A stretch of DNA of 64,000 nucleotides from a candidate division Zixibacteria bacterium HGW-Zixibacteria-1. GTDB taxonomy: Bacteria > Zixibacteria > MSB-5A5 > GN15 > PGXB01. The first letter of the stretch is position 1; each line of letters begins with the position of its first letter. Below are positions 1 to 64,000 of the stretch, piece by piece. The notes below the pieces were generated by a model. The model saw only the letters and a list, made by a program, of their open reading frames with translations, was not told the DNA's origin and searched no databases. Location of the stretch: positions 1 through 64,000 of the forward strand of contig PGXB01000015.1 in the NCBI GenBank assembly GCA_002838945.1, in the 5' to 3' direction. Made by a program: the position numbers and the translations under genes.

Positions 1-1
1 T

Positions 2-82
2 CGTCGTCATTCTACGCTGAATTATCTCAGCCCGGTTGACTTCGAACGGTTAAACCAACAACCTTATTTAATTGTCCAATAA
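2..82 (+). CDS. C-terminal end of an IS3-family transposase (partial)
   Basis: The window starts inside a plus-strand frame that stops at 80-82. Its 26 visible residues include HSTLNYLSPVDFE, which matches the conserved C-terminal end of the rve (DDE) integrase domain of IS3-family orfB transposases, usually written as HSxLGYLSPxEFE. Only this tail is in the window, so whether the element is intact cannot be judged. The terminal inverted repeat should lie shortly after the stop, but no second copy is available for comparison, so I do not place it. Confidence 0.7.
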   Translation, partial: RRHSTLNYLSPVDFERLNQQPYLIVQ

Positions 83-1091
83 AACAGGGCAAGATCAATT
101 TCGACCTACCCGTACTTTTGCCGAGTTGTCATTCAAAGATGTGGTCATCCACTCAGGCAAGATAGAATGTTTTGAGGAATTGGCAAGGGGAAAATTGGGG
201 GGGGTGTCAGGTCACAATTCCCCGATTGAAATCGGTGAATCAAGACCTGACACAACATTGGCAAAAACATAGGCTATACATCGATGAACTACATCCCGAT
301 GAAATTGAGCCATTCCCGTTCTGGAAGGAGAATCTGAAGAAGGATCCGGTTTGTTGACAACGGCTATCACGCCGGATGAAAAGGGCGGGCTTCGCACATG
401 AACATGAATTAATAGGCAGAACCACTCCATTTGGCCTTCGGCGCATTCCGGGTTCTGCCCTACGGCCATCTGCACCTGACAGCACAAAATCATGATAACT
501 CCCTGCAAAATCCACATCACTTTGATGGTAAATTGGTCAGCGGGGGGTATTGTAGAGGAGTGTTTCTTTTATTATGGGTATAAGTGCGCCAAAATGTGTG
601 ATTATTGAGGCCTTGTCTGGGGGCAGATGTGGACATCTGCCGCCCACTAAAACAACCTCGATAAATCTCGGTCCCTTCAAGAATTCAGGGTCTTCGACAA
701 GACCTGACCGAACATTAAATGGGTGGCAGCCTCAAACATGTTTCATGCGAAGCAATGATACATGTTTGGGGATGTTTCTTAAAATCACCGCCCCATACAA
801 GTTTGGCGCGGCCACCCTTTTGATTTATATCGTGACCGGTCGGTCCTCAGATCGACCGCCGATCACAAGAAAAGATGTCGAAACCGCGGGGTTTCGACCT
901 GCTCGGACTAAATTTTACCGGAATTGGCAAGTGGGAAATGCAGTCTATTTATAATTAACCTGTTAGGCCGCCGGGAAACAATTACGTCCCCGTGACCGGG
1001 ATTCGGCCTGCCGCCGGTTCAACAGGTCTATTCCTCAGGCAGTAAAAGAACTGCGTCTTTTCTCGCCATTCGGACCAGGTTTGGGTTTATT
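83..1091. other. Gene-free region rich in inverted repeats
   Basis: No convincing gene is visible in this kilobase. It holds a series of hairpins: 205-213/244-252 (TGTCAGGTC arms), 622-630/633-641 (GGCAGATGT arms), a bulged hairpin at 686-706, 733-741/760-768 (CAAACATGT arms), an imperfect one at 832-866, 878-886/891-899 (GTCGAAACC arms) and a nested one at 958-964/1021-1027 with inner arms AGGCCG/CGGCCT. Fragments resembling each other recur near 98-190 and 893-940 (TTTCGACCT, then GGAATTGGCAAG). It looks like decayed mobile or palindromic repeat sequence beside the IS3 end. The last hairpin may also act as the 3' end signal of the C25 protease gene, which finishes at 1092. Confidence 0.55.
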
Positions 1092-3974
1092 CTAAGGACA
1101 ATCAGGCTGTGGCCCGTTTTTGTAAAGATAATTGATTAAATAGGTCACATCCAATATGTTAATTGCACCGGAATTATCAACGTCGGACAATGCAATCGGG
1201 TTGGGCGCGGTTCCGCCTTTGTATAAATAGTTGATCAAATATGTAAGATCCAATAAATTTACATTTCCATCATCGCTGGCATCACCGCATAAAAAACCCT
1301 GACAGGTATAAGAAACTATACGAACATCATCAATATTCCAGCCGATGTAGTGTAATCCCCCGTCGGTCGGTCCCATAACCCAGGCGGCATAAACGCTTTT
1401 CTGATTTGCGGCTATGTCGGATATATCAAATTCGATCGGCTGCCACTTCAGATCCGCGATAACCTCATTATTACGCCAGATTTCCGTCCAGTCGACGCCG
1501 TCAATACTAATCAAAATATTCACTTTATCATAAACATACTGTTCCACACCGAGCCATCGATAAAACTTGAGATGAACATTATCACGATCCGAACAATCAA
1601 ATTCGGGACTGATGACATAGGTTATAGGAAGATTATTTTCGTAGTCGCCATTTAAATTATATCCCATGACCTTGGGACCGTTACATCCTTCGGTTGGATC
1701 CGGCACGGGATAGTTAAGTTCTTCACCGCCGAGACCGGCAGGGACACCGCGTGCCCATAGACCACCGGAAATCAACCATCCCCGATCGGTTTCGAAATCA
1801 TCAGCAAAGAGAATGACCGAGTCGGCTATTGGAGAAAGGCTAATCGGATGAGCCGGGTCGGGTGAATAATGCAGCTCTCCACCTTCCTCTTCGGCGCTGA
1901 CATAAAAAGCAATCGTACTGGTGCATCCCAAAGGAGGCAGAACCGCCTTATAAAGATTCGGCGACAGCATTTCCATGTCGGCCGTTTCCCAGCCGCCCTG
2001 ATTGATGCAATAATGTAATTGTCCACTGCCCTGAACCGCAGTACCCGTTCCAATGCCTGTGACCTGAACATTAAAAGAAGTTTCTTCATACGGCAAAATG
2101 CGTTCAGGTACATCATCCGGAAAACTGATTGCCAGACTTTGAACCGACTTCAATTTTATCGCCGGATCGCCGAAGAGGTTTATTTCATAATAATTCCACC
2201 TGACCCCGGGGCTATTGATGTGATAAGCGTGATCGATTCGGGCCTCCGCCAGGGCCCGGCCCAATTCAGGTTTGGCTTCCTCACCGCTGTAAATGGCATC
2301 CCAGAATTCACGGTTGAAGATATGCACCGGGTGAGCGGTTGATCTCGATCCCAGGCCAATTCGTGAATTGGCGATACAGCCGAAGGCGCCGTTGGGCAGT
2401 TTGGTGGTCATATATTCCGCCCAGCAATCGGTTATGTCGAATTTGCCGGCATTGCACCCTTCGGCATAGATAAAGAAATAATCGGTATTGGCCAATTGGT
2501 TCTTAATCATCAGGGTGTCGGTCCTCATGGCGTACCCGTTATCGCTATGACCCAAATGATCGATGATATGAACTCCCGCATTCATTCTGGCGATCATTTG
2601 AGAAGCCGGCCAATAATTGGCAGACAGGCTTAAAATATCATAAAGCTTATCGATTTCATATTCCGTTTCAGGAAAGGCAAAGGTCAAGAACCCATGAGCA
2701 TCGGAGTAATTAACCATTTCATCCATGGCGTAACCGCCATATTCGCCCAGTCCTCCGAAGCCCAATTGCTCACCCGATAATAAGACTTTTTGAAGGTATG
2801 ATGATTCACTTCCGAGGTAGGCAAGGGTTTTATTGACCAGATTGGAGACCTCCTGGGAAGACCGTGCTCCAAATCTCCCGACATAAACATCAGGAAATAA
2901 ATCAATGTCGCCGCCGTCTTCTCCGTCGGTGGGTTCTCCCCATCGTGTATCATTATCGTAATTAAATGTCCCGTCCAGGCAGGAAAAGTAAATATCACCC
3001 GGCATATCATACTCGGTTATCCCGGTGGTGCCCTCCCATGAAACAACATACATATCGAGCGCCGGAATAAAATCATCATCGGCGCCTATCACGACATATT
3101 CAATACCGTTGTTCAAATACTCCTGCCGGATATAATTGCGGACTGAGTGAGGATCGGATGCCCCAATCATGTCGAGAGTATGGATCTCCGTGATGACCCC
3201 GGTCGTGTCATGATATTCTTTCAGGGGCATGAAGGCATTTACGAATTGCGGAAGAGTTATAATCAGCATATCATATTCGGCGCGGCCCATTTTGACTGCG
3301 GTGGAATAAGAGTCCACAGCCGAAATATTATCGATCCATTTGATGACCTCAGCCTCGTCGGTCGAAGTATTTCTCAAGGCGGGAAATAATTTGTCCGATG
3401 ATTCGGAATTTACCTTAACGGTCAAGTCTTTATAATAGGAAACGGAGCCATCGGCCGGGGTATATTCGAGCGGAAAAATATTCAGAACTAATATTTGATA
3501 ACCACGAAAATACTGGACCCCGATTTTTTCGTATCTATTTGCCGGGAAGGGGGTAGTTTGTGAATATGTAATTGAATCCAGGAAAACATTGTCCAAATCA
3601 TTTGGGGCGGCCGACAGGATAAAAGGTTTTTCGACCGGCTCAATAAAATAACCGGCCCCGATTACCGTTTTTTCCCCCGTCAAGACTTCAATCGATGAGA
3701 CTTCTGATTTAAAAGGCAGGAGGATTCTAACACCAAATGATGGCAGAGAAGGCTGACCGATTTCGCCGTAATTAGGAACCCCTGGCATTATAACACGGTC
3801 ATATATTTGATCGGCGATTTTAACTTTTATAAGTTCCGGTCGATCAAATGAATATTCCTGAATTATGGTCGACGATCGGCCATTTATGACCGACAGAAGC
3901 AAAACTGAAATAACCAGGATTGACTTTATAACGACCTGCTTCAATTTTGAATCAACAATATCGGCAGCCTGCAT
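1092..3974 (-). CDS. Secreted C25 (gingipain-like) cysteine protease with type I dockerin
   Basis: A 960-residue secreted endopeptidase. Residues 15-33 form a hydrophobic signal segment, followed by a gingipain-type propeptide region and then the C25 catalytic domain from about residue 230. The catalytic dyad is visible as His476 in HLGHSDN and Cys507 in YAEGCNAGKFD; a spacing of about 31 residues fits gingipains. After a beta-sandwich region comes a jelly-roll-like stretch near 730-890. The last 64 residues (897-960) are two dockerin calcium loops of the form DxDxxGxxNxxDxxYLINYLYKGG. The start has a strong site, GAGGAGG five bases before the ATG. A TTGCAT-16-TATATT promoter lies upstream. 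No cohesin protein is seen in the window, so the dockerin partner is unknown. Role inferred: degradation of extracellular protein or processing of surface proteins. Confidence 0.9.
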   Translation of the reverse strand: MQAADIVDSKLKQVVIKSILVISVLLLSVINGRSSTIIQEYSFDRPELIKVKIADQIYDRVIMPGVPNYGEIGQPSLPSFGVRILLPFKSEVSSIEVLTGEKTVIGAGYFIEPVEKPFILSAAPNDLDNVFLDSITYSQTTPFPANRYEKIGVQYFRGYQILVLNIFPLEYTPADGSVSYYKDLTVKVNSESSDKLFPALRNTSTDEAEVIKWIDNISAVDSYSTAVKMGRAEYDMLIITLPQFVNAFMPLKEYHDTTGVITEIHTLDMIGASDPHSVRNYIRQEYLNNGIEYVVIGADDDFIPALDMYVVSWEGTTGITEYDMPGDIYFSCLDGTFNYDNDTRWGEPTDGEDGGDIDLFPDVYVGRFGARSSQEVSNLVNKTLAYLGSESSYLQKVLLSGEQLGFGGLGEYGGYAMDEMVNYSDAHGFLTFAFPETEYEIDKLYDILSLSANYWPASQMIARMNAGVHIIDHLGHSDNGYAMRTDTLMIKNQLANTDYFFIYAEGCNAGKFDITDCWAEYMTTKLPNGAFGCIANSRIGLGSRSTAHPVHIFNREFWDAIYSGEEAKPELGRALAEARIDHAYHINSPGVRWNYYEINLFGDPAIKLKSVQSLAISFPDDVPERILPYEETSFNVQVTGIGTGTAVQGSGQLHYCINQGGWETADMEMLSPNLYKAVLPPLGCTSTIAFYVSAEEEGGELHYSPDPAHPISLSPIADSVILFADDFETDRGWLISGGLWARGVPAGLGGEELNYPVPDPTEGCNGPKVMGYNLNGDYENNLPITYVISPEFDCSDRDNVHLKFYRWLGVEQYVYDKVNILISIDGVDWTEIWRNNEVIADLKWQPIEFDISDIAANQKSVYAAWVMGPTDGGLHYIGWNIDDVRIVSYTCQGFLCGDASDDGNVNLLDLTYLINYLYKGGTAPNPIALSDVDNSGAINILDVTYLINYLYKNGPQPDCP

Positions 3975-4002
3975 AGCGTCCTCCTCAAGATGTGGTATTT
4001 TT

Positions 4003-4030
4003 AATATAGCTGAAATCCTGAATTATGCAA
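4003..4030 (-). promoter_or_regulatory. Candidate sigma70 promoter for the C25 protease gene
   Basis: On the minus strand TTGCAT (4025-4030) and TATATT (4003-4008) are separated by 16 nt, about 30 nt upstream of the protease start codon. A match by eye only. Confidence 0.4.
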
Positions 4031-4092
4031 TAGATTGATTATGAAATGGAATTGGGTTAAATTATTTCCTTGGAATATGCGGTTATATTCAG

Positions 4093-4139
4093 CTCCCCGG
4101 CAAGGCTCGAACTTGCGACCCGGTGATTAACAGTCACCT
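4093..4139 (-). other. Truncated tRNA-Asn 3' half (candidate attachment-site remnant)
   Basis: 47 nt match the 3' part of the intact tRNA-Asn gene at 16698-16770, in the same orientation. They cover the anticodon arm with GTT, the variable region, the T arm and the 3' acceptor strand. There is one substitution in the T arm and one missing base in the acceptor run. The D arm and 5' acceptor strand are absent, so this is not a functional tRNA. A 3'-half duplication of a tRNA downstream of the intact gene is the usual footprint of integration at a tRNA 3' end. No integrase gene is visible between the two copies. Confidence 0.75.
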
Positions 4140-4182
4140 CTCCAAAAGGATGGGCAGATCCTTCGCGGCTCAGGAGGCCTGT

Positions 4183-4203
4183 GGACCCGCCGCGGCGGGC
4201 CGC
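4183..4203. repeat. Dispersed GC palindromic repeat, copy 1
   Basis: 21 nt identical to 27549-27569, centred on the perfect palindrome CCCGCCGCGGCGGG (4186-4199). Both copies are intergenic. Two copies alone do not define a family, but the identity of this GC-rich palindrome suggests a REP-like dispersed repeat. Confidence 0.6.
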
Positions 4204-4274
4204 GCACAATACATTAACAGCAGGCTGTGGAGCACTTCGGAACCTCTTACGGGAACCAGAGGATGAAAACTATC

Positions 4275-4302
4275 TTGACAATTGATCGTGAGGGGGTAAT
4301 AT
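4275..4302 (+). promoter_or_regulatory. Candidate sigma70 promoter
   Basis: TTGACA (4275-4280), 16-nt spacer, TAATAT (4297-4302). It lies 135 nt upstream of the kinase-like/BON gene and is the only good match in this 460-nt gap, which otherwise holds the tRNA remnant, the GC palindrome and no gene. Confidence 0.5.
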
Positions 4303-4436
4303 TTAGTCAGGCACTAGCTTTCGCGCAGGGAAATATCATGGAATACAGATTCTATAAATTAAGGTCATTTGCGGTTTTACTTTTTTATGCGGAGCCGTAA
4401 ATTTATTGTCAAAAGTATTGGTGAAAGATATAGGAT

Positions 4437-5270
4437 ATGAGTGTTATAACCATCGCCAGAGCCGTCAAGAGCGGCGGCCGTGATCTGGCCGACTGTCTCG
4501 CCAGGCGGCTTGATTATAAGTTTCTTCAGAATCGGGATGTTATCACCGACTGCGCCAAAAAATACAATATTATGGAAGAGGAACTGATCAGAAAGCTGGA
4601 GGAGGTCCCCGGTTTCTGGCAGCGTCTGACCAAGGAGCATACCCGGTTTCTTGTTTATGTCCAGTCCGCGGTCGTGGACGCGGTAAAATGTGACAATGTC
4701 GTATATCTGGGCCTGGCCGGGCAGATTTTTCTGACCGGTATCAAGCATGTTTTCAAACTGCAGGTGGAAGCGCCTTTTGAGGACCGGGTCCGGCGGGCCA
4801 TGAAAGAATTGAACATGGACAAAAATAAGGTCTCGGAATATCTAATGGACGCCGATGATAAACGCAGCCGGTGGGTAAAAATACTTTTCGGCGAAAACTG
4901 GCGGGATCTGGCCCTGTATGACCTTTCGGTGAACCTGAGTAAGATGTCCATCGATTCAATTTGCCGGATGGTTGTCTCCGCCATGGATAGTGAGGAGTTC
5001 AAGACGACCGAGCAGTCGAAGACCGCTCTCAATAATCTCTCGCTGGAATGTGAGGTGAGAGCGGCGTTTGCATCGGAGGACCTTCTCTGGAACCAGAAAA
5101 TCGGTGTTATCGCCAACGGTTCCAATATTACGCTGAAGGGCATGGTCAAGAATAACAAGATCGAGCAGGAGCTGGTGGATATCGCTTCCAAAGTAAAAGG
5201 TGTGACCAATTGTCAATCCAACATCGTCCTGGCTTCCAAACAGCCCAAGGGCGGTATCTGGAACGATTGA
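4437..5270 (+). CDS. Cytidylate kinase-like protein with C-terminal BON domain
   Basis: 277 residues. The N-terminal two thirds resemble the cytidylate-kinase-like family (AAK6/Cytidylate_kin_2): ITIARAVKSGGRDLADCLARR at the start, then helical stretches rich in basic residues (FEDRVRRAM, DDKRSRWVKILFGENW) typical of the lid region. The GGR loop replaces a canonical P-loop, as in other members, so nucleotide binding is plausible but the true substrate is unknown. Residues about 205-268 form a BON domain (LWNQKIGVIANGSNITLKG, then VKGVTNCQSNIV). BON domains usually bind lipids or act in the envelope, so this combination is odd in a protein without a signal peptide. The gene stands alone with its own promoter. 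It is the first gene inside the tRNA-bounded segment. Confidence 0.75.
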   Translation: MSVITIARAVKSGGRDLADCLARRLDYKFLQNRDVITDCAKKYNIMEEELIRKLEEVPGFWQRLTKEHTRFLVYVQSAVVDAVKCDNVVYLGLAGQIFLTGIKHVFKLQVEAPFEDRVRRAMKELNMDKNKVSEYLMDADDKRSRWVKILFGENWRDLALYDLSVNLSKMSIDSICRMVVSAMDSEEFKTTEQSKTALNNLSLECEVRAAFASEDLLWNQKIGVIANGSNITLKGMVKNNKIEQELVDIASKVKGVTNCQSNIVLASKQPKGGIWND

Positions 5271-5686
5271 TTCCGGCATCGGGGTAACATATTATAAAAA
5301 ATGACCCATCCGTCAGATGGGTCCGAAAATAAAAAGCTCCCCGAACCGTGCAGAACTCAGAACTTTTAAGTTGGTTTTAGGCCCATGGTGACTCCAACAT
5401 GTTATGGCTCCAGCGTTACCCTGAGAAGCCGTTTATGGATTATTTATGGGTCTGATTGCCTATTTCTGTCATTAGCCAATGGCGTTATTAGACAATGAAA
5501 TACGAGTATATTAAAAAAAGAGGCGGGCAAATCGTCGCCACCGGATTTAAAAAATCGTGGTTATTTCAAAAAAATTACCTTTTTGGATTGAACAAATTCT
5601 CCTGCCGTCGGTAATGGATATTAATGCCCTGCGCAACAGGGGCGTCAAACCTCACAGATTATATTTTAGAAAAGTGAATTAATTAT

Positions 5687-5715
5687 TTGACAAAAGAATG
5701 ACGATAACTTATAAT
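5687..5715 (+). promoter_or_regulatory. Near-consensus sigma70 promoter of the DUF134/NifX-like pair
   Basis: TTGACA (5687-5692), exactly 17 nt, TATAAT (5710-5715): both hexamers and the spacing are consensus. Transcription should start near 5722, inside the palindrome that follows, so the promoter is likely to be strong and repressible. Confidence 0.8.
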
Positions 5716-5720
5716 GGTAT

Positions 5721-5734
5721 TGTGCATATGCACA
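5721..5734. promoter_or_regulatory. Palindromic operator TGTGCATATGCACA
   Basis: A perfect 14-nt palindrome lying directly after the -10 box and covering the expected start site. This is the classic place for a repressor operator. The first gene of the transcript encodes an HTH protein (DUF134), the obvious candidate to bind it, giving autoregulation. Binding itself is inferred. Confidence 0.6.
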
Positions 5735-5752
5735 AAAATAAAAGGAGCCGAA

Positions 5753-6100
5753 ATGGGTCGTCCCAAAAGGACTCGATTTTGCAGAAAATATCCGGCCGAT
5801 CGGGTGTTCAAACCGCAGGGGATTCCGCTGAAGGAAATTGAGACTGTTTTCCTTACGCTGGATCAATTTGAGGCCATGCGGTTGTGTGACTATGACGGTC
5901 TTGAGCAGGAGGAGGCCGGCAATCGGATGGGTATCTCCAGGGGGACGGTACAAAGGCTGCTTTATGAGGCAAGAAAAAGGATGATTGAAGCGGTATTGAA
6001 CAATAAAGCTTTAATCATAAACCTGAAAGAAAGCGAGGCATGTGATGTTGATATGCATTCCCACCATTGGCGATACCGGGAAAGAGGACGTGGTAAATGA
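5753..6100 (+). CDS. DUF134-family HTH DNA-binding protein
   Basis: 115 residues starting MGRPKRTRFCRKYPADRVFKP. The DUF134 hallmark follows: PQGIPLKEIETVFLTLDQFE and a sigma70-region-4-like helix-turn-helix EEAGNRMGISRGTVQRLL. I place the start at 5753 because GGAG lies 7 bases upstream and because an earlier in-frame ATG (5714) would sit inside the -10 box. The C-terminus has Cys/His residues (EACDVDMHSHHW) that could bind a metal. It overlaps the next gene, a NifX-like protein, by 56 nt, and DUF134 genes are often paired with such proteins. Inferred role: autoregulator that senses metal or redox state for the pair. Confidence 0.85.
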   Translation: MGRPKRTRFCRKYPADRVFKPQGIPLKEIETVFLTLDQFEAMRLCDYDGLEQEEAGNRMGISRGTVQRLLYEARKRMIEAVLNNKALIINLKESEACDVDMHSHHWRYRERGRGK

Positions 6101-6500
6101 GCACTTTGGATCGGCCCGATATTTTACGCTTTATGACAGCGAATTGGACCAAATCAAGGTTGTTGAAAATCGCAATGCTCATCATGATCATGGCACCTGC
6201 CACCCGATGAACCAGTTGGCCAAATATAAAATTGATGGAATTATCTGTTCCGGTATTGGAAGGCGGGCAATCCTGACGATGCAGGCCGAGGGAATCAAAG
6301 TCTATCATGCAAGAGACGCCCAAGTCGCCAAAGTCTTAGAAAATATAAAGAATGGTGATCTGGAAGAAGTCGATCCGTCGAGGGCCTGCCGGGGGCATGG
6401 CTTGCAGGGCGGCTTCGTACATGGCAATCAAGCCGGCTGCGGGCATGGTGGAAAAGGCGGGCATGGGCAGGGCCGGGATGGCGGTGGAAGTCGGGATTAG
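6045..6500 (+). CDS. NifX/NifB-C-like (dinitrogenase Fe-Mo cofactor family) protein with His/Gly tail
   Basis: 151 residues. The N-terminal 105 or so form the NifX/NafY-like fold: LICIPTIGDTGKEDVVNEHF, GSARYFTLYD, then IDGIICSGIGRRAILTMQAEGIKVY. The family binds Fe-S or Fe-Mo cofactor precursors, but many members occur in non-nitrogen-fixing anaerobes, and no nif gene is visible here. The last 35 residues are rich in Gly and His (HGNQAGCGHGGKGGHGQG), a likely metal-binding tail. GAGG six bases upstream supports ATG 6045 over GTG 6042. It is translated out of the end of the DUF134 gene, so the two are coupled. Confidence 0.85.
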   Translation: MLICIPTIGDTGKEDVVNEHFGSARYFTLYDSELDQIKVVENRNAHHDHGTCHPMNQLAKYKIDGIICSGIGRRAILTMQAEGIKVYHARDAQVAKVLENIKNGDLEEVDPSRACRGHGLQGGFVHGNQAGCGHGGKGGHGQGRDGGGSRD

Positions 6501-6533
6501 GAATATTTTTATATTTTCCTGCTCATCAAATAC

Positions 6534-6562
6534 TTGAATATATATTAATCGGACTGTATAAT
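6534..6562 (+). promoter_or_regulatory. Sigma70 promoter of the PAS-sigma54 activator gene
   Basis: TTGAAT (6534-6539), 17 nt, TATAAT (6557-6562), ending about 30 nt before the start codon. It separates the regulator from the NifX-like gene upstream. Confidence 0.6.
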
Positions 6563-6594
6563 AGGGGAGACCCATAAGATTTTATTGAAAAGGC

Positions 6595-7950
6595 ATGCGG
6601 AGCATGGACGATAAGTCGGAAAATCTGAGATTTTTCAAGGTTATCCTGAGTTCGATCGCCGATGGTGTCTTCACCGTTGACAGTCGGCGGATGATTACCA
6701 GCTATAATCGGGCGGCGGAGAAGATAACCGGGATACCCGCTTCGAAAGCCATCGGTAAAAGATGTTCGGATGTTCTGCATTCGGATATCTGCGCGAATTG
6801 TCTTCTTGAAGAGACCCTTAAAACCGGCATTGAGGCCATCGACCGGCCGGTTTATATAATAAACAATCGGGGCGAAAAAATTCCGATCAGTATTTCCACC
6901 GCCGTTCTTCGAGATGACAAAGGTGAGGTCCTTGGCGCCGTGGAAACTTTCCGGGATCTCTCGGCCATCGAACATTTGAGAAAAGAGCTTAATCAGAAAT
7001 ACACTTTCGAGGATATAATTTCAAAAAGTCCCCGGCTTCATAAGCTTTTTGCGATTCTTCCGGACATTGCGGAAAGCGAGAGCACTGTCCTGATTCAGGG
7101 GCCGTCGGGATCGGGCAAGGAACTGTTCGCGCGGGCGATTCATAACTTGAGCCCGCGCAAAGACCGGCCCTATGTTATTATCAATTGCGGAACGCTGCCG
7201 CATCAACTGTTTGAATCGGAACTGTTCGGCTATATGAAAGGCGCTTTTACCGATGCCAAGCAGGACAAGCGAGGAAAGCTGGCCATGGCGGAGAGAGGCA
7301 CTGTTTTTTTCGATGAAATCGGCGATTTGCCCTTGCCGACACAAATCAAACTGCTGCGCATGTTGCAGGAGCGCGAATACGAACCGGTCGGAAGCACTTC
7401 TCCGATAAAAGCGGACATCCGTGTGGTTGCGGCCACCAATAAAGATTTGAAGCAACTGGTGGCCCAGGCCAAGTTCAGGGATGATTTGTATTTCCGGCTG
7501 GCCGTGGTTAAGTTTGATTTACCGCCTCTGAGAGATCGTCGCGAAGATATTCCTTACCTGGTGGATCATTTTATCAAGCGTTTTAACGCCCGCAAGGGCA
7601 AGAAAGTGATCAGTGTCAGTCCCGATGTTATGAGCATACTCCTCCGCTATGATTTCCCGGGAAATATCCGTGAATTGGAAAACATTATTGAGTATGGCTT
7701 CGTGGTGTGCAAGGGAAGCATTATTCAGAAGGAACATCTTCCGGCAGAGCTTTTAAAGACGGTCAAGGAAAAACAGCATGATGAAAAAGAACCCGGCTCG
7801 CCAATCTCAGAATCGATAGATGAATACAGCCGTATTATCGATGCTTTCGAAAAAAACGAAGGCAGTATAGTCAGAACGGCTCAGTTTCTTGGAATCCACC
7901 GGACCACTCTTTGGCGTAAACTGAAGCGCTATAATATCCATATCAAATAG
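6595..7950 (+). CDS. PAS-AAA-Fis sigma54-dependent transcriptional activator
   Basis: 451 residues. A PAS domain covers about 8-125 and contains Cys57, Cys66 and Cys69 (RCSDVLHSDICANC), suggesting a redox, metal or heme ligand. The AAA+ domain follows: Walker A GPSGSGKE at 169-176, the sigma54-contact loop GAFTDA at 216-221 (consensus GAFTGA), Walker B GTVFFDEIGD at 235-244 and the R-finger region FRDDLYFRL. A Fis-type HTH closes the protein (TAQFLGIHRTTLWRKLKRY). It should open sigma54 promoters; the nearest is 150 nt downstream at 8102-8118, preceded by TGTTGC palindromes, so it most likely controls the redox operon that follows. The start could also be ATG 6604; neither has an ideal ribosome site. 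Confidence 0.9.
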   Translation: MRSMDDKSENLRFFKVILSSIADGVFTVDSRRMITSYNRAAEKITGIPASKAIGKRCSDVLHSDICANCLLEETLKTGIEAIDRPVYIINNRGEKIPISISTAVLRDDKGEVLGAVETFRDLSAIEHLRKELNQKYTFEDIISKSPRLHKLFAILPDIAESESTVLIQGPSGSGKELFARAIHNLSPRKDRPYVIINCGTLPHQLFESELFGYMKGAFTDAKQDKRGKLAMAERGTVFFDEIGDLPLPTQIKLLRMLQEREYEPVGSTSPIKADIRVVAATNKDLKQLVAQAKFRDDLYFRLAVVKFDLPPLRDRREDIPYLVDHFIKRFNARKGKKVISVSPDVMSILLRYDFPGNIRELENIIEYGFVVCKGSIIQKEHLPAELLKTVKEKQHDEKEPGSPISESIDEYSRIIDAFEKNEGSIVRTAQFLGIHRTTLWRKLKRYNIHIK

Positions 7951-7970
7951 GTTCCCGCACCATTTGTAAA

Positions 7971-8039
7971 TGTTGCGCATGTTGCAAATGCAACATATTA
8001 TGTTGCATGCTACATCCATATGTTGCATTTAACGCAACA
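7971..8039. promoter_or_regulatory. TGTTGC palindrome array, probable enhancer for the sigma54 activator
   Basis: Between the activator gene and the sigma54 promoter lie TGTTGCAAATGCAACA (7980-7995, arms TGTTGCA/TGCAACA), TGTTGCATGCTACA (8001-8014, one mismatch) and TGTTGC-N7-GCAACA (8021-8039), plus a half site at 7971-7976. A further half site TGTTGCA is at 8125-8131, over the expected start. Site 80-140 bp upstream of a -24/-12 promoter is normal for an upstream activating sequence. That the neighbouring Fis-type HTH protein binds here is inferred. Confidence 0.7.
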
Positions 8040-8101
8040 CACAAAATCTGCATTATTACACAAGATATTATAAGTCAATTAATTACATCGAAATTGTAAA
8101 C

Positions 8102-8118
8102 TTGGCATGATTGATGCA
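8102..8118 (+). promoter_or_regulatory. Sigma54 -24/-12 promoter of the NifX-like/Hmc-like operon
   Basis: TTGGCATGATTGATGCA: GG at 8104-8105 and GC at 8116-8117 with the required 10 nt between them, close to the TGGCAC-N5-TTGC consensus. Start expected near 8129, just before the ATG at 8137. Confidence 0.75.
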
Positions 8119-8136
8119 TAGTAATGTTGCAGAACT

Positions 8137-8886
8137 ATGATAAAAATAGCCATACCAAAGCTGAAAAACCGGGTGGCCCCCTGTTTTGAAGCGGCCAGCA
8201 GTTTCACGGTCGCTGTGGCCGACAATAACCGATTGATTTCGCAAAAGACTGTTCATTGTTCCGGCTCTGAAGGCTACCATCGCGTCCGGTTGATGAAACT
8301 TCATGATATAGATATGGTCCTATGCAATGGCATTGGGGGGTTTTACTCAGATTTGCTGCATACCATGGGGCTTCGAATCATCGGTAATTTAAACGGCGGC
8401 ATAAGCCGCGTTCTCAGGTTGTATCTTTCGGGGGCTCTGAAATTATCCGAAAGCAATCCGGACATATCGACCAGAATGTCCGGAACCTCTCTTGATGAGT
8501 TGATAAGCTGGTCGCGCGAATTGTTCGAAAGAAACGGCTACTGTGTCAATCCGGGACCGGGAAGAGATTCCTTCCTGATCGATCTGGTGGCTGAGATGAT
8601 CTGCCCGGTATGCGGGGAAAAAATAAGAGTGGCCATTTGCTGCGGCGCGCACACTTATCGGCCCGACCAGGAGATACGGGAGTTCCATTATACCGCCAAG
8701 TCGGAATATAATGCCCGCGTTTTTATCAGCCCGACTAATCCTGCGGCCGAACGATTCTGCCGCGAATATGGCATCGAGTTTATCCGATCCGATAAAGTCG
8801 GCTCCGATGCATCGGATTCCAGCCGGCAAACCATTCCTATTCTGAGCGGTCCGATCGAGGGGCACGAGAAGGTGTTCGAGTCATGA
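8137..8886 (+). CDS. NifX-like protein with C-terminal Cys-rich extension
   Basis: 249 residues. Residues 1-110 are a NifX-like domain (MIKIAIPKLKNRVAPCFEAA, IDMVLCNGIGG, GLRIIGNLNGG). The rest is unusual: CPVCGEKIRVAICCGAH puts Cys156, Cys159, Cys168, Cys169 and His172 in one module, fit for a zinc or Fe-S site. It then runs HYTAKSEYNARVFISPTNP with an FCREYGIEF helix. It is the first gene behind the sigma54 promoter and 74 nt before the HdrD-like gene. It may handle a metal cofactor for the complex or sense its state; this is inference. The leader before the ATG is only about 8 nt and no good ribosome site is seen. Confidence 0.75.
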   Translation: MIKIAIPKLKNRVAPCFEAASSFTVAVADNNRLISQKTVHCSGSEGYHRVRLMKLHDIDMVLCNGIGGFYSDLLHTMGLRIIGNLNGGISRVLRLYLSGALKLSESNPDISTRMSGTSLDELISWSRELFERNGYCVNPGPGRDSFLIDLVAEMICPVCGEKIRVAICCGAHTYRPDQEIREFHYTAKSEYNARVFISPTNPAAERFCREYGIEFIRSDKVGSDASDSSRQTIPILSGPIEGHEKVFES

Positions 8887-8960
8887 AATCAAACTTTAAT
8901 TACAATGACATTATCGGCACGGTAAAGATGAGTAACATAATTAAAATAAATGGAGCATGA

Positions 8961-10430
8961 ATGAAAACCAGTCTAATAACTCCCGAGGAGCGGATCAGGG
9001 CCTTCAAATCGGCCCGCAAAGCGGAGGTGAGCCGGAGGCAGAAGCTGGATGTCCGTTATCATGTGGAGGATTTCGATGTCAACGACCGCCCGCGGCGTTT
9101 TCTGGAGGCCTTTGCGGCCATCCTGAAGCATACCAATTATCGCATGGCGCTGGAGCATTTTATCCGTATGAGCGCCAAATGCTCGCGGTGCGCCGTGACC
9201 TGCCAGGTATATCAGGCGACCAATGATTTGAAAGACATCCCGTGTTATCGTTCCGAGCTGCTGTTGAGCGTTTATCGCCGGCATTTTACGGTCGGCGGTT
9301 TGATCAAGGGAAGGTTGATGGGCAATGATTATCTGACCGATGAGAAGATCCGGGAGATGGCCGAGAGTTTCTGGAACTGCACGGCTTGTCGAAGATGCTC
9401 GATGGAGTGCCCGTCAGGCATCGATCATGGTTTGATAACTCATCTGGGGAGGTTTATTCTCAGCGAGATAGGAATTGCACCGAGAGCTTTGGTAGTAAGC
9501 ACACGCGAACAGCTTGAAGGTGCGACCGGGAACACGTCGGCCATACCGGTTCCGGCCATGATTGACACTCTGGATTTTCTGGAAGAGGACATGCTCGAAG
9601 AAAAAGGAGTGGAGATTAAATTTCCTCGTGATATTGAAGGGGCCGATTATGTCTTTTTCCCGGCGGTCAGCGATTTCCTGATGGAAGCGGAAACCCTGAT
9701 GGGTATTGCCGCCGTATTCACGGCGACCGGCGACTCCTGGACCACCGGGACCGGTTATTTCGACGGCATCAATTATGGTCTTTTTTATAGCGACCGAATT
9801 CTGGAAAGAGTAGTCAAAAAGATTGACTCCGAGACGAGGCGATTGAAAGGCAGGAATGTCCTTATCGGCGAATGCGGTCATGCCTCGCGTTCCGCCAAAT
9901 ATTTTCTGCCGACGTACTGCGGCGGAAAGGACGCTTATCCTGTGATCAATATCATGGAATACACCCATAAAGTTTGGAAAGAGGGGCGGCTTAAATTCGA
10001 TCCCGATATCGTTACCGAAAAGGTTGCCTATCACGATCCCTGCAATATTGCCCGTCAGCGATGGATTATCGATAAACCGCGCGAATTGCTGAAGGCTTTC
10101 TGCAAAAACTACGTGGAGATGACTCCCAGCGGCGAGAATAATATATGCTGCGGGGGAGGCGGCGGGACAGTATCCATCGACGAAATCCGGTCGTACCGGA
10201 CGATGGTCGGCGGCAAATTAAAGGCGGATCAGATTCGCCGAAGCGAGTGCAAAATACTGGTGGCGCCATGCGCCAATTGCAAAAAGCAGCTTCGGGAACT
10301 GGTCGAGGATCAGAAAATCGACTGCGAGGTGGTCGGTTTGCATGATCTGATCTACAAGGCCATCATATTCGATGACAGCCTGAAAGTAAAAAAAGATGAA
10401 GTCAAGGACCATGAGATAGTTGAGGAATAA
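8961..10430 (+). CDS. HdrD/HmcF-like iron-sulfur protein (cytoplasmic subunit of an Hmc-type complex)
   Basis: 489 residues, no membrane segment. Ferredoxin-like Cys groups come first: Cys74, Cys77, Cys81 and Cys95 (CSRCAVTC, then PC), then Cys140, Cys143, Cys146 and Cys150 (CTACRRCSMECP), for two 4Fe-4S clusters. The C-terminal half has a CCG-type module: GECGHASR, DPCNIAR, ICCGGGGG and APCANCKKQ, the Cx(31-39)CCx(35-36)CxxC arrangement that binds the catalytic cluster in HdrB/HdrD. The first of the two CCG repeats is degenerate. HmcF, TmcB and DsrK share this build and hand electrons between a cytoplasmic thiol/disulfide couple or ferredoxin and the membrane. GGAG precedes the ATG; the cytochrome b gene starts 3 nt after the stop. 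Confidence 0.88.
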   Translation: MKTSLITPEERIRAFKSARKAEVSRRQKLDVRYHVEDFDVNDRPRRFLEAFAAILKHTNYRMALEHFIRMSAKCSRCAVTCQVYQATNDLKDIPCYRSELLLSVYRRHFTVGGLIKGRLMGNDYLTDEKIREMAESFWNCTACRRCSMECPSGIDHGLITHLGRFILSEIGIAPRALVVSTREQLEGATGNTSAIPVPAMIDTLDFLEEDMLEEKGVEIKFPRDIEGADYVFFPAVSDFLMEAETLMGIAAVFTATGDSWTTGTGYFDGINYGLFYSDRILERVVKKIDSETRRLKGRNVLIGECGHASRSAKYFLPTYCGGKDAYPVINIMEYTHKVWKEGRLKFDPDIVTEKVAYHDPCNIARQRWIIDKPRELLKAFCKNYVEMTPSGENNICCGGGGGTVSIDEIRSYRTMVGGKLKADQIRRSECKILVAPCANCKKQLRELVEDQKIDCEVVGLHDLIYKAIIFDDSLKVKKDEVKDHEIVEE

Positions 10431-10432
10431 AT

Positions 10433-11137
10433 ATGGATTTTCTACTGGAATTCGCAAGGGGGCCTCTATTTCGATTAAGTCTGGCAATAATGCTTCTCGG
10501 TCTGGCAAGGATCCTGATTCTTGATCTTTGGGGAGCCTTTGAAGCATATCGCCGGGCAGGGGATAAAACCCTGCCATGGGGAGTCATGATCGGCCGCAGT
10601 CTGGAATGGCTGGTTCCATTCAGGCGGGTGTTCAACAATCGGCCGCTATATTCGATTTTTTCGATTCTTTTTCATGTCGGTCTGTTAATCGTTCCTGTTT
10701 TTCTTTTTGCCCATATTGATCTCTGGAAGGGAGCGATAGGAATATCATGGCCGACACTGCCGTACAACTGGGCCTATTGGTTGACGGTGACGACCATAAT
10801 CTGTGCGGTGGCGCTTCTGGCCGGCCGCGCCTTCAGCCGTTCTTCCAGTTATCTCAGCCGCAAGCAGGACTTTATCTGGCCGATTATTTTGCTCATTCCG
10901 TTTATCACAGGCTTTGTTTGCGCCCATATTAATATCAACCCGGCGGTTTATCGTCTGTCGATGCTGGTTCATGTTTTCGCGGGTGACCTGATTTTTGTAC
11001 TTATTCCATTCACCAAAATCGCTCACTGCGTGATCATGCCGCTTTCGCAGTTAATAGCGACCCTGGCCTGGAAATTTCCACCCGAAACGGATGAGAAGAT
11101 ATGTATGACCCTCAACAAGAAGGGAGAGCCGGTATGA
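10433..11137 (+). CDS. NarI/HmcE-like membrane cytochrome b
   Basis: 234 residues with about five membrane segments (near 14-32, 76-96, 110-130, 147-167 and 178-200). Histidines lie in the helices, FHVGLL and MLVHVFAGDLIFVLIPFTKIAHCV, as in the heme-b binding NarI/DsrM/HmcE family. It would carry electrons between the quinone pool and the HdrD-like subunit at the inner face. The stop overlaps the next start as ATGA, so translation is coupled with the ferredoxin gene. Confidence 0.85.
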   Translation: MDFLLEFARGPLFRLSLAIMLLGLARILILDLWGAFEAYRRAGDKTLPWGVMIGRSLEWLVPFRRVFNNRPLYSIFSILFHVGLLIVPVFLFAHIDLWKGAIGISWPTLPYNWAYWLTVTTIICAVALLAGRAFSRSSSYLSRKQDFIWPIILLIPFITGFVCAHININPAVYRLSMLVHVFAGDLIFVLIPFTKIAHCVIMPLSQLIATLAWKFPPETDEKICMTLNKKGEPV

Positions 11138-11904
11138 GTTACGCGATTCTGACCGATATCACGAAATGCATCGGCTGTCTTGAATGTGTCGCCGCCTGCA
11201 AGAAGGTCAACGGGCTGGAAATGGATATTCCGCGTATCTGGCAGAAAAACGACGGTTTGTCCGCCGAAAACTGGACCTCGGTTCTGCAGAAGCCGGACAA
11301 GCATTACGTTCGCAAGCAATGCCGCCACTGCCTGGAGCCGGCCTGCGCCTCGGCCTGCCCGGTCGGCGCTCTGCATACCACGACAGAAGGCGCGGTTGTT
11401 TATGACGACGATAAATGCCTTGGATGCCGGTACTGCATGATGGCCTGTCCATACGGCATACCTCGCTATGACTGGGATCAAAAAGTTCCTTACGTGCGTA
11501 AGTGCATTTTGTGTTATGACAGAATCAAGGATGGCAAAAAACCGGTCTGTACCGAGATATGCCCGACCGGAGCGACTATATTCGGTTTGAGAAACGACCT
11601 GATCGAACTGGCACACGCTCGCATCAAAGAAAATCCCGGTAAGTACATCGATAAGGTCTGGGGTGAGCACGAGATTGGGGGAACCTCGGTTCTCTATATC
11701 TCGGACATGGATCTTGGATTTCTGGCATATCAGACAAACCTCGGCAATAAGGCGCTTCCGGAAAGAACCGCTCCGGCCATGAAGGCGGTTCCGGCCGCTT
11801 TTGTCGGGATGGGCGGGATAATGTACGGCCTTAACTGGATAGTCCGCCGTCGCATGGAACTTCGAAAAAAGGGAGAGACAGATAAGGCGGATTCAAATGA
11901 ATAG
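11134..11904 (+). CDS. HmcB/HybA-like four-cluster ferredoxin subunit
   Basis: 256 residues from ATG 11134; GGGAG eight bases upstream decides this over an in-frame ATG at 11101. Four Cys groups for 4Fe-4S clusters are clear: CIGCLECVAACK, CRHCLEPACASACP, CLGCRYCMMACP and CILCYDRIKDGKKPVCTEICP read as CxxC-x11-CxxxC. A membrane anchor near the C-terminus (AVPAAFVGMGGIMYGLNWIV) is followed by basic residues. No signal peptide is seen, so the clusters face the cytoplasm unless the anchor is inverted. It pairs with the NrfD-like subunit encoded next, whose start overlaps by 8 nt. Confidence 0.9.
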   Translation: MSYAILTDITKCIGCLECVAACKKVNGLEMDIPRIWQKNDGLSAENWTSVLQKPDKHYVRKQCRHCLEPACASACPVGALHTTTEGAVVYDDDKCLGCRYCMMACPYGIPRYDWDQKVPYVRKCILCYDRIKDGKKPVCTEICPTGATIFGLRNDLIELAHARIKENPGKYIDKVWGEHEIGGTSVLYISDMDLGFLAYQTNLGNKALPERTAPAMKAVPAAFVGMGGIMYGLNWIVRRRMELRKKGETDKADSNE

Positions 11905-13771
11905 AGTCCAAAATTTGAAACTGGTTCTGTGGATGATCATTGGCTTGGCGGCCGCCGTGGGGGTTACGCGGTTTATTTTCGGCCTTGGAGCTACGACCAA
12001 TTTGACCGACGCCACTCCCTGGGGTCTCTGGATCGGGTTCGATGTGATGGCCGGCGTCGCCCTGGCCGCGGGGGGATTCGTTATCACCGCCCTGTTCTAT
12101 ATCATGAGGAGGGAAGAGTTCCATTCTTTTGTGAAACCGGCGGTACTGACCGCGTTTTTGGGATATGTTGCCGTCATTGTCGGATTGTTGTTTGACCTGG
12201 GATTGCCCTGGAATATCTGGCACATGATTATTTTCTGGAATCCTCATTCACCGCTTTTCGAAGTCGGCTGGTGCGTGATGCTATATACCACCGTGCTGCT
12301 TCTTGAATTCAGTCCGGTGCCGCTGGAGGAAGCGAGCCGCTATGCCAGAATCAGGACCTTTCTGCTGAAATTCCGCTTTCCCCTGATCCTGCTGGGAATA
12401 ATGCTTTCGACCCTTCATCAATCCTCACTGGGTTCGCTTTTTCTGATAATGCCATATAAGCTTTATCCTCTTTGGTATTCGAATATAATGCCGATACAAT
12501 TTTTCATATCGGCGGTGGCGCTGGGGTTGATGATGGTTGCTTTCGAAAGTCTCTTCTCACATTGGCTCTATCGCAGGAAGACGGAAACTCAGAATATTGC
12601 AAAGCTCGGCAAAATAGCCGTATGGGTGCTGCTGATATATCTCGCGGTCAAGCTAATCGACATAATTATATCAGGCGAGTTTTCACTGATTTTCTCCGGA
12701 ACGTGGGAAGCCAACCTCTTCATAGTAGAGATTCTCATTTCGACAATAATACCGATAGTCATATTTTCTTTCAGGAACCTTCGCGACAAATCCGAATGGC
12801 AATGGGTCGGCGCTGTTTCGGTCGTTTTTGGCATGGTTTTTAACCGGATAAATGTCGGCGGTTTGACCATGCTTCGCGCGACGGGTGATGTCTATATTCC
12901 GTCGTGGATGGAAGTTTCAATCAGTCTTGGTGTTGTCTCGGCGGCTGTTCTGGCGTTCCTGTTTGCCATAGAAAAATTCCATGTCTGGGAGGATCGGCCG
13001 AAGCATCCGGAGACGGATCAATATGCCCTGCCTCAATTCGATCGCGCCTCGGAAGTCTGGCTGGGGCCGTCATCGGCGGCGGCACGAACCAAATATTCCC
13101 TGGCTTTCATAATATGTTTTGCGATTGCGTTTGCCTTCATTCCGGAACAGAAAATACGCAGTGAGGGAATCGAGCAAGTCCTCGTGCAAAGATCACGCGG
13201 CGGTGATAAGATATTTATCGATGGCAACCGCGACGATTACGGTGTTCTATTTGACCATGCCAGGCATGTCAAGGACAATGGAAAAGAGAATTCCTGCCTT
13301 TTATGTCATCATATGAATATGCCGCTTGACAGCAACAGCGGCTGCTGGGAGTGCCATCGGGACATGTACTCAAGGACCGATGTTTTTGATCATGACTGGC
13401 ACGCCTCCGCCTCAGGCGGCAGACTGAGATGCAATGACTGCCACTCCTCCGGTGTTCAAAGAAACGGCGAAGCCGTGAAAAAATGCGAGGATTGTCATGC
13501 GGATCTGATTTTGCAGAACTCGCCGATCGTTGTCAAGAGTCTCGAGGCGGTTTCATATACTGACGCCATGCATGACCTGTGCGTCACCTGTCACCGAAAG
13601 AAGGCGGTGGAAATTGCAGATAAGAAGGACCTGGCGCTGTGTTCAACGTGTCATCAATCGGCACCACCTGATTATTTGCAGCGGCTGTTGAAATTCAAAA
13701 ATCCCGGCCCGTCGTACAATCATGTTGTTTTGCCGGGGCTGGAAAAAGTTCAGCCGGAAAAGGTGCAATAA
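11897..13771 (+). CDS. NrfD/HmcC-like quinone-interacting membrane subunit fused to a hexaheme cytochrome c
   Basis: 624 residues. Residues 1-430 hold about ten membrane helices of the NrfD/PsrC/HybB family (TPWGLWIGFDVMAGVALAAG, LHQSSLGSLFLI and NRINVGGLTM are typical). Residues 450-600 carry six CxxCH heme motifs: CLLCH 467, CWECH 483, CNDCH 512, CEDCH 530, CVTCH 562 and CSTCH 582. Extra histidines (FDHARHV, FDHDWH) could be distal ligands, as in class III cytochromes. In known Hmc, Tmc and Qrc complexes the cytochrome is a separate secreted protein; here it is the tail of the membrane subunit and should face the periplasm. It would link the quinone pool to periplasmic electron carriers. 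No frameshift is visible. Confidence 0.88.
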   Translation: MNRVQNLKLVLWMIIGLAAAVGVTRFIFGLGATTNLTDATPWGLWIGFDVMAGVALAAGGFVITALFYIMRREEFHSFVKPAVLTAFLGYVAVIVGLLFDLGLPWNIWHMIIFWNPHSPLFEVGWCVMLYTTVLLLEFSPVPLEEASRYARIRTFLLKFRFPLILLGIMLSTLHQSSLGSLFLIMPYKLYPLWYSNIMPIQFFISAVALGLMMVAFESLFSHWLYRRKTETQNIAKLGKIAVWVLLIYLAVKLIDIIISGEFSLIFSGTWEANLFIVEILISTIIPIVIFSFRNLRDKSEWQWVGAVSVVFGMVFNRINVGGLTMLRATGDVYIPSWMEVSISLGVVSAAVLAFLFAIEKFHVWEDRPKHPETDQYALPQFDRASEVWLGPSSAAARTKYSLAFIICFAIAFAFIPEQKIRSEGIEQVLVQRSRGGDKIFIDGNRDDYGVLFDHARHVKDNGKENSCLLCHHMNMPLDSNSGCWECHRDMYSRTDVFDHDWHASASGGRLRCNDCHSSGVQRNGEAVKKCEDCHADLILQNSPIVVKSLEAVSYTDAMHDLCVTCHRKKAVEIADKKDLALCSTCHQSAPPDYLQRLLKFKNPGPSYNHVVLPGLEKVQPEKVQ

Positions 13772-13775
13772 AAAC

Positions 13776-14183
13776 ATGGGTAATAAAATCATGATAATTG
13801 ATGATGAGCAGGATGTGCTCGATTATTTGACAACTGTCCTGCAGGCCAATGGCTATGAAGCCATGAAATGTAAAACTGCCGATCAGGGCATGGAAATGGC
13901 CCGGAAAAACCGTCCGGATTTGATATGCCTGGATATCATGATGCCGAAAGAAACGGGGATTTCATTTTACGCCAAACTCAAGAAGACGGCCGAATTCAAA
14001 AATGTTCCGGTGGTGATTATCAGCGGGGCCATTCAGCGCGGGGAATTCGATTTCAGGTCCTATGTCGATGATGATACCATCGAAGAGCCGGAGTATTATG
14101 TCGAGAAACCGATAGTGGTCGATGAATTCCTGAACCTGGTGGCGAGCCTGCTGTCGGGACAAAAAACGGCGCGTGACAGGTGA
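13776..14183 (+). CDS. Single-domain response regulator
   Basis: 135 residues, one receiver domain: acidic pair in IIDDEQDV, phospho-acceptor Asp in CLDIMMP, Ser/Thr in VVIISGA and Lys in VEKP. There is no output domain, so it acts through a partner protein or phosphorelay. Start at 13776, 4 nt after the NrfD-fusion gene, so it belongs to the same transcript. In Desulfovibrio the hmc operon is also followed by regulator genes (rrf1/rrf2); the parallel is suggestive only. Confidence 0.9.
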   Translation: MGNKIMIIDDEQDVLDYLTTVLQANGYEAMKCKTADQGMEMARKNRPDLICLDIMMPKETGISFYAKLKKTAEFKNVPVVIISGAIQRGEFDFRSYVDDDTIEEPEYYVEKPIVVDEFLNLVASLLSGQKTARDR

Positions 14184-14190
14184 GACGATC

Positions 14191-15648
14191 ATGAGTGTGA
14201 AAGCTGCCAAAGATAAAAATGTATCGAAGTCATGGTTTGTGAATCGGTTTTTCCATCTGGTTCCATTCAATGTGGCCATTATTGATAAAGACTACAATAT
14301 TGTCGAGGCCAATGACAATTTCCATGATTATTTCGGTGAATGGGAAGGGCGAAAGTGCTACACGGTTTACAAGAAACAGAACAAACCATGTTCGGTATGC
14401 CCGCACAAACATATCTTCGAGGATGGCCGGCCGCGGGTTGTCGATACGGTCGTGATCGATCGCGACGGCCGCAAGGCGCATAATGTGGTACAGAGTATGC
14501 CCATGCGAAAGGGATCGGGCAACCCCATTGACTATATTGTCGAGATGTCGTCGGTCGTGACCGAGACTACCCGTCAGCAGCAGGAATTTAATATTCTCTT
14601 CGATCGGGTTCCATGTTATGTCGCTGTGATAGACGAGAATTATCGAATTGTCCGGGCCAATGAGAGCTTTCGTGAAAATTTCGGCGATGTTATGGGGCGG
14701 TATTGCTTTGAAGTTTACAAACGGCGCCGCAGCCGATGTCATAATTGTCCGGCGGCAAAAACATTTCGGGACGGCAGGATTCACCATTCGAACCAAAGCG
14801 GCCTTGGTAAGAGGGGTCAGAAGATTGATTATATCGTGTCGACGTCGCCGCTGCGACGCGGCGGCGGACGAGTCGCTCATGTCATCGAAATATCGAATGA
14901 TGTTACCAAAGTCAAAAGACTCGAGAGGGATATTCTCGATGCCGAGAGGCTGGCGGCTGTCGGGCAGACTGTCGCCGGTCTGGCGCACAGTATCAAAAAT
15001 ATTCTGATGGGCCTTGAAGGCGGAAAATATATGATCAGCCTGGGGCTGCAAAAGGGCGATCGGGCCATGATCGACCGCGGCAGTGAGATGCTCGATAGAA
15101 ATTTCAATAAGACCACGACCCTGGTAAAAGATTTCCTCAGTTTTTCCAAGGGGCGGCTGCCAAACTTGAAGATGGTGGACCCGAACGAGCTGGTTATGGA
15201 AATTGTCGATTTGTATAAGGATATCGCGGCACAGTCGGGAATCGAACTGAAAGCCGATCTTAAGACGAGTACAAAAAAAGCGCCGCTTGATCCTGACGGT
15301 ATCCATACCTGTCTGACGAATCTTGTTTCAAATGCCATCGATGCCTGCCTGATGGGGGAGCAAAAAGGTTCCGAAGTGGTGATATCGGTCAGGGATGAGA
15401 AGGGGAAACTTGTTTTCGGAGTGATGGATAACGGGGCCGGGATGGATTATGAAATAAAGAGAAAGATATTTACGACTTTCTTTACCACCAAGGGCGGGGG
15501 AGGGACCGGTCTCGGGCTTTTGACAAGCCGCAAGATTGTCCAGGAACATGGCGGCAAAATCGTGGTCGAGTCGCAGAAAAACAGGGGTTCCCGATTCCGC
15601 ATGGAATTTCCCCGTACCCGGCTCACCGCTTTGAATAAAGAAAATTAA
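14191..15648 (+). CDS. Histidine kinase with two cysteine-containing PAS domains
   Basis: 485 residues from ATG 14191 (AGGTGAG upstream). There are two tandem PAS domains (about 20-125 and 135-245), each with the same Cys pattern: KCYTVYKKQNKPCSVCP and YCFEVYKRRRSRCHNCP, that is Cys followed by CxxCP. This suggests a shared redox or metal-bound sensor site. The HisKA box is GLAHSIKNILMGLEGG with its His, then N box NLVSNAIDAC, G1 DNGAGMD, F box FTTFFTTK and G2 GTGLGLL. No membrane helix is seen, so it is a soluble sensor. It lies between receiver genes and probably phosphorylates one or more of them. The Cys-PAS pattern recalls that of the sigma54 activator at 6595. Confidence 0.9.
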   Translation: MSVKAAKDKNVSKSWFVNRFFHLVPFNVAIIDKDYNIVEANDNFHDYFGEWEGRKCYTVYKKQNKPCSVCPHKHIFEDGRPRVVDTVVIDRDGRKAHNVVQSMPMRKGSGNPIDYIVEMSSVVTETTRQQQEFNILFDRVPCYVAVIDENYRIVRANESFRENFGDVMGRYCFEVYKRRRSRCHNCPAAKTFRDGRIHHSNQSGLGKRGQKIDYIVSTSPLRRGGGRVAHVIEISNDVTKVKRLERDILDAERLAAVGQTVAGLAHSIKNILMGLEGGKYMISLGLQKGDRAMIDRGSEMLDRNFNKTTTLVKDFLSFSKGRLPNLKMVDPNELVMEIVDLYKDIAAQSGIELKADLKTSTKKAPLDPDGIHTCLTNLVSNAIDACLMGEQKGSEVVISVRDEKGKLVFGVMDNGAGMDYEIKRKIFTTFFTTKGGGGTGLGLLTSRKIVQEHGGKIVVESQKNRGSRFRMEFPRTRLTALNKEN

Positions 15649-15671
15649 ATATTTTTTATAAGGAGTCATAG

Positions 15672-16202
15672 ATGACCGAACCAGCAGAAAAAACGATTCT
15701 GGTCGTTGATGATGAAGAGGATGTCAGGAATTTTCTTGAATTGGCCCTGATCGAGGCCGGGTTCAGGGTGATTACGGCGGCCGACGGTATTGAGGCGCTG
15801 GAGACCGTCAGGAAAAAAACTCCTGATCTTATCTCTCTGGACCTGGTGATGCCGAAAAAATCAGGGGCTAAATTTTACCGGGAGCTTACCAAAAACAAAC
15901 AGTGGGCCAAAATACCGATCATCATCGTAACCGGTCATGCCCGCGACGAGCTCGGCAAAGCCGACCTGAAAGAACTTACCATGTCCGGCCCGGGGATATT
16001 TATCGAGAAACCGGTCAGGCCGGATCGCTATGTGGCGGCGGTGAAGAATAAACTGGGACTGGCCGTCACGGATGAAGAGAAGGAGCAGGCTGAACTTGTC
16101 GAACTGCAGAACGAGCTTAAGGATGTTATCGATAATGCGGATACCGAAACCCTGAAAAGCCTGAAAGACATTCTTGATCTAAAGATGAAAACCAGGAATT
16201 AA
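15672..16202 (+). CDS. Response regulator with short helical tail
   Basis: 176 residues: a receiver domain (VVDDEEDV, phospho-acceptor in SLDLVMP, VTGHA, EKPV) followed by a charged helical tail of about 45 residues (EEKEQAELVELQNELKDVID) that could be a coiled coil. AAGGAG eight bases before the ATG. It shares the layout and an inserted loop before the EKP motif with the other two receivers of this cluster, so the three are paralogues. Confidence 0.9.
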   Translation: MTEPAEKTILVVDDEEDVRNFLELALIEAGFRVITAADGIEALETVRKKTPDLISLDLVMPKKSGAKFYRELTKNKQWAKIPIIIVTGHARDELGKADLKELTMSGPGIFIEKPVRPDRYVAAVKNKLGLAVTDEEKEQAELVELQNELKDVIDNADTETLKSLKDILDLKMKTRN

Positions 16203-16240
16203 CGGATTTGTCAACATGACAGACAGGAGAATATGGCATC

Positions 16241-16621
16241 ATGCAAAATAATAAAACAATTTTGATCGTCGAAGATGAAGCCGATCTGGTCGAGGTGCTG
16301 ACCGTTTTCTTCAAAGAAAACGGGTATAAAACCATCGCCGCCTTCGACGGGCACGAAGGGTTTCAGAAGGCGGAGTCAGAGCGGCCCGACCTGATCACAC
16401 TGGACATATCGATGCCGGGTGAATCGGGGATAAAAATGTATCGTAATCTGATACATTCGGATAAAACGAAAGACATTCCGGTGATCATCCTGACCGGGGC
16501 GCCCTCCGAGTTAAAGACTTTTATTGCCCGGATGAAATCGTTTCCGGACCCGGCCGGGTATCTCGAGAAACCGGTCGATCGCGACGCGCTGCTGACCACA
16601 GTTCGGGGTTTGATCGGCTGA
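16241..16621 (+). CDS. Single-domain response regulator
   Basis: 126 residues: IVEDEADL, phospho-acceptor in TLDISMP, ILTGAP and LEKP. The last gene of the Hmc-like/two-component transcript; a strong terminator follows at 16662-16696. Three receivers next to one kinase suggest a phosphorelay or branched output, but no Hpt domain is seen in the window. Confidence 0.9.
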   Translation: MQNNKTILIVEDEADLVEVLTVFFKENGYKTIAAFDGHEGFQKAESERPDLITLDISMPGESGIKMYRNLIHSDKTKDIPVIILTGAPSELKTFIARMKSFPDPAGYLEKPVDRDALLTTVRGLIG

Positions 16622-16661
16622 CTGATCCTGACTCGTTTGAGTTGAACCTCCGATTGAGCGC

Positions 16662-16696
16662 AAAAAAAAACCGCCGTAACCGGCGGTTTTTTTTTT
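16662..16696. terminator. Bidirectional intrinsic terminator
   Basis: CCGCCG (16671-16676) / CGGCGG (16681-16686) with loop TAAC, preceded by nine A and followed by ten T. It ends the plus-strand operon and also the minus-strand tRNA-Asn gene 1 nt away. Confidence 0.9.
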
Positions 16697-16697
16697 G

Positions 16698-16770
16698 CTC
16701 CCCCGGCAAGACTCGAACTTGCGACCCGGTGATTAACAGTCACCTGCTCTACCAACTGAGCTACAGGGGA
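16698..16770 (-). tRNA. tRNA-Asn (GTT)
   Basis: 73 nt without encoded CCA. Minus-strand acceptor TCCCCTG pairs with CGGGGGA (one T-G wobble); discriminator G. D arm GCTC/GAGC, anticodon arm GTGAC-TGTTAAT-CAC with anticodon GTT, T arm with GTTCGAGTC. A complete cloverleaf. Its 3' half is duplicated at 4093-4139. Confidence 0.95.
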
Positions 16771-17256
16771 GTATAAACTTACTACTTTATCTAAATTCTA
16801 TATTATCTATGTCTTTATTATCAATATCTAAATCAGCAGTTCCTAAATTATTAATATCGATATTATTAATGTCTATTCTCTCAATCGGTTATCTTCTTGT
16901 ATCGTCAAATCAGGCCCAAAGGCCAATCTTTTTCAATAAATCAAATCCTGCAGAAAACCAACTTTCTTAACTTGTCAAATCTATCAGTCCGCCAAAACCA
17001 CCGAATAAACAAATACTCAAGTGAGTTTCCATCATTTATACGGCCGGCAATCCGCTCAAGATCGCCTATAATCTGCTTTAACAGGCAGTTATTATAATCT
17101 TTTTTCCGCCTTTGTCAAGCCGAAATAATCAAAATTCGGCCGCATAAATCCCGTTTCCGGCATATTTGGAAAAACAGAAAATAAATCTAACCCCTTGATA
17201 TTTGTCGCGTATAGCTCTACATTAAACTCCCGAACACCAACGGCAGGGATGCTTGA
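16771..17256. other. AT-rich gene-free region upstream of tRNA-Asn
   Basis: No gene. The first 110 nt are very AT-rich, with short repeats of TATTAAT/ATATC and the palindrome AATATCGATATT near 16855. The tRNA promoter must read leftwards from here, but I cannot place it with confidence. On the plus strand TTGATA (17195-17200), 17 nt, TACATT (17218-17223) is a possible promoter for the envelope protein gene. Confidence 0.45.
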
Positions 17257-18036
17257 ATGAGTTGCAAACTTAAACAACCGGCCTTAATATTTCTGGTTCT
17301 TTTTCTGGGATTGTCTTCCGCTTATGGATTTGGCCATCCGGCGCATCCTGACGGCCGTGTGGGGCGCCCCGGCGGCTGGCTGTCGGCGGGGTATGCTTCG
17401 ATTTTTGTCGAAAGGGGGATTCCCGGTTTTGACAAGACCAGATTCTCAGGGGGGCTTATTTTTCCCGTCATAAAAAATCTGACCATAGAGTCTTCCTATA
17501 TGCTCGAAAGCGAAGACACCCTGTATCATATTTACACGGTCGGTTTTCGCGGTTATTCCGGAAACCCGATCAAGCCGAATTCCGGGATCAACCCGGACGG
17601 ACGGATCGGTATTCCATTTATTCAGGTGACTCTTATTGGGAAAATGCCCGACGTTTCTCCGGAGAAACATCGGTACCGGGTGGAGATGGCCGCGCTTATG
17701 CCGATTTCGGGCCGCTTTACTCTCGGGGGCGGCTGGAATTATTATGAGAAAGACCACCCGCGTATTGTCGATGAGTTTATCGGAAAACTCAACTATTTTC
17801 CGAAGAGTTATGTTGCCGGGAGTGAATATGAAAGCCCCGATGGTGTCGAGGGTTACCCGTCATTTTTCCTTTCCGGGGGCGGATCCCAATATGGTTTTTT
17901 CGGCCAGCTTGACATCGCCGTTCCGGTCAGGCCCAATTTAACCCTGACCCTGCTGATTCGCGGGGAGAGGGTGGCTTCACCTTATGTCCGGACCGCCATT
18001 TTGAGCGGCCGGATAAGTTTTTATCCCGGTAATTAA
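17257..18036 (+). CDS. Secreted protein of unknown function, possible outer-membrane barrel
   Basis: 259 residues. A signal peptide is clear (residues 7-24 hydrophobic, LSSAYGFG cleavage region). The mature part is rich in Gly, aromatic residues and alternating strands (GRFTLGGGWNYYEK, QYGFFGQLDIAVPV, LTLTLLIRGERV) and ends RISFYPGN, which could fit an eight- to ten-stranded barrel. I do not recognise the family. It stands alone between the tRNA region and the PDZ gene. Confidence 0.7.
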   Translation: MSCKLKQPALIFLVLFLGLSSAYGFGHPAHPDGRVGRPGGWLSAGYASIFVERGIPGFDKTRFSGGLIFPVIKNLTIESSYMLESEDTLYHIYTVGFRGYSGNPIKPNSGINPDGRIGIPFIQVTLIGKMPDVSPEKHRYRVEMAALMPISGRFTLGGGWNYYEKDHPRIVDEFIGKLNYFPKSYVAGSEYESPDGVEGYPSFFLSGGGSQYGFFGQLDIAVPVRPNLTLTLLIRGERVASPYVRTAILSGRISFYPGN

Positions 18037-18192
18037 TCCCTCGCACCGATCCGATTTCTTCATCCTTTTTTTGCCGCTCGCTCAAATCAGGTTTTAAAGA
18101 TTTTGGAACCTCGGCCAATTAGACAGGTAAAATTGGTACAAAATGACAGGAAAGCAAAACAGTTATTGCTTTCGAAAGGAGTTGTGATTGTT

Positions 18193-19164
18193 ATGGACAG
18201 AAAGAGATTTGCACTGGTAATTGCTCTTACTGTCGCTGTTCTAACCTTATCCGCCGCCGCCTGGGCCGGGCCGAATAACGACGCCTGGATGGGAATCTAT
18301 ACCCAGACGGTTGATCCTGATTTGAAAGAAGCCTTCAACCTCGACAGCGATCATGGTGTCGTGGTCAAAATGGTTGTTCCCGATTCGCCGGCCGACCGCG
18401 CCGGGCTGAAACAGGGTGATATTATCCTGATGCTGGACGATCAGAAGCTTGTTGATGCCGATGATCTTGTGGTCTATGTTCAGAACCGCCGGCCGGGCGA
18501 CAAAGTGAATGTGGAAGTCAACCGCCAAGGTGTGGCGAAGACAATTGAAGTCCAGCTTGGCCAACGAGATAATTATAGTGATGACCGTGATTATCTGTTC
18601 AACAGCCCAAATCCGGCCCCCCACTCATTCTCCAGGACTTACAAATTCTATGATTCCAAATATGCCGACAGCTATATCGGGGTGACGCTTCAGAGCCTTA
18701 ATGCGCAGCTTGGCGAATATTTCGGTGTTGCAGACGGCAAAGGGGCACTGATTACCGAGGTTATGCCCGATTCCCCGGCCGGAAAAGCGGGGCTCAAGGC
18801 GGGTGATGTGGTGGTTGCCGTTGACGGCGGCGCCATCGGTGATCCTTCGGATGTCCAGAAGGCCGTGACGGCCAAAAACGAAGGGGACAAAATAGAAGTC
18901 AAAGTAATCCGCGACCGCGGCGAAAAGCAGTTCGCCTTCGAGGTCGAGAAATCCCCGGATACTTTTCAACCCTTCGGTAATTTCTGGGTTCCGGATAATG
19001 ATGAAGATATGATTTTCCTGCCACGGATGAAGGGGCTTTTCCAGGGTGATTTCGATCAGGGAATTCCCGATATGAAGGAGCTTCAGGAGCAGATGAAGCA
19101 GCTTCAGGAAGAGCTCAAAAAGATGCAGGACAATATGAACGAAATGCAGAAAAAACATGAATAA
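18193..19164 (+). CDS. Exported protein with two PDZ domains and C-terminal coiled coil
   Basis: About 323 residues from ATG 18193, with AAAGGAG 11 bases upstream; GTG 18184 is an alternative. Signal peptide FALVIALTVAVLTLSAAAWA. PDZ 1 covers about 30-120 (WMGIYTQTV, DSPADRAGLKQGDIILMLDD) and PDZ 2 about 155-250 (YIGVTLQSL, PDSPAGKAGLKAGDVVVAVDG). The tail, ELQEQMKQLQEELKKMQDNM, is a heptad coiled coil. There is no protease domain, unlike DegP/HtrA, so it is probably a periplasmic adaptor or chaperone that binds peptide C-termini. Terminator at 19215-19245. Confidence 0.85.
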   Translation: MDRKRFALVIALTVAVLTLSAAAWAGPNNDAWMGIYTQTVDPDLKEAFNLDSDHGVVVKMVVPDSPADRAGLKQGDIILMLDDQKLVDADDLVVYVQNRRPGDKVNVEVNRQGVAKTIEVQLGQRDNYSDDRDYLFNSPNPAPHSFSRTYKFYDSKYADSYIGVTLQSLNAQLGEYFGVADGKGALITEVMPDSPAGKAGLKAGDVVVAVDGGAIGDPSDVQKAVTAKNEGDKIEVKVIRDRGEKQFAFEVEKSPDTFQPFGNFWVPDNDEDMIFLPRMKGLFQGDFDQGIPDMKELQEQMKQLQEELKKMQDNMNEMQKKHE

Positions 19165-19214
19165 AAACTCTCTCTTGCTGTTATGATTCTTTTGCTGTAA
19201 TCCGTATTTCCTGA

Positions 19215-19245
19215 CCCTCCGGAAACGATCCCGGAGGGTTTTTTT
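19215..19245 (+). terminator. Intrinsic terminator after the two-PDZ gene
   Basis: CCCTCCGG (19215-19222) / CCGGAGGG (19231-19238) with 8-nt loop, then seven T. Confidence 0.9.
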
Positions 19246-19305
19246 ATTGCGCATAACCTCCGCGTAGATTATTATTGGTCAAATCGATTCAAAAGAGGTT
19301 GTCCT

Positions 19306-20274
19306 ATGCCGGAATTGACTGTCGAGAAATTTTACAAAGAGCGTAAAGACTTTTTCGACCTGACTCTTCTCAACAGCGAGATCGGGTTGAAAAAGAGAAT
19401 CATGAACGCCGAAACGCATCGGCCGGGGCTGGCGCTGGCCGGTTTTATGGATCGATTTCCCAATCAGCGGACCCAGGTGCTGGGCGAGACTGAGATGACC
19501 TATATCAATCAGCTCAGTCCCGAAGGATTGATCGACACCTGCGAGCTTATTTTCGGCAACAATGTGCCTCTGGTCATCATCGCCAAAGGCATCACGCCGC
19601 CGCTCGATTTTCTGGCCATTGCCGACAAGTTCAAGACGGCCGTTTTTTCATCACGGTTGACCACATCGGAATTGCTGAACCGGCTGTCGGTGGTGCTCGA
19701 TGTCATTTTCGCGCCGAGTATCACGGTGCATGGGACGCTGGTCGATGTGTATGGTGTCGGCCTGCTTTACACCGGCAAATCGGGCATCGGCAAGTCGGAA
19801 ATCGCGCTCGACCTGGTCGAACGCGGCCACCGTCTGGTGGCCGATGATGTCATCAAGATCACCCGCAAGGCGCCCGACCTGATTGTGGGGACCGGCTCGG
19901 AACTGCTGGGGCATCATATGGAAGTGCGCGGGATCGGGATTATCGATGTCGAGAAGCTGTTCGGGATCCGGTCGATTCGTTTGCAGAAGCGGATCGAGGT
20001 GGAAGTGCACCTGACGCTGTGGAGCGATGATATCGATATCGAGCGGCTGGGTATCGACGAGCGCGGAACAACCATCCTGGGGGTGCAGATACCGCAGGTG
20101 ATGATACCGATTTCGCCGGGGAAGAATATCACGGTTATTTCCGAGGTTATCGCCATGAATCACATGCTCAAGACGTACGGCGAGAACACGGCAATGGAGT
20201 TTTCGAAACGGCTGGCCGAGCGGATTCACCGTCAGGCGATGACCAAGGATTATCTCGAATCGGATTACGAGTAG
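19306..20274 (+). CDS. hprK: HPr kinase/phosphorylase
   Basis: 322 residues, the normal length. The N-terminal DRTGG-like domain is followed by the kinase core: His142 in TVHGTLVDVYG, Walker A GKSGIGKS at 157-164, VADD, and the HprK signature MEVRGIGIID at 205-214. It phosphorylates Ser46 of HPr or NPr-type proteins with ATP or PPi and reverses the reaction. No PTS gene is nearby; in Gram-negative bacteria HprK often acts in regulatory, non-transporting PTS pathways linked to sigma54 genes. GAGG nine bases before the ATG. Terminator at 20378-20404. Confidence 0.95.
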   Translation: MPELTVEKFYKERKDFFDLTLLNSEIGLKKRIMNAETHRPGLALAGFMDRFPNQRTQVLGETEMTYINQLSPEGLIDTCELIFGNNVPLVIIAKGITPPLDFLAIADKFKTAVFSSRLTTSELLNRLSVVLDVIFAPSITVHGTLVDVYGVGLLYTGKSGIGKSEIALDLVERGHRLVADDVIKITRKAPDLIVGTGSELLGHHMEVRGIGIIDVEKLFGIRSIRLQKRIEVEVHLTLWSDDIDIERLGIDERGTTILGVQIPQVMIPISPGKNITVISEVIAMNHMLKTYGENTAMEFSKRLAERIHRQAMTKDYLESDYE

Positions 20275-20318
20275 TTACGTATTCCTTCAAATTTTTCGGA
20301 TAAACAATATTTAAGTCA

Positions 20319-20364
20319 TGCGTAATTTACGCATTTTCCAATCACCGGCTGCGTAGTTTACGCA
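20319..20364. promoter_or_regulatory. Upstream palindrome pair, cassette A
   Basis: TGCGTAATTTACGCA (20319-20333) and TGCGTAGTTTACGCA (20350-20364, one mismatch), start to start 31 bp. The same pair with the same 31-bp step occurs at 23537-23582. It lies 115 bp before a sigma54 promoter and so looks like an enhancer for a dimeric HTH activator, most simply the TPR-sigma54 protein encoded between the two pairs. Confidence 0.85.
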
Positions 20365-20377
20365 CTTTATTGATTTT

Positions 20378-20404
20378 CCGGGACGATCCCGGGTTTGTTT
20401 TATT
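20378..20404 (+). terminator. Intrinsic terminator of hprK
   Basis: CCGGGA (20378-20383) / TCCCGG (20387-20392), then GTTTGTTTTATTATT. It lies between palindrome pair A and the sigma54 promoter. Confidence 0.65.
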
Positions 20405-20462
20405 ATTCGTAAAGCGTTGCTATGCAGGAGTTTGTTGTGGGCGTTTATGCTTTTGTTCATAA

Positions 20463-20480
20463 TTGGTACATAGCTTGCTT
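20463..20480 (+). promoter_or_regulatory. Sigma54 promoter, cassette A
   Basis: TTGGTACATAGCTTGCTT with GG at 20465-20466 and GC at 20477-20478, 10 nt apart. The sequence GTACC begins 25 nt after the GG, at 20490, exactly as in cassette B, and is the likely start of transcription. Confidence 0.8.
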
Positions 20481-20489
20481 GTTATAACG

Positions 20490-20620
20490 GTACCACTTTA
20501 GCCTTAGAGGCATATCTTTCCTCCTAGGTGGTTGAAGTGTTTTAGTGTTGCAGTATTGCCGGGCCGGGAGCCGACAGTGTATGACCCACCATTTACCCGG
20601 CCCGTCTCTACTTTAAAGAG
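20490..20620 (+). ncRNA. Candidate sigma54-driven structured RNA or leader, copy A
   Basis: The expected transcript starts at GTACC (20490). It carries AGGTGGTTGAAGTGTT (20526-20541) followed by a second GTGTT, then GCCGGGAG inside a 9-bp GC stem (20560-20568/20596-20604, loop 27 nt), and TTAAAGAG (20613-20620). Every one of these blocks recurs in the same order at 23709-23827. No reading frame is shared by the two copies. The RNA may continue to a weak T-run terminator near 20783-20802, or read through into the peptide and regulator genes. I know of no named RNA family that matches. Confidence 0.6.
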
Positions 20621-20805
20621 CCCAAGTACTGCATAAAGAAACGCAATCCTCTCAAATTCGAAAATGCAAAATCCGGCCCCCAAAAAATCTGACAGTTTAG
20701 GTCATCAAAGACATTTAAATCGGTGATTTTAAGGTAAAAACGGCCGAAAAAGGGCATAAATTCGCCCATTTTGCTCCAAAAGCGGCCAAATTGCCTTTTT
20801 TTCAC

Positions 20806-20833
20806 TTGACATATTTTTTATATTTTGCATAAT
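20806..20833 (+). promoter_or_regulatory. Sigma70 promoter framed by an inverted repeat
   Basis: TTGACA (20806-20811), 16 nt, CATAAT (20828-20833). The inverted repeat CACTTGA (20803-20809) / TCAAGTG (20834-20840) brackets the whole promoter, which suggests a repressor or dimer contact. It would drive the peptide and TPR activator genes independently of sigma54. Confidence 0.6.
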
Positions 20834-20840
20834 TCAAGTG

Positions 20841-21072
20841 TATTGTGGGAAACTGGACATAGCGGGAGGCTCACCCTGTTTCGGCAGCGTCCCTGATCTT
20901 TTTAAGATTTCGGTGAGAATATCCTCTTCATTGGGTAAGCCTCAAACAAATTAGTTGGGCTATAAATGCGCCAGGTCGGTGTATATTGAGGCATACTGCA
21001 ATGATTGGGACAACCTCACACATTAGAGACATTTTAAAGCACGGGAACCCTTGATTAATGGAGTGGAGGCTT
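20841..21072 (+). other. Possible structured leader upstream of the small secreted peptide gene
   Basis: 230 nt without a gene between the promoter and the peptide gene. GAGGCTCACCC (20866-20876) can pair with GGGTAAGCCTC (20933-20943) with one mismatch, closing a domain of about 55 nt that contains a small hairpin (ATCTT/AAGAT). No riboswitch class I know fits the sequence. Confidence 0.35.
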
Positions 21073-21357
21073 ATGAAAAAGCTTTGGTTGTTAATCGTGT
21101 TAGTGGCATTCTTAGCGATGCTGTATGCGCCGGCCGTCGTAGCTGCCCCGCCGGGCTCGGATGATGGATTGATGACACCTGATGGCTCTGATCCTGGTGG
21201 AACTATAGACCCGCCGCCGCCGATCGATCCCCCGGATGGAGATCCTTGGGATCCAGGGGCCAAAATTATTGCTCCGCGCAATGATGACAAAACTGTACAA
21301 TCAGAATTTTGGGTTGTCATAAAAATTTGGAGTATCAGAATAATCTGTACCCGTTAA
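21073..21357 (+). CDS. Small secreted Pro/Asp/Gly-rich peptide
   Basis: 94 residues from ATG 21073 with GGAGG just upstream; an in-frame ATG at 21058 lacks a site. Signal peptide MKKLWLLIVLVAFLAMLY then APAVVAA. The mature part is low complexity, PPGSDDGLMTPDGSDPGG and DPPPPIDPPDGDPWDPG, ending in a hydrophobic and basic tail WVVIKIWSIRIICTR. No family recognised. It lies 38 nt before the TPR-sigma54 activator gene and is probably co-transcribed. It could be a secreted signal, a substrate of a secreted protease, or a structural peptide; none of these is shown. Confidence 0.65.
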   Translation: MKKLWLLIVLVAFLAMLYAPAVVAAPPGSDDGLMTPDGSDPGGTIDPPPPIDPPDGDPWDPGAKIIAPRNDDKTVQSEFWVVIKIWSIRIICTR

Positions 21358-21395
21358 AAGAATTTAAATTCTAGGAATAGATTAGTCTTGGAAAG

Positions 21396-23543
21396 ATGAA
21401 AACTTTTAAAAAAACATTTGAATCAATCGAGGAATTATTTGGTAATGCCAAATTTAGCGAGGCATTGGGAATTCTTAGAAAGATCGATGTTTCCAGTTTG
21501 ACTGAGACTGAATATTCCTATTATTGTTTGTTATTATCGCAGGCTATATTGTCAGTCGGTGATAATAAGGTCGATGAGTATATTCAGAAGGCTCTTTCTT
21601 TCTATAAATTATCGAACGATGACATACTCTATGCCAGATCTCGATATTTATTTGGGTGGCATTTGGCTGTAACCGGTGATTTCATTGAGGCACATGAAGT
21701 TTTGATGGAATCTTTTGTATTCTTTAAGCGTCACGACAGGTTTAGAGAAATGTCGTTGGTCCTTAACCGACTGGCATACGTGCAAAACCATACCGGCGCT
21801 ATTGAGGATGCCATATCAAATCTTAGAGAGAGCATTGCCATCAACAAAAATTTGGGTGTTCATGCAAATGTAATACAGTTCTCACGCAATTTAGGCATGG
21901 TTTTGGTCAGATCCGGAAAATTCCATGATGCAATAACCCATTTCCAATCCCTAACTAAAGAAGTCAAAAATCTTGATGTTGGCGGCAAACTAAGATTCGA
22001 TCTTGGATATTCGTTGGTGCTTGCATTTTTGGGTCAAATAGATGAAGCAATTAAAAAAATGCAGGCAGCCAGACCGAAAATATCTTCGTTAATGGTAGAT
22101 GAAGCCATATTTTACGAATACCTTGGCTGGATTTACAATCTTGATTCGAAGTACAATAGGGCAGTTGAGACACTTGAAAAGGGTGTTAAGATTGCCATCA
22201 AGATTGGTCCGGAATCTACCTATGTCTCCCAGACCAAGAGGCTTTTGGCGGATGCGTATTTGGGGCTGAAAAAATACGACCTGGCGCATAAAACCGCCCA
22301 AGAAGCCCTCGAGGTCGCCGAGAAAATCAGAGAACGTTCGGAAATTGCCGCGTGTTATCGGATTTTTGCTCAGGTAGAGCAGAATAAAAATAACAGCCGG
22401 CAGGCAAAAGTCTGGTATGGCAAGGCGATTGACATATTTTCCAATGTCAAATCGCGCTACGAATTGGCCGTGACCCGCTATCAGGCAGCGATATCGGGTC
22501 TCTACGAAAACGGCGAGAAGGCGGCGATGCTTTATCTGGCCAAAGAGTACTTTGTGTCGGAAAACATCGAGCACTATGTCAGCCTGACCGAACGTGAACT
22601 TGATCAGTATCGGCAGATGATTCCTGCGGCTTCGCATCCCGGCGAAGAAACATCGGTGTTCATCGTTCGGGATAAGCGGATGAAGCAGCTTGTTAAGCTT
22701 GCAGAGAATGTTGCTCCGTCAGCAATGACGATCTTTCTGACCGGGCCAACCGGCAGTGGAAAAGACCAGTTGGCCCGGTACATTCATCATTACTCGGGGC
22801 GCAAAGGCAAGTTCGTTATTGTCAATTCGGCGGCTATCCCGGACAGTATGGTCGAGGCGGAACTTTTCGGCTTCAAGCGCGGCGCTTTTACCGGCGCAGA
22901 GCACAGCCGCGTGGGATTGCTCGAAGAGGCGGATGGCGGGACGTTTTACTTGAACGAAATCGCCGATGCCACCCCGGAGTTTCAGGCCAAGCTGCTCGAA
23001 GTGATCGAGACGAAATTTATTCGTCAGCTCGGAAGTAACGCCCGCAAGTCGATCGATATCAGAATCATTGCGGCGACCAATAATGATCTCGAGGAGAAGA
23101 TGAAATCGGGCCGTTTCCGCCGCGATTTGTATCATCGTCTCAATGAAATCCCGATCGAACTGATGCCGCTGTCGGATCGTCCGGATGATATCCGGGCTTT
23201 GATCGAGCACTTCATCGAGCGGAACGGGCATGATCTGGAGAGTGTCTCCGACCGTAAAAATCTCGAAAGCATATCCAAAATTCTGGCTGAACGTTCCTGG
23301 CCGGGGCATGTCCGGGAGTTGAAGGCGGAAGTGAACCGGCTGTATCTTCTGGCCCGCGGTGATCTGGGCAGAATGGCGGAGAATGCGCTGGCCGAAAATC
23401 ATGATGAGTGCGAGCAGCTTCTTAAGGCGCTCGAGCAAACCGGTTGGAACCGCCGCGAAACCGCCCGGCTGCTGGGGATATCCGAGGGGGCGGTCCGGTA
23501 TCGAATCAAAAAGTATGAGATCGCTCAGGATGTCACTGCGTAA
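21396..23543 (+). CDS. TPR-containing sigma54-dependent activator
   Basis: 715 residues. The first 400 or so are a superhelix of tetratricopeptide repeats (FGWHLAVTGDFIEAHEVL, LAYVQNHTGAIEDAISNL, LGWIYNLDSKYNRAVETL, LADAYLGLKKYDLAHKTA). The AAA+ domain has Walker A GPTGSGKD at 450-457, a full GAFTGA loop at 496-501, the variant Walker B GGTFYLNEIAD with Asn where Asp is usual, and FRRDLYHRLNEI. A Fis-type HTH ends the protein (ETARLLGISEGAVRYRIKKY). No receiver, GAF or PAS domain is present, so the TPR domain must take the signal, perhaps a peptide or protein. The gene is bracketed by two palindrome pairs. Codon use in the first half looks more AT-rich than in the AAA part. Confidence 0.9.
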   Translation: MKTFKKTFESIEELFGNAKFSEALGILRKIDVSSLTETEYSYYCLLLSQAILSVGDNKVDEYIQKALSFYKLSNDDILYARSRYLFGWHLAVTGDFIEAHEVLMESFVFFKRHDRFREMSLVLNRLAYVQNHTGAIEDAISNLRESIAINKNLGVHANVIQFSRNLGMVLVRSGKFHDAITHFQSLTKEVKNLDVGGKLRFDLGYSLVLAFLGQIDEAIKKMQAARPKISSLMVDEAIFYEYLGWIYNLDSKYNRAVETLEKGVKIAIKIGPESTYVSQTKRLLADAYLGLKKYDLAHKTAQEALEVAEKIRERSEIAACYRIFAQVEQNKNNSRQAKVWYGKAIDIFSNVKSRYELAVTRYQAAISGLYENGEKAAMLYLAKEYFVSENIEHYVSLTERELDQYRQMIPAASHPGEETSVFIVRDKRMKQLVKLAENVAPSAMTIFLTGPTGSGKDQLARYIHHYSGRKGKFVIVNSAAIPDSMVEAELFGFKRGAFTGAEHSRVGLLEEADGGTFYLNEIADATPEFQAKLLEVIETKFIRQLGSNARKSIDIRIIAATNNDLEEKMKSGRFRRDLYHRLNEIPIELMPLSDRPDDIRALIEHFIERNGHDLESVSDRKNLESISKILAERSWPGHVRELKAEVNRLYLLARGDLGRMAENALAENHDECEQLLKALEQTGWNRRETARLLGISEGAVRYRIKKYEIAQDVTA

Positions 23544-23582
23544 TTTACGCATTTCTACATTTCCACCTGCGTAAATTACGCA
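23537..23582. promoter_or_regulatory. Upstream palindrome pair, cassette B
   Basis: TGCGTAATTTACGCA (23537-23551) and TGCGTAAATTACGCA (23568-23582), 31 bp start to start; the first overlaps the last codons of the TPR activator gene. 116 bp before a sigma54 promoter. Both copies are perfect around one central base. Confidence 0.88.
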
Positions 23583-23632
23583 GGAAATCAAGCCTTTCAA
23601 TAAATACTTAACCCCTCCAAAGTGACCGTAAG

Positions 23633-23649
23633 CCATTATATTATAATGG
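23633..23649. repeat. 17-nt perfect palindrome between enhancer and promoter
   Basis: Arms CCATTATA and TATAATGG around a central T. It occupies the place that the hprK terminator holds in cassette A. It may end transcription of the regulator gene or bend DNA; there is no T run. Confidence 0.5.
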
Positions 23650-23680
23650 GTTGAGTCGTCATGTGGGGCGGCTGTTCAAT

Positions 23681-23698
23681 TTCGGTACAGAAGTTGCT
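23681..23698 (+). promoter_or_regulatory. Sigma54 promoter, cassette B
   Basis: TTCGGTACAGAAGTTGCT, with GG at 23684-23685 and GC at 23696-23697, 10 nt apart. The -24 side is less perfect (CGGTAC) than in A. GTACC follows 25 nt after the GG, as in cassette A. Confidence 0.75.
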
Positions 23699-23708
23699 TA
23701 ATATATCA

Positions 23709-23829
23709 GTACCTCCACGTTGTTTCTATGTTCCCACAAGGTGGTTGAAGTGTTACGGTGTTACCGAGCCGGGAGAGGGGGTTAGGAAACTTCCTTAGGT
23801 TTCCCGGCTCGGTGATTCATTAAAGAGGA
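23709..23829 (+). ncRNA. Candidate sigma54-driven structured RNA or leader, copy B
   Basis: GTACC (23709), AGGTGGTTGAAGTGTT (23739-23754, identical to copy A), GTGTT, and GCCGGGAG inside a perfect 12-bp stem ACCGAGCCGGGA/TCCCGGCTCGGT (23763-23774/23802-23813). TTAAAGAG follows at 23820-23827. The stem sequences of A and B differ by changes that keep pairing on the outer side, which argues for selection on RNA structure. TTAAAGAG runs into GAGGAG, a good ribosome site for the short frame at 23838. Confidence 0.65.
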
Positions 23830-23837
23830 GATAGAAT

Positions 23838-23963
23838 TTGAAGCTTGCGGGCCGATTCGGGCTTTCAGGCATTAGGGGACACGACATCAGCGGACATTGC
23901 ATCACCTGTCAATCCAAACCCTGCTTTAGTATGGCGGGTTTACAAAAGGGGCGAGAATCTTAG
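23838..23963 (+). CDS. Possible small Cys-containing peptide (TTG start)
   Basis: A 41-codon frame with TTG start, AGAGGAG seven bases upstream and stop TAG at 23961. The product starts MKLAGRFGLSGIRGHDISGH and carries CITCQSKPC, three cysteines. There is no homologue in the window and no matching frame after copy A, so this may be chance. A 7-bp inverted repeat AGCCCGT/ACGGGCT (23962-23968/23997-24003) follows at once. Confidence 0.3.
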   Translation: MKLAGRFGLSGIRGHDISGHCITCQSKPCFSMAGLQKGRES

Positions 23964-24362
23964 CCCGTCGACATCTTTGATCAGACACCGGGGAGAACGG
24001 GCTGCTCGCTCCCGAAAAATATAAGGCCCCGGGAATAATCGAAATATCATAGTAAGCGATCCATGAATGGGAGGCTTACATAGAATGAGGCGGGAGTACG
24101 TCCCGGCCATAACTCATTCCATTGATTATATTGGCCGGACTGCTCTCGCTTCATGAAAATTACCTGCGGCGGTTCCGCCGAAAAAACACCTCGCCCGACA
24201 TCAAGAGTACCGCAAAAATCGATTACGAATTTTAAAGAGGGAGGAAAATAATATTGTATCAAAAAAGGTTTTTGCGTCTCTTATATTAGGCAATTAAAAA
24301 ATCACTGTCGGCTGAGAGCCGATTTCGAAGGTCGAATCGAGCAATTCAAGGGAGGTAAGTCA
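23964..24362. other. Leader region before the lipoprotein gene
   Basis: No clear gene in 400 nt. Inverted repeats occur at 23962-24003 and 24052-24057/24073-24078 (GTAAGC/GCTTAC), and a short GCGGCGG-TT-CCGCCG-like hairpin near 24164. Ribosome-site-like GGGAGG occurs twice (24069, 24238), each before an ATG or TTG frame of under 25 codons, which I do not call. Confidence 0.4.
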
Positions 24363-25460
24363 ATGAAGCACAAAATGTTGATGTCCGCCTTTATACTGGG
24401 TGTCTTTGGATTATTTATGGGTCTGTCATGCTGTGATGACTGCCCGACCTGCCCGAAAAAGCCGGAGCCGCCGCCGCTGGGGAAGTATCGCATATTCAGT
24501 TTCAATAGTTCCTATAAAAGGGTGGTCGCAATCGACACCCCGGCGGATACTGTCGTTAATATTACTCAGCTTGATTTTTACGGGTATGGCGTATTTGCTG
24601 TCCCGGGCGGTGACCGCTTATTGATAACGAATACTGATACACGAAAGATGCAGGTAATGGATACGAGAAGTTTTGAGTTAACCGAAGAGCTTGACCTGTA
24701 TGGAGATTATTTCTTTGACAAGAGCGACAATTATGGAATTGTATCTTCGTTTGAAAATGAGAAGACCTACCGAATTGATCCTGTGACACTATCTCCGGTC
24801 GATTCAGTACCTCTCGTAACTTATCACGGTTATCTGGACACCCTTACAAACAGCTTTTGGGGCACGATTTGCGTGACTGATTCATCGGGTTTGTCCTGCA
24901 ATATGATTCTGAATCTAGATTGTGATGACTTTTCAAATGTTGACACGCTTTTTCTGGACACCAGTATTTGGGTTGTCAATGTGGCATATAGCTGGCGAAC
25001 CAATGATTTATATATGCAGGGTGGAAAGAATGGATTCCCGGTAATTTTGTGTCACGATATTGACAGCGAGATCACGGAAGTAATACTGTACTTTACATTT
25101 CAAATCGGTGGCCTGCGTGTTTCTCCTGACGGCAGGTATGTATATATCACCGACAGCGGTGACGGGTCACATGGTATCTTTCCGACAGGTTATATTTATA
25201 TAATAGATACCGAAACACGACAGCTTTATGATGTAATACCGCCGATTGTCTATCCAGCGCAAGAGATTGGAATTGCCCTATGGGGTGAAATGTTGATAAC
25301 CCCCGACACCCGCCGGCTATATGTGGCCAGCAATCGTAATGCCTGGGGTACGATGCCGATTGCGGTCGTTGATCTGTATGAGAATAAAATAATCAAAGCC
25401 ATTCTCCCATTCAACAACTTTTGGGGTGAATCACTGGCATTGGTAGAATTACAGGATTAA
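24363..25460 (+). CDS. Lipoprotein with beta-propeller (YncE-like) fold
   Basis: 365 residues with a lipoprotein signal ending LFMGLSCC, then a Cys-rich start CDDCPTCPKKPEPPP. The rest repeats short blades such as VPGGDRLLITNTDTRKMQVMD, VSPDGRYVYITDSGDG and ITPDTRRLYVASNRN, each with the PDGxxxYV pattern of YncE/NHL-like propellers. It should be anchored to a membrane outside the cytoplasm. GGGAGG precedes the ATG. It is the first clear gene after sigma54 cassette B and lies 19 nt before the subtilase gene, so the two form an operon. Confidence 0.8.
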   Translation: MKHKMLMSAFILGVFGLFMGLSCCDDCPTCPKKPEPPPLGKYRIFSFNSSYKRVVAIDTPADTVVNITQLDFYGYGVFAVPGGDRLLITNTDTRKMQVMDTRSFELTEELDLYGDYFFDKSDNYGIVSSFENEKTYRIDPVTLSPVDSVPLVTYHGYLDTLTNSFWGTICVTDSSGLSCNMILNLDCDDFSNVDTLFLDTSIWVVNVAYSWRTNDLYMQGGKNGFPVILCHDIDSEITEVILYFTFQIGGLRVSPDGRYVYITDSGDGSHGIFPTGYIYIIDTETRQLYDVIPPIVYPAQEIGIALWGEMLITPDTRRLYVASNRNAWGTMPIAVVDLYENKIIKAILPFNNFWGESLALVELQD

Positions 25461-25479
25461 AGAATAATAGGGGTATAAT

Positions 25480-27327
25480 ATGTGTAAAATAAAATATTTG
25501 ATATTCGTTTCGGCGGTGCTGTTATTTTCTGCGGCTGTTAACGCCGATGATGTATATTATTATTGCGGCAATAGTACTCATTATATTACTCAGATCGATT
25601 CAATTATATCGATAAAATTTGATCCGGCGATGTCCGATAATCACTTTCAGACCTTCGCATATGAGATCGAAGAAATTAATGAAGAAATTTTGCCGGAACC
25701 GGCACATTATGGATTTAATGTCTATCATGTAAATGAAGGCGTCAATATTGACAGTTTACTTGATTCGTTAAATAGTCGCCCGGACATCCTATTTGCCCTG
25801 CCTGCCTTTACCGACCAATATGGCACTATTTACAAATTAAATGATCATTTAGTCACTAGAATCCGGGACTCAATCACATCGCAGGTATTGGATAGTGTAA
25901 TAAATGCCAATTCTCTGGAATTGGAAAAAGGGCCCAATATTTATACCGGATGCTGTGTATATAAATTGTCAGCCAATACAGGCAATAGTGTAATTGCTAT
26001 TTCCAATGATCTGGTTGAATCCGGTATATCGGTTTATGCTCATCCCAGTTTCGTAGAAGCGGATGATTTTGCCAGTATTCCAAATGATTCACTTTACCAC
26101 TTTCAGTATTTTCTGCAGAATAACGGGGACTATGGCGGTAATCCAATGATCGATATCGATATTGAAAAAGCATGGGATATCAGTACAGGGAATCAGGATC
26201 TGATTATTGCCATTATTGATAATGGTTGCGTTTCATGGCATGAAGATTTTGATTATGAATTAAGTTCAGAGACAGAAGGATATGATATTATTGGTGACGA
26301 TATCAAACACGAAAACCCGGATTATGATCCACGGCCGGGTGTACTTCAAAACCATGGCGTAGCCTGTCAGGGTATTATATATGGGACCCTAAATAATGGA
26401 ATGGGTATTGCCGGAATAGCGCCAAATTGTCAATTGTTGCCAATAAAGTGTTCTGACAATAATGGTTATAACGGCTATCCAAATCACTATCACGATGCGA
26501 TTGTACATGCGGTCGTACATGGCGCAAAAATAGTATCATGTTCCTGGGGGTGGCGCGGCTTTAGTCAGTGGGACGAAATAACTGATGCTTTGCAATTCGC
26601 AGTTAATTTTGGAGTTGTTTGCGTTTTTGCATCAGGGAACTATGGGGACCAATATCCAGTTGGTGAATCTATTGGTTTTCCGGCCAATTCACCCTACACC
26701 ATAGGGGTCGGCGCCATTGAAAGAGATGGTGATTACTGGCTTTATAGCGGGTCGGGCCCGGAATTGGATGTTGTTGCGCCGTCCGGACATAATTCTGTGA
26801 GTCACGGCGATGTGTATACGCTGGATCAGATGGGCAATGCAGGGTGGAATCCCAATTTAGGCACGTGCGACAGTACTAATGAAAATTATGTTTGCTTTTT
26901 TGGGGGAACATCTGCCGCGACTCCGCAGGTCGCGGGAATATTGGGATTAGTCAGAAGCAGGAGACCCGATATTAATTCGTTTGATACTCTTAAAATGATA
27001 ATAGACAACTCCGCGGTAGATGGAATTGGCGATTATTACGATTTGCCGGGATTTGATGTTGCCTATGGCAACGGGCTGGCCAGCGCTTTTCGGGCACTCT
27101 TGGCTATCAGCAGGGGTGATGTCAACTGCAGCGGCTCATTAAATATACTGGATATTATATATATTATTAATTATGTGTATAAAGGCGGACCTGAGCCGAT
27201 TCCTGATGTTTTAATGGCCGATGCGAATTGCGACGGCGTGATTAACCTTATGGATTCGGACTTCCTCATCGATTATCTTTACCGAGGCGGCCCGGCCCCG
27301 CAAATTTGCTTTGATTATGGTGAGTAA
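25480..27327 (+). CDS. Secreted subtilisin-like (S8) protease with type I dockerin
   Basis: 615 residues. Signal peptide YLIFVSAVLLFSAAVNA; a long prodomain to about 215; then the S8 domain with Asp247 (IAIIDNGC), His292 (NHGVACQG), oxyanion Asn in FASGNYGD and Ser478 (GGTSAATPQVAG). The Asp motif reads DNGC instead of the common DTGI. The last 70 residues are two dockerin repeats (DVNCSGSLNILDIIYIINYV and DANCDGVINLMDSDFLIDYL). It could mature or degrade extracellular proteins, including the Pro/Asp-rich peptide made by the neighbouring unit, but this is inference. Confidence 0.92.
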   Translation: MCKIKYLIFVSAVLLFSAAVNADDVYYYCGNSTHYITQIDSIISIKFDPAMSDNHFQTFAYEIEEINEEILPEPAHYGFNVYHVNEGVNIDSLLDSLNSRPDILFALPAFTDQYGTIYKLNDHLVTRIRDSITSQVLDSVINANSLELEKGPNIYTGCCVYKLSANTGNSVIAISNDLVESGISVYAHPSFVEADDFASIPNDSLYHFQYFLQNNGDYGGNPMIDIDIEKAWDISTGNQDLIIAIIDNGCVSWHEDFDYELSSETEGYDIIGDDIKHENPDYDPRPGVLQNHGVACQGIIYGTLNNGMGIAGIAPNCQLLPIKCSDNNGYNGYPNHYHDAIVHAVVHGAKIVSCSWGWRGFSQWDEITDALQFAVNFGVVCVFASGNYGDQYPVGESIGFPANSPYTIGVGAIERDGDYWLYSGSGPELDVVAPSGHNSVSHGDVYTLDQMGNAGWNPNLGTCDSTNENYVCFFGGTSAATPQVAGILGLVRSRRPDINSFDTLKMIIDNSAVDGIGDYYDLPGFDVAYGNGLASAFRALLAISRGDVNCSGSLNILDIIYIINYVYKGGPEPIPDVLMADANCDGVINLMDSDFLIDYLYRGGPAPQICFDYGE

Positions 27328-27726
27328 ATTGAATTGCTCAGTCTATAGAAATTCTGACGGGTAAAAAAATGCAACTCCGGGTGTCAATGGTGTCAGTTCT
27401 CGAGGCATGCCCGGAGTTGCGGCTTTGTGAATCCCCAAAAAATCAAGGATGCAGCACCCCAAAAACCCCTTTTTATGAATGCTACAAACCCTAAGACAAA
27501 ATTGACACCGATTTGTTCCCGGCCGGCAAAAAAAAGACAGGCAGATGCGGACCCGCCGCGGCGGGCCGCCCACGAGGATATGAAACCGGCATTTATTTGG
27601 TGAACGCCATGCGTATCGGCAGCAGTTCCCGGATTAATTGCCTGCAACATTTTGATTTCGTAATTCGTTAAATCGGTGTAAATTACAGGAAATGATACTT
27701 GAACAATCTATGTGAGGCAAATATAT
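27328..27726. other. Intergenic region with inverted repeat and GC palindrome copy 2
   Basis: No gene. GCAACTCCGG (27371-27380) pairs with CCGGAGTTGC (27411-27420) across a 30-nt loop; A7 on the left makes it a possible terminator read from the minus side. The GC repeat of 4183-4203 recurs at 27549-27569. Confidence 0.5.
27549..27569. repeat. Dispersed GC palindromic repeat, copy 2
   Basis: 21 nt identical to 4183-4203, with core CCCGCCGCGGCGGG at 27552-27565. Confidence 0.6.
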
Positions 27727-28479
27727 ATGAGTGATAAGAAAGGATGGAAAGATTTTTTTAACGGTTTCGCGCCGCTTTATATGAATGAATCATTCACCCG
27801 CAATACAGTTAAGGAAGTTGACTTTATAATTGAAGAACTGGCGATCAAGCCGGGCAGCAGGATTCTTGATATCGGCTGCGGGACCGGCCGCCACTCGGTC
27901 GAACTGGCCCGGCGCGGATATAAAATGACCGGCGTGGATTGGTCGTCGGGTATGCTGGCTATGGCAAAGAAGGCAGCCGAAAAGGCCGGGGTTGAAGTCG
28001 AGTTAATTCAGTGCGATGCTGCCAAATACAAAGCCGCCGACAAATTCGATGCCGCCATCTGTTTGTGCGAAGGTGCCTTCGCGCTTCTTGGAAAAGACGA
28101 TGATCCGCTCGAGCGGGATCTGGCAGTTTTACTGAATATCAACCGCGCCCTGAAATTATCCGGCAAATTTGTTTTAACCACGCTCAACGCCATGCAAAAA
28201 ATCCGTAAGTCTAAACAGGATGATGTCGAAAAGGGTCTTTTCGATCCTGTCAACATAGTCGAAACGATCGAAATGGAATATGACAGTGCCGGTGGAAAGG
28301 AATGTGCCCGGTTGCGCGAGAAGGGGTATCTTGGATCGGAACTGAAGCTTCTTCTTAAGATGGCCGGATTCAGGACCAAAAATGTCTGGGGTGGGACAGC
28401 CGGCAACTGGGGAAAGCGGACAATTTTGCTGGATGAAATGGAAATCATGGCCGTGGCCGTCAAAGAGAGCGGTGATTGA
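27727..28479 (+). CDS. Class I SAM-dependent methyltransferase
   Basis: 250 residues from ATG 27727, with TGAGG nine bases upstream. Motif I is ILDIGCGTGRHSVELARRG, then TGVDWS (acidic residue for the ribose), IQCDAA and FDAAICLCEG. The substrate is unknown. It is followed by a cupin gene 71 nt on and a Crp/Fnr regulator gene, possibly one unit. Confidence 0.85.
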   Translation: MSDKKGWKDFFNGFAPLYMNESFTRNTVKEVDFIIEELAIKPGSRILDIGCGTGRHSVELARRGYKMTGVDWSSGMLAMAKKAAEKAGVEVELIQCDAAKYKAADKFDAAICLCEGAFALLGKDDDPLERDLAVLLNINRALKLSGKFVLTTLNAMQKIRKSKQDDVEKGLFDPVNIVETIEMEYDSAGGKECARLREKGYLGSELKLLLKMAGFRTKNVWGGTAGNWGKRTILLDEMEIMAVAVKESGD

Positions 28480-28550
28480 TATATACATGAATAATATGTA
28501 TATTATCCTGAACAAATAAAATTGCGAATTTATCAGCCTAGCGAGGAAAT

Positions 28551-28928
28551 ATGGAATCGGATAAAAGGAAATATTATATCGAGCCCGACAGCGCACCTCG
28601 TTTTTCACCAATGGAGGGAGTCGAAACGGCCCTTCTGACCGGAATGTCGGGCGAGAGCATGATGCTGGCGCTGACGACCATTCAGCCGGGATACGAAGTG
28701 CCGGAGCACAAACATCTTCAGGAACAGATCGGGGTGGTGCAGGCGGGCAAGGCGCGCATGAAAATCGGCGGCAAAGAGCATGTTGTCGAGAAAGGCGATG
28801 TCTGCGTTTTTCCATCCAATGTCCCGCACAGCGCCAAATCGATTGGTGATTCGCCGTTCGTGATGCTGGATATATTTCATCCGGTGCGCGAGGACTTTAT
28901 CGCCATGGCCAAAAAGCAAAACGGCTGA
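28551..28928 (+). CDS. Cupin-domain protein
   Basis: 125 residues forming one small beta-barrel: PEHKHLQEQIGVVQAGKARMK is close to cupin motif 1 (His, His, Gln/Glu) and GDVCVFPSNVPHSAK to motif 2 with its His. It should bind a divalent metal. It is 11 nt upstream of the Crp/Fnr gene. A paralogue occurs at 32283 in the stress operon. Confidence 0.85.
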   Translation: MESDKRKYYIEPDSAPRFSPMEGVETALLTGMSGESMMLALTTIQPGYEVPEHKHLQEQIGVVQAGKARMKIGGKEHVVEKGDVCVFPSNVPHSAKSIGDSPFVMLDIFHPVREDFIAMAKKQNG

Positions 28929-28939
28929 CATAAGGCCAT

Positions 28940-29617
28940 ATGAAAAACACTGAATTGCTTGGGAAAACATATCTCTGCTCGGGATTCGAGGCGGAGGAGC
29001 TTCACGAGTTCGCCGCCATTGCGCGTTTTATGGAGATCGACAAAGATAAAATCATTTTTTTCGAGGGTGATCCGGCTGAGGGATTTTATGTTTTACTTTC
29101 GGGGCGGGTTCGAATTTATAAAGCTTCGCCCGACGGCAAAGAGTATACCATTCATATTATCAAGCCGGGCCAATTGTTTGCCGAAGCGGCCATTTTCAAG
29201 GGGCATGAGTATCCGGCCAACTGCGCGACGGTGGAAAATTCATCGGTGGCCTATTTCCCGAAAGATGCCTTTCTGAATCTCCTGAAAAAATATCCCGAAA
29301 TATCGTTGAAAATAATCGGCTCCCTGGCCTCGTTCGTCCGGGATTTCAACCGGCAGGTGGAGGAGCTTTCTTTGAAAGAGGTCCCGGCACGGCTGGCTTC
29401 ATATTTATTGAACCTGGCCGAACAAAAAGGGAGTAATTCAGTCTATCTTGACTCCACCAAGACCGAACTGGCCAACCGCCTGGGGACGATAAGCGAGACC
29501 CTTTCCCGCAATCTCAAGAAATTAAGCGACTTAGGTGTTATCAGCGTCAACGGGCGCGAAATTTCAATCATCGATAAAAATCGCCTGAATAATATCGCCG
29601 ATGGCGAAAAAATCTGA
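28940..29617 (+). CDS. Crp/Fnr-family transcriptional regulator (DNR/NnrR-like candidate)
   Basis: 225 residues: cyclic-nucleotide-like beta roll (IIFFEGDPAEGFYVLLSGRVRIYKAS, FAEAAIFKG), a long dimer helix and a C-terminal winged HTH (TKTELANRLGTISETLSRNL). The four-Cys pattern of oxygen-sensing FNR is missing, since only two Cys are present, so it does not carry an FNR cluster. This fits the DNR/NnrR type, in which heme senses nitric oxide, or a ligand-type CRP. A TTGAC-N4-GTCAA box starts 4 nt after its stop and precedes the next operon, its likely target. Confidence 0.88.
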   Translation: MKNTELLGKTYLCSGFEAEELHEFAAIARFMEIDKDKIIFFEGDPAEGFYVLLSGRVRIYKASPDGKEYTIHIIKPGQLFAEAAIFKGHEYPANCATVENSSVAYFPKDAFLNLLKKYPEISLKIIGSLASFVRDFNRQVEELSLKEVPARLASYLLNLAEQKGSNSVYLDSTKTELANRLGTISETLSRNLKKLSDLGVISVNGREISIIDKNRLNNIADGEKI

Positions 29618-29621
29618 TTAT

Positions 29622-29635
29622 TTGACTTAAGTCAA
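29622..29635. promoter_or_regulatory. Crp/Fnr-type operator TTGACTTAAGTCAA
   Basis: A perfect 14-nt palindrome of the form TTGAC-N4-GTCAA. If it sits at -41.5, transcription starts near 29670 and a TATTTA -10 box is found at 29659-29664, the usual class II activator layout. Confidence 0.75.
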
Positions 29636-29702
29636 TGCCTTTCAGGACATTTCTGTCGTATTTAATACCAGACAAAATGAGTAGTAAAATTGGAGAATAA
29701 AA

Positions 29703-30494
29703 TTGGCTATTAGAAAAGTAATTCAGATTGATTCGGAAAAATGCGACGGTTGCGAGTTGTGTGTTCATGCCTGTGCCGAGGGTGCGATTGCCGTTGTTAA
29801 CGGAAAGGCTAGGCTTGTCAGTGATACCTACTGCGACGGCCTTGGGGCTTGCATCGGGGACTGCCCGCAGAATGCCATCACCATAATCGAGCGGGAGGCA
29901 TCCGAATTCAATGAAGAAGCGGCCAAGGCCAATGCCTCGGCACGGTTGAATAAAAATAATAACCGGCGGCCGGTGAAGGCTCCTTCGGCTCCTCCGGTTC
30001 ATGCCTGTCCGGGATCGATGTCCCAGACCTTGCAAACTTTTAATCAAGCGCCAGTGGCAAGGCAGGCGGAGGCGACAGCAGGGGGCACTCCTTCGCGCCT
30101 TGCCAACTGGCCCGTTCAATTGATGCTTGCACCGATCAAGGCGCCATATTTCGAGAACGCCGATCTTTTGATAGCGGCCGACTGCGTGCCGTTTGCCTTT
30201 TCTGATTTTCATGAGAAATTTCTGGCGGGGCGGACCTTGTTGATCGGTTGTCCCAAGCTGGATAATGTCGAGCATTATCTTGAGAAACTGACGCAAATAT
30301 TTCTTCAAAACAGTATCCGATCCGTCGAGATCGCCTATATGGAAGTGCCGTGCTGCCGCGGACTGGTCCGGCTGGTCGAGCTGGCGTTGGAAAAAGCCGC
30401 CGTCAAGCTGCCGCTGACCATGACAAAAGTCGGCATCAAGGGATATATCAATGAAGTCAGTGAATTGCCCTGCGGGAAGGAGCAAGTTAAATGA
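29703..30494 (+). CDS. Two-cluster ferredoxin-domain protein
   Basis: 263 residues from a TTG start with GGAG seven bases upstream. Two 4Fe-4S groups stand at the front: CDGCELCVHACAEGA and CDGLGACIGDCPQNA. After a linker rich in Ala, Asn and Pro comes a second domain with paired Cys (ADCVPFA, GCPKLDN, VPCCRGL), as seen in ferredoxin-like proteins next to hybrid-cluster-protein or nitrosative-stress genes. It is the first gene behind the TTGAC-N4-GTCAA box and overlaps the DUF438 gene by 4 nt. Confidence 0.8.
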   Translation: MAIRKVIQIDSEKCDGCELCVHACAEGAIAVVNGKARLVSDTYCDGLGACIGDCPQNAITIIEREASEFNEEAAKANASARLNKNNNRRPVKAPSAPPVHACPGSMSQTLQTFNQAPVARQAEATAGGTPSRLANWPVQLMLAPIKAPYFENADLLIAADCVPFAFSDFHEKFLAGRTLLIGCPKLDNVEHYLEKLTQIFLQNSIRSVEIAYMEVPCCRGLVRLVELALEKAAVKLPLTMTKVGIKGYINEVSELPCGKEQVK

Positions 30495-31723
30495 GTGAAC
30501 TAATCGACAATGCCAGAAAACGCAAGGATCTTCTGAAACACACGATCCTACAGCTTCACAAGGGTGAAACACCGGAGGCGGTCAAAAAACAACTGTCGAG
30601 GCTGCTGGGAGAAGTGCCGTACGGTGATGTCGTTGAGGTAGAGCAGGAACTGATCGCCGAAGGGCTTCCCGAAGAAGAGATCCTGCAACTGTGTGATCTG
30701 CATTCGAATGTTCTCAAGGGAGCCATCGATCATGAAGGAGCAAAAGTAGCTCCGCCCGGTCATCCGGTGCACACGTTCAAGGAAGAAAACAAGGCGCTCG
30801 GTTGGGAAATCAGCACCCTGCAAAAGCTTTTCGATATGGCTGCAAAAGTGAACGGTGCGGATGATACCAGGGTCGTGGCCGGTGAAATCCGCCGGCATAT
30901 CAACGCCCTGACCGATGTCGAGAAGCATTACAGCCGGAAGGAAAACCTTCTTTTTCCGTATCTCGAAAAACACAATATCACCGGTCCGCCCAAAGTGATG
31001 TGGGGAAAGCATGATGAAGCACGCGAATTGCTCAAATCGGCGGTTGAGGCGGTGCATAATTCCGAGGAATTATCCGCCGAAGAACTGCGGTCAGTTGTGG
31101 AACTGGTTCTGGTTCCGACGGTCGATGCCGTCGATGAGATGATTTATAAAGAAGAAAATATTTTGTTCCCGATGTGCATGGATACGTTGTCCGACGGCGA
31201 ATGGTACCATATAAGCAGGCAGAGTATTGAAATCGGTTTTTGCCTGTATGATCCAAAAGATGACTGGAAACCGGATAAGATTGAGGGTGACGCTGAAAAG
31301 GTCGTTCAGGGTGAGCGGATTCAACTGCCGAGCGGTTCATTTACCGCCATAGAGCTGGAAGCCATTCTCAATTCGATTCCCTTTGACCTGACTTTCGTCG
31401 ATAAAGATGACACGGTTCGTTATTTCACCCAAGGCAAAGAGCGGATTTTTGCCCGCAACCGGGCCATTATCGGCCGCAAAGTTCAGCTTTGCCACCCGCC
31501 TTCGAGTGTTCATATAGTGCAAAAAATACTTGATGATTTTCACTCCGGACGGCAGAATCATGCCTCGTTCTGGATCGAAATGCGCGGCCGGTTTATCAGT
31601 ATCGAGTATTTCGCGATGCACTCCGCCGACGGCGAATATCTCGGGACATTGGAGGTCAGTCAGGACCTCACCGAGAAACGCAAACTGGAAGGGGAGCAAA
31701 GGCTGTTGAACTATGCCGGTTGA
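30491..31723 (+). CDS. DUF438-hemerythrin-PAS protein
   Basis: 410 residues. Residues 1-75 are DUF438 (ELIDNARKRKDLLKHTILQL). A hemerythrin-like four-helix domain covers about 90-240, with HPVHTFKEEN, RRHINALTDVEKHYSRKE, FPYLEKH, GKHDEAR and EENILFPMC giving His/Glu for a di-iron site. A PAS domain covers about 285-400 (FDLTFVDKDDTVRYFTQGKE). Such proteins bind oxygen or nitric oxide at the di-iron centre and are common in anaerobes. Role here inferred: sensing or detoxifying nitric oxide. Confidence 0.85.
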   Translation: MSELIDNARKRKDLLKHTILQLHKGETPEAVKKQLSRLLGEVPYGDVVEVEQELIAEGLPEEEILQLCDLHSNVLKGAIDHEGAKVAPPGHPVHTFKEENKALGWEISTLQKLFDMAAKVNGADDTRVVAGEIRRHINALTDVEKHYSRKENLLFPYLEKHNITGPPKVMWGKHDEARELLKSAVEAVHNSEELSAEELRSVVELVLVPTVDAVDEMIYKEENILFPMCMDTLSDGEWYHISRQSIEIGFCLYDPKDDWKPDKIEGDAEKVVQGERIQLPSGSFTAIELEAILNSIPFDLTFVDKDDTVRYFTQGKERIFARNRAIIGRKVQLCHPPSSVHIVQKILDDFHSGRQNHASFWIEMRGRFISIEYFAMHSADGEYLGTLEVSQDLTEKRKLEGEQRLLNYAG

Positions 31724-32290
31724 ATGGTCGAGAAAATGGAAAACGATACAAAGCCATACATAACCCCGGACAGCAAGGTCGGTGCGCTGCTTGAGTATTT
31801 CCCTGAACTCGAAAATGTCCTGATGGAAATGTCGCCATCGTTCAGGAAATTGCGCAACCCGGTCCTCCGTCGGACGGTCGCCAAAGTCGCAACTCTGCGG
31901 CAGGTGGCGAAAATAGGAAATATTTCGTTGTCGAAGATGATCAATGAATTGAGAACCGCGGCGGGACAGTCAACCGGAGACGCTTTCGAAAACGATGAAA
32001 TCACGACTGATGCAAGACCGGAATGGTTCAATGAAGGTAAAGTGGTAAAATCGTTTGATGCCCGTTCGACAATCGAAGCCGGCAGAAATCCAATGGGGGA
32101 ATTTTTTAAGGTGCTTGGGGAAGTCGAAGGCGGCAAAATTTGCGAATTGATTACTCCCTTCGTGCCGGCGCCCCTGATTGAACTAGCCCGGGGCAAAGGT
32201 TACCGGGTCTGGTCCAGACAAACCGCTGAAGAAAAATTCGGCACGTACTTCATTCGTAATAATATAAAAGAAGGTGATGGAAATGTCTGA
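31724..32290 (+). CDS. DUF1858/DUF2249-type protein
   Basis: 188 residues; the ATG follows the stop of the DUF438 gene directly (31736 is an alternative). The N-terminal part is DUF1858-like (ITPDSKVGALLEYFPELENVL, PSFRKLRNPVLRRTVAKVAT). The C-terminal part, DARSTIEAGRNPMGEFFKVL then ITPFVPAPLIELARGKGY, matches the TusA/SirA-like DUF2249 fold. Proteins of this kind accompany hemerythrin and Hcp genes in anaerobes. Mechanism unknown. Confidence 0.75.
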   Translation: MVEKMENDTKPYITPDSKVGALLEYFPELENVLMEMSPSFRKLRNPVLRRTVAKVATLRQVAKIGNISLSKMINELRTAAGQSTGDAFENDEITTDARPEWFNEGKVVKSFDARSTIEAGRNPMGEFFKVLGEVEGGKICELITPFVPAPLIELARGKGYRVWSRQTAEEKFGTYFIRNNIKEGDGNV

Positions 32291-32630
32291 TAGTGATACA
32301 AGACAAAATAGCGCCATAGTTCCGGCCAAAGTATATTTTCTGGAGCAGATGGTGGATTATGCCGACGGAGCTGTCGTCAGCCGGACAATCTCAAAAAACA
32401 AAGCCGGTACGGTAACATTGTTTTCATTCGATACCGGACAGGAATTGAGTGAACATTCGGCTCCTTTTGATGCCCTGGTTCATGTTTTGGATGGCGAAGC
32501 GGAACTGATGATCGGCGGCGAAAAGGTTGTCGCCGGAACAGGTGAGCTGGTGATCATGCCGGCCAATGTTCCGCATGGCGTTAAGGCGGTGCAGAGATTC
32601 AAAATGCTTCTGACGATGATTCGGGGATAA
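32283..32630 (+). CDS. Cupin-domain protein
   Basis: 115 residues from ATG 32283 (AAGGTG upstream); GTG 32274 and ATG 32277 are also in frame. It overlaps the previous gene by 8 nt. Cupin motifs: LSEHSAPFDALVHVLDGEAE and GELVIMPANVPHGVKAV. In motif 1 the second His and the Glu are replaced, so metal binding is less certain than in its paralogue at 28551. Confidence 0.8.
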   Translation: MSDSDTRQNSAIVPAKVYFLEQMVDYADGAVVSRTISKNKAGTVTLFSFDTGQELSEHSAPFDALVHVLDGEAELMIGGEKVVAGTGELVIMPANVPHGVKAVQRFKMLLTMIRG

Positions 32631-32646
32631 TTATCGGGAAAACCCA

Positions 32647-33954
32647 ATGACCGTACTAAGATTGCTTCCTGTTTTACTCTCGGCACTGCTGATTACGGCG
32701 CATTTTTTCCGGGCCGGTAATATCGGGCTGGCGGTGGTCTCGACCTCGGCCCCGCTGATGCTGCTTATGAATCGGCGCTGGGTAATCTATGTCACTTCGG
32801 GCATGTTGTTGCTTGGGGCGCTGGTCTGGATCGAGGCGACGTTCACTTTTATCCATATCCGGCAGGCACTGGGTATGCCGTGGGCACGGCTGGGGGCGAT
32901 TCTCGGTTCGGTAACGGTTCTTACGGCCTTATCGGCGCTGGTTTTCAGAAAGAAAAAAGTAACCGACCTGTACGTCCGGGCAATGGAAACAGCAGTACAA
33001 TCATCGACGGCCTTTTTCCTGACCGGCTTTATTCTGACCATGGTACAAATTAAGGTGCAATTGCCTTTGCTGCTTCTGGAGAGATTTATACCCGGCGGCG
33101 GGTGGATCGAAATATTTATTCTCTCCGTATATGCCGCGTTCATCACCGAGAAGATGCTTGACCGCGCGGAATCATCAAAATGGCGGCGGCGAATCTGGGC
33201 GCTGTTTTCGATTGTCTTTTTCGGACAACTGGCGCTTGGACTGGCCGGGGCGGAGCAGTTTCTGATGACCGGGAAATTGCATTTGCCGATACCGGCGATG
33301 ATCATCGCCGGACCGTTGTTTCGGTGGGAAAGCTCCATCATGCTGTTTTTGTTCGCCGGGGCGCTGGTGCTGGTCGGCCCGGCCTGGTGCAGTCATTTGT
33401 GTTATATCGGGGCCTGGGATGACGCCGCTTCGAGGAAGCTTCGCAAGCCGAAAAAACTTCCGGCCTGGCGGCAGCCGGTACGGATAGCAATTCTGTCTCT
33501 CGTTATTGCCGTGGTTATCGGCCTGAGGCTGGCGGGAGTTTCGATGACCATAGCGACATTTTTGGGGTTGCTTTTCGGGCTCATCGGTGTCGGCGTGATG
33601 TTTTTCTGGTCGCGGCGGACCGGGGCCATGACCCATTGCATCACCTGGTGCCCGATCGGGGTGCTGGCGACATGGCTGGGAAGAATCTCGCCTTTCAGAA
33701 TACGAATCAACGACAGTTGCAGTAATTGCGGTATCTGCCGCCTGTCATGCCGCTATGACGCGCTTAATCTGGCCGATATCAAAAACCGCAAGCCGAATAT
33801 TTCCTGCACTCTCTGCGGCGATTGTATCGGGAGCTGCGGCGATAGATCCATTGAATATCGATTTTTGGGATTGAAGGCCGATCACGCCCGGACTTTGTTC
33901 ATAGTCCTGGCGGTATCGCTTCACACTATTTTTCTGGGGCTGGGCCGGATATAA
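32647..33954 (+). CDS. NapH/CcoG-like membrane protein with 4Fe-4S clusters
   Basis: 435 residues with about nine membrane helices. GPAWCSHLCYIGAWD and HCITWCPIGVLATW are the Cys-Pro motifs of the NapH/NosR/RdxA family. Two 4Fe-4S ferredoxin groups follow: CSNCGICRLSCRYDA and CTLCGDCIGSCGD. It would pass electrons from the quinol pool or ferredoxin to a periplasmic reductase, or supply the operon with reductant. The reductase itself is not visible. Last gene of the operon; its stop abuts that of the BrkB-like gene on the other strand with no gap. Confidence 0.85.
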   Translation: MTVLRLLPVLLSALLITAHFFRAGNIGLAVVSTSAPLMLLMNRRWVIYVTSGMLLLGALVWIEATFTFIHIRQALGMPWARLGAILGSVTVLTALSALVFRKKKVTDLYVRAMETAVQSSTAFFLTGFILTMVQIKVQLPLLLLERFIPGGGWIEIFILSVYAAFITEKMLDRAESSKWRRRIWALFSIVFFGQLALGLAGAEQFLMTGKLHLPIPAMIIAGPLFRWESSIMLFLFAGALVLVGPAWCSHLCYIGAWDDAASRKLRKPKKLPAWRQPVRIAILSLVIAVVIGLRLAGVSMTIATFLGLLFGLIGVGVMFFWSRRTGAMTHCITWCPIGVLATWLGRISPFRIRINDSCSNCGICRLSCRYDALNLADIKNRKPNISCTLCGDCIGSCGDRSIEYRFLGLKADHARTLFIVLAVSLHTIFLGLGRI

Positions 33955-34884
33955 TTACTGAGGGCTTTCATTAACGACCGGAGAGGAGCGCGCGGCGGCG
34001 CGCTCGCGGTAGAGCTGACCGATTTCGGCCCCGATTATAAAGACAATAGCAGAATAATATATCCAGAAAATCACCGCTATCAGAAATATGTAGGCGCCAT
34101 AAACCCGCTCGAGGGTGGCGGCGTGGGACATATACAATCCGAATAATTGCTTGGCGATTTCCCACATGACAGCGGCCCACAGCGCACTCAAAAATATCGA
34201 TTTTTTCGGCAGCCGGCCGTGTGGAATCAACCAGTATAAAATAAGGAAGGCCACCAGGACGATCGTAAATGAAAAACCGCTGAAAGCAAGTTCTTCCAAA
34301 AATTTGAGATTAAGGTTCTCGAAAATCTTAGCCGTCGCATTCATCCCCTGGAAAATATCAATCGCCGGCAGAAAGGCGGTGGTCAGGACAAAATAAATCA
34401 GAACCAGAAGAACCATCCCGAAATCGCGCAGCTTGCCGATTAAGGCATGTTCGGTCACCTTGATTTTGTAAACCAGGTTGAGGACGGTCCGCATACTGCT
34501 GAAAAGGCCGCTTGAGGCGAAAAAAAGGCCGACGAAACCGATAATTCCTGCCATGCTTCTGTACAAGCGAAATTCCTCGATCCGCTCGAAAACCATCTGT
34601 TTGACATAATTGGCATAGTCCTGGTAGGGGATGACTCGGTCGATAAAGACATTAATTTCCTCCCAGACCGACTGCTTGGCAAGGACTTGTCCGACCACAA
34701 AGAAGACAATCAATATCAATGGAATAATACAGATTAACAATGAAAAAGCCAAACCTCCGGCCAGCAGAAAAATATGGTGCCGGTCGACGCGGTCATAGAG
34801 ACCGCCGAAATAATGTTTCAACCAGTCCCAGACCACCATGACTCCGGACTTATCTTTTATCCAGTTGACAATTTTTCCAGTCAT
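33955..34884 (-). CDS. YihY/BrkB-family membrane protein
   Basis: 309 residues with six predicted membrane helices. Family features: HIFLLAGGLAFSLLICIIPL near the N-terminus, GIIGFVGLFFASSGLFSSM, and the C-terminal GAYIFLIAVIFWIYYSAIVF then IIGAEIGQ. The function of the family is unsettled; it is not an RNase despite old naming. It lies 75 nt after an MscS gene on the same strand, so the three minus-strand genes may be one envelope-stress unit. Confidence 0.85.
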   Translation of the reverse strand: MTGKIVNWIKDKSGVMVVWDWLKHYFGGLYDRVDRHHIFLLAGGLAFSLLICIIPLILIVFFVVGQVLAKQSVWEEINVFIDRVIPYQDYANYVKQMVFERIEEFRLYRSMAGIIGFVGLFFASSGLFSSMRTVLNLVYKIKVTEHALIGKLRDFGMVLLVLIYFVLTTAFLPAIDIFQGMNATAKIFENLNLKFLEELAFSGFSFTIVLVAFLILYWLIPHGRLPKKSIFLSALWAAVMWEIAKQLFGLYMSHAATLERVYGAYIFLIAVIFWIYYSAIVFIIGAEIGQLYRERAAARSSPVVNESPQ

Positions 34885-34959
34885 CTATTTTGCTTTCCAG
34901 TGTTGCTCCATTCCTGATTATATGCAGTAATGGACGACATATCAAGCCTTTAGTTTCAC

Positions 34960-35850
34960 CTATTTCCGGTCAGGCATCGAGATATTCAGCGGCGCCGCCT
35001 TGCCCTCTTTGTCCTGACCCATATATACGGTCATGTGCGGAAAAGGAATTTCGATATTCTTTTCATCAAAAGCTGTCTTGAGCCGTCGGTTGAATTCGCG
35101 GCCAATACGCCATTGTTTGATCGGCTTGGTCTTTATTCGGGCCTTGATGATCACCGAGGAGTCGGCAAACTTATCCAGACCCATTATTTCAATCGGTTCC
35201 AGAATATCCTCATTATATTCGGGGTCCTGCCGGAGTTTCTCGGCCGTTTCCCTGATTACGCCAATGACCTCATCCACATTTTCCCGATAGGCGATACCGA
35301 TATCAAAAACGTAATAGGAATATTCCTTGGTCATGTTGGTGACAACATCGATATGCCCGTTTCGCACGAAGTGGACACTCCCCGATAAGTCACGAAGAGT
35401 TGTGGTCCGCAGGGTGATTCTTTCGACCAGACCGCCTTTTCCGGCGATGTTAATCACGTCGCCGACTCTGATCTGGTCCTCCATCAGAATAAAGAAACCG
35501 CTGATTACATCCTGGACCAGTTGCTGAGAGCCAAAACCGATGGCCAGGCCGACAATACCGGCGGCGGCCAGGATCGGGCCGATTTCAATTCCGAATTCGC
35601 CGAGAATCATCACCAGAGTCACAAGTATAATTGACACACTCAGGATATATCGAATGAGCGAACTGAGAGTATCGGTTCGTTTTTTAATTTCGGCCTCAAG
35701 TCCATCTTTCTTAAATGGAGCGAAAATGCGCCGTGACAGAATGTGGGCCAGCCGCAGAGCGATTAACATCAGAATAATAATCAATACTATGCGTAATCCG
35801 CTGGTCATCATCCATTCTGTTGTATGCTTCAGCCATGCTTGAAAATCCAT
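34960..35850 (-). CDS. MscS-family mechanosensitive channel
   Basis: 296 residues. Three membrane helices (about 15-35, 65-87, 92-120), the last pore-lining with Gly/Ala spacing: AAAGIVGLAIGFGSQQLVQD. The beta domain carries QIRVGDVINIAGKGGLVERI and the C-terminal vestibule ends in a beta strand (EIPFPHMTVYMG). It releases solutes when membrane tension rises. No extra N-terminal domain. Confidence 0.92.
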   Translation of the reverse strand: MDFQAWLKHTTEWMMTSGLRIVLIIILMLIALRLAHILSRRIFAPFKKDGLEAEIKKRTDTLSSLIRYILSVSIILVTLVMILGEFGIEIGPILAAAGIVGLAIGFGSQQLVQDVISGFFILMEDQIRVGDVINIAGKGGLVERITLRTTTLRDLSGSVHFVRNGHIDVVTNMTKEYSYYVFDIGIAYRENVDEVIGVIRETAEKLRQDPEYNEDILEPIEIMGLDKFADSSVIIKARIKTKPIKQWRIGREFNRRLKTAFDEKNIEIPFPHMTVYMGQDKEGKAAPLNISMPDRK

Positions 35851-35973
35851 TGCATCCTCCTTCTTTCCACAGCTTCATACTGCTTCTGTATACCGCCGAT
35901 TAGTATGTTATAACAATCCCGCAATAATGTCAAACATGCAAACTCGCGAAATCAGTCAGCTTACATGTTCTCC

Positions 35974-36873
35974 TCAGACAGCCGGCTCCCGCGAAGCAAA
36001 AGGTATCGGCAGGGGGGAGCGGACATGCAGATCCCTCTGCGGGAACGGTATCTCTATTTTGTTTTGCCGGAACTTGACGACAATGGCCTTGTTCAATTCG
36101 GACCTGATCTGATAATACCTTTCCGGGCTCGACAGCCAGACTCTTAGTTTCATGTTCCAGGATGAGTCCCCGAATTCGGATAGCAGCACATCCGTCTGGG
36201 GCTCCGCAATCACATCCGGGTGCTCATCGGCGACTTCATGCAGAGCCTTGATGACGGTGTCGAGGTCGGAATTGTAAGACACGCCGACATCAACCACCAG
36301 CCGGATTTTCGGGTCGCCGTGCGACCAGTTGGTGACCCGGTTGGATATAAATTCCGAATTCGGGACGATTATAGCGATATTGTTAAGAGTCTGGATGGTG
36401 GTCGAACGCATGTTGATCGACATTACATTGCCTTCCGTATCGCCGACCGTGACCCTGTCCCCGATTTTGATCGGCTGTTCGAACAGGAGAATAATTCCGG
36501 CTATGAAATTCGAGGTTATATTTTGCAGGCCGAATCCGATTCCGACCGACAGCAGACCAAAGATGACGGCCAATCCGCCCAGATCGATTCCGACGAACTG
36601 GAAGGCGACAACTGCTCCGGTAATCATAATCAGATAATGGCTGATGCGAAGCATCCTAAAATGGGTGCTTTCTTCGATATTGAGTCTTTTCATTATCCTG
36701 CGGATTATGAGGCGATTGATTATCTGCGAGGAGATATAAAATATGGCAATCACCAGGACGAACATAACCAGCGACAAGACGGTAACCGGCTCGTGGTTCA
36801 GTTCGAAAAGTTGAAAATGCAGGACCTTATAAATTGCCTGCCAAACATCGGCAAAGCCTTCTTCGGGATTCAT
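35974..36873 (-). CDS. MscS-family mechanosensitive channel, second paralogue
   Basis: 299 residues. Pore helix GGLAVIFGLLSVGIGFGLQN, then beta domain QPIKIGDRVTVGDTEGNVMS and NNIAIIVPNSEFIS, ending EIPFPQRDLHV. It is a clear paralogue of the channel at 34960 with a different pore helix, so the pair may gate at different tensions. The 120-nt gap between them shows no strong promoter. Confidence 0.92.
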   Translation of the reverse strand: MNPEEGFADVWQAIYKVLHFQLFELNHEPVTVLSLVMFVLVIAIFYISSQIINRLIIRRIMKRLNIEESTHFRMLRISHYLIMITGAVVAFQFVGIDLGGLAVIFGLLSVGIGFGLQNITSNFIAGIILLFEQPIKIGDRVTVGDTEGNVMSINMRSTTIQTLNNIAIIVPNSEFISNRVTNWSHGDPKIRLVVDVGVSYNSDLDTVIKALHEVADEHPDVIAEPQTDVLLSEFGDSSWNMKLRVWLSSPERYYQIRSELNKAIVVKFRQNKIEIPFPQRDLHVRSPLPIPFASREPAV

Positions 36874-37041
36874 AAAAACATCCTTTTTTATTGTTTATAT
36901 TTATTTACAGTTTGATACGGTTAAAGATATTTGTAATAGAATAAAAATTCCACAATAAAGGTTTTTGTCAAGTAACTTTAATCTCCGACAGCAAGCCATG
37001 AATATTACGCCTGGAATAATTCAATTGCGTATATAAACGAA

Positions 37042-37065
37042 ATGCCGGGTCATAGGACCCGGCAT
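37042..37065 (-). terminator. Strong hairpin after the M3 peptidase gene
   Basis: ATGCCGGGTC (37042-37051) / GACCCGGCAT (37056-37065), 10 perfect base pairs, 4-nt loop. On the minus strand it is followed by TTCGTTTATAT, a weak T run. It lies 30 nt past the M3 peptidase stop. Confidence 0.65.
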
Positions 37066-37094
37066 CTCCAGGAATTAAAAATACCCGGCCGGTG

Positions 37095-38915
37095 TCACCG
37101 TTTTATCTTTTCCACCAGTCGCACAAATGGTTCGGTATCGGACATGATACGGTTGACCGATTCCAGCCAGAAATCTTCTTTGGTCAGATCGACTCCCATG
37201 TGCTTCTTGGCCGTCTGTTCGCTGGAGCCGAGCCCGGTGCCGGACAGAAGTTTAATATATTTTTCCGCGAAGGCCGGTCCTTCAGTTTTGGCGCGATTAT
37301 AAACGCCGCCGGCGAAGAGAAAACCGAAAGTATAGGGGAAATTGTAATAGGGGACATCGGTCAGGAAGAAATGCAGTTTCGAGGCCCAGAACAGCGGATG
37401 ATAGCCGTCATCGGCAAGTGTACCCATAAAGGCCGCTTTTTGAGCTTCAACCATCATCTCATCGAGCCGCTCTTTAGAAACCAGGCCATTCCTGCGTTCG
37501 GCATAGAAAGCGTTGTCGAAAATAAAGCGGGCATGCAGATTGCAGAAAAGCGTGGCGGCATTCTGAAGTTTCATGTCGAGGAACATCAACTTTGTGTTGA
37601 TATCATCAGTCTTGTTCAATTCGGAATCGATGATGAGAAACTCGTTGAAAATCGAAGCGGTCTCGGAAAGCGGCATCGGTGAACCGGCGGCAAAAGACGG
37701 CATATCTTTTCGGAGCCACTGATGGTAGGCATGGCCGAGTTCATGTGCCAGGGTGGCGAGGCTGTCGAAATTTCCGCTATAGGTCATCATAACGCGACTC
37801 TGTTTGGCCTGGCGGAACGGGCTGCAGAAAGCGCCGCCGCCCTTGCCGGGACGATCCTCGGCCTCCACCCAGCGCTTCTCGACAGCCATACGGGTGAAAT
37901 CGGCCTGATCCTTATTGAAGGCGGTAATGTTACCGACAATCAGGTCGGCCGCTTCTTTGAAGGTATATATTTTCTCGGATGCACCAACCGGCGCCCACTG
38001 GTCGTACCAGCGATAGGCATCAAGGCCAAGCAGTTTCTTTTTGGCCTTGATATATTTCCGGATTTTGGGCGCCGCCTGTCCGACCGCACTCCACATGGCG
38101 TCAATGGTTTCTTTTTTGACGCGGCACATCAAAAGCGGTTCGATCAGCGGTGAGTCCCACTTGCGGCGTTCATAAAGCGAGAGGCGAAACCCGGCCTGAA
38201 AATTGAGCGCCATCGATGCCTCGGCCGAACGATTCTCCCAGGCCGCCTCAAGTTTCTCAAATGATTGTCGCCTGATACTGCGGTCGGGGCTGGTCATCTT
38301 ATTGGCCAATTGGCCGACCGAAAGTGTTTCGGTCTTGTTTTTTTCGGTAAATTCGACCCGCACATCGCCGTAGATTTTATTATACAGGCGGTTCCACGCA
38401 TGATACCCGTTGACCGACAATTCGGCGGCCATGGCCTCGAATTCCGGTTCCATTTTCATTTTGGCAATACGGCGCATTTCATCGAGATAAAACCGGCAAT
38501 CCTTCAGTTCATCACCGGTCACCAGTTTTTGCCATTCTTTGTCGGGCTGCTTTTTGGCGAAGGCTTCAAGCATCACCCCGATTTTTTCCATTTCGGCGTT
38601 GAAAACATCGATTTCACCGAAAATCTGTCTGGCTTTGGCATCGTTGACATCGGCATTTACCAGACATTCGACAAAGGCGTGGGCCTGCGACAGCCGGTCC
38701 GATAACTTCTGCAATTTATTAATATAATCGATCCAGGCCGGACGGCTGGATCGATTATATTTTTGGGGCAGCGACTTGAGATTTTTGAAGGCGCTTTTCA
38801 GATCGATTTTTATTTTTTTTCTGAATTCGGCATATTTGGTTGAACTACTTCCACCCGGAAATATGGAATCCATATCCCAGGTCGGCGCTTTGGAAGTCGA
38901 AACGGTTGAGCTCAT
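37095..38915 (-). CDS. M3-family oligoendopeptidase (PepF-like)
   Basis: 606 residues from ATG 38915, supported by GGAG eight bases upstream; an earlier start would add a 12-residue extension without a site. The zinc site is in LAHELGHAYHQWL (HExxH), with the third ligand Glu in ETASIFNEF downstream. No signal peptide, so it is a cytoplasmic enzyme cutting oligopeptides of about 5-20 residues. With the M32 peptidase at 41509 and PruA at 39694 it fits peptide and amino-acid catabolism. Confidence 0.92.
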   Translation of the reverse strand: MSSTVSTSKAPTWDMDSIFPGGSSSTKYAEFRKKIKIDLKSAFKNLKSLPQKYNRSSRPAWIDYINKLQKLSDRLSQAHAFVECLVNADVNDAKARQIFGEIDVFNAEMEKIGVMLEAFAKKQPDKEWQKLVTGDELKDCRFYLDEMRRIAKMKMEPEFEAMAAELSVNGYHAWNRLYNKIYGDVRVEFTEKNKTETLSVGQLANKMTSPDRSIRRQSFEKLEAAWENRSAEASMALNFQAGFRLSLYERRKWDSPLIEPLLMCRVKKETIDAMWSAVGQAAPKIRKYIKAKKKLLGLDAYRWYDQWAPVGASEKIYTFKEAADLIVGNITAFNKDQADFTRMAVEKRWVEAEDRPGKGGGAFCSPFRQAKQSRVMMTYSGNFDSLATLAHELGHAYHQWLRKDMPSFAAGSPMPLSETASIFNEFLIIDSELNKTDDINTKLMFLDMKLQNAATLFCNLHARFIFDNAFYAERRNGLVSKERLDEMMVEAQKAAFMGTLADDGYHPLFWASKLHFFLTDVPYYNFPYTFGFLFAGGVYNRAKTEGPAFAEKYIKLLSGTGLGSSEQTAKKHMGVDLTKEDFWLESVNRIMSDTEPFVRLVEKIKR

Positions 38916-39146
38916 TAGAACAACTCCTATTTTTATAATTGCAATCTTCAAATCCGGCTCAAGATTGTCATCTATAACCCCTGGCCGGAAACCATATTAT
39001 ACAATCTCCGCCCGATAATCCCAAGGAAAAATAAATGGCGATTTTCTCCACAATGTTACTTGCGGATTTCCGACAATCTTGTAAATTAGCAGACGCGTAT
39101 GTAATTTAATTGGTCTATGAAATGAATAAAATAGAAGGAGTGGAAA

Positions 39147-39647
39147 ATGAATGTCTTTGAATTTGCCATGAAGATGGAGCAGGACGGCAAGGCATATTAT
39201 GAAAAAATGGCCCAGAATGCGGGCAATGCTTCGATTAAGAAGATTTTGCTGGACTTGGCCAATGATGAACTGAAACATTACAACATTTTCAAGAAATTCA
39301 GCGAGGGCGATTTTTCGGGCGTCGCGGAATTGAAAACGACCGGAACCAAGGTGCTGGAAACGGCCCAGAATGTATTTCAGCAAATAGCCACAAGCGGTAA
39401 GAAGTTTGAGTTTACTTCCGATATCCGTTCCGCCTGGGAAGAAGCGCAGAAAGTGGAAAAGAAATCGGAAGACTTTTATCGTATTAAGGCTGAAGAAGAA
39501 ACCAACAACGATGTCAAAAAGACTCTGAAAGTAATCGCGGATGAAGAGCACAAGCATTGGGCCCTGATCGAGCATGTCTTGCAGTTTATCGACCGTCCCA
39601 AGCAATGGCTCGAAGACGCCGAGTGGCATCATCTCGACCAATATTAA
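39147..39647 (+). CDS. Rubrerythrin/ferritin-like di-iron protein
   Basis: 166 residues forming a four-helix bundle with repeated ExxH-type ligands: KMEQDGKAYYEKMA, NDELKHYNIF, EAQKVEKKSEDFYRI and ADEEHKHWALIEH. There is no rubredoxin domain, so it is an erythrin-type protein and not a classical rubrerythrin. Likely role: peroxide or oxygen scavenging in an anaerobe. AAGGAG eight bases before the ATG; TTGTAA-17-TAATTT at 39079-39107 is a possible promoter. Confidence 0.85.
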   Translation: MNVFEFAMKMEQDGKAYYEKMAQNAGNASIKKILLDLANDELKHYNIFKKFSEGDFSGVAELKTTGTKVLETAQNVFQQIATSGKKFEFTSDIRSAWEEAQKVEKKSEDFYRIKAEEETNNDVKKTLKVIADEEHKHWALIEHVLQFIDRPKQWLEDAEWHHLDQY

Positions 39648-39693
39648 TAGATGTTTTATATAAATGATTTAATTTTACGGAGGATTAGCAAGA

Positions 39694-41313
39694 ATGGGAA
39701 ACTTCAAAGTACCAATCCCGAAAAACGAACCGGTCCTTGATTATAAACCGGGTTCGGCGGAAAGAGCCGGGATTGATAAAGCTGTCGCCGATCTTAAGGC
39801 ACAGAAAATAGACGTTCCGATGGTTATCGGTGGTCAGGAGATCCGGGTTGGCGATCCCATTAAAATAACCTCTCCACATGATCACTCGCTGGAGTTGGGG
39901 CAATATTATCAGGGCGGTAAAGAGCAGATTGAGATGGCCATCAACGCCGCCGCCAAAGCCAAGAAAGACTGGGAATTCCTTCCGTGGGAAGAAAAAGCGG
40001 CGATTTTTCTGAAAGCGGCCGATCTTCTCACCGGACCATATCGGTATAAAATGAATGCCGCCACCATGCTGGCGCACAGTAAGTCGATTTTTCAGGCCGA
40101 AATCGATGCCGTCTGCGAACTGGCCGATTTCTTCCGTTACAATGTTTATTATGCCGAACAGATATTCAATATGCAGCCGGATAATGCCAAAGGTATCTGG
40201 GACAGGCTCGACTACCGCCCGCTGGAAGGATTTATTTTTGCGGTGACACCGTTTAACTTTGTTTCGATTGCCGGCAACCTGCCGACCGCCCCGGCGATCA
40301 TGGGCAACACGGTGATCTGGAAACCGGCTTCGTCGGTGACCTACACCGCTTACATCATAATGCAGATTCTCAAAGAAGCGGGGCTTCCGGACGGCGTCGT
40401 CAATATGGTCACCGCCCGCGGCGCCGATGTCGGCGAGTATGTTCTTAAGAGTCCGGATCTGGCCGGAATTCATTTCACCGGTTCGACCGGCGTGTTTCAG
40501 ACCATGTGGAAAACGGTCGGAACGAATATCGCCAAATATAAGTCATATCCGCGCATAGTCGGTGAGACCGGCGGCAAGGATTTCATCTTCGTGCATAATT
40601 CGGCCAATGTCGAGGAAGTGGCGACGGCCATTATCCGGGGCGCCTTTGAGTTCCAGGGGCAGAAATGCTCCGCGGCTTCGCGCAGTTATATTCCCAAATC
40701 ACTCTGGCCGAAGATTAAAGAGAAGCTGCAGGTCGATATGAAAGATGTCAAGATGGGCGGGGTCGAGGATGTCGGCAATTTCGTCAATGCCATTATCGAT
40801 CGCAGCGCCTACAATGATATCGTGGCCTTTATAGATTATACCAAAGAGGCGAACGACGCCGAGTTCCTCTGCGGCGGGCATTATGATGATTCCAAGGGAT
40901 GGTTTATCGAGCCGACCATTGTGGTTACGACCAATCCCAAATTCAAGCTGATGGAAGAAGAAATTTTCGGGCCGGTGATGACTATCTATATCTATGAAGA
41001 CAATGAATACGAAAAGACTCTTGAATTATGCGACGAGACTTCGCCGTACGCTCTCACCGGGGCCATTTTCGCCAGGGACCGCAAAGCGGTCGTGACGGCG
41101 TCGAAGATGCTTCGGCAAGCGGCCGGTAATTTCTATATCAATGACAAACCGACCGGGGCGGTGGTGGCGCAGCAGCCATTCGGCGGCGCGCGTGCATCCG
41201 GTACCAACGATAAAGCCGGGTCATGGCTGAATATGATTCGGTGGACATCGCCGCGCTCGATTAAAGAGAATTTCCTGACTCCCCGGTATTTCAAATATCC
41301 CTTTATGGGATGA
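39694..41313 (+). CDS. pruA: 1-pyrroline-5-carboxylate (L-glutamate gamma-semialdehyde) dehydrogenase
   Basis: 539 residues, the length of the group that includes eukaryotic ALDH4. Class features: VTPFNFVSIAGNLPTAPAIM, NAD-binding HFTGSTGVFQTMW, catalytic Glu in VGETGGKDFIF, catalytic Cys in FQGQKCSAASR and EIFGPVMTIY. Oxidises glutamate semialdehyde to glutamate with NAD, the second step of proline use. No proline dehydrogenase (PutA N-part) lies nearby. GGAGG upstream; intrinsic terminator at 41339-41364. Confidence 0.93.
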   Translation: MGNFKVPIPKNEPVLDYKPGSAERAGIDKAVADLKAQKIDVPMVIGGQEIRVGDPIKITSPHDHSLELGQYYQGGKEQIEMAINAAAKAKKDWEFLPWEEKAAIFLKAADLLTGPYRYKMNAATMLAHSKSIFQAEIDAVCELADFFRYNVYYAEQIFNMQPDNAKGIWDRLDYRPLEGFIFAVTPFNFVSIAGNLPTAPAIMGNTVIWKPASSVTYTAYIIMQILKEAGLPDGVVNMVTARGADVGEYVLKSPDLAGIHFTGSTGVFQTMWKTVGTNIAKYKSYPRIVGETGGKDFIFVHNSANVEEVATAIIRGAFEFQGQKCSAASRSYIPKSLWPKIKEKLQVDMKDVKMGGVEDVGNFVNAIIDRSAYNDIVAFIDYTKEANDAEFLCGGHYDDSKGWFIEPTIVVTTNPKFKLMEEEIFGPVMTIYIYEDNEYEKTLELCDETSPYALTGAIFARDRKAVVTASKMLRQAAGNFYINDKPTGAVVAQQPFGGARASGTNDKAGSWLNMIRWTSPRSIKENFLTPRYFKYPFMG

Positions 41314-41338
41314 GCGGGAAGTCTTATTTTATCTCGAC

Positions 41339-41364
41339 GGCCGGGTTACACCCGGCCTTTTTTT
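41339..41364 (+). terminator. Intrinsic terminator of pruA
   Basis: GGCCGGGT (41339-41346) / ACCCGGCC (41350-41357), 3-nt loop, then seven T. Confidence 0.92.
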
Positions 41365-41443
41365 ATATAAAAATTAAAAGAATTATCCCTCCGGCAACAA
41401 TTGCCTTATTGTAGCGTAGAAAGTGAAATATGAAAGCGTTCTT

Positions 41444-41472
41444 TTGCAATTTGGGCCGTTTTTTTATATATT
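41444..41472 (+). promoter_or_regulatory. Candidate sigma70 promoter of the M32 carboxypeptidase gene
   Basis: TTGCAA (41444-41449), 17 nt, TATATT (41467-41472), ending 36 nt before the ATG. Confidence 0.55.
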
Positions 41473-41508
41473 AGCGGCACCTAAATCTAAAATCAATTGG
41501 AGACTGTT

Positions 41509-43026
41509 ATGTCAAACAATGCCGAAAAAGCTTATAAAGAGTTAGTTGAAAAGTGGAGAGAAGTAAGCCTTATCGCCAGTTGTGCCGGAATGCTGCATTG
41601 GGATCAGGAAACCTATATGCCCAAGGGGGGCGGAGAGCACCGCGCCGAGCAGGTCGCTTATCTGTCGGGGCTGGCTCACAGCAAGGCGGTCGATCCCAAA
41701 GTCGGCGAACTCTTGAAGACGGTCGAAGGTTCCGACCTTGTCAAGGATGAATTCTCCGATACCGGATCCAATATGCGCGAAATGCGCCATCAATATGACA
41801 TGGAAACCAAACTTCCGCAGAGGCTGGTCGAGGAGCTTTCGCGGACGACGGCCATCGCTCAGAATGTCTGGGTCGTCGCTCGAAAGGAATGCGATTTTGC
41901 TAAATTCCTGCCGCATCTGGAGAAAATAGCCAAATTAAAACGGGAGCAGGCCGACTGCCTCGGTTATAAAAAAGAGCCCTATGACGCGCTTCTGGATCAT
42001 TACGAGCCCGGTATGACCACGGAAATGATAAGGGGAATCTTTGAGGGTTTTCGGCAGGAACTGGTTGATCTGGTTCACGCCATCGCCGATTCTCCGAAAA
42101 AACCAAAGGTCTCGATTCTTGAGAAAGAATATCCGATCGACCGCCAGATACTGTTTTCGCAGGAAGCGGCAGCGGCCATCGGCCTTAATTTTCACACCGG
42201 GAGGCTCGATGTTTCGGCGCACCCGTTCACGACCGGGCTTGGCCCCGGCGACACCCGGATAACGACCCGCTATAATCTGCATCATCTGGGGCAGGCCTTT
42301 TTCGGGACGCTGCATGAAGGCGGCCACGCCATCTATGACCAGGGTTTGGATCCGGCGCATTATGGTATCCCGAGGGGCGAAGCGGTATCGCTGGGTATTC
42401 ATGAGTCGCAGTCGCGGATGTGGGAAAATCATGTCGGTCGCGGTAAATCATTCTGGAAGCATTTCTTCCCGCGGGCCCAGCAGATGTTTCCCGAAAATCT
42501 GAGCGATGTCAAATTCGATGATTTCTTTTTCGCCATCAACGATGTGCGCCCGTCATTCATCAGGGTGGAGGCGGATGAGGTGACCTATAATCTGCACATT
42601 ATGCTTCGTTTTGAGCTGGAACTGGCCCTGCTCAATGGCGACCTGCAGCCAAAGGATCTGCCGGCGACCTGGAATGACAGGTTTACGAAATACTTCGGCA
42701 TTACGCCCAAAAATGATGCCGAGGGGTGTCTTCAGGATGTGCACTGGTCGGCCGGATTGATCGGCTATTTCCCGACATATTCGCTGGGCAATCTTTATGC
42801 CGCGCAGTTCTATGTCAAGGCGGAAGAGGATATCAGGTATCTTGACGATCAATTTGCGTCCGGAAACTTTACCGAACTGAAAGCCTGGCTGAACAAGAAT
42901 ATCCATGCTCACGGTCAGCGTTACCGGGCCGCCAAGCTGGTCGAAGTTGTCACCGGCAAGAAGCTTGACCATAAGTATGCCATGTCGTACCTTAAGAGCA
43001 AGTACGGCGAACTGTATGGATTATAA
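41509..43026 (+). CDS. M32-family carboxypeptidase (carboxypeptidase Taq)
   Basis: 505 residues from ATG 41509, with GGAG six bases upstream; the frame extends to a TTG that is not needed. Zinc motif in TLHEGGHAIYDQG (HExxH), then GIHESQSRMWEN (HES motif with the third ligand Glu) and DEVTYNLHIMLRFELE, all family hallmarks. It removes C-terminal amino acids from peptides in the cytoplasm. Terminator at 43044-43073. Confidence 0.95.
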   Translation: MSNNAEKAYKELVEKWREVSLIASCAGMLHWDQETYMPKGGGEHRAEQVAYLSGLAHSKAVDPKVGELLKTVEGSDLVKDEFSDTGSNMREMRHQYDMETKLPQRLVEELSRTTAIAQNVWVVARKECDFAKFLPHLEKIAKLKREQADCLGYKKEPYDALLDHYEPGMTTEMIRGIFEGFRQELVDLVHAIADSPKKPKVSILEKEYPIDRQILFSQEAAAAIGLNFHTGRLDVSAHPFTTGLGPGDTRITTRYNLHHLGQAFFGTLHEGGHAIYDQGLDPAHYGIPRGEAVSLGIHESQSRMWENHVGRGKSFWKHFFPRAQQMFPENLSDVKFDDFFFAINDVRPSFIRVEADEVTYNLHIMLRFELELALLNGDLQPKDLPATWNDRFTKYFGITPKNDAEGCLQDVHWSAGLIGYFPTYSLGNLYAAQFYVKAEEDIRYLDDQFASGNFTELKAWLNKNIHAHGQRYRAAKLVEVVTGKKLDHKYAMSYLKSKYGELYGL

Positions 43027-43043
43027 TTCCTGACTTTGTTATT

Positions 43044-43073
43044 AAAAACCCTCCTGAAAAGGAGGGTTTTTTT
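43044..43073 (+). terminator. Intrinsic terminator of the M32 gene
   Basis: CCCTCC (43049-43054) / GGAGGG (43061-43066) with flanking A5 and T7. Confidence 0.92.
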
Positions 43074-43201
43074 ATGGGATGGGCGGATTTTTTTCCCTTA
43101 ATTTGAATATGTTTTCGAAGTGTAAGTATATTTGGGGAGGAGAAATATCTCTTTTTAAATTTAACGGCAGCATAAAAATTTTTTTCAGGGAGATTCTGGT
43201 T

Positions 43202-45724
43202 ATGAAAGGCAGCACAATTAACTCCGTGTCGGAAAAGAAAGTTCTCACCAAATTCATTCTGGTCCTAATCTTAATATTTTTGTTCAATATCCCGGCCTTT
43301 TCCGATAATCCGGTCGATTCGAGTATCAAAGCTTTTCCCATGAATGTTCTCCGGGATTCCGGAAGTTTTACCCTGTATGTCAATGAAACGCCGCTTATTA
43401 CCGGGCAATTCAATTGGCACGATGGCGGCGGATATACCGGCGAATATACTTTGAAAATGGCCGGTCAGGAAGTCTCTTCGAGTATGGAAATCAAGGTCGA
43501 CAGCGCCGGCTATTGGAATTCCATTATTATGCAGACTCCGCAGGGGGAAGTGACCGTTCAAATTCAGGGTGACTCCGTAATAGTAAACGCCATGGGAAGT
43601 TCTGCGACTATGGCCATGAAACCTGGAACAGTTCTATTCGAGAATTACAGTCCGGCACTGATGAGTCATGCGGTTTTGGCATATGATCAGGACCTTGGCG
43701 GCAAGCAGACATTTCCGCTGTTTATTGTTCCCTCGATTATTATGGATGCCAGTCTGGAGCGGCTGGAAACGGTCCAGAAGCAGGTTTCGGGGAAGCTGCA
43801 GGAATTTACCAAGTATCGCTATGGATTGCCGGGGGTCGATGTTACCCTCTGGGTCGATGCCGACAAGCGGTTTTGCCTTGGGGATGTTCCGGCCCAGCAT
43901 GCAGCTTATGTTCGCGACGGGTACGAACTTCTTATGGTCTCCGAGGAGGCCGATTCGCTTCTCTCTCAGCCAAAGTATGGGGTGGTTATCGATACTAATG
44001 TGTCGGTTCCGATGCGTGACGGGATCAAGCTTGCGACCGATATCTATCGGCCGGATACCGCGGGGCAGTTCCCGGTTATCCTGGTCCGGACCCCCTATAA
44101 GAAAGAGATGGATGAAATCAAGGCGATGTTTTTTGCCCGTCGGGGATATGTTTATGCCGTTCAGGACTGCCGCGGGAGGTTTTCCTCGCCCGGTGAATGG
44201 GTGCCTTTTTTTGACGAACCGAAAGACGGCTATGATGCCATCGAATGGCTGGCCGTACAGCCATGGTCGAACGGCAAAGTCGGCATGATCGGAGCTTCTT
44301 ATCTCGGCTGGGTGCAGTGGTGGGCGGCCGGAGAAAATCCGCCGCACCTGACAACAATAATACCCAATGTGGCGCCGCCCGACCCATACTACAATATACC
44401 GTACGAGTACGGCGCCTTTTTTACTTTAGGCGCCATCTGGTGGGCCGACATTCTCGAGAGTGAGGCGACCGGGGATTTATCCGGCAGTATCATGAGCAAA
44501 ATAAATAAGCGGGACTATGTCGCCCTGCTCAAGCATTTGCCGGTGGTGGAGCTGGATTCGGTGGTTCTCGAAAAAAAGAATAAGTACTGGCGCGACTGGA
44601 TCGCTCACCCGGATCTTGACGAATACTGGAACCGGGTCTGTTTTCTCAACCGTCTGGAAAATGTAAATATACCGGTTTATCATCAATCGGGATGGTATGA
44701 CGGCGATGGGATCGGCTCCAAATTGAATTATCTGACCATGAAGAAATTCGGTCATGCGAATCAAAAGCTTGTTCTTGGCCCGTGGGGGCATTCTGATGAA
44801 GCCACCCGGCGCGGACGGCATGATACCGATTTCGGCCCCAAAGCCATTGTCGATATGCAGCGGAGTTATCTACGCTGGATGGATCGCTGGCTGCTGGGAA
44901 TCGACAATGGAATCGAGAAAGAACCTTTGGTTTCGGTGTTCGTGATGGGTTCCAATGACTGGCTGTACGGGAATACTTATCCTCTGCCGGAGACTGAATT
45001 CACCAGGTATTATCTGGCCAGCCGCGGTTCGGCCAACAGCTCGCTTGGTGACGGCTGGTTGAGCGCTGAGACCCCGGCGGATTCTGTCGCCGCAAGCGAT
45101 CATTATACCTATGATCCGGCCGACCCGACACCCGATCCGAATGTATTTTTCGATTCTGATAATGACGGCGAAGAAAAAGCCGATTCAACTGAATCCGAGG
45201 CGATCGAGGTTGCGATAGCGAGAGCGCGGGCATACTATGCCAAAGTTGACAGTGAGCGTAAGGATATTCTGGTTTACGATACGCCGCCGATGGCCGAGCC
45301 GCTGACTTTTGTCGGCCCAATCGAAGCGGTCCTGTATGCGGCCTCATCGGCCAAAGATACCGACTGGTTTATGAAATTGAGTAAAATCGACAGCAGCGGC
45401 ATGATCTTTCCGCTGACGCACGGTGTCATCCGGGCGCGGTACCATAACTCGATGACGAAACCGGAACTGCTCGAACCGGGAAAGATTTATGAATATCACC
45501 TCGACATGTGGCAGACCGGCCTGACCGTTATGCCGGGGGAGAAGCTGCGCGTGGAAGTGGCTTCGGCCTCATTCCCGATGTTTTCCCGCAATCTGAATAC
45601 CGGCGGTCACAATGAAATGGAAACGGAGTTCATCGCGGCCGAGCAGACCATCTATCATGACAGGGAACACCCGTCACATATTATTCTGCCGGTCATAAAA
45701 AATCCCGGTTTCGGATCAAAATGA
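43202..45724 (+). CDS. Secreted CocE/NonD-family (S15-type) alpha/beta hydrolase
   Basis: 840 residues from ATG 43202 (GGGAG upstream), with signal peptide TKFILVLILIFLFNIPAFS. Residues about 30-290 form an extra N-terminal domain of unknown role. The hydrolase domain starts near 300 (VSVPMRDGIKLATDIYRPD) with nucleophile Ser in GMIGASYLGWVQWW, Asp in QSGWYDGDG and His in LGPWGHSDE. A C-terminal jelly-roll follows (TFVGPIEAVLYAAS). Relatives are X-Pro dipeptidyl peptidases and acylases; given the peptidase neighbours a dipeptidyl peptidase is the better guess. Confidence 0.87.
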   Translation: MKGSTINSVSEKKVLTKFILVLILIFLFNIPAFSDNPVDSSIKAFPMNVLRDSGSFTLYVNETPLITGQFNWHDGGGYTGEYTLKMAGQEVSSSMEIKVDSAGYWNSIIMQTPQGEVTVQIQGDSVIVNAMGSSATMAMKPGTVLFENYSPALMSHAVLAYDQDLGGKQTFPLFIVPSIIMDASLERLETVQKQVSGKLQEFTKYRYGLPGVDVTLWVDADKRFCLGDVPAQHAAYVRDGYELLMVSEEADSLLSQPKYGVVIDTNVSVPMRDGIKLATDIYRPDTAGQFPVILVRTPYKKEMDEIKAMFFARRGYVYAVQDCRGRFSSPGEWVPFFDEPKDGYDAIEWLAVQPWSNGKVGMIGASYLGWVQWWAAGENPPHLTTIIPNVAPPDPYYNIPYEYGAFFTLGAIWWADILESEATGDLSGSIMSKINKRDYVALLKHLPVVELDSVVLEKKNKYWRDWIAHPDLDEYWNRVCFLNRLENVNIPVYHQSGWYDGDGIGSKLNYLTMKKFGHANQKLVLGPWGHSDEATRRGRHDTDFGPKAIVDMQRSYLRWMDRWLLGIDNGIEKEPLVSVFVMGSNDWLYGNTYPLPETEFTRYYLASRGSANSSLGDGWLSAETPADSVAASDHYTYDPADPTPDPNVFFDSDNDGEEKADSTESEAIEVAIARARAYYAKVDSERKDILVYDTPPMAEPLTFVGPIEAVLYAASSAKDTDWFMKLSKIDSSGMIFPLTHGVIRARYHNSMTKPELLEPGKIYEYHLDMWQTGLTVMPGEKLRVEVASASFPMFSRNLNTGGHNEMETEFIAAEQTIYHDREHPSHIILPVIKNPGFGSK

Positions 45725-45793
45725 GGTCGATGAAGTAAGAGGAAGATATTTGTTGCCGGGCACAAATCATTGGCGTTAAATAAAATAATTGTT

Positions 45794-45822
45794 TTGCGTT
45801 TTAAAGATCGGCCGCCTATATT
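45794..45822 (+). promoter_or_regulatory. Candidate sigma70 promoter of the zinc-ribbon gene
   Basis: TTGCGT (45794-45799), 17 nt, TATATT (45817-45822); the ATG follows 38 nt later. Confidence 0.55.
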
Positions 45823-45860
45823 TAATTGATCGACTTTTTCATTAACAGGGAGTTGTTTAT

Positions 45861-46112
45861 ATGATTTTAAAATGCGTGACATGCGGAAATCTGGTGATGA
45901 GTCCGCCTCGGAAAATGGGAGACCGATGCGGCAAAAATGGTTGTTACGGATCATTGTCATTTCTTGCCAACACCCTTACGGTCGGCCCCAAGAAGTTGAT
46001 GCTGCAATGTAAGAAATGCGGCAATGTCTATGCCGCCGGACCGACCAGGAAAATTTTCGACACCTGCAAGGTAAACGGATGCACCGGCAGGCTTGATCGG
46101 TACTGGAGGTAA
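45861..46112 (+). CDS. Small double zinc-ribbon-like protein
   Basis: 83 residues made of two copies of one unit: LKCVTCGNLVMSPPRKMGDR with CGKNGC, then LQCKKCGNVYAAGPTRKIFD with CKVNGC. Each has CxxCG and CxxxxC, enough for one zinc. No other domain, no signal peptide. Family not recognised; a nucleic-acid or protein-binding adaptor is likely. GGGAG upstream of the ATG. Confidence 0.75.
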   Translation: MILKCVTCGNLVMSPPRKMGDRCGKNGCYGSLSFLANTLTVGPKKLMLQCKKCGNVYAAGPTRKIFDTCKVNGCTGRLDRYWR

Positions 46113-46184
46113 GGCAGGAAAGATCCGGTAAAAGGTTCCCTGGGCGAAAGGGGGGAACACGATATCAAACATTATTGCGATCGA

Positions 46185-46886
46185 TTAATCATGGATAATC
46201 AGCTTATAGCCCTGTCCATGCACGTTGACTATCTCGATGTTGCTGTCGCTTTTCAGGTATTTGCGGAGTTTTGATATAAAGACATCCATGCTTCTGCCGC
46301 TGAAATAACTTTCATCTCCCCAAATATTTTTAAGGGCAACCTGGCGTTTGAGAACCTGATTAATATTAAGGCACAGCAGCTTGAGAAGCTCGGACTCCTT
46401 GGAAGTCAGCTTGAATTCCGCGTCCGGGCCGGTCAATAATTGTGACCTGCTGTTGAATTTATAAAGGCCAATATCAAATTCAGATCGACCCGATGAAGCA
46501 TTACCCCCGCTCGTTCTTTTCAACACCGCCTGGATTCGCAGTAACAACTCCTGCACGCTGAACGGCTTGGTTATATAATCATCACAGCCGATTTTGAATC
46601 CCTCAATCTTGTCTTCCTGAAGCGATTTGGCGGTCAGAAAAATAAGCGGGGTTTCATCGCCCGCCTCTCTGACGCGCCGGGCAAAAGAAAAGCCGTCCAG
46701 CTCCGGCATCATTATATCGACCAGGCACAAATCAAAGGATTTACCGCGGAACTCCCTTAATCCGTCATTGCCGTTCCGGCATAAGACAACCTCATAGCCG
46801 TTCATTTTAAGATGTTCGCTTATGACCAGACCCAGATTACGGTCATCTTCGAGAAGAAGGATTCTAGCGGGGGCCGGCTGTTCCAT
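46185..46886 (-). CDS. OmpR/PhoB-family response regulator
   Basis: 233 residues. Receiver: LLLEDDRNLG, phospho-acceptor in LVDIMMPELDG, FLTAK, TKPFS. Winged helix output domain: FKLTSKESELLKLLCLN, VFISKLRKYLKSD and VHGQGYKLI. It closely resembles RprY-type regulators of Bacteroidetes. The stop of the kinase gene overlaps its start by 1 nt. Likely target: the TTAACATT repeats in the divergent promoter region at 48546-48583. Confidence 0.93.
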   Translation of the reverse strand: MEQPAPARILLLEDDRNLGLVISEHLKMNGYEVVLCRNGNDGLREFRGKSFDLCLVDIMMPELDGFSFARRVREAGDETPLIFLTAKSLQEDKIEGFKIGCDDYITKPFSVQELLLRIQAVLKRTSGGNASSGRSEFDIGLYKFNSRSQLLTGPDAEFKLTSKESELLKLLCLNINQVLKRQVALKNIWGDESYFSGRSMDVFISKLRKYLKSDSNIEIVNVHGQGYKLIIHD

Positions 46887-48505
46887 TACTCGGCTCCCTT
46901 ATCAAGCGGGAAAAATATCTCGACGCGGGTTCCCTGGCCGTATTGGCTCTTCAGGGTAATCTTCCCCCGGTGAGCCTCGACCATCAGTTTGACATAACTC
47001 AAACCGAGGCCGAATCCCTTGACATCATGAATATTTCCGGTCGAAACGCGGTAGTACTTATTAAACACGAGCTTGAGGTCTTCATCTTTGATGCCAAGAC
47101 CATTATCAATTATGCGGATATATATTCCTCCATCGGCATTGATGGTCGAAATCAATATTTCCGGATGATCCGGCGAGTATTTGTTGGCATTGTCCAGCAG
47201 GTTATAAATAATTCCGGAAATATGCACCCTGTCGCCGCTTATGAAAGGATCTTCGGCCTTAAGCTCACTGGTGATCCGCCCGTCCCGGCTTTCCACCTGG
47301 AGAGTGATGTGGGCGACCGCATCCGTGATAATTTCATGAACATCGATCCTGTCCAGTTTTAGCCGGAAATCGCCTTCCTCCAGCGCCGCCATTTGCAATA
47401 TCTTGTCGGTTTGCCGGCGCATCCTGTTGTTCTCGTCAAGAATCATCCTGGAAAAGTTGTCCACCTTTTCCTTTTCAGAAACTATGTCGGCCCGCATGAT
47501 GGCCTCGGCGGCCAGCGAAATAGTCGAAATCGGCGTCTTGAATTCATGCGTCATGTTGTTGACAAAATCGGTCATCAAGGCGGCGCCTCTTTTCTGCGCC
47601 AAAATAATCCGGATAGTATAAATGAAGCAGAAAATTATAATTCCCATCAGTAATGTTATCGTGGCCAATATCGGAATAACCTGCTGCCAGATGAATAACT
47701 TTCGGTCCGGGAAGAAAAGCAATAATTCGGTAACCGGGTTGAAAACATCATAGGGGAACAACCTGACCCGGAAATCGGATTCCAGTAATTGATCCCTGTA
47801 TTCAGATGCGGCAATAAGCAGGGAATCTGTATTGCCGTACTTAATGCCGAAAAGGTAATCGAGAGCAATACCGGATTCGGCCAGAGCCGAGCCGATCAAT
47901 GAATCAATCAGGGTGGAGTCGAGCCGTTCCTCGATCGGCACTGTTTCGGATTGATAGATGCGGTTGATGGCCCTTTCCAGAAGGTCGATCCGCCCGCCCT
48001 GCCCGGCCACAATCGGGCCGGCAGACGCCTTGTCGATGCTATCCGTGGATTCTTTAATATGCATGACCCGAAGAAAACGCCCACCGTTGCTGTCCGTCAT
48101 GACGGTATCAGTTGTCACCAATGTATCGAACCTGTCGATCGTACGCAGGTCGCAATAGATCGAATCATCACTTTTAATATATTTGGCATGCAGGGTGTCC
48201 CTTGCGATCATCAGCATATGCGGCTCGAGGCTGTCGCAGAGCATCGAACCGCCGATACCGGCGGTGACCGTAACGCTGTCGCCGTTATCAGCAGTTCCGG
48301 AAAGCCCGATGACAATCTGAAGAGCATGCCGGGTCTCCATTCCTTCGGTCACCATTCCCAGCGCTCTGGCGACATTTTCATTGAATGCCTGCTCCTTGAG
48401 TCTTATGGAACTTTTGAGAAGCGAAGCCTGAAATATAACCAGGCCCGTCAGCGAGATTGTTATCAGGGTTATAATCAACCCGATTGTTTTTCCTGATAGT
48501 CTCAT
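46886..48505 (-). CDS. Membrane sensor histidine kinase (RprX-like)
   Basis: 539 residues. First membrane helix at about 9-28, a periplasmic sensor region of about 240 residues, second helix near 270-295 (ILATITLLMGIIIFCFIYTI), no evident HAMP domain, then HisKA with TDFVNNMTHEFKTPISTISL, N box NLLDNANKYS, G1 DNGLGI, G2 GFGLGLSYV. It senses an envelope signal and should phosphorylate the adjacent OmpR-type protein. The periplasmic part matches nothing I recognise. Confidence 0.92.
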   Translation of the reverse strand: MRLSGKTIGLIITLITISLTGLVIFQASLLKSSIRLKEQAFNENVARALGMVTEGMETRHALQIVIGLSGTADNGDSVTVTAGIGGSMLCDSLEPHMLMIARDTLHAKYIKSDDSIYCDLRTIDRFDTLVTTDTVMTDSNGGRFLRVMHIKESTDSIDKASAGPIVAGQGGRIDLLERAINRIYQSETVPIEERLDSTLIDSLIGSALAESGIALDYLFGIKYGNTDSLLIAASEYRDQLLESDFRVRLFPYDVFNPVTELLLFFPDRKLFIWQQVIPILATITLLMGIIIFCFIYTIRIILAQKRGAALMTDFVNNMTHEFKTPISTISLAAEAIMRADIVSEKEKVDNFSRMILDENNRMRRQTDKILQMAALEEGDFRLKLDRIDVHEIITDAVAHITLQVESRDGRITSELKAEDPFISGDRVHISGIIYNLLDNANKYSPDHPEILISTINADGGIYIRIIDNGLGIKDEDLKLVFNKYYRVSTGNIHDVKGFGLGLSYVKLMVEAHRGKITLKSQYGQGTRVEIFFPLDKGAE

Positions 48506-48545
48506 GGTTCAAATATACGCATTTTGATTAAAATCCGCACCCAAT

Positions 48546-48583
48546 TTAACATTTCTTAACATTTGATAACATTAATTAACTAA
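48546..48583. promoter_or_regulatory. Four TTAACATT-type direct repeats with 10-bp step
   Basis: TTAACATT at 48546 and 48556, ATAACATT at 48566 and a degenerate TTAACTAA at 48576: the step is exactly 10 bp, one helical turn. Such direct repeats are the binding mode of OmpR/PhoB-type regulators. They lie between the two-component genes and the PDZ/ABC operon, so both could be controlled. Confidence 0.72.
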
Positions 48584-48657
48584 GACAATAGAAACCGCTG
48601 CCTTTAATTCCAAGTAAGACATACTAGAAGAAACATTAACCAACGGAGGAAATTAAA

Positions 48658-49425
48658 ATGTTCACCAACAGCACTACTAAACCACTAGTAATCAAGATCC
48701 TTCCACTGCTGCTTTTAGTTTTTTGCGCCCAAATTTCCGGGGCGCAGACGGTCCGGACGATGACCATGACCCTCGATGAGGACTCACCGGTTTTTATGCT
48801 CAAGGAAATCGGGGGCATTGTAACGGAGACAAATGACACGATCAAGGTCCAGATGGTCATGCCGCCGGATAATCGTTTAAAAGACTACAAGGAAGTCGAT
48901 ATCCAGGCCGGCGATATTATCAAAATGGCGAATGGCAAGAAAATCGAATCGGTCAAGGCGCTGGAAGAATTATATAATTCTTTGACCGTCGGCGAAGAGC
49001 TCAAGCTGGGATTGATTCGGGGCAAGGAGATGAAGATTGCCGCATTGGTCAAAGGCGACGAGAGCAAGATGCCCGGCAAAATGATGGTCATGACGGCAGG
49101 CGGACCCGGCGGCGATATATCGACAGGTCTTATGGATGCCGGTCTTCTATTGAAGGTAAGCGAGGGTAATCTGATTGTCGAGGATGTTATCGAGCAGATA
49201 CAGATACCATTCGATGGTTCCGCTCCCGAAAGAGGCGATGTAATTCTTCAATTGAATAACCAGGCCATAGGCTCTTCGGAAAAATTGGATGAAGCCTATG
49301 GCGCGATAGAAATCGGGCAAAAAATCGAGCTGAAAATTCAAAGAGACGGCAAGGAACTGACCACGACCTTTGTCAAGCCTGAGGCAAGACCGCTTCAAAA
49401 GGCCGTCATGAAAAAAGGTGAATGA
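48658..49425 (+). CDS. Exported protein with two PDZ domains
   Basis: 255 residues, signal peptide PLLLLVFCAQISGAQ. PDZ 1 near 60-135 (VDIQAGDIIKMANGKKIESV) and PDZ 2 near 160-235 (PERGDVILQLNNQAIGSSEK). No protease domain. First gene of a five-gene unit with a NEW3 protein, an ABC ATPase and two ABC-2 permeases. GGAGG before the ATG. It may bind substrate C-termini for the transporter; inferred. Confidence 0.85.
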   Translation: MFTNSTTKPLVIKILPLLLLVFCAQISGAQTVRTMTMTLDEDSPVFMLKEIGGIVTETNDTIKVQMVMPPDNRLKDYKEVDIQAGDIIKMANGKKIESVKALEELYNSLTVGEELKLGLIRGKEMKIAALVKGDESKMPGKMMVMTAGGPGGDISTGLMDAGLLLKVSEGNLIVEDVIEQIQIPFDGSAPERGDVILQLNNQAIGSSEKLDEAYGAIEIGQKIELKIQRDGKELTTTFVKPEARPLQKAVMKKGE

Positions 49426-50930
49426 TGACCTCCGATAATTTATTCCGAACTTTAATACTGGTTCTGATTTTTTCGATTATCAGTCCGGTTGCTTCTGCAC
49501 AAACATATAATGCCTTCAACCAGCGTGATGATCAGTACCGATTGCTTGGACTCAAACGAGCCAAAGAGGCCTATGATGTGGCCCGGTCGGAATATGAAAG
49601 ACAAAAATCACTCTTCGAAAAAGAGCTGATAACGCAGGTTGAACTTGACAGGGCAAGGGGTGTTTTTGTCGATTCCGAAGTGAATTACCAGCAGTCGCTT
49701 CTGGCAGTTCTGTTCGAGGAGCAGTACATCTCGGTGCAGTCGGCTGTCAAATATCATGACGCCGATGGTTCGAGGCGGGTCAGTCTGACTCTGGCCAATA
49801 CTTCCGGAGGTTCCGAGGAGTTCCGGAAGTTGATTAATATAGAAGATAAGCTGTTTCGGGCGCTTCAGCCTGATGTGATTCACAATGTCTATGTCTCGCT
49901 TATGAATGATGGCAATGCTATTATCGGTCAACCCTATGAAATTAAATTAAATGAGCTTCATTATGGAGCGCCCCAGAAGGTCGATTTTGCCCTGCTGCAG
50001 GATCTGGATGCCGTGACGGTATTTATGATCTACGGCAACGGCAGCCAGCGAAGCATGAAGATATTTCTCCAGAAGGATGCTTCGGTCAACCGGGTGGCGG
50101 TGCAGTCGGAGCAGTTTTCCCAGGAAGTCGAACTGGGTAGTTCGGCGTACTATGATCTCACCCTCGAACTTTTCAGCGGTACCAATAATACTTTCACGCT
50201 GGAAGCCGTTAATCTTCCGGAGCAGATCAGCCGTTATTTCAAGAACGAGACCGGCCAGGTTCGCCTGCGCCAGGTTAAATTTACGGAATCCGGGCGCACC
50301 AAAAAGGCCATTCTGCAAATCACCCTGCCGGATCGGGCCTCCGACAAGGTCTCAATGGACGAATCGATTCCGTTCTACGTTCTGGCTCTTCCCGATGATA
50401 AATTGCAGGATATCGATGAGGTGGCTTCCCGGATTTGGACCGAGGACGAGCTGAAAGCCCTGGATGTGGGCTATGTCCGGCTTGAGTTGATACCCCGCGG
50501 CAAGGGTGAATTGAATGTCAGAGCGCCGCAGTTGTACCATACCATCCTGCCCGATGAAAGCGCCGAAATGACCATTGAACTTGTCAACGAAGGCAGCCGC
50601 CGGCTGGATCATCTCGAAATCAAGGCCGATCCGCCGCTGAACTGGACCAAGGAAATTATTCCGTCAATGATACCTTCACTGGATATCGGCGAAGAGGCGA
50701 AGATAAAATTGAAATTTACTCCTCCTGATGATATCGCGGTGGGTAAGTATGAAGTCAGAATCCAGACATCGGCGCTGTCCAATGGCCAGCCGATTAACGG
50801 TACCGACAAGATCGCCACAATCGAAATTCGTGCCCGGGCCAATATTATCGGAACCGCCCTGATAGTGATATTCATTCTGGCGATCGTCGGCGGTGTGGTC
50901 ACCTATGGCGTTCGACTGTCACGACGATAA
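49422..50930 (+). CDS. Membrane-anchored protein with coiled coil and NEW3 (COG1470-like) domain
   Basis: 502 residues; the ATG overlaps the previous stop. Signal peptide LILVLIFSIISPVASA. Residues about 38-95 form a helical hairpin like that of HlyD/efflux adaptors (YDVARSEYERQKSLFEKELI). The middle is beta-rich; residues about 385-470 match the NEW3 domain (ILPDESAEMTIELVNEGSRR, PPDDIAVGKYEVRIQTSA). A C-terminal helix (TALIVIFILAIVGGVVTYGV) anchors it. Such proteins often accompany ABC-2 exporters. Confidence 0.82.
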   Translation: MMTSDNLFRTLILVLIFSIISPVASAQTYNAFNQRDDQYRLLGLKRAKEAYDVARSEYERQKSLFEKELITQVELDRARGVFVDSEVNYQQSLLAVLFEEQYISVQSAVKYHDADGSRRVSLTLANTSGGSEEFRKLINIEDKLFRALQPDVIHNVYVSLMNDGNAIIGQPYEIKLNELHYGAPQKVDFALLQDLDAVTVFMIYGNGSQRSMKIFLQKDASVNRVAVQSEQFSQEVELGSSAYYDLTLELFSGTNNTFTLEAVNLPEQISRYFKNETGQVRLRQVKFTESGRTKKAILQITLPDRASDKVSMDESIPFYVLALPDDKLQDIDEVASRIWTEDELKALDVGYVRLELIPRGKGELNVRAPQLYHTILPDESAEMTIELVNEGSRRLDHLEIKADPPLNWTKEIIPSMIPSLDIGEEAKIKLKFTPPDDIAVGKYEVRIQTSALSNGQPINGTDKIATIEIRARANIIGTALIVIFILAIVGGVVTYGVRLSRR

Positions 50931-50947
50931 GCTTGAAAGGAAAATAT

Positions 50948-51736
50948 ATGAAAGATCAGAATTCAAATAATGTTCCGGCTTTGGAAGCGATAAATCTTAC
51001 CAAGCAGTACGAAGACGGCGTCATGGCGCTGGACCGGGTCTCGTTCAATGTCAAGCCGGGAGAGATTTTCGTCCTTCTTGGCGGGAACGGCGCCGGCAAG
51101 ACAACGACCATAAATCTGTTTCTCAATTTTATCGAGCCGACTTCCGGAGAGGCCTTTATTAACGGGTTTGTAACGCATCGGGAGCCGCTGAAGGCGAAAG
51201 AGAATGTCGCCTTTGTTTCCGAAAATGTGATGCTGTATTCGAATTTTACGGCGATGCAGAACCTTGAATTCTTTTCCAGGATCGGAGGAAAAAAGCAGTA
51301 CACTCGCTCGGACTTTCATGATGTTTTGTTTCGGGTCGGGCTGGCCGAAGAATTTCATTATAAAAAGCTGAAGGGTTTTTCCAAGGGCATGCGTCAGAAA
51401 TGCGGCATTGCCATCGCCATTCTGAAAGATGCACCGGCGATTCTTCTTGACGAACCAACCTCGGGTCTTGATCCCAAAGCGGGGCGCGAGTTTATCGAAT
51501 TGCTGAAATCACTCAAAGATGAAAATAAAGCCATTCTGATGTCGACCCATGACATTTTTCGGGCGAAAGAGGTCGCCGATGTCGTGGCTATTATGGATCG
51601 CGGCCGAATAATAATGCAGGAATCGGCCGGTGATATTGTCAATAAAGATCTGGAACAGCTTTACATGCAATATATGAGCGGGATGAATGCAACTCGGCAG
51701 GAGCACGGAGGTGTCGATGTTACGCATATTAATTGA
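50948..51736 (+). CDS. ABC transporter ATP-binding protein
   Basis: 262 residues from ATG 50948 with AAAGGA six bases upstream. Walker A GGNGAGKTTT, Q-loop in FVSENVML, a variant signature FSKGMRQK in place of LSGGQ, Walker B AILLDEPTSGLD and H-loop MSTHD. It powers the two permeases that follow; the gene overlaps the first by 20 nt. Confidence 0.95.
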   Translation: MKDQNSNNVPALEAINLTKQYEDGVMALDRVSFNVKPGEIFVLLGGNGAGKTTTINLFLNFIEPTSGEAFINGFVTHREPLKAKENVAFVSENVMLYSNFTAMQNLEFFSRIGGKKQYTRSDFHDVLFRVGLAEEFHYKKLKGFSKGMRQKCGIAIAILKDAPAILLDEPTSGLDPKAGREFIELLKSLKDENKAILMSTHDIFRAKEVADVVAIMDRGRIIMQESAGDIVNKDLEQLYMQYMSGMNATRQEHGGVDVTHIN

Positions 51737-53153
51737 AAAGGAGATTCGGGATTTGACCGGATCAGCCAAATTCGTTATTATGTTCGGCGTCTGCGCCCTG
51801 CTTATCATTGCAACCTTCTATGTCGGAGCAGTCAGGCATAAGTTGAGTCTGGCGCAATATGATGCATCGAGGACCGAACAGGCGCGGGCGCTGGAGGGTG
51901 TCACCGACTGGATGGATGTCAATGATGTCCGTGTCTTTCTGCCGCCTGAACCACTGGCCGCCCTTGTATCCGGCGTATCGAATGACATCGAGCGAACCGC
52001 CGTCATATCGGGAAGGGGCGATATCCCGACCGAAGACAGCCGCTTCAATGAGGATCCGATCTATGCGATTTTCCGATTTATCGATCTCGAATTTATTTTC
52101 GCTGTGATCCTGTCGCTATTCGCTATACTTCTCGGCTATGACGCCATCAGCGGAGAAAAAGAACGGGGGACATTGCGGCTGACCTTTGCCAATGCTGTTC
52201 CCAAGAGAACATATATTATGGCCAAGCTGCTTGGGTCATATCTGACTCTGACGACTTCGATAGTTATCGCGATACTGGTCGGCGTGCTTTTGTTTCTGAT
52301 TCTCGGCATGAGTCTTTCCGCGATGGAGTGGCTCCGATTATTTTTGATTGTCCTGGCCGGCCTTCTGTTTTTCGGCGTCTTTCTGTCGCTTTCGATTTTT
52401 GTCTCGGCCCTGACTCATCGTTCTTCCAGTTCATTCCTGATTTTGCTCGTCATCTGGGTGATGTTTGTCCACATCGTACCGCGGGCCTCGGTGCTGCTGG
52501 CGGCGCGATCGGTCGATGTCCCGTCGGTCGATGAAATCGCTTACCAGAAATCGAGTCTGGCAATCCAGCTGGGCGAGGAATTCCGCGAAAGCATGCGCAA
52601 CATTGAGATCCCGGCCACGTCCAACCCCAATGAAGATCCCATGATGAAATTCAATGAATACATGGATTCATTGACCAATATCCGCGAATCCAAACTCAAT
52701 GCTTTATCTTCACGCCTGAGGGAAGAGCGGAATAATCTGCAAAGGGTTCAGGAGAGTCTGGCTTTCACCCTGGCTCGCTTGTCGCCGGTAACATTGTTCT
52801 CCTTTGCAACATCGTACCTGGCGGGAACATCAATATACTTGAAGGATAAGTTTGATGATGAGGCGCTCGCCTATCAGGCCGAATATGGAAGATTCATAAA
52901 AGAGAAGACCGGGCTCAATCCCGGCGGGATGCTGAAAATACGCGCCTCGAAATCATGCAGCGGCGGCGGCGGCGAAGAGGACGAGCAGCCAAAACAGATA
53001 GATGCCACCGAACTGCCCGCCTTTACATTCTCGAATGATGATTTCAAGAGTTCATTCGAATCAGCCGTTGTTGACCTTGGGTTACTGGGCATCCTTAACC
53101 TGTTTCTGTTTGCGGGATCGTTTCTGGCCTTTGTCCGCTATGATGTCAGATAG
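51717..53153 (+). CDS. ABC-2 type permease, first subunit
   Basis: 478 residues from ATG 51717 (GGAGG seven bases upstream). About six membrane helices; the first is followed by a large extracytoplasmic region. The family signature is ISGEKERGTLRLTFANAVPK then YIMAKLLGSYL. Between helices lies a large helical domain with many Asp/Glu, and a Gly/Cys stretch KSCSGGGGEEDEQ near the C-terminus. Paralogous to the next gene, so the two likely form a heterodimer. Confidence 0.9.
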   Translation: MLRILIEKEIRDLTGSAKFVIMFGVCALLIIATFYVGAVRHKLSLAQYDASRTEQARALEGVTDWMDVNDVRVFLPPEPLAALVSGVSNDIERTAVISGRGDIPTEDSRFNEDPIYAIFRFIDLEFIFAVILSLFAILLGYDAISGEKERGTLRLTFANAVPKRTYIMAKLLGSYLTLTTSIVIAILVGVLLFLILGMSLSAMEWLRLFLIVLAGLLFFGVFLSLSIFVSALTHRSSSSFLILLVIWVMFVHIVPRASVLLAARSVDVPSVDEIAYQKSSLAIQLGEEFRESMRNIEIPATSNPNEDPMMKFNEYMDSLTNIRESKLNALSSRLREERNNLQRVQESLAFTLARLSPVTLFSFATSYLAGTSIYLKDKFDDEALAYQAEYGRFIKEKTGLNPGGMLKIRASKSCSGGGGEEDEQPKQIDATELPAFTFSNDDFKSSFESAVVDLGLLGILNLFLFAGSFLAFVRYDVR

Positions 53154-53175
53154 AATATAACGACGGAGTAAAAAT

Positions 53176-54636
53176 ATGCTGAAAGTTTTGATTAATAAAG
53201 AACTGCGGGCGATCATTTCGAGTCCCAAATTCGTGGGTGCGTTTGTGGTCTGCTCGATTCTGATACTGCTTTCGATTTATACCGGAATTAAAGAATATCG
53301 GGTGATGTCGGCCCGGTATGATGCCGCGGCCCTGATGGTCGACCAGGAAGTAAGGCAGGAAACGTCATGGGGTAGGATGTCGACGACCGTTTATCGCAAA
53401 CCGGACCCGATGCAGATTTTCGTGGCGGGTCTCGATTATGATATCGGGCGGTGGTCCGCGGTATCGAACCGCGGAAGCGCCAAGCTTAAGAACAGCGCCT
53501 ATTCCGATGACCCGATTTATTCGGTCTTTCGTTTTCTCGATTTTTCATTCATCACCCAGTTTATTCTGACGCTGTTCGCCATCTTGTTTACATATAATGC
53601 GGTTAACGGCGAGCGCGAAGACGGCACCTTGAAATTGATAATGTCGAATGCCGTTTCACGCGCCAATTTTCTGATGGGCAAGTGCTTCGGGGCATGGCTG
53701 GGACTGGTGGTTCCGATCAGCATCCCGATCCTTCTCGGGTTCCTCCTTATAATGTTGTTCAATGTCCCGCTGTCGGCCGATCACTGGATGAAAATTATAT
53801 TTTTCATGGGTCTGTCGCTGGGGTTGTTCACGTTCTTCATTGTCCTGGGAGTGTTGATATCCTCGATCACAAAAGCCTCATCGATATCATTTCTGATCAG
53901 CCTGGTGGTCTGGGTTCTTGCCGTCATGATTATACCAAGGGTGGGAGTGCTGGCGGCCGGGAGCATGGTCTATGTTCCGCGGGTAGCGGAAATCGAGGGC
54001 CAGTTGACCGGATTTGCCCAGAGCAAGTGGGATGAATTCATGCGCGGCACCGAAGAGAGGTGGAACAAGTACAACCAGACCGGGAATGGCGTGGAACTGG
54101 ATGAGGAGAAAATGTGGGAAATCATGCAGTATGAAGATTCCCTGCACCGCGAGATAGAGGCGGAAATCATGCAGCATGAACTAAGGCTCCGCGAGGATCT
54201 TCGGCAGCGGAAAATTCGTCAGGAGCAACTGGCTTTTTCGCTGTCGCGGATTTCGCCGGTGGCCGCTTACCAGCTGGGGGCAATGTCGCTGGCCGGGACC
54301 GATGTCGAGATCAAGAATCGCTACGAAGAGGCGATCAACAATTATCGAAACGAGTTTTATAAATTCGTTCAGCAGAAGCAGGATGAAACGGGGGATAACG
54401 GCAAGGTGATGCTGGCTTTTACAATAAGCGATGACGGCAGTCAAAGCATGACCATGAGCGGTGACCGCACCAAGGAGAATCTGGATATCAGCGGCCTGCC
54501 GCGGTTTGCGGTCCCGGGGGTGGTGTTCGCCGAGGCAATATCGCCGGCCCTGGTTGATTTCGGCATAATAATATTTTATATCCTCTTGGCCTTCGCCGGC
54601 GCCTTCGTGATGTTTTTAAGATACGATGTAAGGTAA
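53176..54636 (+). CDS. ABC-2 type permease, second subunit
   Basis: 486 residues. Signature VNGEREDGTLKLIMSNAVSR and FLMGKCFGAWLGL; six membrane helices in the same plan as the first subunit; both proteins end FLAFVRYDVR or MFLRYDVR. A long charged coiled-coil domain (HELRLREDLRQRKIRQEQ) lies outside the membrane. Export or Gld-type envelope function is possible; the substrate is unknown. Confidence 0.9.
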   Translation: MLKVLINKELRAIISSPKFVGAFVVCSILILLSIYTGIKEYRVMSARYDAAALMVDQEVRQETSWGRMSTTVYRKPDPMQIFVAGLDYDIGRWSAVSNRGSAKLKNSAYSDDPIYSVFRFLDFSFITQFILTLFAILFTYNAVNGEREDGTLKLIMSNAVSRANFLMGKCFGAWLGLVVPISIPILLGFLLIMLFNVPLSADHWMKIIFFMGLSLGLFTFFIVLGVLISSITKASSISFLISLVVWVLAVMIIPRVGVLAAGSMVYVPRVAEIEGQLTGFAQSKWDEFMRGTEERWNKYNQTGNGVELDEEKMWEIMQYEDSLHREIEAEIMQHELRLREDLRQRKIRQEQLAFSLSRISPVAAYQLGAMSLAGTDVEIKNRYEEAINNYRNEFYKFVQQKQDETGDNGKVMLAFTISDDGSQSMTMSGDRTKENLDISGLPRFAVPGVVFAEAISPALVDFGIIIFYILLAFAGAFVMFLRYDVR

Positions 54637-54662
54637 ATTAATCAATACAATTAAATAAATTA

Positions 54663-54690
54663 GGCCGGCGCCATGAGGGGGGCGCCGGCC
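54663..54690. terminator. GC hairpin between convergent genes
   Basis: GGCCGGCGCC (54663-54672) / GGCGCCGGCC (54681-54690), 10 perfect pairs, 8-nt loop. It lies between the ABC operon and the lipoprotein gene; without a T run on either side, so termination is likely but not of the classic form. Confidence 0.65.
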
Positions 54691-54720
54691 CGATGATAGG
54701 CGGGCTGCATGGTCAGAGAT

Positions 54721-56025
54721 TTATTGCTGCATATTTGAGGCGCTCAAAATACCCGCCGCTTCCTCGGTATTGGCTTTGGAAGCAAACTGGCCGCCCCCGC
54801 ACCAGACGCTGGCCATAAAGCCGTCACGGTCACCCGTGCCGACATGGAGCCACTTGAACAAGCGCCCCGAACCGGGCTCGGTCACCGGCATCAATTTCTG
54901 ATAAACGACGCTTGATGACCACTCGCCCCACTCATTCATCCGCCCGGCATGCGTTTCACGGACCTCGGCTGTCAACGGATCGCCGATGGGAACCATGTTG
55001 ATCGGGTCAAAGGGAATGACGGTCAAAGTACCGGAAGCTTGAAAATCCATGGCATAGGAACCATCGTGGGCCACTTTGACGGTCTGTGTCATCTGTACCG
55101 GTCCTTCGACGTAAACATAATCCATCGGCCCGGAGGAACAGAACGGGCGCGGCACGACCTGTCCGTAATTGATGATAAAGTCCTGAACATAGACATTACT
55201 TACGGGTGGAAGCGCGCCCAGGATGTTGATGACAAGAGCATGCCCGTCGGTGCCGATCGGAACATCGGCGCCGACATTGCCGAGCGGCCCCTCGATAAAT
55301 CCGCGGATTTCGAGCGGCAGTTCGTTGTAAATGTCTTTCATGATCGTGCGGAACGGGGAATCATTGATCTGGTCGGTCGGTACAATTCCGGTTGACGGGT
55401 CAACCAATCCGCTTCGAATAAGATCGACCATAACGAACTGCTCGGCCTTCTCCCAGCTCAGCACCTGATGATCGGCGGTGCCGGGAATCTGCACTTCGAA
55501 ATGGGCATTGGCCACGGTCCATTCGCCCATTTTGAAAAAGCGAATATGGAAGCGAAGCGGCCCGTAGGGTCCGCAGGCCAGTTGAACCGGGCTGCCGTTC
55601 CAGCCTTCGCCGGTACCATAAGAGGTCTGCATATCGCCGATGGCATCCTCCCAGGTGCTGTTGAACGGCTGTACGGGCGGATATCCAAAGGCGGTACGGT
55701 CGCCGTCAAGTGACATCAGGGCGGTGCGAATATCACGCGGGTCGGCATGGCCGCAGAAGATAAGATTGATGGGATCCTGCGGGGTGCCGGAAAAATCGGT
55801 TCCGGAGTAGGGCCAGAAGTCGAGATTGTTTCCATCATAGCCGACCGTCACCAATCCGGCGGGCGGCGGATAGAAGGCAGTTGTTTTGGCCGTTGCCATC
55901 AGGGCCGACATTTCCTCGTCGATATCAGAAACATTGGCGGCGCTATGGCCGACAGGTTCGATTGACTTTTCGCAACCGACGACCACAAGAGCCACGATGA
56001 CCAAAAACACAAATAGCGTTTTCAT
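54721..56025 (-). CDS. Lipoprotein of unknown function
   Basis: 434 residues with a lipobox in FVFLVIVALVVVGCEKS. The mature protein has no domain I recognise; it is rich in Gly, Pro and aromatic residues (GYDGNNLDFWPYSGTDFSG, RFHIRFFKMGEWTVANAHFE). It looks like a secreted beta-rich protein that ends up on a membrane. A good site, GGAGAG, precedes the start on the minus strand. Single gene. Confidence 0.7.
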   Translation of the reverse strand: MKTLFVFLVIVALVVVGCEKSIEPVGHSAANVSDIDEEMSALMATAKTTAFYPPPAGLVTVGYDGNNLDFWPYSGTDFSGTPQDPINLIFCGHADPRDIRTALMSLDGDRTAFGYPPVQPFNSTWEDAIGDMQTSYGTGEGWNGSPVQLACGPYGPLRFHIRFFKMGEWTVANAHFEVQIPGTADHQVLSWEKAEQFVMVDLIRSGLVDPSTGIVPTDQINDSPFRTIMKDIYNELPLEIRGFIEGPLGNVGADVPIGTDGHALVINILGALPPVSNVYVQDFIINYGQVVPRPFCSSGPMDYVYVEGPVQMTQTVKVAHDGSYAMDFQASGTLTVIPFDPINMVPIGDPLTAEVRETHAGRMNEWGEWSSSVVYQKLMPVTEPGSGRLFKWLHVGTGDRDGFMASVWCGGGQFASKANTEEAAGILSASNMQQ

Positions 56026-56383
56026 TCTTTTCTCTCCTGCTGTGAGTTTTTTGATTTGTTGTCAGCGGAATTTCGTGCTTTTTGTTCCATCCGGTCTCCT
56101 TCCAATTTAACTGAGGAATTTATTTATTTTGCTTTAGTTTGCTTGAATAGCAAGCCGGATGCCTGAATTTGGCGACACGGCCGGATAATTGTACATGATT
56201 GTATTTCAATGAGATACAGTATTGGATGCAGGCCCCGATGTCTTAAACAAGATGGATATGAGCTATACAGGTGGTTAGTATCAATCTCATCGTTGATGCC
56301 CGATCAGCTTGATATTCGACTTGACAATATAAAATTTGATACGCTTTTTAAATACGACAGAGTGATTTTCTCCGGAGTTAATA
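56026..56383. other. Divergent intergenic region
   Basis: No gene. It separates the lipoprotein gene (minus) from the GAF-sigma54 activator (plus). TTGACA at 56321-56326 is a good -35 box but the -10 box is poor at any normal spacing. No -24/-12 promoter is seen. Confidence 0.4.
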
Positions 56384-57958
56384 TTGTCAGAAGAGAATAA
56401 TAAAGGCGGCCTTCAAAGCGCCCTTGATGAATTGCGAAGTATCAATCGCATAATAGACAAAATTTGCCGTGTATGCGAAACCAATCATATAATGACTATC
56501 ATTATTGATGAATTGGTTGATATTACTGATGCCTCGCAGGGGGTCGTCAATCTCATATCCAGATTAAAGGATGAGGATCTTGTGACCGTCGTCCGCGGCA
56601 AAAAGTCGCCGCCAGGTGAAATCCCTTTTCGCGTCAGCAGCATGATTTCGGGATGGGTATTAAAAGAGAAAAAAATCCTCAAAATTGCCGACCTCGATTC
56701 TGATGAGAGATTTAAAGGGCTTGATTCCGATGACGGGAAATTTAAATCGATCCTTTGCTGTCCGATGGTTGTCCGGGGGGATGTCATCGGACTGACCACC
56801 CTCGTCAGAGACAAATCGAAGGGTCCTTTCAATGAGGATCAAAGCCGTCTGGCCGGGATCGTTGTTTCCCAGTCGGCGCAGATTCTCAGCAATGCCCTGT
56901 TGCTTGAAGAGGTGGCCCGCAAAAACGAATTACTGAAACTGTCACAGCGGCGGCTTCACGACGAGAATGTCCGTCTGCAATCTGAGATAGGTTCGGTTTT
57001 TTCCTTCGAGAATATTGTCGGCAAATCGGAAGCCATTAAAAGGGTCCTGATGACCGCCTCGAAAGTCAGTCACAATGATTCGCCTGTCCTCATCACCGGC
57101 CCGACCGGAACCGGAAAGGAATTGATTGCCCGGGCCATTCATTATAACAGCACCCGCAAAGATAAACCATTCGTGGTCAAAAACTGCGGGGTGAAAACCG
57201 AATCGCTTCTGGAAGCGGAGCTTTTCGGTTATGTCAGGGGTGCTTTCACCGGGGCCGATCGCGACAAGAAGGGTTTGTTCAAAGAGGCCGATGGGGGAAC
57301 CATATTTTTGGATGAGATAGGCGATGCACCGCTCTCGACCCAGGTGGCCATATTACGCGTTCTCGAAACCGGCGAAATTAGGCCGGTCGGAGCTACCAAA
57401 ACAGAATTTTCCAATGTGCGCATTATTTCGGCGACAAATAAGAATCTTCAGGAAGAGATCGAACGCGGGGACTTTCGACGCGACCTGTACTATCGACTCA
57501 ACACCTTTACGATTGAAATGCCGCCTCTTTCGCAGAGACGCGAGGACATACATTTGTTGATTCATCATTTTATCAGAAAACTGAAAATAAAATTGGGACG
57601 CGATGATCTGTCGGTCTCGCCGACGGCGCTTGATAACCTTGTCCGGTACTCATGGCCGGGCAATGTCAGACAGCTCGAAAATGAATTGGAGCGGGCGGCG
57701 GTGCTGAGCGACACCGACGGCATGATCGATACGACCGATCTTTCGGCCGAAGTTCTCGGTTCCGTATCCGGCGATGTCGGCCGGGGAAGCGCCGGCGGCC
57801 GGATGCGCGACATTATTGAGAAAGTCGAGCGTGAAATTATTACCGCGACTCTTAAAGAGACAAACGGCAATATCCTCAGAACCTCAAAAATTCTTGGTCT
57901 CACCCGCAAGGGTCTTAAAGATAAAATGATCCGTTACGGAATTACCTCGGAGAATTGA
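56384..57958 (+). CDS. GAF-AAA-Fis sigma54-dependent activator
   Basis: 524 residues from a TTG start with GGAG seven bases upstream. A GAF domain at about 20-175 (DITDASQGVVNLISR, FKSILCCPMVVRGDVIGLTT) is followed by AAA+ with Walker A GPTGTGKE, GAFTGA, Walker B GGTIFLDEIGD and FRRDLYYRLNTF, and a Fis HTH (TSKILGLTRKGLKDKMIRY). It should activate sigma54 promoters, none of which I can find nearby, so the targets are elsewhere. It converges on a TPR Ser/Thr kinase gene. Confidence 0.92.
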   Translation: MSEENNKGGLQSALDELRSINRIIDKICRVCETNHIMTIIIDELVDITDASQGVVNLISRLKDEDLVTVVRGKKSPPGEIPFRVSSMISGWVLKEKKILKIADLDSDERFKGLDSDDGKFKSILCCPMVVRGDVIGLTTLVRDKSKGPFNEDQSRLAGIVVSQSAQILSNALLLEEVARKNELLKLSQRRLHDENVRLQSEIGSVFSFENIVGKSEAIKRVLMTASKVSHNDSPVLITGPTGTGKELIARAIHYNSTRKDKPFVVKNCGVKTESLLEAELFGYVRGAFTGADRDKKGLFKEADGGTIFLDEIGDAPLSTQVAILRVLETGEIRPVGATKTEFSNVRIISATNKNLQEEIERGDFRRDLYYRLNTFTIEMPPLSQRREDIHLLIHHFIRKLKIKLGRDDLSVSPTALDNLVRYSWPGNVRQLENELERAAVLSDTDGMIDTTDLSAEVLGSVSGDVGRGSAGGRMRDIIEKVEREIITATLKETNGNILRTSKILGLTRKGLKDKMIRYGITSEN

Positions 57959-57982
57959 TATATAATTGAGAATTTTTCCGCC

Positions 57983-60583
57983 TCAGGTACCGCTTTGCAG
58001 CAATTGCTGGAAACGCGGGTTGTCGCGAAGCGGTTTCCATAGAGGATCAAGTTTTAGATAGGAAACTGAAATAAATCCGGGAATTGACAGGAGATTTTCA
58101 AGCTGGCTTACAGCCTCGTCATACTCTCCAAAAATAACCATGATCTCCGCCAGATCGACCATAAGAAATATGGCATCAAAAGCATCCCGGCTGGTCGGCA
58201 GCAATTCGACCGCCTTTCGTCCGTGAAAAATGGCCGGTTCTTTTTGCCTCATCCCGGCATAAGCCAATCCCAGATAACTGTGATATCTGGCCTCCTCCTG
58301 CCCGGCGGACAATCGCCTCTCAAGCATGATGCGTGCCGAATCGGAGTATGCATACTCCCGGTCAGCTTGATTCATGAGGCGGTACATCTGGGCGCAATGA
58401 ATATAATAGGCGGCGGTATCGGTTCCGGGCGCGGTCGCCCTGATGACTTCAGCGTAATCATCGTCAACAATGCGTTCCAGCCACCAGTAATATTTCGAGG
58501 TCGAAAAATTGACATAACCAGCGGCGCTCGACAATATTTCCCTGGCTTCTTTTACATCACCGTCACGAAGAATGTAAATCCATGCCCGGTACACGTACGG
58601 CAGGGGCCAGTCGGGGGCCAGGAGGATGGTTCGGTCAAGATATTCTTCAGCTTTGCCATACTGGCGCATCAAACCGTAGGTCAACGCAACATCGAAAGCT
58701 CTCAGGTATGACAACGGGTCAAGTTCGAGTGCGCGCGAAAAATTCTCGACCGATTCTTTCAGATTGCCCTGCCGCCTTTGTACCGCCCCGATGGCATTGT
58801 ATAGATAACGATTGTTGGGCTGCAATTTTTGCACTATTGCGAATTCCTTAAGAGCTTCCGGGTAATTCATCTCGCAGTAGTGGCAGTACCCCATGGCCAG
58901 ATGTCCCTCGACCAAATCCGAATCGATGGCCAGGGCTCTGACGGCGTCATTCCTTGCCTCCGTTCGGCGGAGTTCGGAGCGATCATAAAATTCCGAATAC
59001 ATGCTTCCGTGCGCCCGCGAAAGCATGGCGTAAGCGGAGGCGAATTCAGGATCCAGTTCGATTGCCCTCCGGTATAACCCGATGGCGATTTCGATATCCT
59101 CCTTTTCCCAGCTTCGATTGAAGTATTCGTTGCCTCTAAGGTAATAATCATAGGCGGCCAGATTCTGTGTTGGTTCACGCTGCATCATCTGCCGCTCGGA
59201 CTTGCTTACGGCGATATTCAAGGCCCGTGTTGCATTTTCGGCGATTTCCGATTGAAGAGTGAATACCTTGTCGATCACTCGTTCATAGGATTCCGTCCAG
59301 AGATAAGTATCATCGCTGGTTCGCACGAGACTGGCACTGATCTTTACCTGGTTTGGATTCCGGCTTTTATCCCATTGAATGGTTCCGGTCATAATATACT
59401 GGGCGCCAAGTTCAAACCCGATCTGTTTGATATTTTTATCGGTGTTTTTATACTGCATGGAACTAGTCCGGGAAATAACGCCAAGCTCGCTGAATTTAGC
59501 CAGATGCATGGTGACGGCATCGGTCATGCCATCAGCGAAGTATTCATCGCCCTTTTCGCCAAGATTTTCAAAGGGGAGAACCGCCAGGATTTTCTGGGCT
59601 GGGGTTGGTTTCCAGAATTTGCTCATAACGCCGAAGATTATGGCCGCCACGACAATCAGACCGACGACAGAAATTATAAATGTCCGGCGGGAGCGCCGGC
59701 CAAACTTTCCCAACCGGAAGTTTTCTTCCGGTGAACATTGCATTTGCAGGGCATCCACGACATCGCAGGCATCCCTAAAGCGGTTATCCGGGTTTTTTTC
59801 AAGCAGTCGATTGACGACATCGATGATTTGGTCCGGAAGGTCAGGTTTCAATTCGTTCAAGGGCTGTGGCTGATCATTGACAATTGCATAAGCCAGCGAT
59901 GCTTCATATTCGCCCGCAAATGGTTTTTTCCCGGCGATCATCTCGTACAGCATGACGCCCAGCGAAAACAAATCGGAGGCGGCGGTAATATTTCCGCTCT
60001 GTATCTGTTCGGGCGACATATAAGCCATGGTCCCCGACGTCAGGCCGGAAATCTCCCTGCCGCGGTGAGTTACAGCCAGCCCGAAGTCCAGGATTTTTGC
60101 GCGCCCGGAATTGTCGATGATGATATTGGCTGGCTTGATATCACGGTGGATGATTCCAAGCTTATGCGCTTCTTTCAAACCACGGCATATTTGCACGGTA
60201 ACATCTATTATTTGGGGGAGGCTCATGTCGGTATCATGAATATACTTGTCGAGCGTAACACCATCGACATGCTCCATGGCAAAAAACGGCCGGCCCTGAT
60301 GCTCGTTGACTTCATAGACCGTAATAATATTCGGATGATTCAGGACAGCCGCCGCCTGAGCTTCACTTATAAACTGCTGCCTCGTCTCAGGGTCAGCGGT
60401 CATAGCAGCCGGCAGAAATTTAAGCGCCACCCGTCGTTTCAGGCCAAGATCCTCGGCGGCATAGACATCACCCATTCCGCCTGAACCGATTTTTTCAAGA
60501 ATGCGGTAATGGGACACGATCGTCCCTTCACGAAGAGCATCGTTTGGCTCACTTGAATTCTTTTGAGGCTCATCATCCGTCAT
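57983..60583 (-). CDS. Transmembrane Ser/Thr protein kinase with TolB-like and TPR domains
   Basis: 866 residues from ATG 60583; longer in-frame starts use TTG. Kinase domain at about 26-290: IGSGGMGDVYAAED, VALKFLP, HRDIKPANIII, DFGLA and MSPEQI. Membrane helix near 310-330 (TFIISVVGLIVVAAIIF). Then a FlgO/TolB-N-like domain (AVLPFENLGEKGDEYFADGM) and a long TPR array (FASAYAMLSRAHGSMYSEF and others) outside the membrane. This plan is common in bacteria with many eukaryote-like kinases. Substrate unknown; the adjacent GAF activator is a possible partner. Confidence 0.9.
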   Translation of the reverse strand: MTDDEPQKNSSEPNDALREGTIVSHYRILEKIGSGGMGDVYAAEDLGLKRRVALKFLPAAMTADPETRQQFISEAQAAAVLNHPNIITVYEVNEHQGRPFFAMEHVDGVTLDKYIHDTDMSLPQIIDVTVQICRGLKEAHKLGIIHRDIKPANIIIDNSGRAKILDFGLAVTHRGREISGLTSGTMAYMSPEQIQSGNITAASDLFSLGVMLYEMIAGKKPFAGEYEASLAYAIVNDQPQPLNELKPDLPDQIIDVVNRLLEKNPDNRFRDACDVVDALQMQCSPEENFRLGKFGRRSRRTFIISVVGLIVVAAIIFGVMSKFWKPTPAQKILAVLPFENLGEKGDEYFADGMTDAVTMHLAKFSELGVISRTSSMQYKNTDKNIKQIGFELGAQYIMTGTIQWDKSRNPNQVKISASLVRTSDDTYLWTESYERVIDKVFTLQSEIAENATRALNIAVSKSERQMMQREPTQNLAAYDYYLRGNEYFNRSWEKEDIEIAIGLYRRAIELDPEFASAYAMLSRAHGSMYSEFYDRSELRRTEARNDAVRALAIDSDLVEGHLAMGYCHYCEMNYPEALKEFAIVQKLQPNNRYLYNAIGAVQRRQGNLKESVENFSRALELDPLSYLRAFDVALTYGLMRQYGKAEEYLDRTILLAPDWPLPYVYRAWIYILRDGDVKEAREILSSAAGYVNFSTSKYYWWLERIVDDDYAEVIRATAPGTDTAAYYIHCAQMYRLMNQADREYAYSDSARIMLERRLSAGQEEARYHSYLGLAYAGMRQKEPAIFHGRKAVELLPTSRDAFDAIFLMVDLAEIMVIFGEYDEAVSQLENLLSIPGFISVSYLKLDPLWKPLRDNPRFQQLLQSGT

Positions 60584-60906
60584 TGATGACCATCCGGATA
60601 GATTTGGAATATTTTTCGAAACTTCCACCAAAATGATAGAGGTCAGGCCGAAATAATGCAACAGAAAAAATCAACCGCCTGCTTGCCTGCACAGTGGTCT
60701 GCCAAAATGTCCCGGGCGTCCTGAGTGGCAACCTGCTAATTGAATGGATATAAAATAGCCACACTTAGTCTTCCCCGTGACGTTGGGTGATCCGCGTAAA
60801 GCACAAATAATCAACGGGTTACAGAATATGTCCGGGCTGGCGAATATCCGGCATCACAGTTGCAATTATAGTCGCCGGAGCAACAAAAATGGAAAAGGTG
60901 ACAATC
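60584..60906. other. Divergent intergenic region
   Basis: No gene in about 320 nt between the kinase gene (minus) and the lipid cluster (plus). I see no clear promoter or hairpin. Confidence 0.35.
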
Positions 60907-62049
60907 ATGAAAAGGACAATTTTTATAACCGGAGCCACCGGCAATATCGGCGGGAAGATCGCCTGCGAAATTCTGCGCGACGATCCGGCCGCAAAATTAA
61001 TCCTTCTTGTGCGCGGCAGGAACAGCCTCGAGGCCGAAAAAAGACTTCTTAAGACTTTCGGCAATCTTTACTCGGATATGGGTATGGCGGAATTTACCGA
61101 TCGGATTGAAGTACTTTGCGGCGACATCACCAGTCCCAATCTTGGATTAAGTGAATCCTGCCTCGGTAAACTTGAGTCCGAAATCACTCATATTATCCAT
61201 GCCGCGGCCGGGACAAAGTTCGACCAGCCGTTCGAGACGGCCCGTCTTACCAATATAGAAGGGACAAAAAATATAACCTCCCTTGCGCGGCGCCTTTACA
61301 ATCACGGCCGCCTGAGACAGCTTGCCTATATCAGCACCGCCTATGTTTGCGACCGCAGCCGTGATATGATTTATGAAGACCAAATCCCGGTAAATCCGCA
61401 ATTTTCCAACAACTATGAAAAATCGAAGTGGGAAGCGGAACAGCATGTCAGAAGCCTGATGCCGCAATTGCCCATCGCTATATTCCGACCGAGCATTGTC
61501 ATCGGTGATTCGGCAACCGGACGGCTGAACAACTTCAATGTTATTTATGCACCCTTGAGATTTATCTGTCGGGGAACATTGCCGGTGCTTCCCTGCTCCT
61601 CCGCCTCGATTCTGGATATTGTGCCGGTCGATTATGTCGCCGCGGCGATTTGTCATATCATGTTCAAGACGCATGACGCTCACGGGAAAATTTACCATAT
61701 TACTGCCGGAATAGATAATCAGCCGACTGTAGGAGAGATTGTCTCTCAAACCGTTGAGTACATCAATCATGCTCACGGAACTGCACCGATCCGACGGCCC
61801 CGGTATGTCAAGAACTCGATCTTTCATTGGGTATCACGTTTCCTGCCGCGAAAATTAAAAAAGATTATAAACGTTATCATGATTTTCGAGCCTTATGTAT
61901 TAAACAATCTGCGGTTTGACTGCACCAATACGGCGGCGGCCCTGGCCGGATCGGGAATATATCCGCCGAAGCCGTCACAATATCTCGGTAATATTCTCGG
62001 CTACTGGCTCAAAGCGACACATGCCGTCCGCATCAGAAAGGCGGCATAA
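60907..62049 (+). CDS. SDR-family fatty acyl/thioester reductase-like protein
   Basis: 380 residues from ATG 60907 with AAAGGTGA upstream. Extended SDR: IFITGATGNIGGKIACEIL (GxxGxxG), LVRGRN, GDITSPNLGL, THIIHAAAGTKF, YISTAYV with YEKSKWEAEQ (YxxxK) and FRPSIVIGD. This is the NAD_binding_4 type found in fatty acyl-CoA reductases and thioester reductases. It may make a fatty alcohol or aldehyde for ether or other lipids. First gene of a lipid cluster. Confidence 0.85.
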   Translation: MKRTIFITGATGNIGGKIACEILRDDPAAKLILLVRGRNSLEAEKRLLKTFGNLYSDMGMAEFTDRIEVLCGDITSPNLGLSESCLGKLESEITHIIHAAAGTKFDQPFETARLTNIEGTKNITSLARRLYNHGRLRQLAYISTAYVCDRSRDMIYEDQIPVNPQFSNNYEKSKWEAEQHVRSLMPQLPIAIFRPSIVIGDSATGRLNNFNVIYAPLRFICRGTLPVLPCSSASILDIVPVDYVAAAICHIMFKTHDAHGKIYHITAGIDNQPTVGEIVSQTVEYINHAHGTAPIRRPRYVKNSIFHWVSRFLPRKLKKIINVIMIFEPYVLNNLRFDCTNTAAALAGSGIYPPKPSQYLGNILGYWLKATHAVRIRKAA

Positions 62050-62071
62050 GGCAAAGCGAGGTGGATGAGCA

Positions 62072-62977
62072 ATGAAAATAAAATGCATCATTAACGAAAA
62101 ATCGGCGCGAGGGAGAGATAAAAAACTCACCGCGCTGCTTGAGGCCAAATTTGCCGATCACGACGTTGACTTTCTGCGAACCGCCTATCCGGGACATGCA
62201 ACCCGGGCATCTCGTCTGGCAGTGAAGGAGGGATTCGACATAATCGTGGCGGTTGGCGGTGATGGCACGGTAAATGAAGTGGTCAATGGTGTGATTCCGT
62301 CACAGGTTGCCGTCGGCATCATCCCCACCGGAACCGCCAATGATCTGGCGGATCAAATAAACATCCCCAATGATGTGGAAAAGGCGTGTGACATAATTAT
62401 CAAAGGTTCGACCCGTCGTATCGACAGCATTTGCGTTAATGGCTGGCATTTTATTACTGTCGGCGGCTTGGGTCTTCCGGCAGACGCCGTCATAAATGCA
62501 ACGGCCCTGAAAAAATGCCTGCCCCTGCGGCGCCGACCGCTTTCCATCATCGGCAGCCGGATTTATGTTCTTGGGTTGCTTCTTGCATTCATCAGCAGCA
62601 TCGGACGGGGTGTACGCACCCGCATGAGCTGCAACTGCTCATCATTCACAAGCAAAACATATTCGATTATTATCGCCAATCAGGCTGTGCTGGGAAAAAG
62701 ATTCAAGGTTTGCCCGGATGCGGTCAACGATGACGGCTGTCTGGATTTATTTACAATTGAGGCCGGGTGGGGCTTGAAGAATTACACCGCGGCCGTGGCG
62801 GGAACGACTTCGGGACGTCATGTCAACATGTCCAATGTCCACATGCACCGTACACACCGGGTTAGAATAGTAGCCAATAAAAAGCTGTCTTTCTTTGGAG
62901 ACGGCAATATCGGGTGCGAAGGCACCGAATTTGATATTTCAGTCATACCTGGAGCCGTGACGCTTCTGGTTCCATAG
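62072..62977 (+). CDS. Diacylglycerol kinase-family lipid kinase (YegS/DgkB-like)
   Basis: 301 residues. Nucleotide-binding VAVGGDGTVNEVVNG, IPTGTANDLA, then the C-terminal beta-rich domain with IIANQAVLGKRFKVCPDAVN, DGCLDLF and FFGDGNIGCEGTEFDIS. It phosphorylates a diacylglycerol-like lipid with ATP. 22 nt after the reductase gene, so co-transcribed. Confidence 0.9.
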   Translation: MKIKCIINEKSARGRDKKLTALLEAKFADHDVDFLRTAYPGHATRASRLAVKEGFDIIVAVGGDGTVNEVVNGVIPSQVAVGIIPTGTANDLADQINIPNDVEKACDIIIKGSTRRIDSICVNGWHFITVGGLGLPADAVINATALKKCLPLRRRPLSIIGSRIYVLGLLLAFISSIGRGVRTRMSCNCSSFTSKTYSIIIANQAVLGKRFKVCPDAVNDDGCLDLFTIEAGWGLKNYTAAVAGTTSGRHVNMSNVHMHRTHRVRIVANKKLSFFGDGNIGCEGTEFDISVIPGAVTLLVP

Positions 62978-62989
62978 GAGGAGGAGAGA

Positions 62990-63727
62990 ATGTTTGCAAA
63001 AGTGATTATAATCGCGGCCGGGCTGTTTGGCCTGGGAGGATTTCTGATGGCGCTGATTCATCGGATCCATAAAACGCCATTAACTGCCAGAATCTCAGAT
63101 TGGGTAAAATATGGTGTTTATCTGGTGATTGTCGGTGGCATGCTGTCGGCGTGCTATGCCGGTCGCTGGGCGACAATTGCGGTAATCGCCGGAGTCATCG
63201 CTGTTGCCGGATTTGAACTTCACAAAAATTTCAGGAAGAAGAAAATTTCGAAATCGCTATTGACCCTGGCTGTCATGCTGATTGTTATTTGCCTGGCGCA
63301 TCTTTTCTTGGCGCCAGGCGGATCATGGCAAAATTCGTTTGCCTTTCTGTTCCTTCTGGTGGCGGTGAACGACAGCTATTCACAGCTCTGGGGTCGTCTG
63401 GTTGGAAGACGCAAACTTCTCATAAGAGTCAGCCCGGGCAAAACAGTTGAAGGCGCGATAGGAGGCACCCTTTCGACAGTCGGCGCTGTTTTCTTGCTGG
63501 CTTTTCTGTTGACCGGCGTTGCCATGTTTGTCCTGATAAGTATTGGTGTGTTGGTATCATTTTCTGCGACTGTTGGGGACCTTTGTTTTTCACATGTGAA
63601 GCGCAATCTCGGGATCAAGGATTTCTCCGGACTGCTTCCCGGCCATGGCGGGATCTTGGACCGATTTGACAGTCTCATTTTTGCGGCGCCTGTCTTTTAT
63701 TGGTCGGGGCGCCTGCTTATAGCATAG
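62990..63727 (+). CDS. CdsA-family phosphatidate cytidylyltransferase-like protein
   Basis: 245 residues with about seven membrane helices. The CdsA signature is near the C-terminus: SATVGDLCFSHVKRNLGIKD then FSGLLPGHGGILDRFDSL. SPGKTVEGAIGG is the other conserved part. It makes CDP-activated lipid from phosphatidic acid and CTP, matching the kinase upstream and the CDP-alcohol transferase downstream. GGAGGAG before the ATG. Confidence 0.9.
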   Translation: MFAKVIIIAAGLFGLGGFLMALIHRIHKTPLTARISDWVKYGVYLVIVGGMLSACYAGRWATIAVIAGVIAVAGFELHKNFRKKKISKSLLTLAVMLIVICLAHLFLAPGGSWQNSFAFLFLLVAVNDSYSQLWGRLVGRRKLLIRVSPGKTVEGAIGGTLSTVGAVFLLAFLLTGVAMFVLISIGVLVSFSATVGDLCFSHVKRNLGIKDFSGLLPGHGGILDRFDSLIFAAPVFYWSGRLLIA

Positions 63728-63738
63728 GGGAGGAGAGC

Positions 63739-64000
63739 ATGAAAAAATATATTTACTATCTGCCGCATCTGGTCACCCTGACCGGCCTGGCATTTGCCGC
63801 CCTTGCGCTGGCGGCGGTAATTGGGGGCCGCTTCGAAGCGGCGGCCCGGTACAGCCTGCTGGTGCTTTTTGTCGATCGTATCGACGGCACCATGGCACGG
63901 ACAATGAAAGTGCGGGAGAAATTTCCCGGTACATCCGGTGAAGTTCTAGATATCATAACCGACCTGGTCGGCCTGACCTTTGTTCCGATGATGCTGTTCT
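63739..64000 (+). CDS. CDP-alcohol phosphatidyltransferase, N-terminal part (cut by window end)
   Basis: ATG 63739 with GGGGAGGAG upstream; 87 codons are visible. Membrane helix LVTLTGLAFAALALAAVIGG, then the family motif DGTMAR with GEVLDIITD (DGxxAR...GxxxDxxxD). Joins a CDP-lipid to an alcohol such as glycerol-phosphate, serine or inositol-phosphate; the substrate cannot be told from this part. Confidence 0.85.
   Translation, partial: MKKYIYYLPHLVTLTGLAFAALALAAVIGGRFEAAARYSLLVLFVDRIDGTMARTMKVREKFPGTSGEVLDIITDLVGLTFVPMMLF

Follow-up and report, generated by a model that had tools for sequence, protein, structure and literature searches.

A putative RRNPP-like peptide-signalling module built on a TPR-sigma54 activator in an uncultured bacterial phylum

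Introduction

Peptide signalling via cytoplasmic TPR receptors is so far known from Firmicutes and their mobile elements (PMC10075063). In these RRNPP systems (Rap, Rgg, NprR, PlcR and PrgX; PMC10075063), a small Sec-type precursor is encoded next to the gene of the cytoplasmic TPR receptor, and the signal can be tandem or multi-copy; the module described here resembles them in both respects. The targets of NprR include a secreted protease, as do the putative targets of this module. However, RRNPP receptors are about 250-500 aa long and have an XRE HTH or a Rap-type phosphatase as output, a criterion not met here, where the receptor has 715 aa and carries sigma54 AAA+ and Fis HTH domains. The module further differs in its non-Firmicutes phylum, its lack of a detected OppA, its W-acidic candidate signal, its doubled enhancer operator and its putative structured RNA output.

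In the LuxO-Qrr circuit of Vibrio (PMC10162802), a sigma54 enhancer-binding protein likewise has a regulatory RNA target within a signalling circuit. Yet LuxO is a phosphorelay response regulator that reads small-molecule autoinducers via membrane kinases, whereas the activator here has no receiver domain or phosphorelay but an N-terminal TPR sensor, with an encoded peptide as the candidate signal; the RNA of the module, unlike Qrr, has no kinship to any Rfam family. DmpR/XylR and NorR are one-component sigma54 activators with a sensor, an AAA+ domain, a Fis HTH and upstream operators, as found here, but their sensors are of the V4R or GAF type, in contrast to a TPR peptide-type sensor with a candidate ligand encoded in the same operon.

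Two further proteins are related through their TPR domains. In structure, the TPR domain is matched best by domain III of the STAND protein MalT, yet the STAND/NOD ATPase and LuxR HTH of MalT are absent from the activator (Pfam); MalT senses maltotriose and acts at sigma70 promoters. The TPRs of kinesin light chain bind W-acidic peptides (PMC6214655); its repeats are related by sequence to those of the activator, and its ligand has a Trp flanked by acidic residues, as the candidate ligand has. However, it is a eukaryotic motor adaptor, and the likeness of ligands is an analogy, since peptide binding by the activator is inferred.

Doubled operators and sigma54 promoters

The window, that is, the whole stretch of 64,000 nucleotides analysed, harbours two operator pairs (no strand assigned). 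Pair 1 (20319..20364) consists of the dyads TGCGTAATTTACGCA (20319-20333) and TGCGTAGTTTACGCA (20350-20364; one mismatch), and pair 2 (23537..23582) of TGCGTAATTTACGCA (23537-23551) and TGCGTAAATTACGCA (23568-23582), with a spacing of 31 bp in each. Pair 1 is also found in the sister genome G001, 5′ of its activator, and pair 2 shares part of its first dyad with the stop codon (GCG TAA) of the activator gene. Each pair is followed by a sigma54 -24/-12 promoter on the + strand, TGGTACATAGCTTGCT (20464..20479) and CGGTACAGAAGTTGCT (23683..23698), respectively, with GG-N10-GC unbroken in both. The -24 GG (20465 and 23684) is located 115 and 116 bp from the start of the second palindrome, and GTACC begins 25 nt past the GG (20490 and 23709). 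RpoN is encoded in the genome (Sigma54_DBD, E 2.6e-58). The initial annotation had proposed these two equally spaced pairs, the promoter distances and the position of GTACC, all of which held, the sequences and coordinates of the palindromes included; its claim that the sequence between the duplicated elements differs partly failed, as both promoters run into the same RNA element.

At up to one mismatch, the palindrome occurs in the whole 3.83 Mb genome only as these four copies, all at one locus. The exact pair is also rare elsewhere: of 132 phylum genomes, 5 have the doubled TGCGTA pattern and none a reversed-pattern control. Both the reading of the palindromes as chance occurrences and that of an orphan operator were rejected. 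Beside orthologous activators the palindromes are present in diverged form: in relatives, dyads are ~31 bp apart and a promoter is found 104-108 bp past the second dyad. Two refuting conditions set by the initial annotation, a lack of palindromes next to orthologous activators and their wide occurrence in genomes without such an activator, were not fulfilled so far as these data reach. This dyad-promoter offset is fixed in both cassettes of the window and in those of L069, L070, L073 (two), L078 (two), L080 and L087. The earlier suggestion that the duplicated geometry reflects selection on promoter architecture is supported, as relatives keep the geometry while their operator sequences differ.

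The activator and its operator code

The gene between the cassettes (21396..23543, + strand) encodes the 715-aa activator, composed of TPRs (residues 5-408), a sigma54 AAA+ domain (423-588; Sigma54_activat, E 8e-58) and a C-terminal Fis HTH (671-707; HTH_8) by Pfam, with the GAFTGA loop present in the translation. Its AlphaFold2 model has a mean pLDDT of 90 and shows a TPR fold with 21 helices in the N-terminal region. For the fold search, this region was modelled on its own, as matches to AAA+ domains had swamped the full-length query. Its best PDB match was MalT sensor domain III (TM 0.68/0.76); LGN and the quorum sensor NprR were also matched, NprR below the best ranks, and a profile match to RapJ (E 9e-7) was not among the best ranks. 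Kinesin light chain is among the nearest named TPRs by sequence; its kinship by single sequence, being weak and partly generic to TPRs, was rejected and kept as an analogy only. The TPR matches as a whole are partly generic. A profile search of genome contigs with the full activator alignment returned generic NtrC proteins only, since the patterns conserved in it are those of the AAA+ domain; one locus only had a weak TPR match.

The operator half-site co-varies with R687, whose codon lies within those of N685-R686-R687 in the HTH (23448..23456, + strand). Where the recognition-helix residue is Arg, the half-site is TGCGYA in 14 of 19 cases (the TGCGYA excess is unclear in five Arg-type proteins); with Ser, Thr or Leu it is YTCGYA in 47 of 47 and never TGCGYA. 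The association has a P value of 1.5e-10, uncorrected for the tree. After correction, six independent pairs remained, of which four to six were concordant and none opposite, yet pairs were few (median P 0.06). Furthermore, dyads are ~19-fold denser at the 3′ ends of orthologous activators (1.88 per kb) than elsewhere (0.10 per kb).

As the operator change tracks one recognition-helix residue, the doubled operators are very probably bound by the TPR-AAA-Fis protein, although this rests on sequence and there are no binding data. Its proposed role as binder of both pairs and driver of both units is supported by strong independent sequence evidence, namely the dyad clustering at orthologue 3′ ends, the co-change of half-site and recognition helix, the kept geometry and the presence of RpoN. 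Alternatively, another of the ~20 sigma54 activators in the genome could use the dyads, with the TPR protein acting elsewhere. In favour of this, NtrC-type activators are many in the genome; however, in that genome the dyads are found at this locus only, and in relatives they are located at the termini of the orthologue, their sequence changing in step with its HTH. This alternative is all but excluded.

A structured RNA common to both cassettes

Both promoters are followed by one element, GGTGGTTGAAGTGTT..GTGTT plus a GC-rich stem of 9-12 bp. Copy 1 (20487..20610, + strand) holds the GGTGGTTGAAGTGTT block and the stem. Copy 2 (+ strand) has two domains: domain 1 (23709..23817) is the same element as copy 1, and domain 2 (23948..24013) is a hairpin read by eye, GGGGCGAG..GCCCG..CGGGC..CTCGCTCC, which is kept in G001 and resembles one in L070 (also by eye). 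In copy 1, a block of ~54 nt is identical to that of G001 while its flanks are ~43-66% identical, and the G001 stem has one base inserted in both arms with pairing kept. The RNA is confined to these cassettes in the 30 genomes searched; Rfam gave no match in the window at the gathering threshold, and relaxing the limit to E 10 brought up nothing credible in 20450-24362. What looked like a third GGTGG motif (C58) was a chance match within coding sequence.

The RNA might have no independent role and be merely the 5′ untranslated region of downstream genes. It does lie ~550 nt ahead of the lipoprotein-subtilase genes in the window, and long GC-rich leaders follow promoters at other loci too. However, this reading is unlikely: the RNA is kept without a same-strand gene behind it in G001, where the lipoprotein and subtilase are missing, and in G009, where a convergent gene follows, and the conservation of copy 1 is far above that of its flanks. 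The RNA looks like the most conserved output of the module, with its function as an RNA being inferred.

Downstream genes and targets in relatives

Behind the second cassette, on the + strand, the first gene (24363..25460) encodes a beta-propeller-like lipoprotein and the next (25480..27327) a secreted subtilase with a dockerin domain (Pfam). In G003, too, the operator cassette is followed by homologues of both (34% identity, E 4e-59, and 44% identity, E 2e-173, respectively), and secreted lipoproteins and proteases are among the downstream products of several loci. In some relatives the products under putative control are lipoproteins with hydrophobic, Cys-rich tails, CPBP proteases or a maturase of the radical SAM/SPASM type. 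A suspected likeness of these tails to halocin C8 found no support in Pfam or NCBIfam.

A gene for a small, predicted secreted peptide next to the activator

Directly 5′ of the activator gene, a 94-aa peptide is encoded (21073..21357, + strand) with a GGAGG Shine-Dalgarno sequence, a signal peptide (called by a hydropathy rule, not SignalP), the W-acidic motif DGDPWDP (codons 55-61, 21235-21255) and a hydrophobic C-terminus. Compared with G001, the gene differs by 31/23/44 at the three codon positions. A sigma70-like promoter (TTGACA, 16 bp, CATAAT; 20806..20833, + strand) of the peptide-activator operon was read by eye, and relatives have a TTGACA-type element at the equivalent place (also by eye, without statistical score).

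A small secreted ORF is located directly 5′ of the TPR-sigma54 gene at 100 of 106 loci, versus 2 of 27 controls with non-TPR sigma54 activators. The strict W-acidic motif (consensus GDDHPWGGD) was found at 76 of the 106 loci and in none of the controls; under looser scoring, the motif is present in 87% of peptides versus 10.6% of shuffles. Loci where no peptide was detected were inspected by eye and kept as exceptions: a groEL-linked subclade (L096, L098, L099 and L102) has the activator without a peptide gene. In some other members (for example, L238, L250, L260 and L263) the small secreted ORF lacks the W motif. Tandem peptide genes occur in L073 (two), L078 (three), L090 and L110 (two each), and G041 encodes a precursor with five copies of DDHPWGD. 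The latter lies 3′ of a sigma54-like promoter and of six YTCGTA half-sites, several of which are spaced by 21 bp, an arrangement that agrees with the prediction of autoinduction.

Whether the peptide returns as a signal depends on inference. In its own genome (97% complete), neither an OppA-type SBP_bac_5 binding protein nor a POT transporter was found, so that the import route typical of RRNPP systems seems to be lacking; one OPT transporter is present. Moreover, the peptide C-terminus is hydrophobic and conserved, a feature superfluous in a short pheromone. An export monitor could therefore be envisaged, in which unexported preprotein binds the TPR via the W-acidic motif when secretion is saturated; the activator would then respond to secretion load, not to cell density, and re-import would be unneeded. 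Besides the lack of detected importers and the retained C-terminal segment, the secreted lipoproteins and proteases downstream at several loci speak for it. However, the five-copy precursor and tandem genes better fit the release of short repeated ligands, and the OPT transporter also counts against a monitor, which is considered improbable.

In another reading, the peptide is itself an effector (bacteriocin-like or surface) that shares a transcript with its regulator, and the TPR senses something else, for example, a small ligand as in MalT. The structural match to MalT domain III and the bacteriocin-like setting in some relatives (Cys-rich tails, CPBP proteases and the maturase) favour it. 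Yet the W-acidic heptad is conserved phylum-wide, which is typical of a ligand and not of a diversifying toxin, and peptide genes adjoin the activator, not the targets, in nearly all loci. This reading is very unlikely, and a signal peptide remains preferred.

Proposed model and its implications

The module is likely a self-regulated, RRNPP-like peptide-signalling system whose TPR receptor and sigma54 activator are one and the same protein, a proposal made without transcript, binding or secretion data. The operator, the promoter geometry, the activator-operator pairing and the conservation of peptide gene and RNA are what the sequence alone supports. In the proposed scheme, a constitutive sigma70-like promoter (20806) would express peptide precursor and activator as one operon, the TPR superhelix serving as the sensor of a one-component sigma54 activator. 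The precursor would be exported, and its W-acidic part (DGDPWDP here) would return to the cytoplasm, possibly through the OPT-type oligopeptide transporter, and bind the TPR groove; export, maturation, re-import and binding are each inferred. Bound to two dyads that are separated by three helical turns, the activator would contact sigma54-RNA polymerase 104-108 bp away. Since the upstream cassette lies ahead of its own operon, switching it on would give positive feedback, the sign of regulation being likewise inferred. Each cassette would yield a structured RNA, and transcription from the second would run on into the lipoprotein-subtilase operon.

The initial annotation had seen a three-part module unlike named systems. 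That view was incomplete rather than wrong, having overlooked the secreted peptide gene, the common structured RNA and the phylum-wide spread; a larger system was found, and no paper describing such a system was identified in the literature searched, with most subscription journals outside its scope. A bolder joint reading, towards which the evidence leans only slightly, is of phylum-wide peptide signalling in Gram-negative-type bacteria, where the TPR receptor of a W-acidic peptide is the sigma54 activator, one recognition-helix residue sets the operator of each copy, the peptide is autoinduced and a structured regulatory RNA is the conserved output.

If true, RRNPP peptide logic and LuxO-Qrr enhancer logic would be joined in one protein, and peptide signalling through TPR receptors would be present all across a further phylum, coupled to another kind of output machinery. 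This uncultured phylum would gain a candidate signal peptide, a one-residue operator code and a new RNA, with a subtilase, lipoproteins and a possible RiPP cluster as candidate controlled products.

Operator pairs and promoters

The two palindrome pairs reported by the initial annotation, their 31-bp spacing, both −24/−12 elements, the 115- and 116-bp offsets between palindromes and promoters and the GTACC at +25 from the GG all held, each in place. No further palindrome copy was found in the 3.83-Mb genome at up to one mismatch. Across the phylum, the doubled TGCGTA pattern was present in 5 of 132 genomes, and all five belong to the family of the window itself; none of the 132 carried the reversed control. 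The palindrome and promoter observation is genuine and far beyond chance.

In relatives, the 3′ ends of orthologous activator genes carry dyads of varying sequence (TGCGTAGACTACGCA, TGCGTAACTTACGCA, CTCGTAAATTACGAG, CTCGCAGTACTGCGAG and TTCGTAAGCTACGAG), with a dyad density of 1.88 per kb there versus 0.10 per kb elsewhere. Wherever both dyads are intact they lie 30–32 bp apart, and the promoter starts 103–108 bp past the second dyad in both window cassettes and at the relatives' loci L069, L070, L073 (twice), L078 (twice), L080 and L087, the exception being L075 (92 bp). The activator stop codon overlaps the first dyad in the window, L070, L073 and L079. This anatomy is shown by sequence. Separately, three consecutive operator-like dyads, 31 bp apart, were observed at L276 (G011:C84:13875-13951), in a genome where no activator closely matches family 1.

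The activator as the likely binder

The gene at 21396–23543 encodes a TPR, sigma54 AAA+ and Fis HTH protein (mean pLDDT of the predicted fold, 90), with close homologues at ~45 places in relatives; RpoN is encoded in the same genome. The third residue of the HTH N-x-[R/S] turn tracks the operator half-site: Arg accompanies TGCGYA in 14 of 19 informative cases, and Ser, Thr or Leu accompanies YTCGYA in 47 of 47 (Fisher P=1.5e-10, uncorrected for relatedness). With the HTH left out of the tree, there were seven switches and six independent pairs; of these pairs, four to six were concordant and none opposite (median P=0.06). This co-variation is itself shown and, together with the dyad location at orthologues, supports the earlier claim that the TPR-AAA-Fis protein is the natural binder, a role that is inferred but likely. 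That it switches on rather than represses, and that cassette 1 would give positive feedback, are inferred.

The window also encodes two more sigma54 activators with AAA+ domains and without TPR (7018–7722 and 57017–57715), and a response regulator cluster plus PAS histidine kinase (13722–16621) with a tRNA (16698–16770, minus strand).

A secreted-type peptide gene precedes the activator

The initial annotation noted no partner gene in the stretch from operator pair 1 to the activator, but an ORF at 21073–21357, preceded by a GGAGG Shine-Dalgarno, sits there. Its product has a signal-like N-terminus, a tryptophan amid acidic residues (DGDPWDP) and a hydrophobic C-terminus, and its differences from the sister species fall 31/23/44 by codon position, mostly at the third. 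Phylum-wide, 106 TPR-sigma54 loci from two paralogous families could be used; 100 of them carry a small secreted-type ORF directly upstream and 76 the strict W-acidic motif, versus 2 of 27 (small hydrophobic ORF) and 0 of 27 (motif) for non-TPR sigma54 activators. Under looser scoring the motif, with consensus G-D-D-H-P-W-G-G-D, was found in 87% of peptides versus 10.6% of shuffled ones. The near-universal presence of the peptide gene is shown by sequence.

The second activator family has DDHPWGG nearly throughout. Its member in the window's own genome (G000:C13:4556-6565; L120) has its own secreted-type peptide with DDHPWGG, and this paralog family is present in most genomes of the phylum. 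Several loci bear two or three peptide genes in tandem, and one genome (G041) encodes a five-copy precursor (DDHPWGD, DEHPWVD, DDHPWND, DDHPWGE and DDTPWGD). Ahead of that gene lie the sigma54-like promoter TGGCACGGGGTTTGTA and, in a 190-bp stretch, six YTCGTA half-sites, of which several are spaced at 21 bp; this arrangement would be expected of an activator inducing its own signal. In the groEL-linked subclade (L096, L098, L099 and L102), the peptide gene is lost and downstream YTCGYA half-sites are retained. In the sister genome, an ORF beyond the second RNA (L279; G001:C11) ends in FFSVKIWSIQVAD, like the peptide's C-terminus, and might be a decayed second peptide gene.

The TPR part as a putative peptide sensor

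Folded alone, the TPR part reached a pLDDT of 94; its best PDB matches were domain III of MalT and LGN/Pins, which binds peptides, with the quorum sensor NprR at rank 38, and its profile matches include kinesin light chain, LGN, AfsR and RapJ (E=9e-7). The TPRs of kinesin light chain use their concave surface to bind W-acidic peptides (PMC6214655), a parallel that is suggestive by analogy. Conserved polar residues on the groove-lining helices, including K83 (Arg in the window protein), N124, N165, R282 and R322, would suit an acidic ligand, as inferred from helix order and not from a complex.

It is inferred throughout that the peptide is exported, matured, re-imported and bound by the TPR part. 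Import is the weakest step: in the 97% complete genome no OppA-type protein and no POT transporter were found, and a single OPT transporter was. The main rival, that the peptide serves as a secretion monitor instead of a re-imported signal, needs no import. Peptide signalling as proposed resembles RRNPP in its way of working, but the system is not counted as a member because it failed the receptor architecture test.

A structured RNA behind both promoters

The structured-RNA model R1 matches behind both promoters (20487–20610 and 23709–23817) and, in 30 relatives, is restricted to these cassettes (twice each in G000, the window's genome, and G001, the sister species; once each in G005 and G009). 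Folding z-scores range from −2.0 to −4.1; covariation support is modest, since 4 of 15 predicted pairs changed on both sides among six sequences. Within copy 1, a block of ~54 nt is identical in the sister species amid surroundings 43–66% identical, and there a base is inserted in both stem arms with pairing preserved. This conservation is shown. The sister species retains the whole second cassette and RNA without a lipoprotein or subtilase gene after it, and in G009 the sole gene after it is convergent; therefore the RNA seems to be a product in itself, an inference from conservation, with its function unknown. That it has a function of its own is likewise inferred. No Rfam family matched. 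Long leaders with repeated GC-rich hairpins, without an R1 match, were observed after the sigma54 cassettes of L078, L080 and L087.

The combination of a sigma54 activator and an RNA recalls LuxO-Qrr, yet sensor and signal are not alike, and no description of such a system was found in the literature searched.

Target genes

In the window, cassette 2 leads on to genes for a lipoprotein of beta-propeller-like type and a subtilase with a dockerin domain; in G003, homologues of the two (34 and 44% identity, respectively) lie behind a cassette placed ~5 kb upstream of the activator. Predicted targets in other relatives are lipoproteins whose hydrophobic tails are rich in Cys, CPBP proteases, or a radical SAM/SPASM maturase with an ABC transporter. 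At L112 (G084:C60), genes for a radical SAM/SPASM peptide maturase, a CPBP protease and an ABC transporter follow the activator's sigma54 promoter, possibly a RiPP cluster. Downstream proteins at L073, L077, L078, L082, L097, L108 and L114, mostly lipoproteins and some near CPBP proteases, have hydrophobic C-termini rich in Cys and Gly, and neither Pfam nor NCBIfam gives them a name. Targets turn over while regulator, peptide and operator stay constant, which supports a signalling role.
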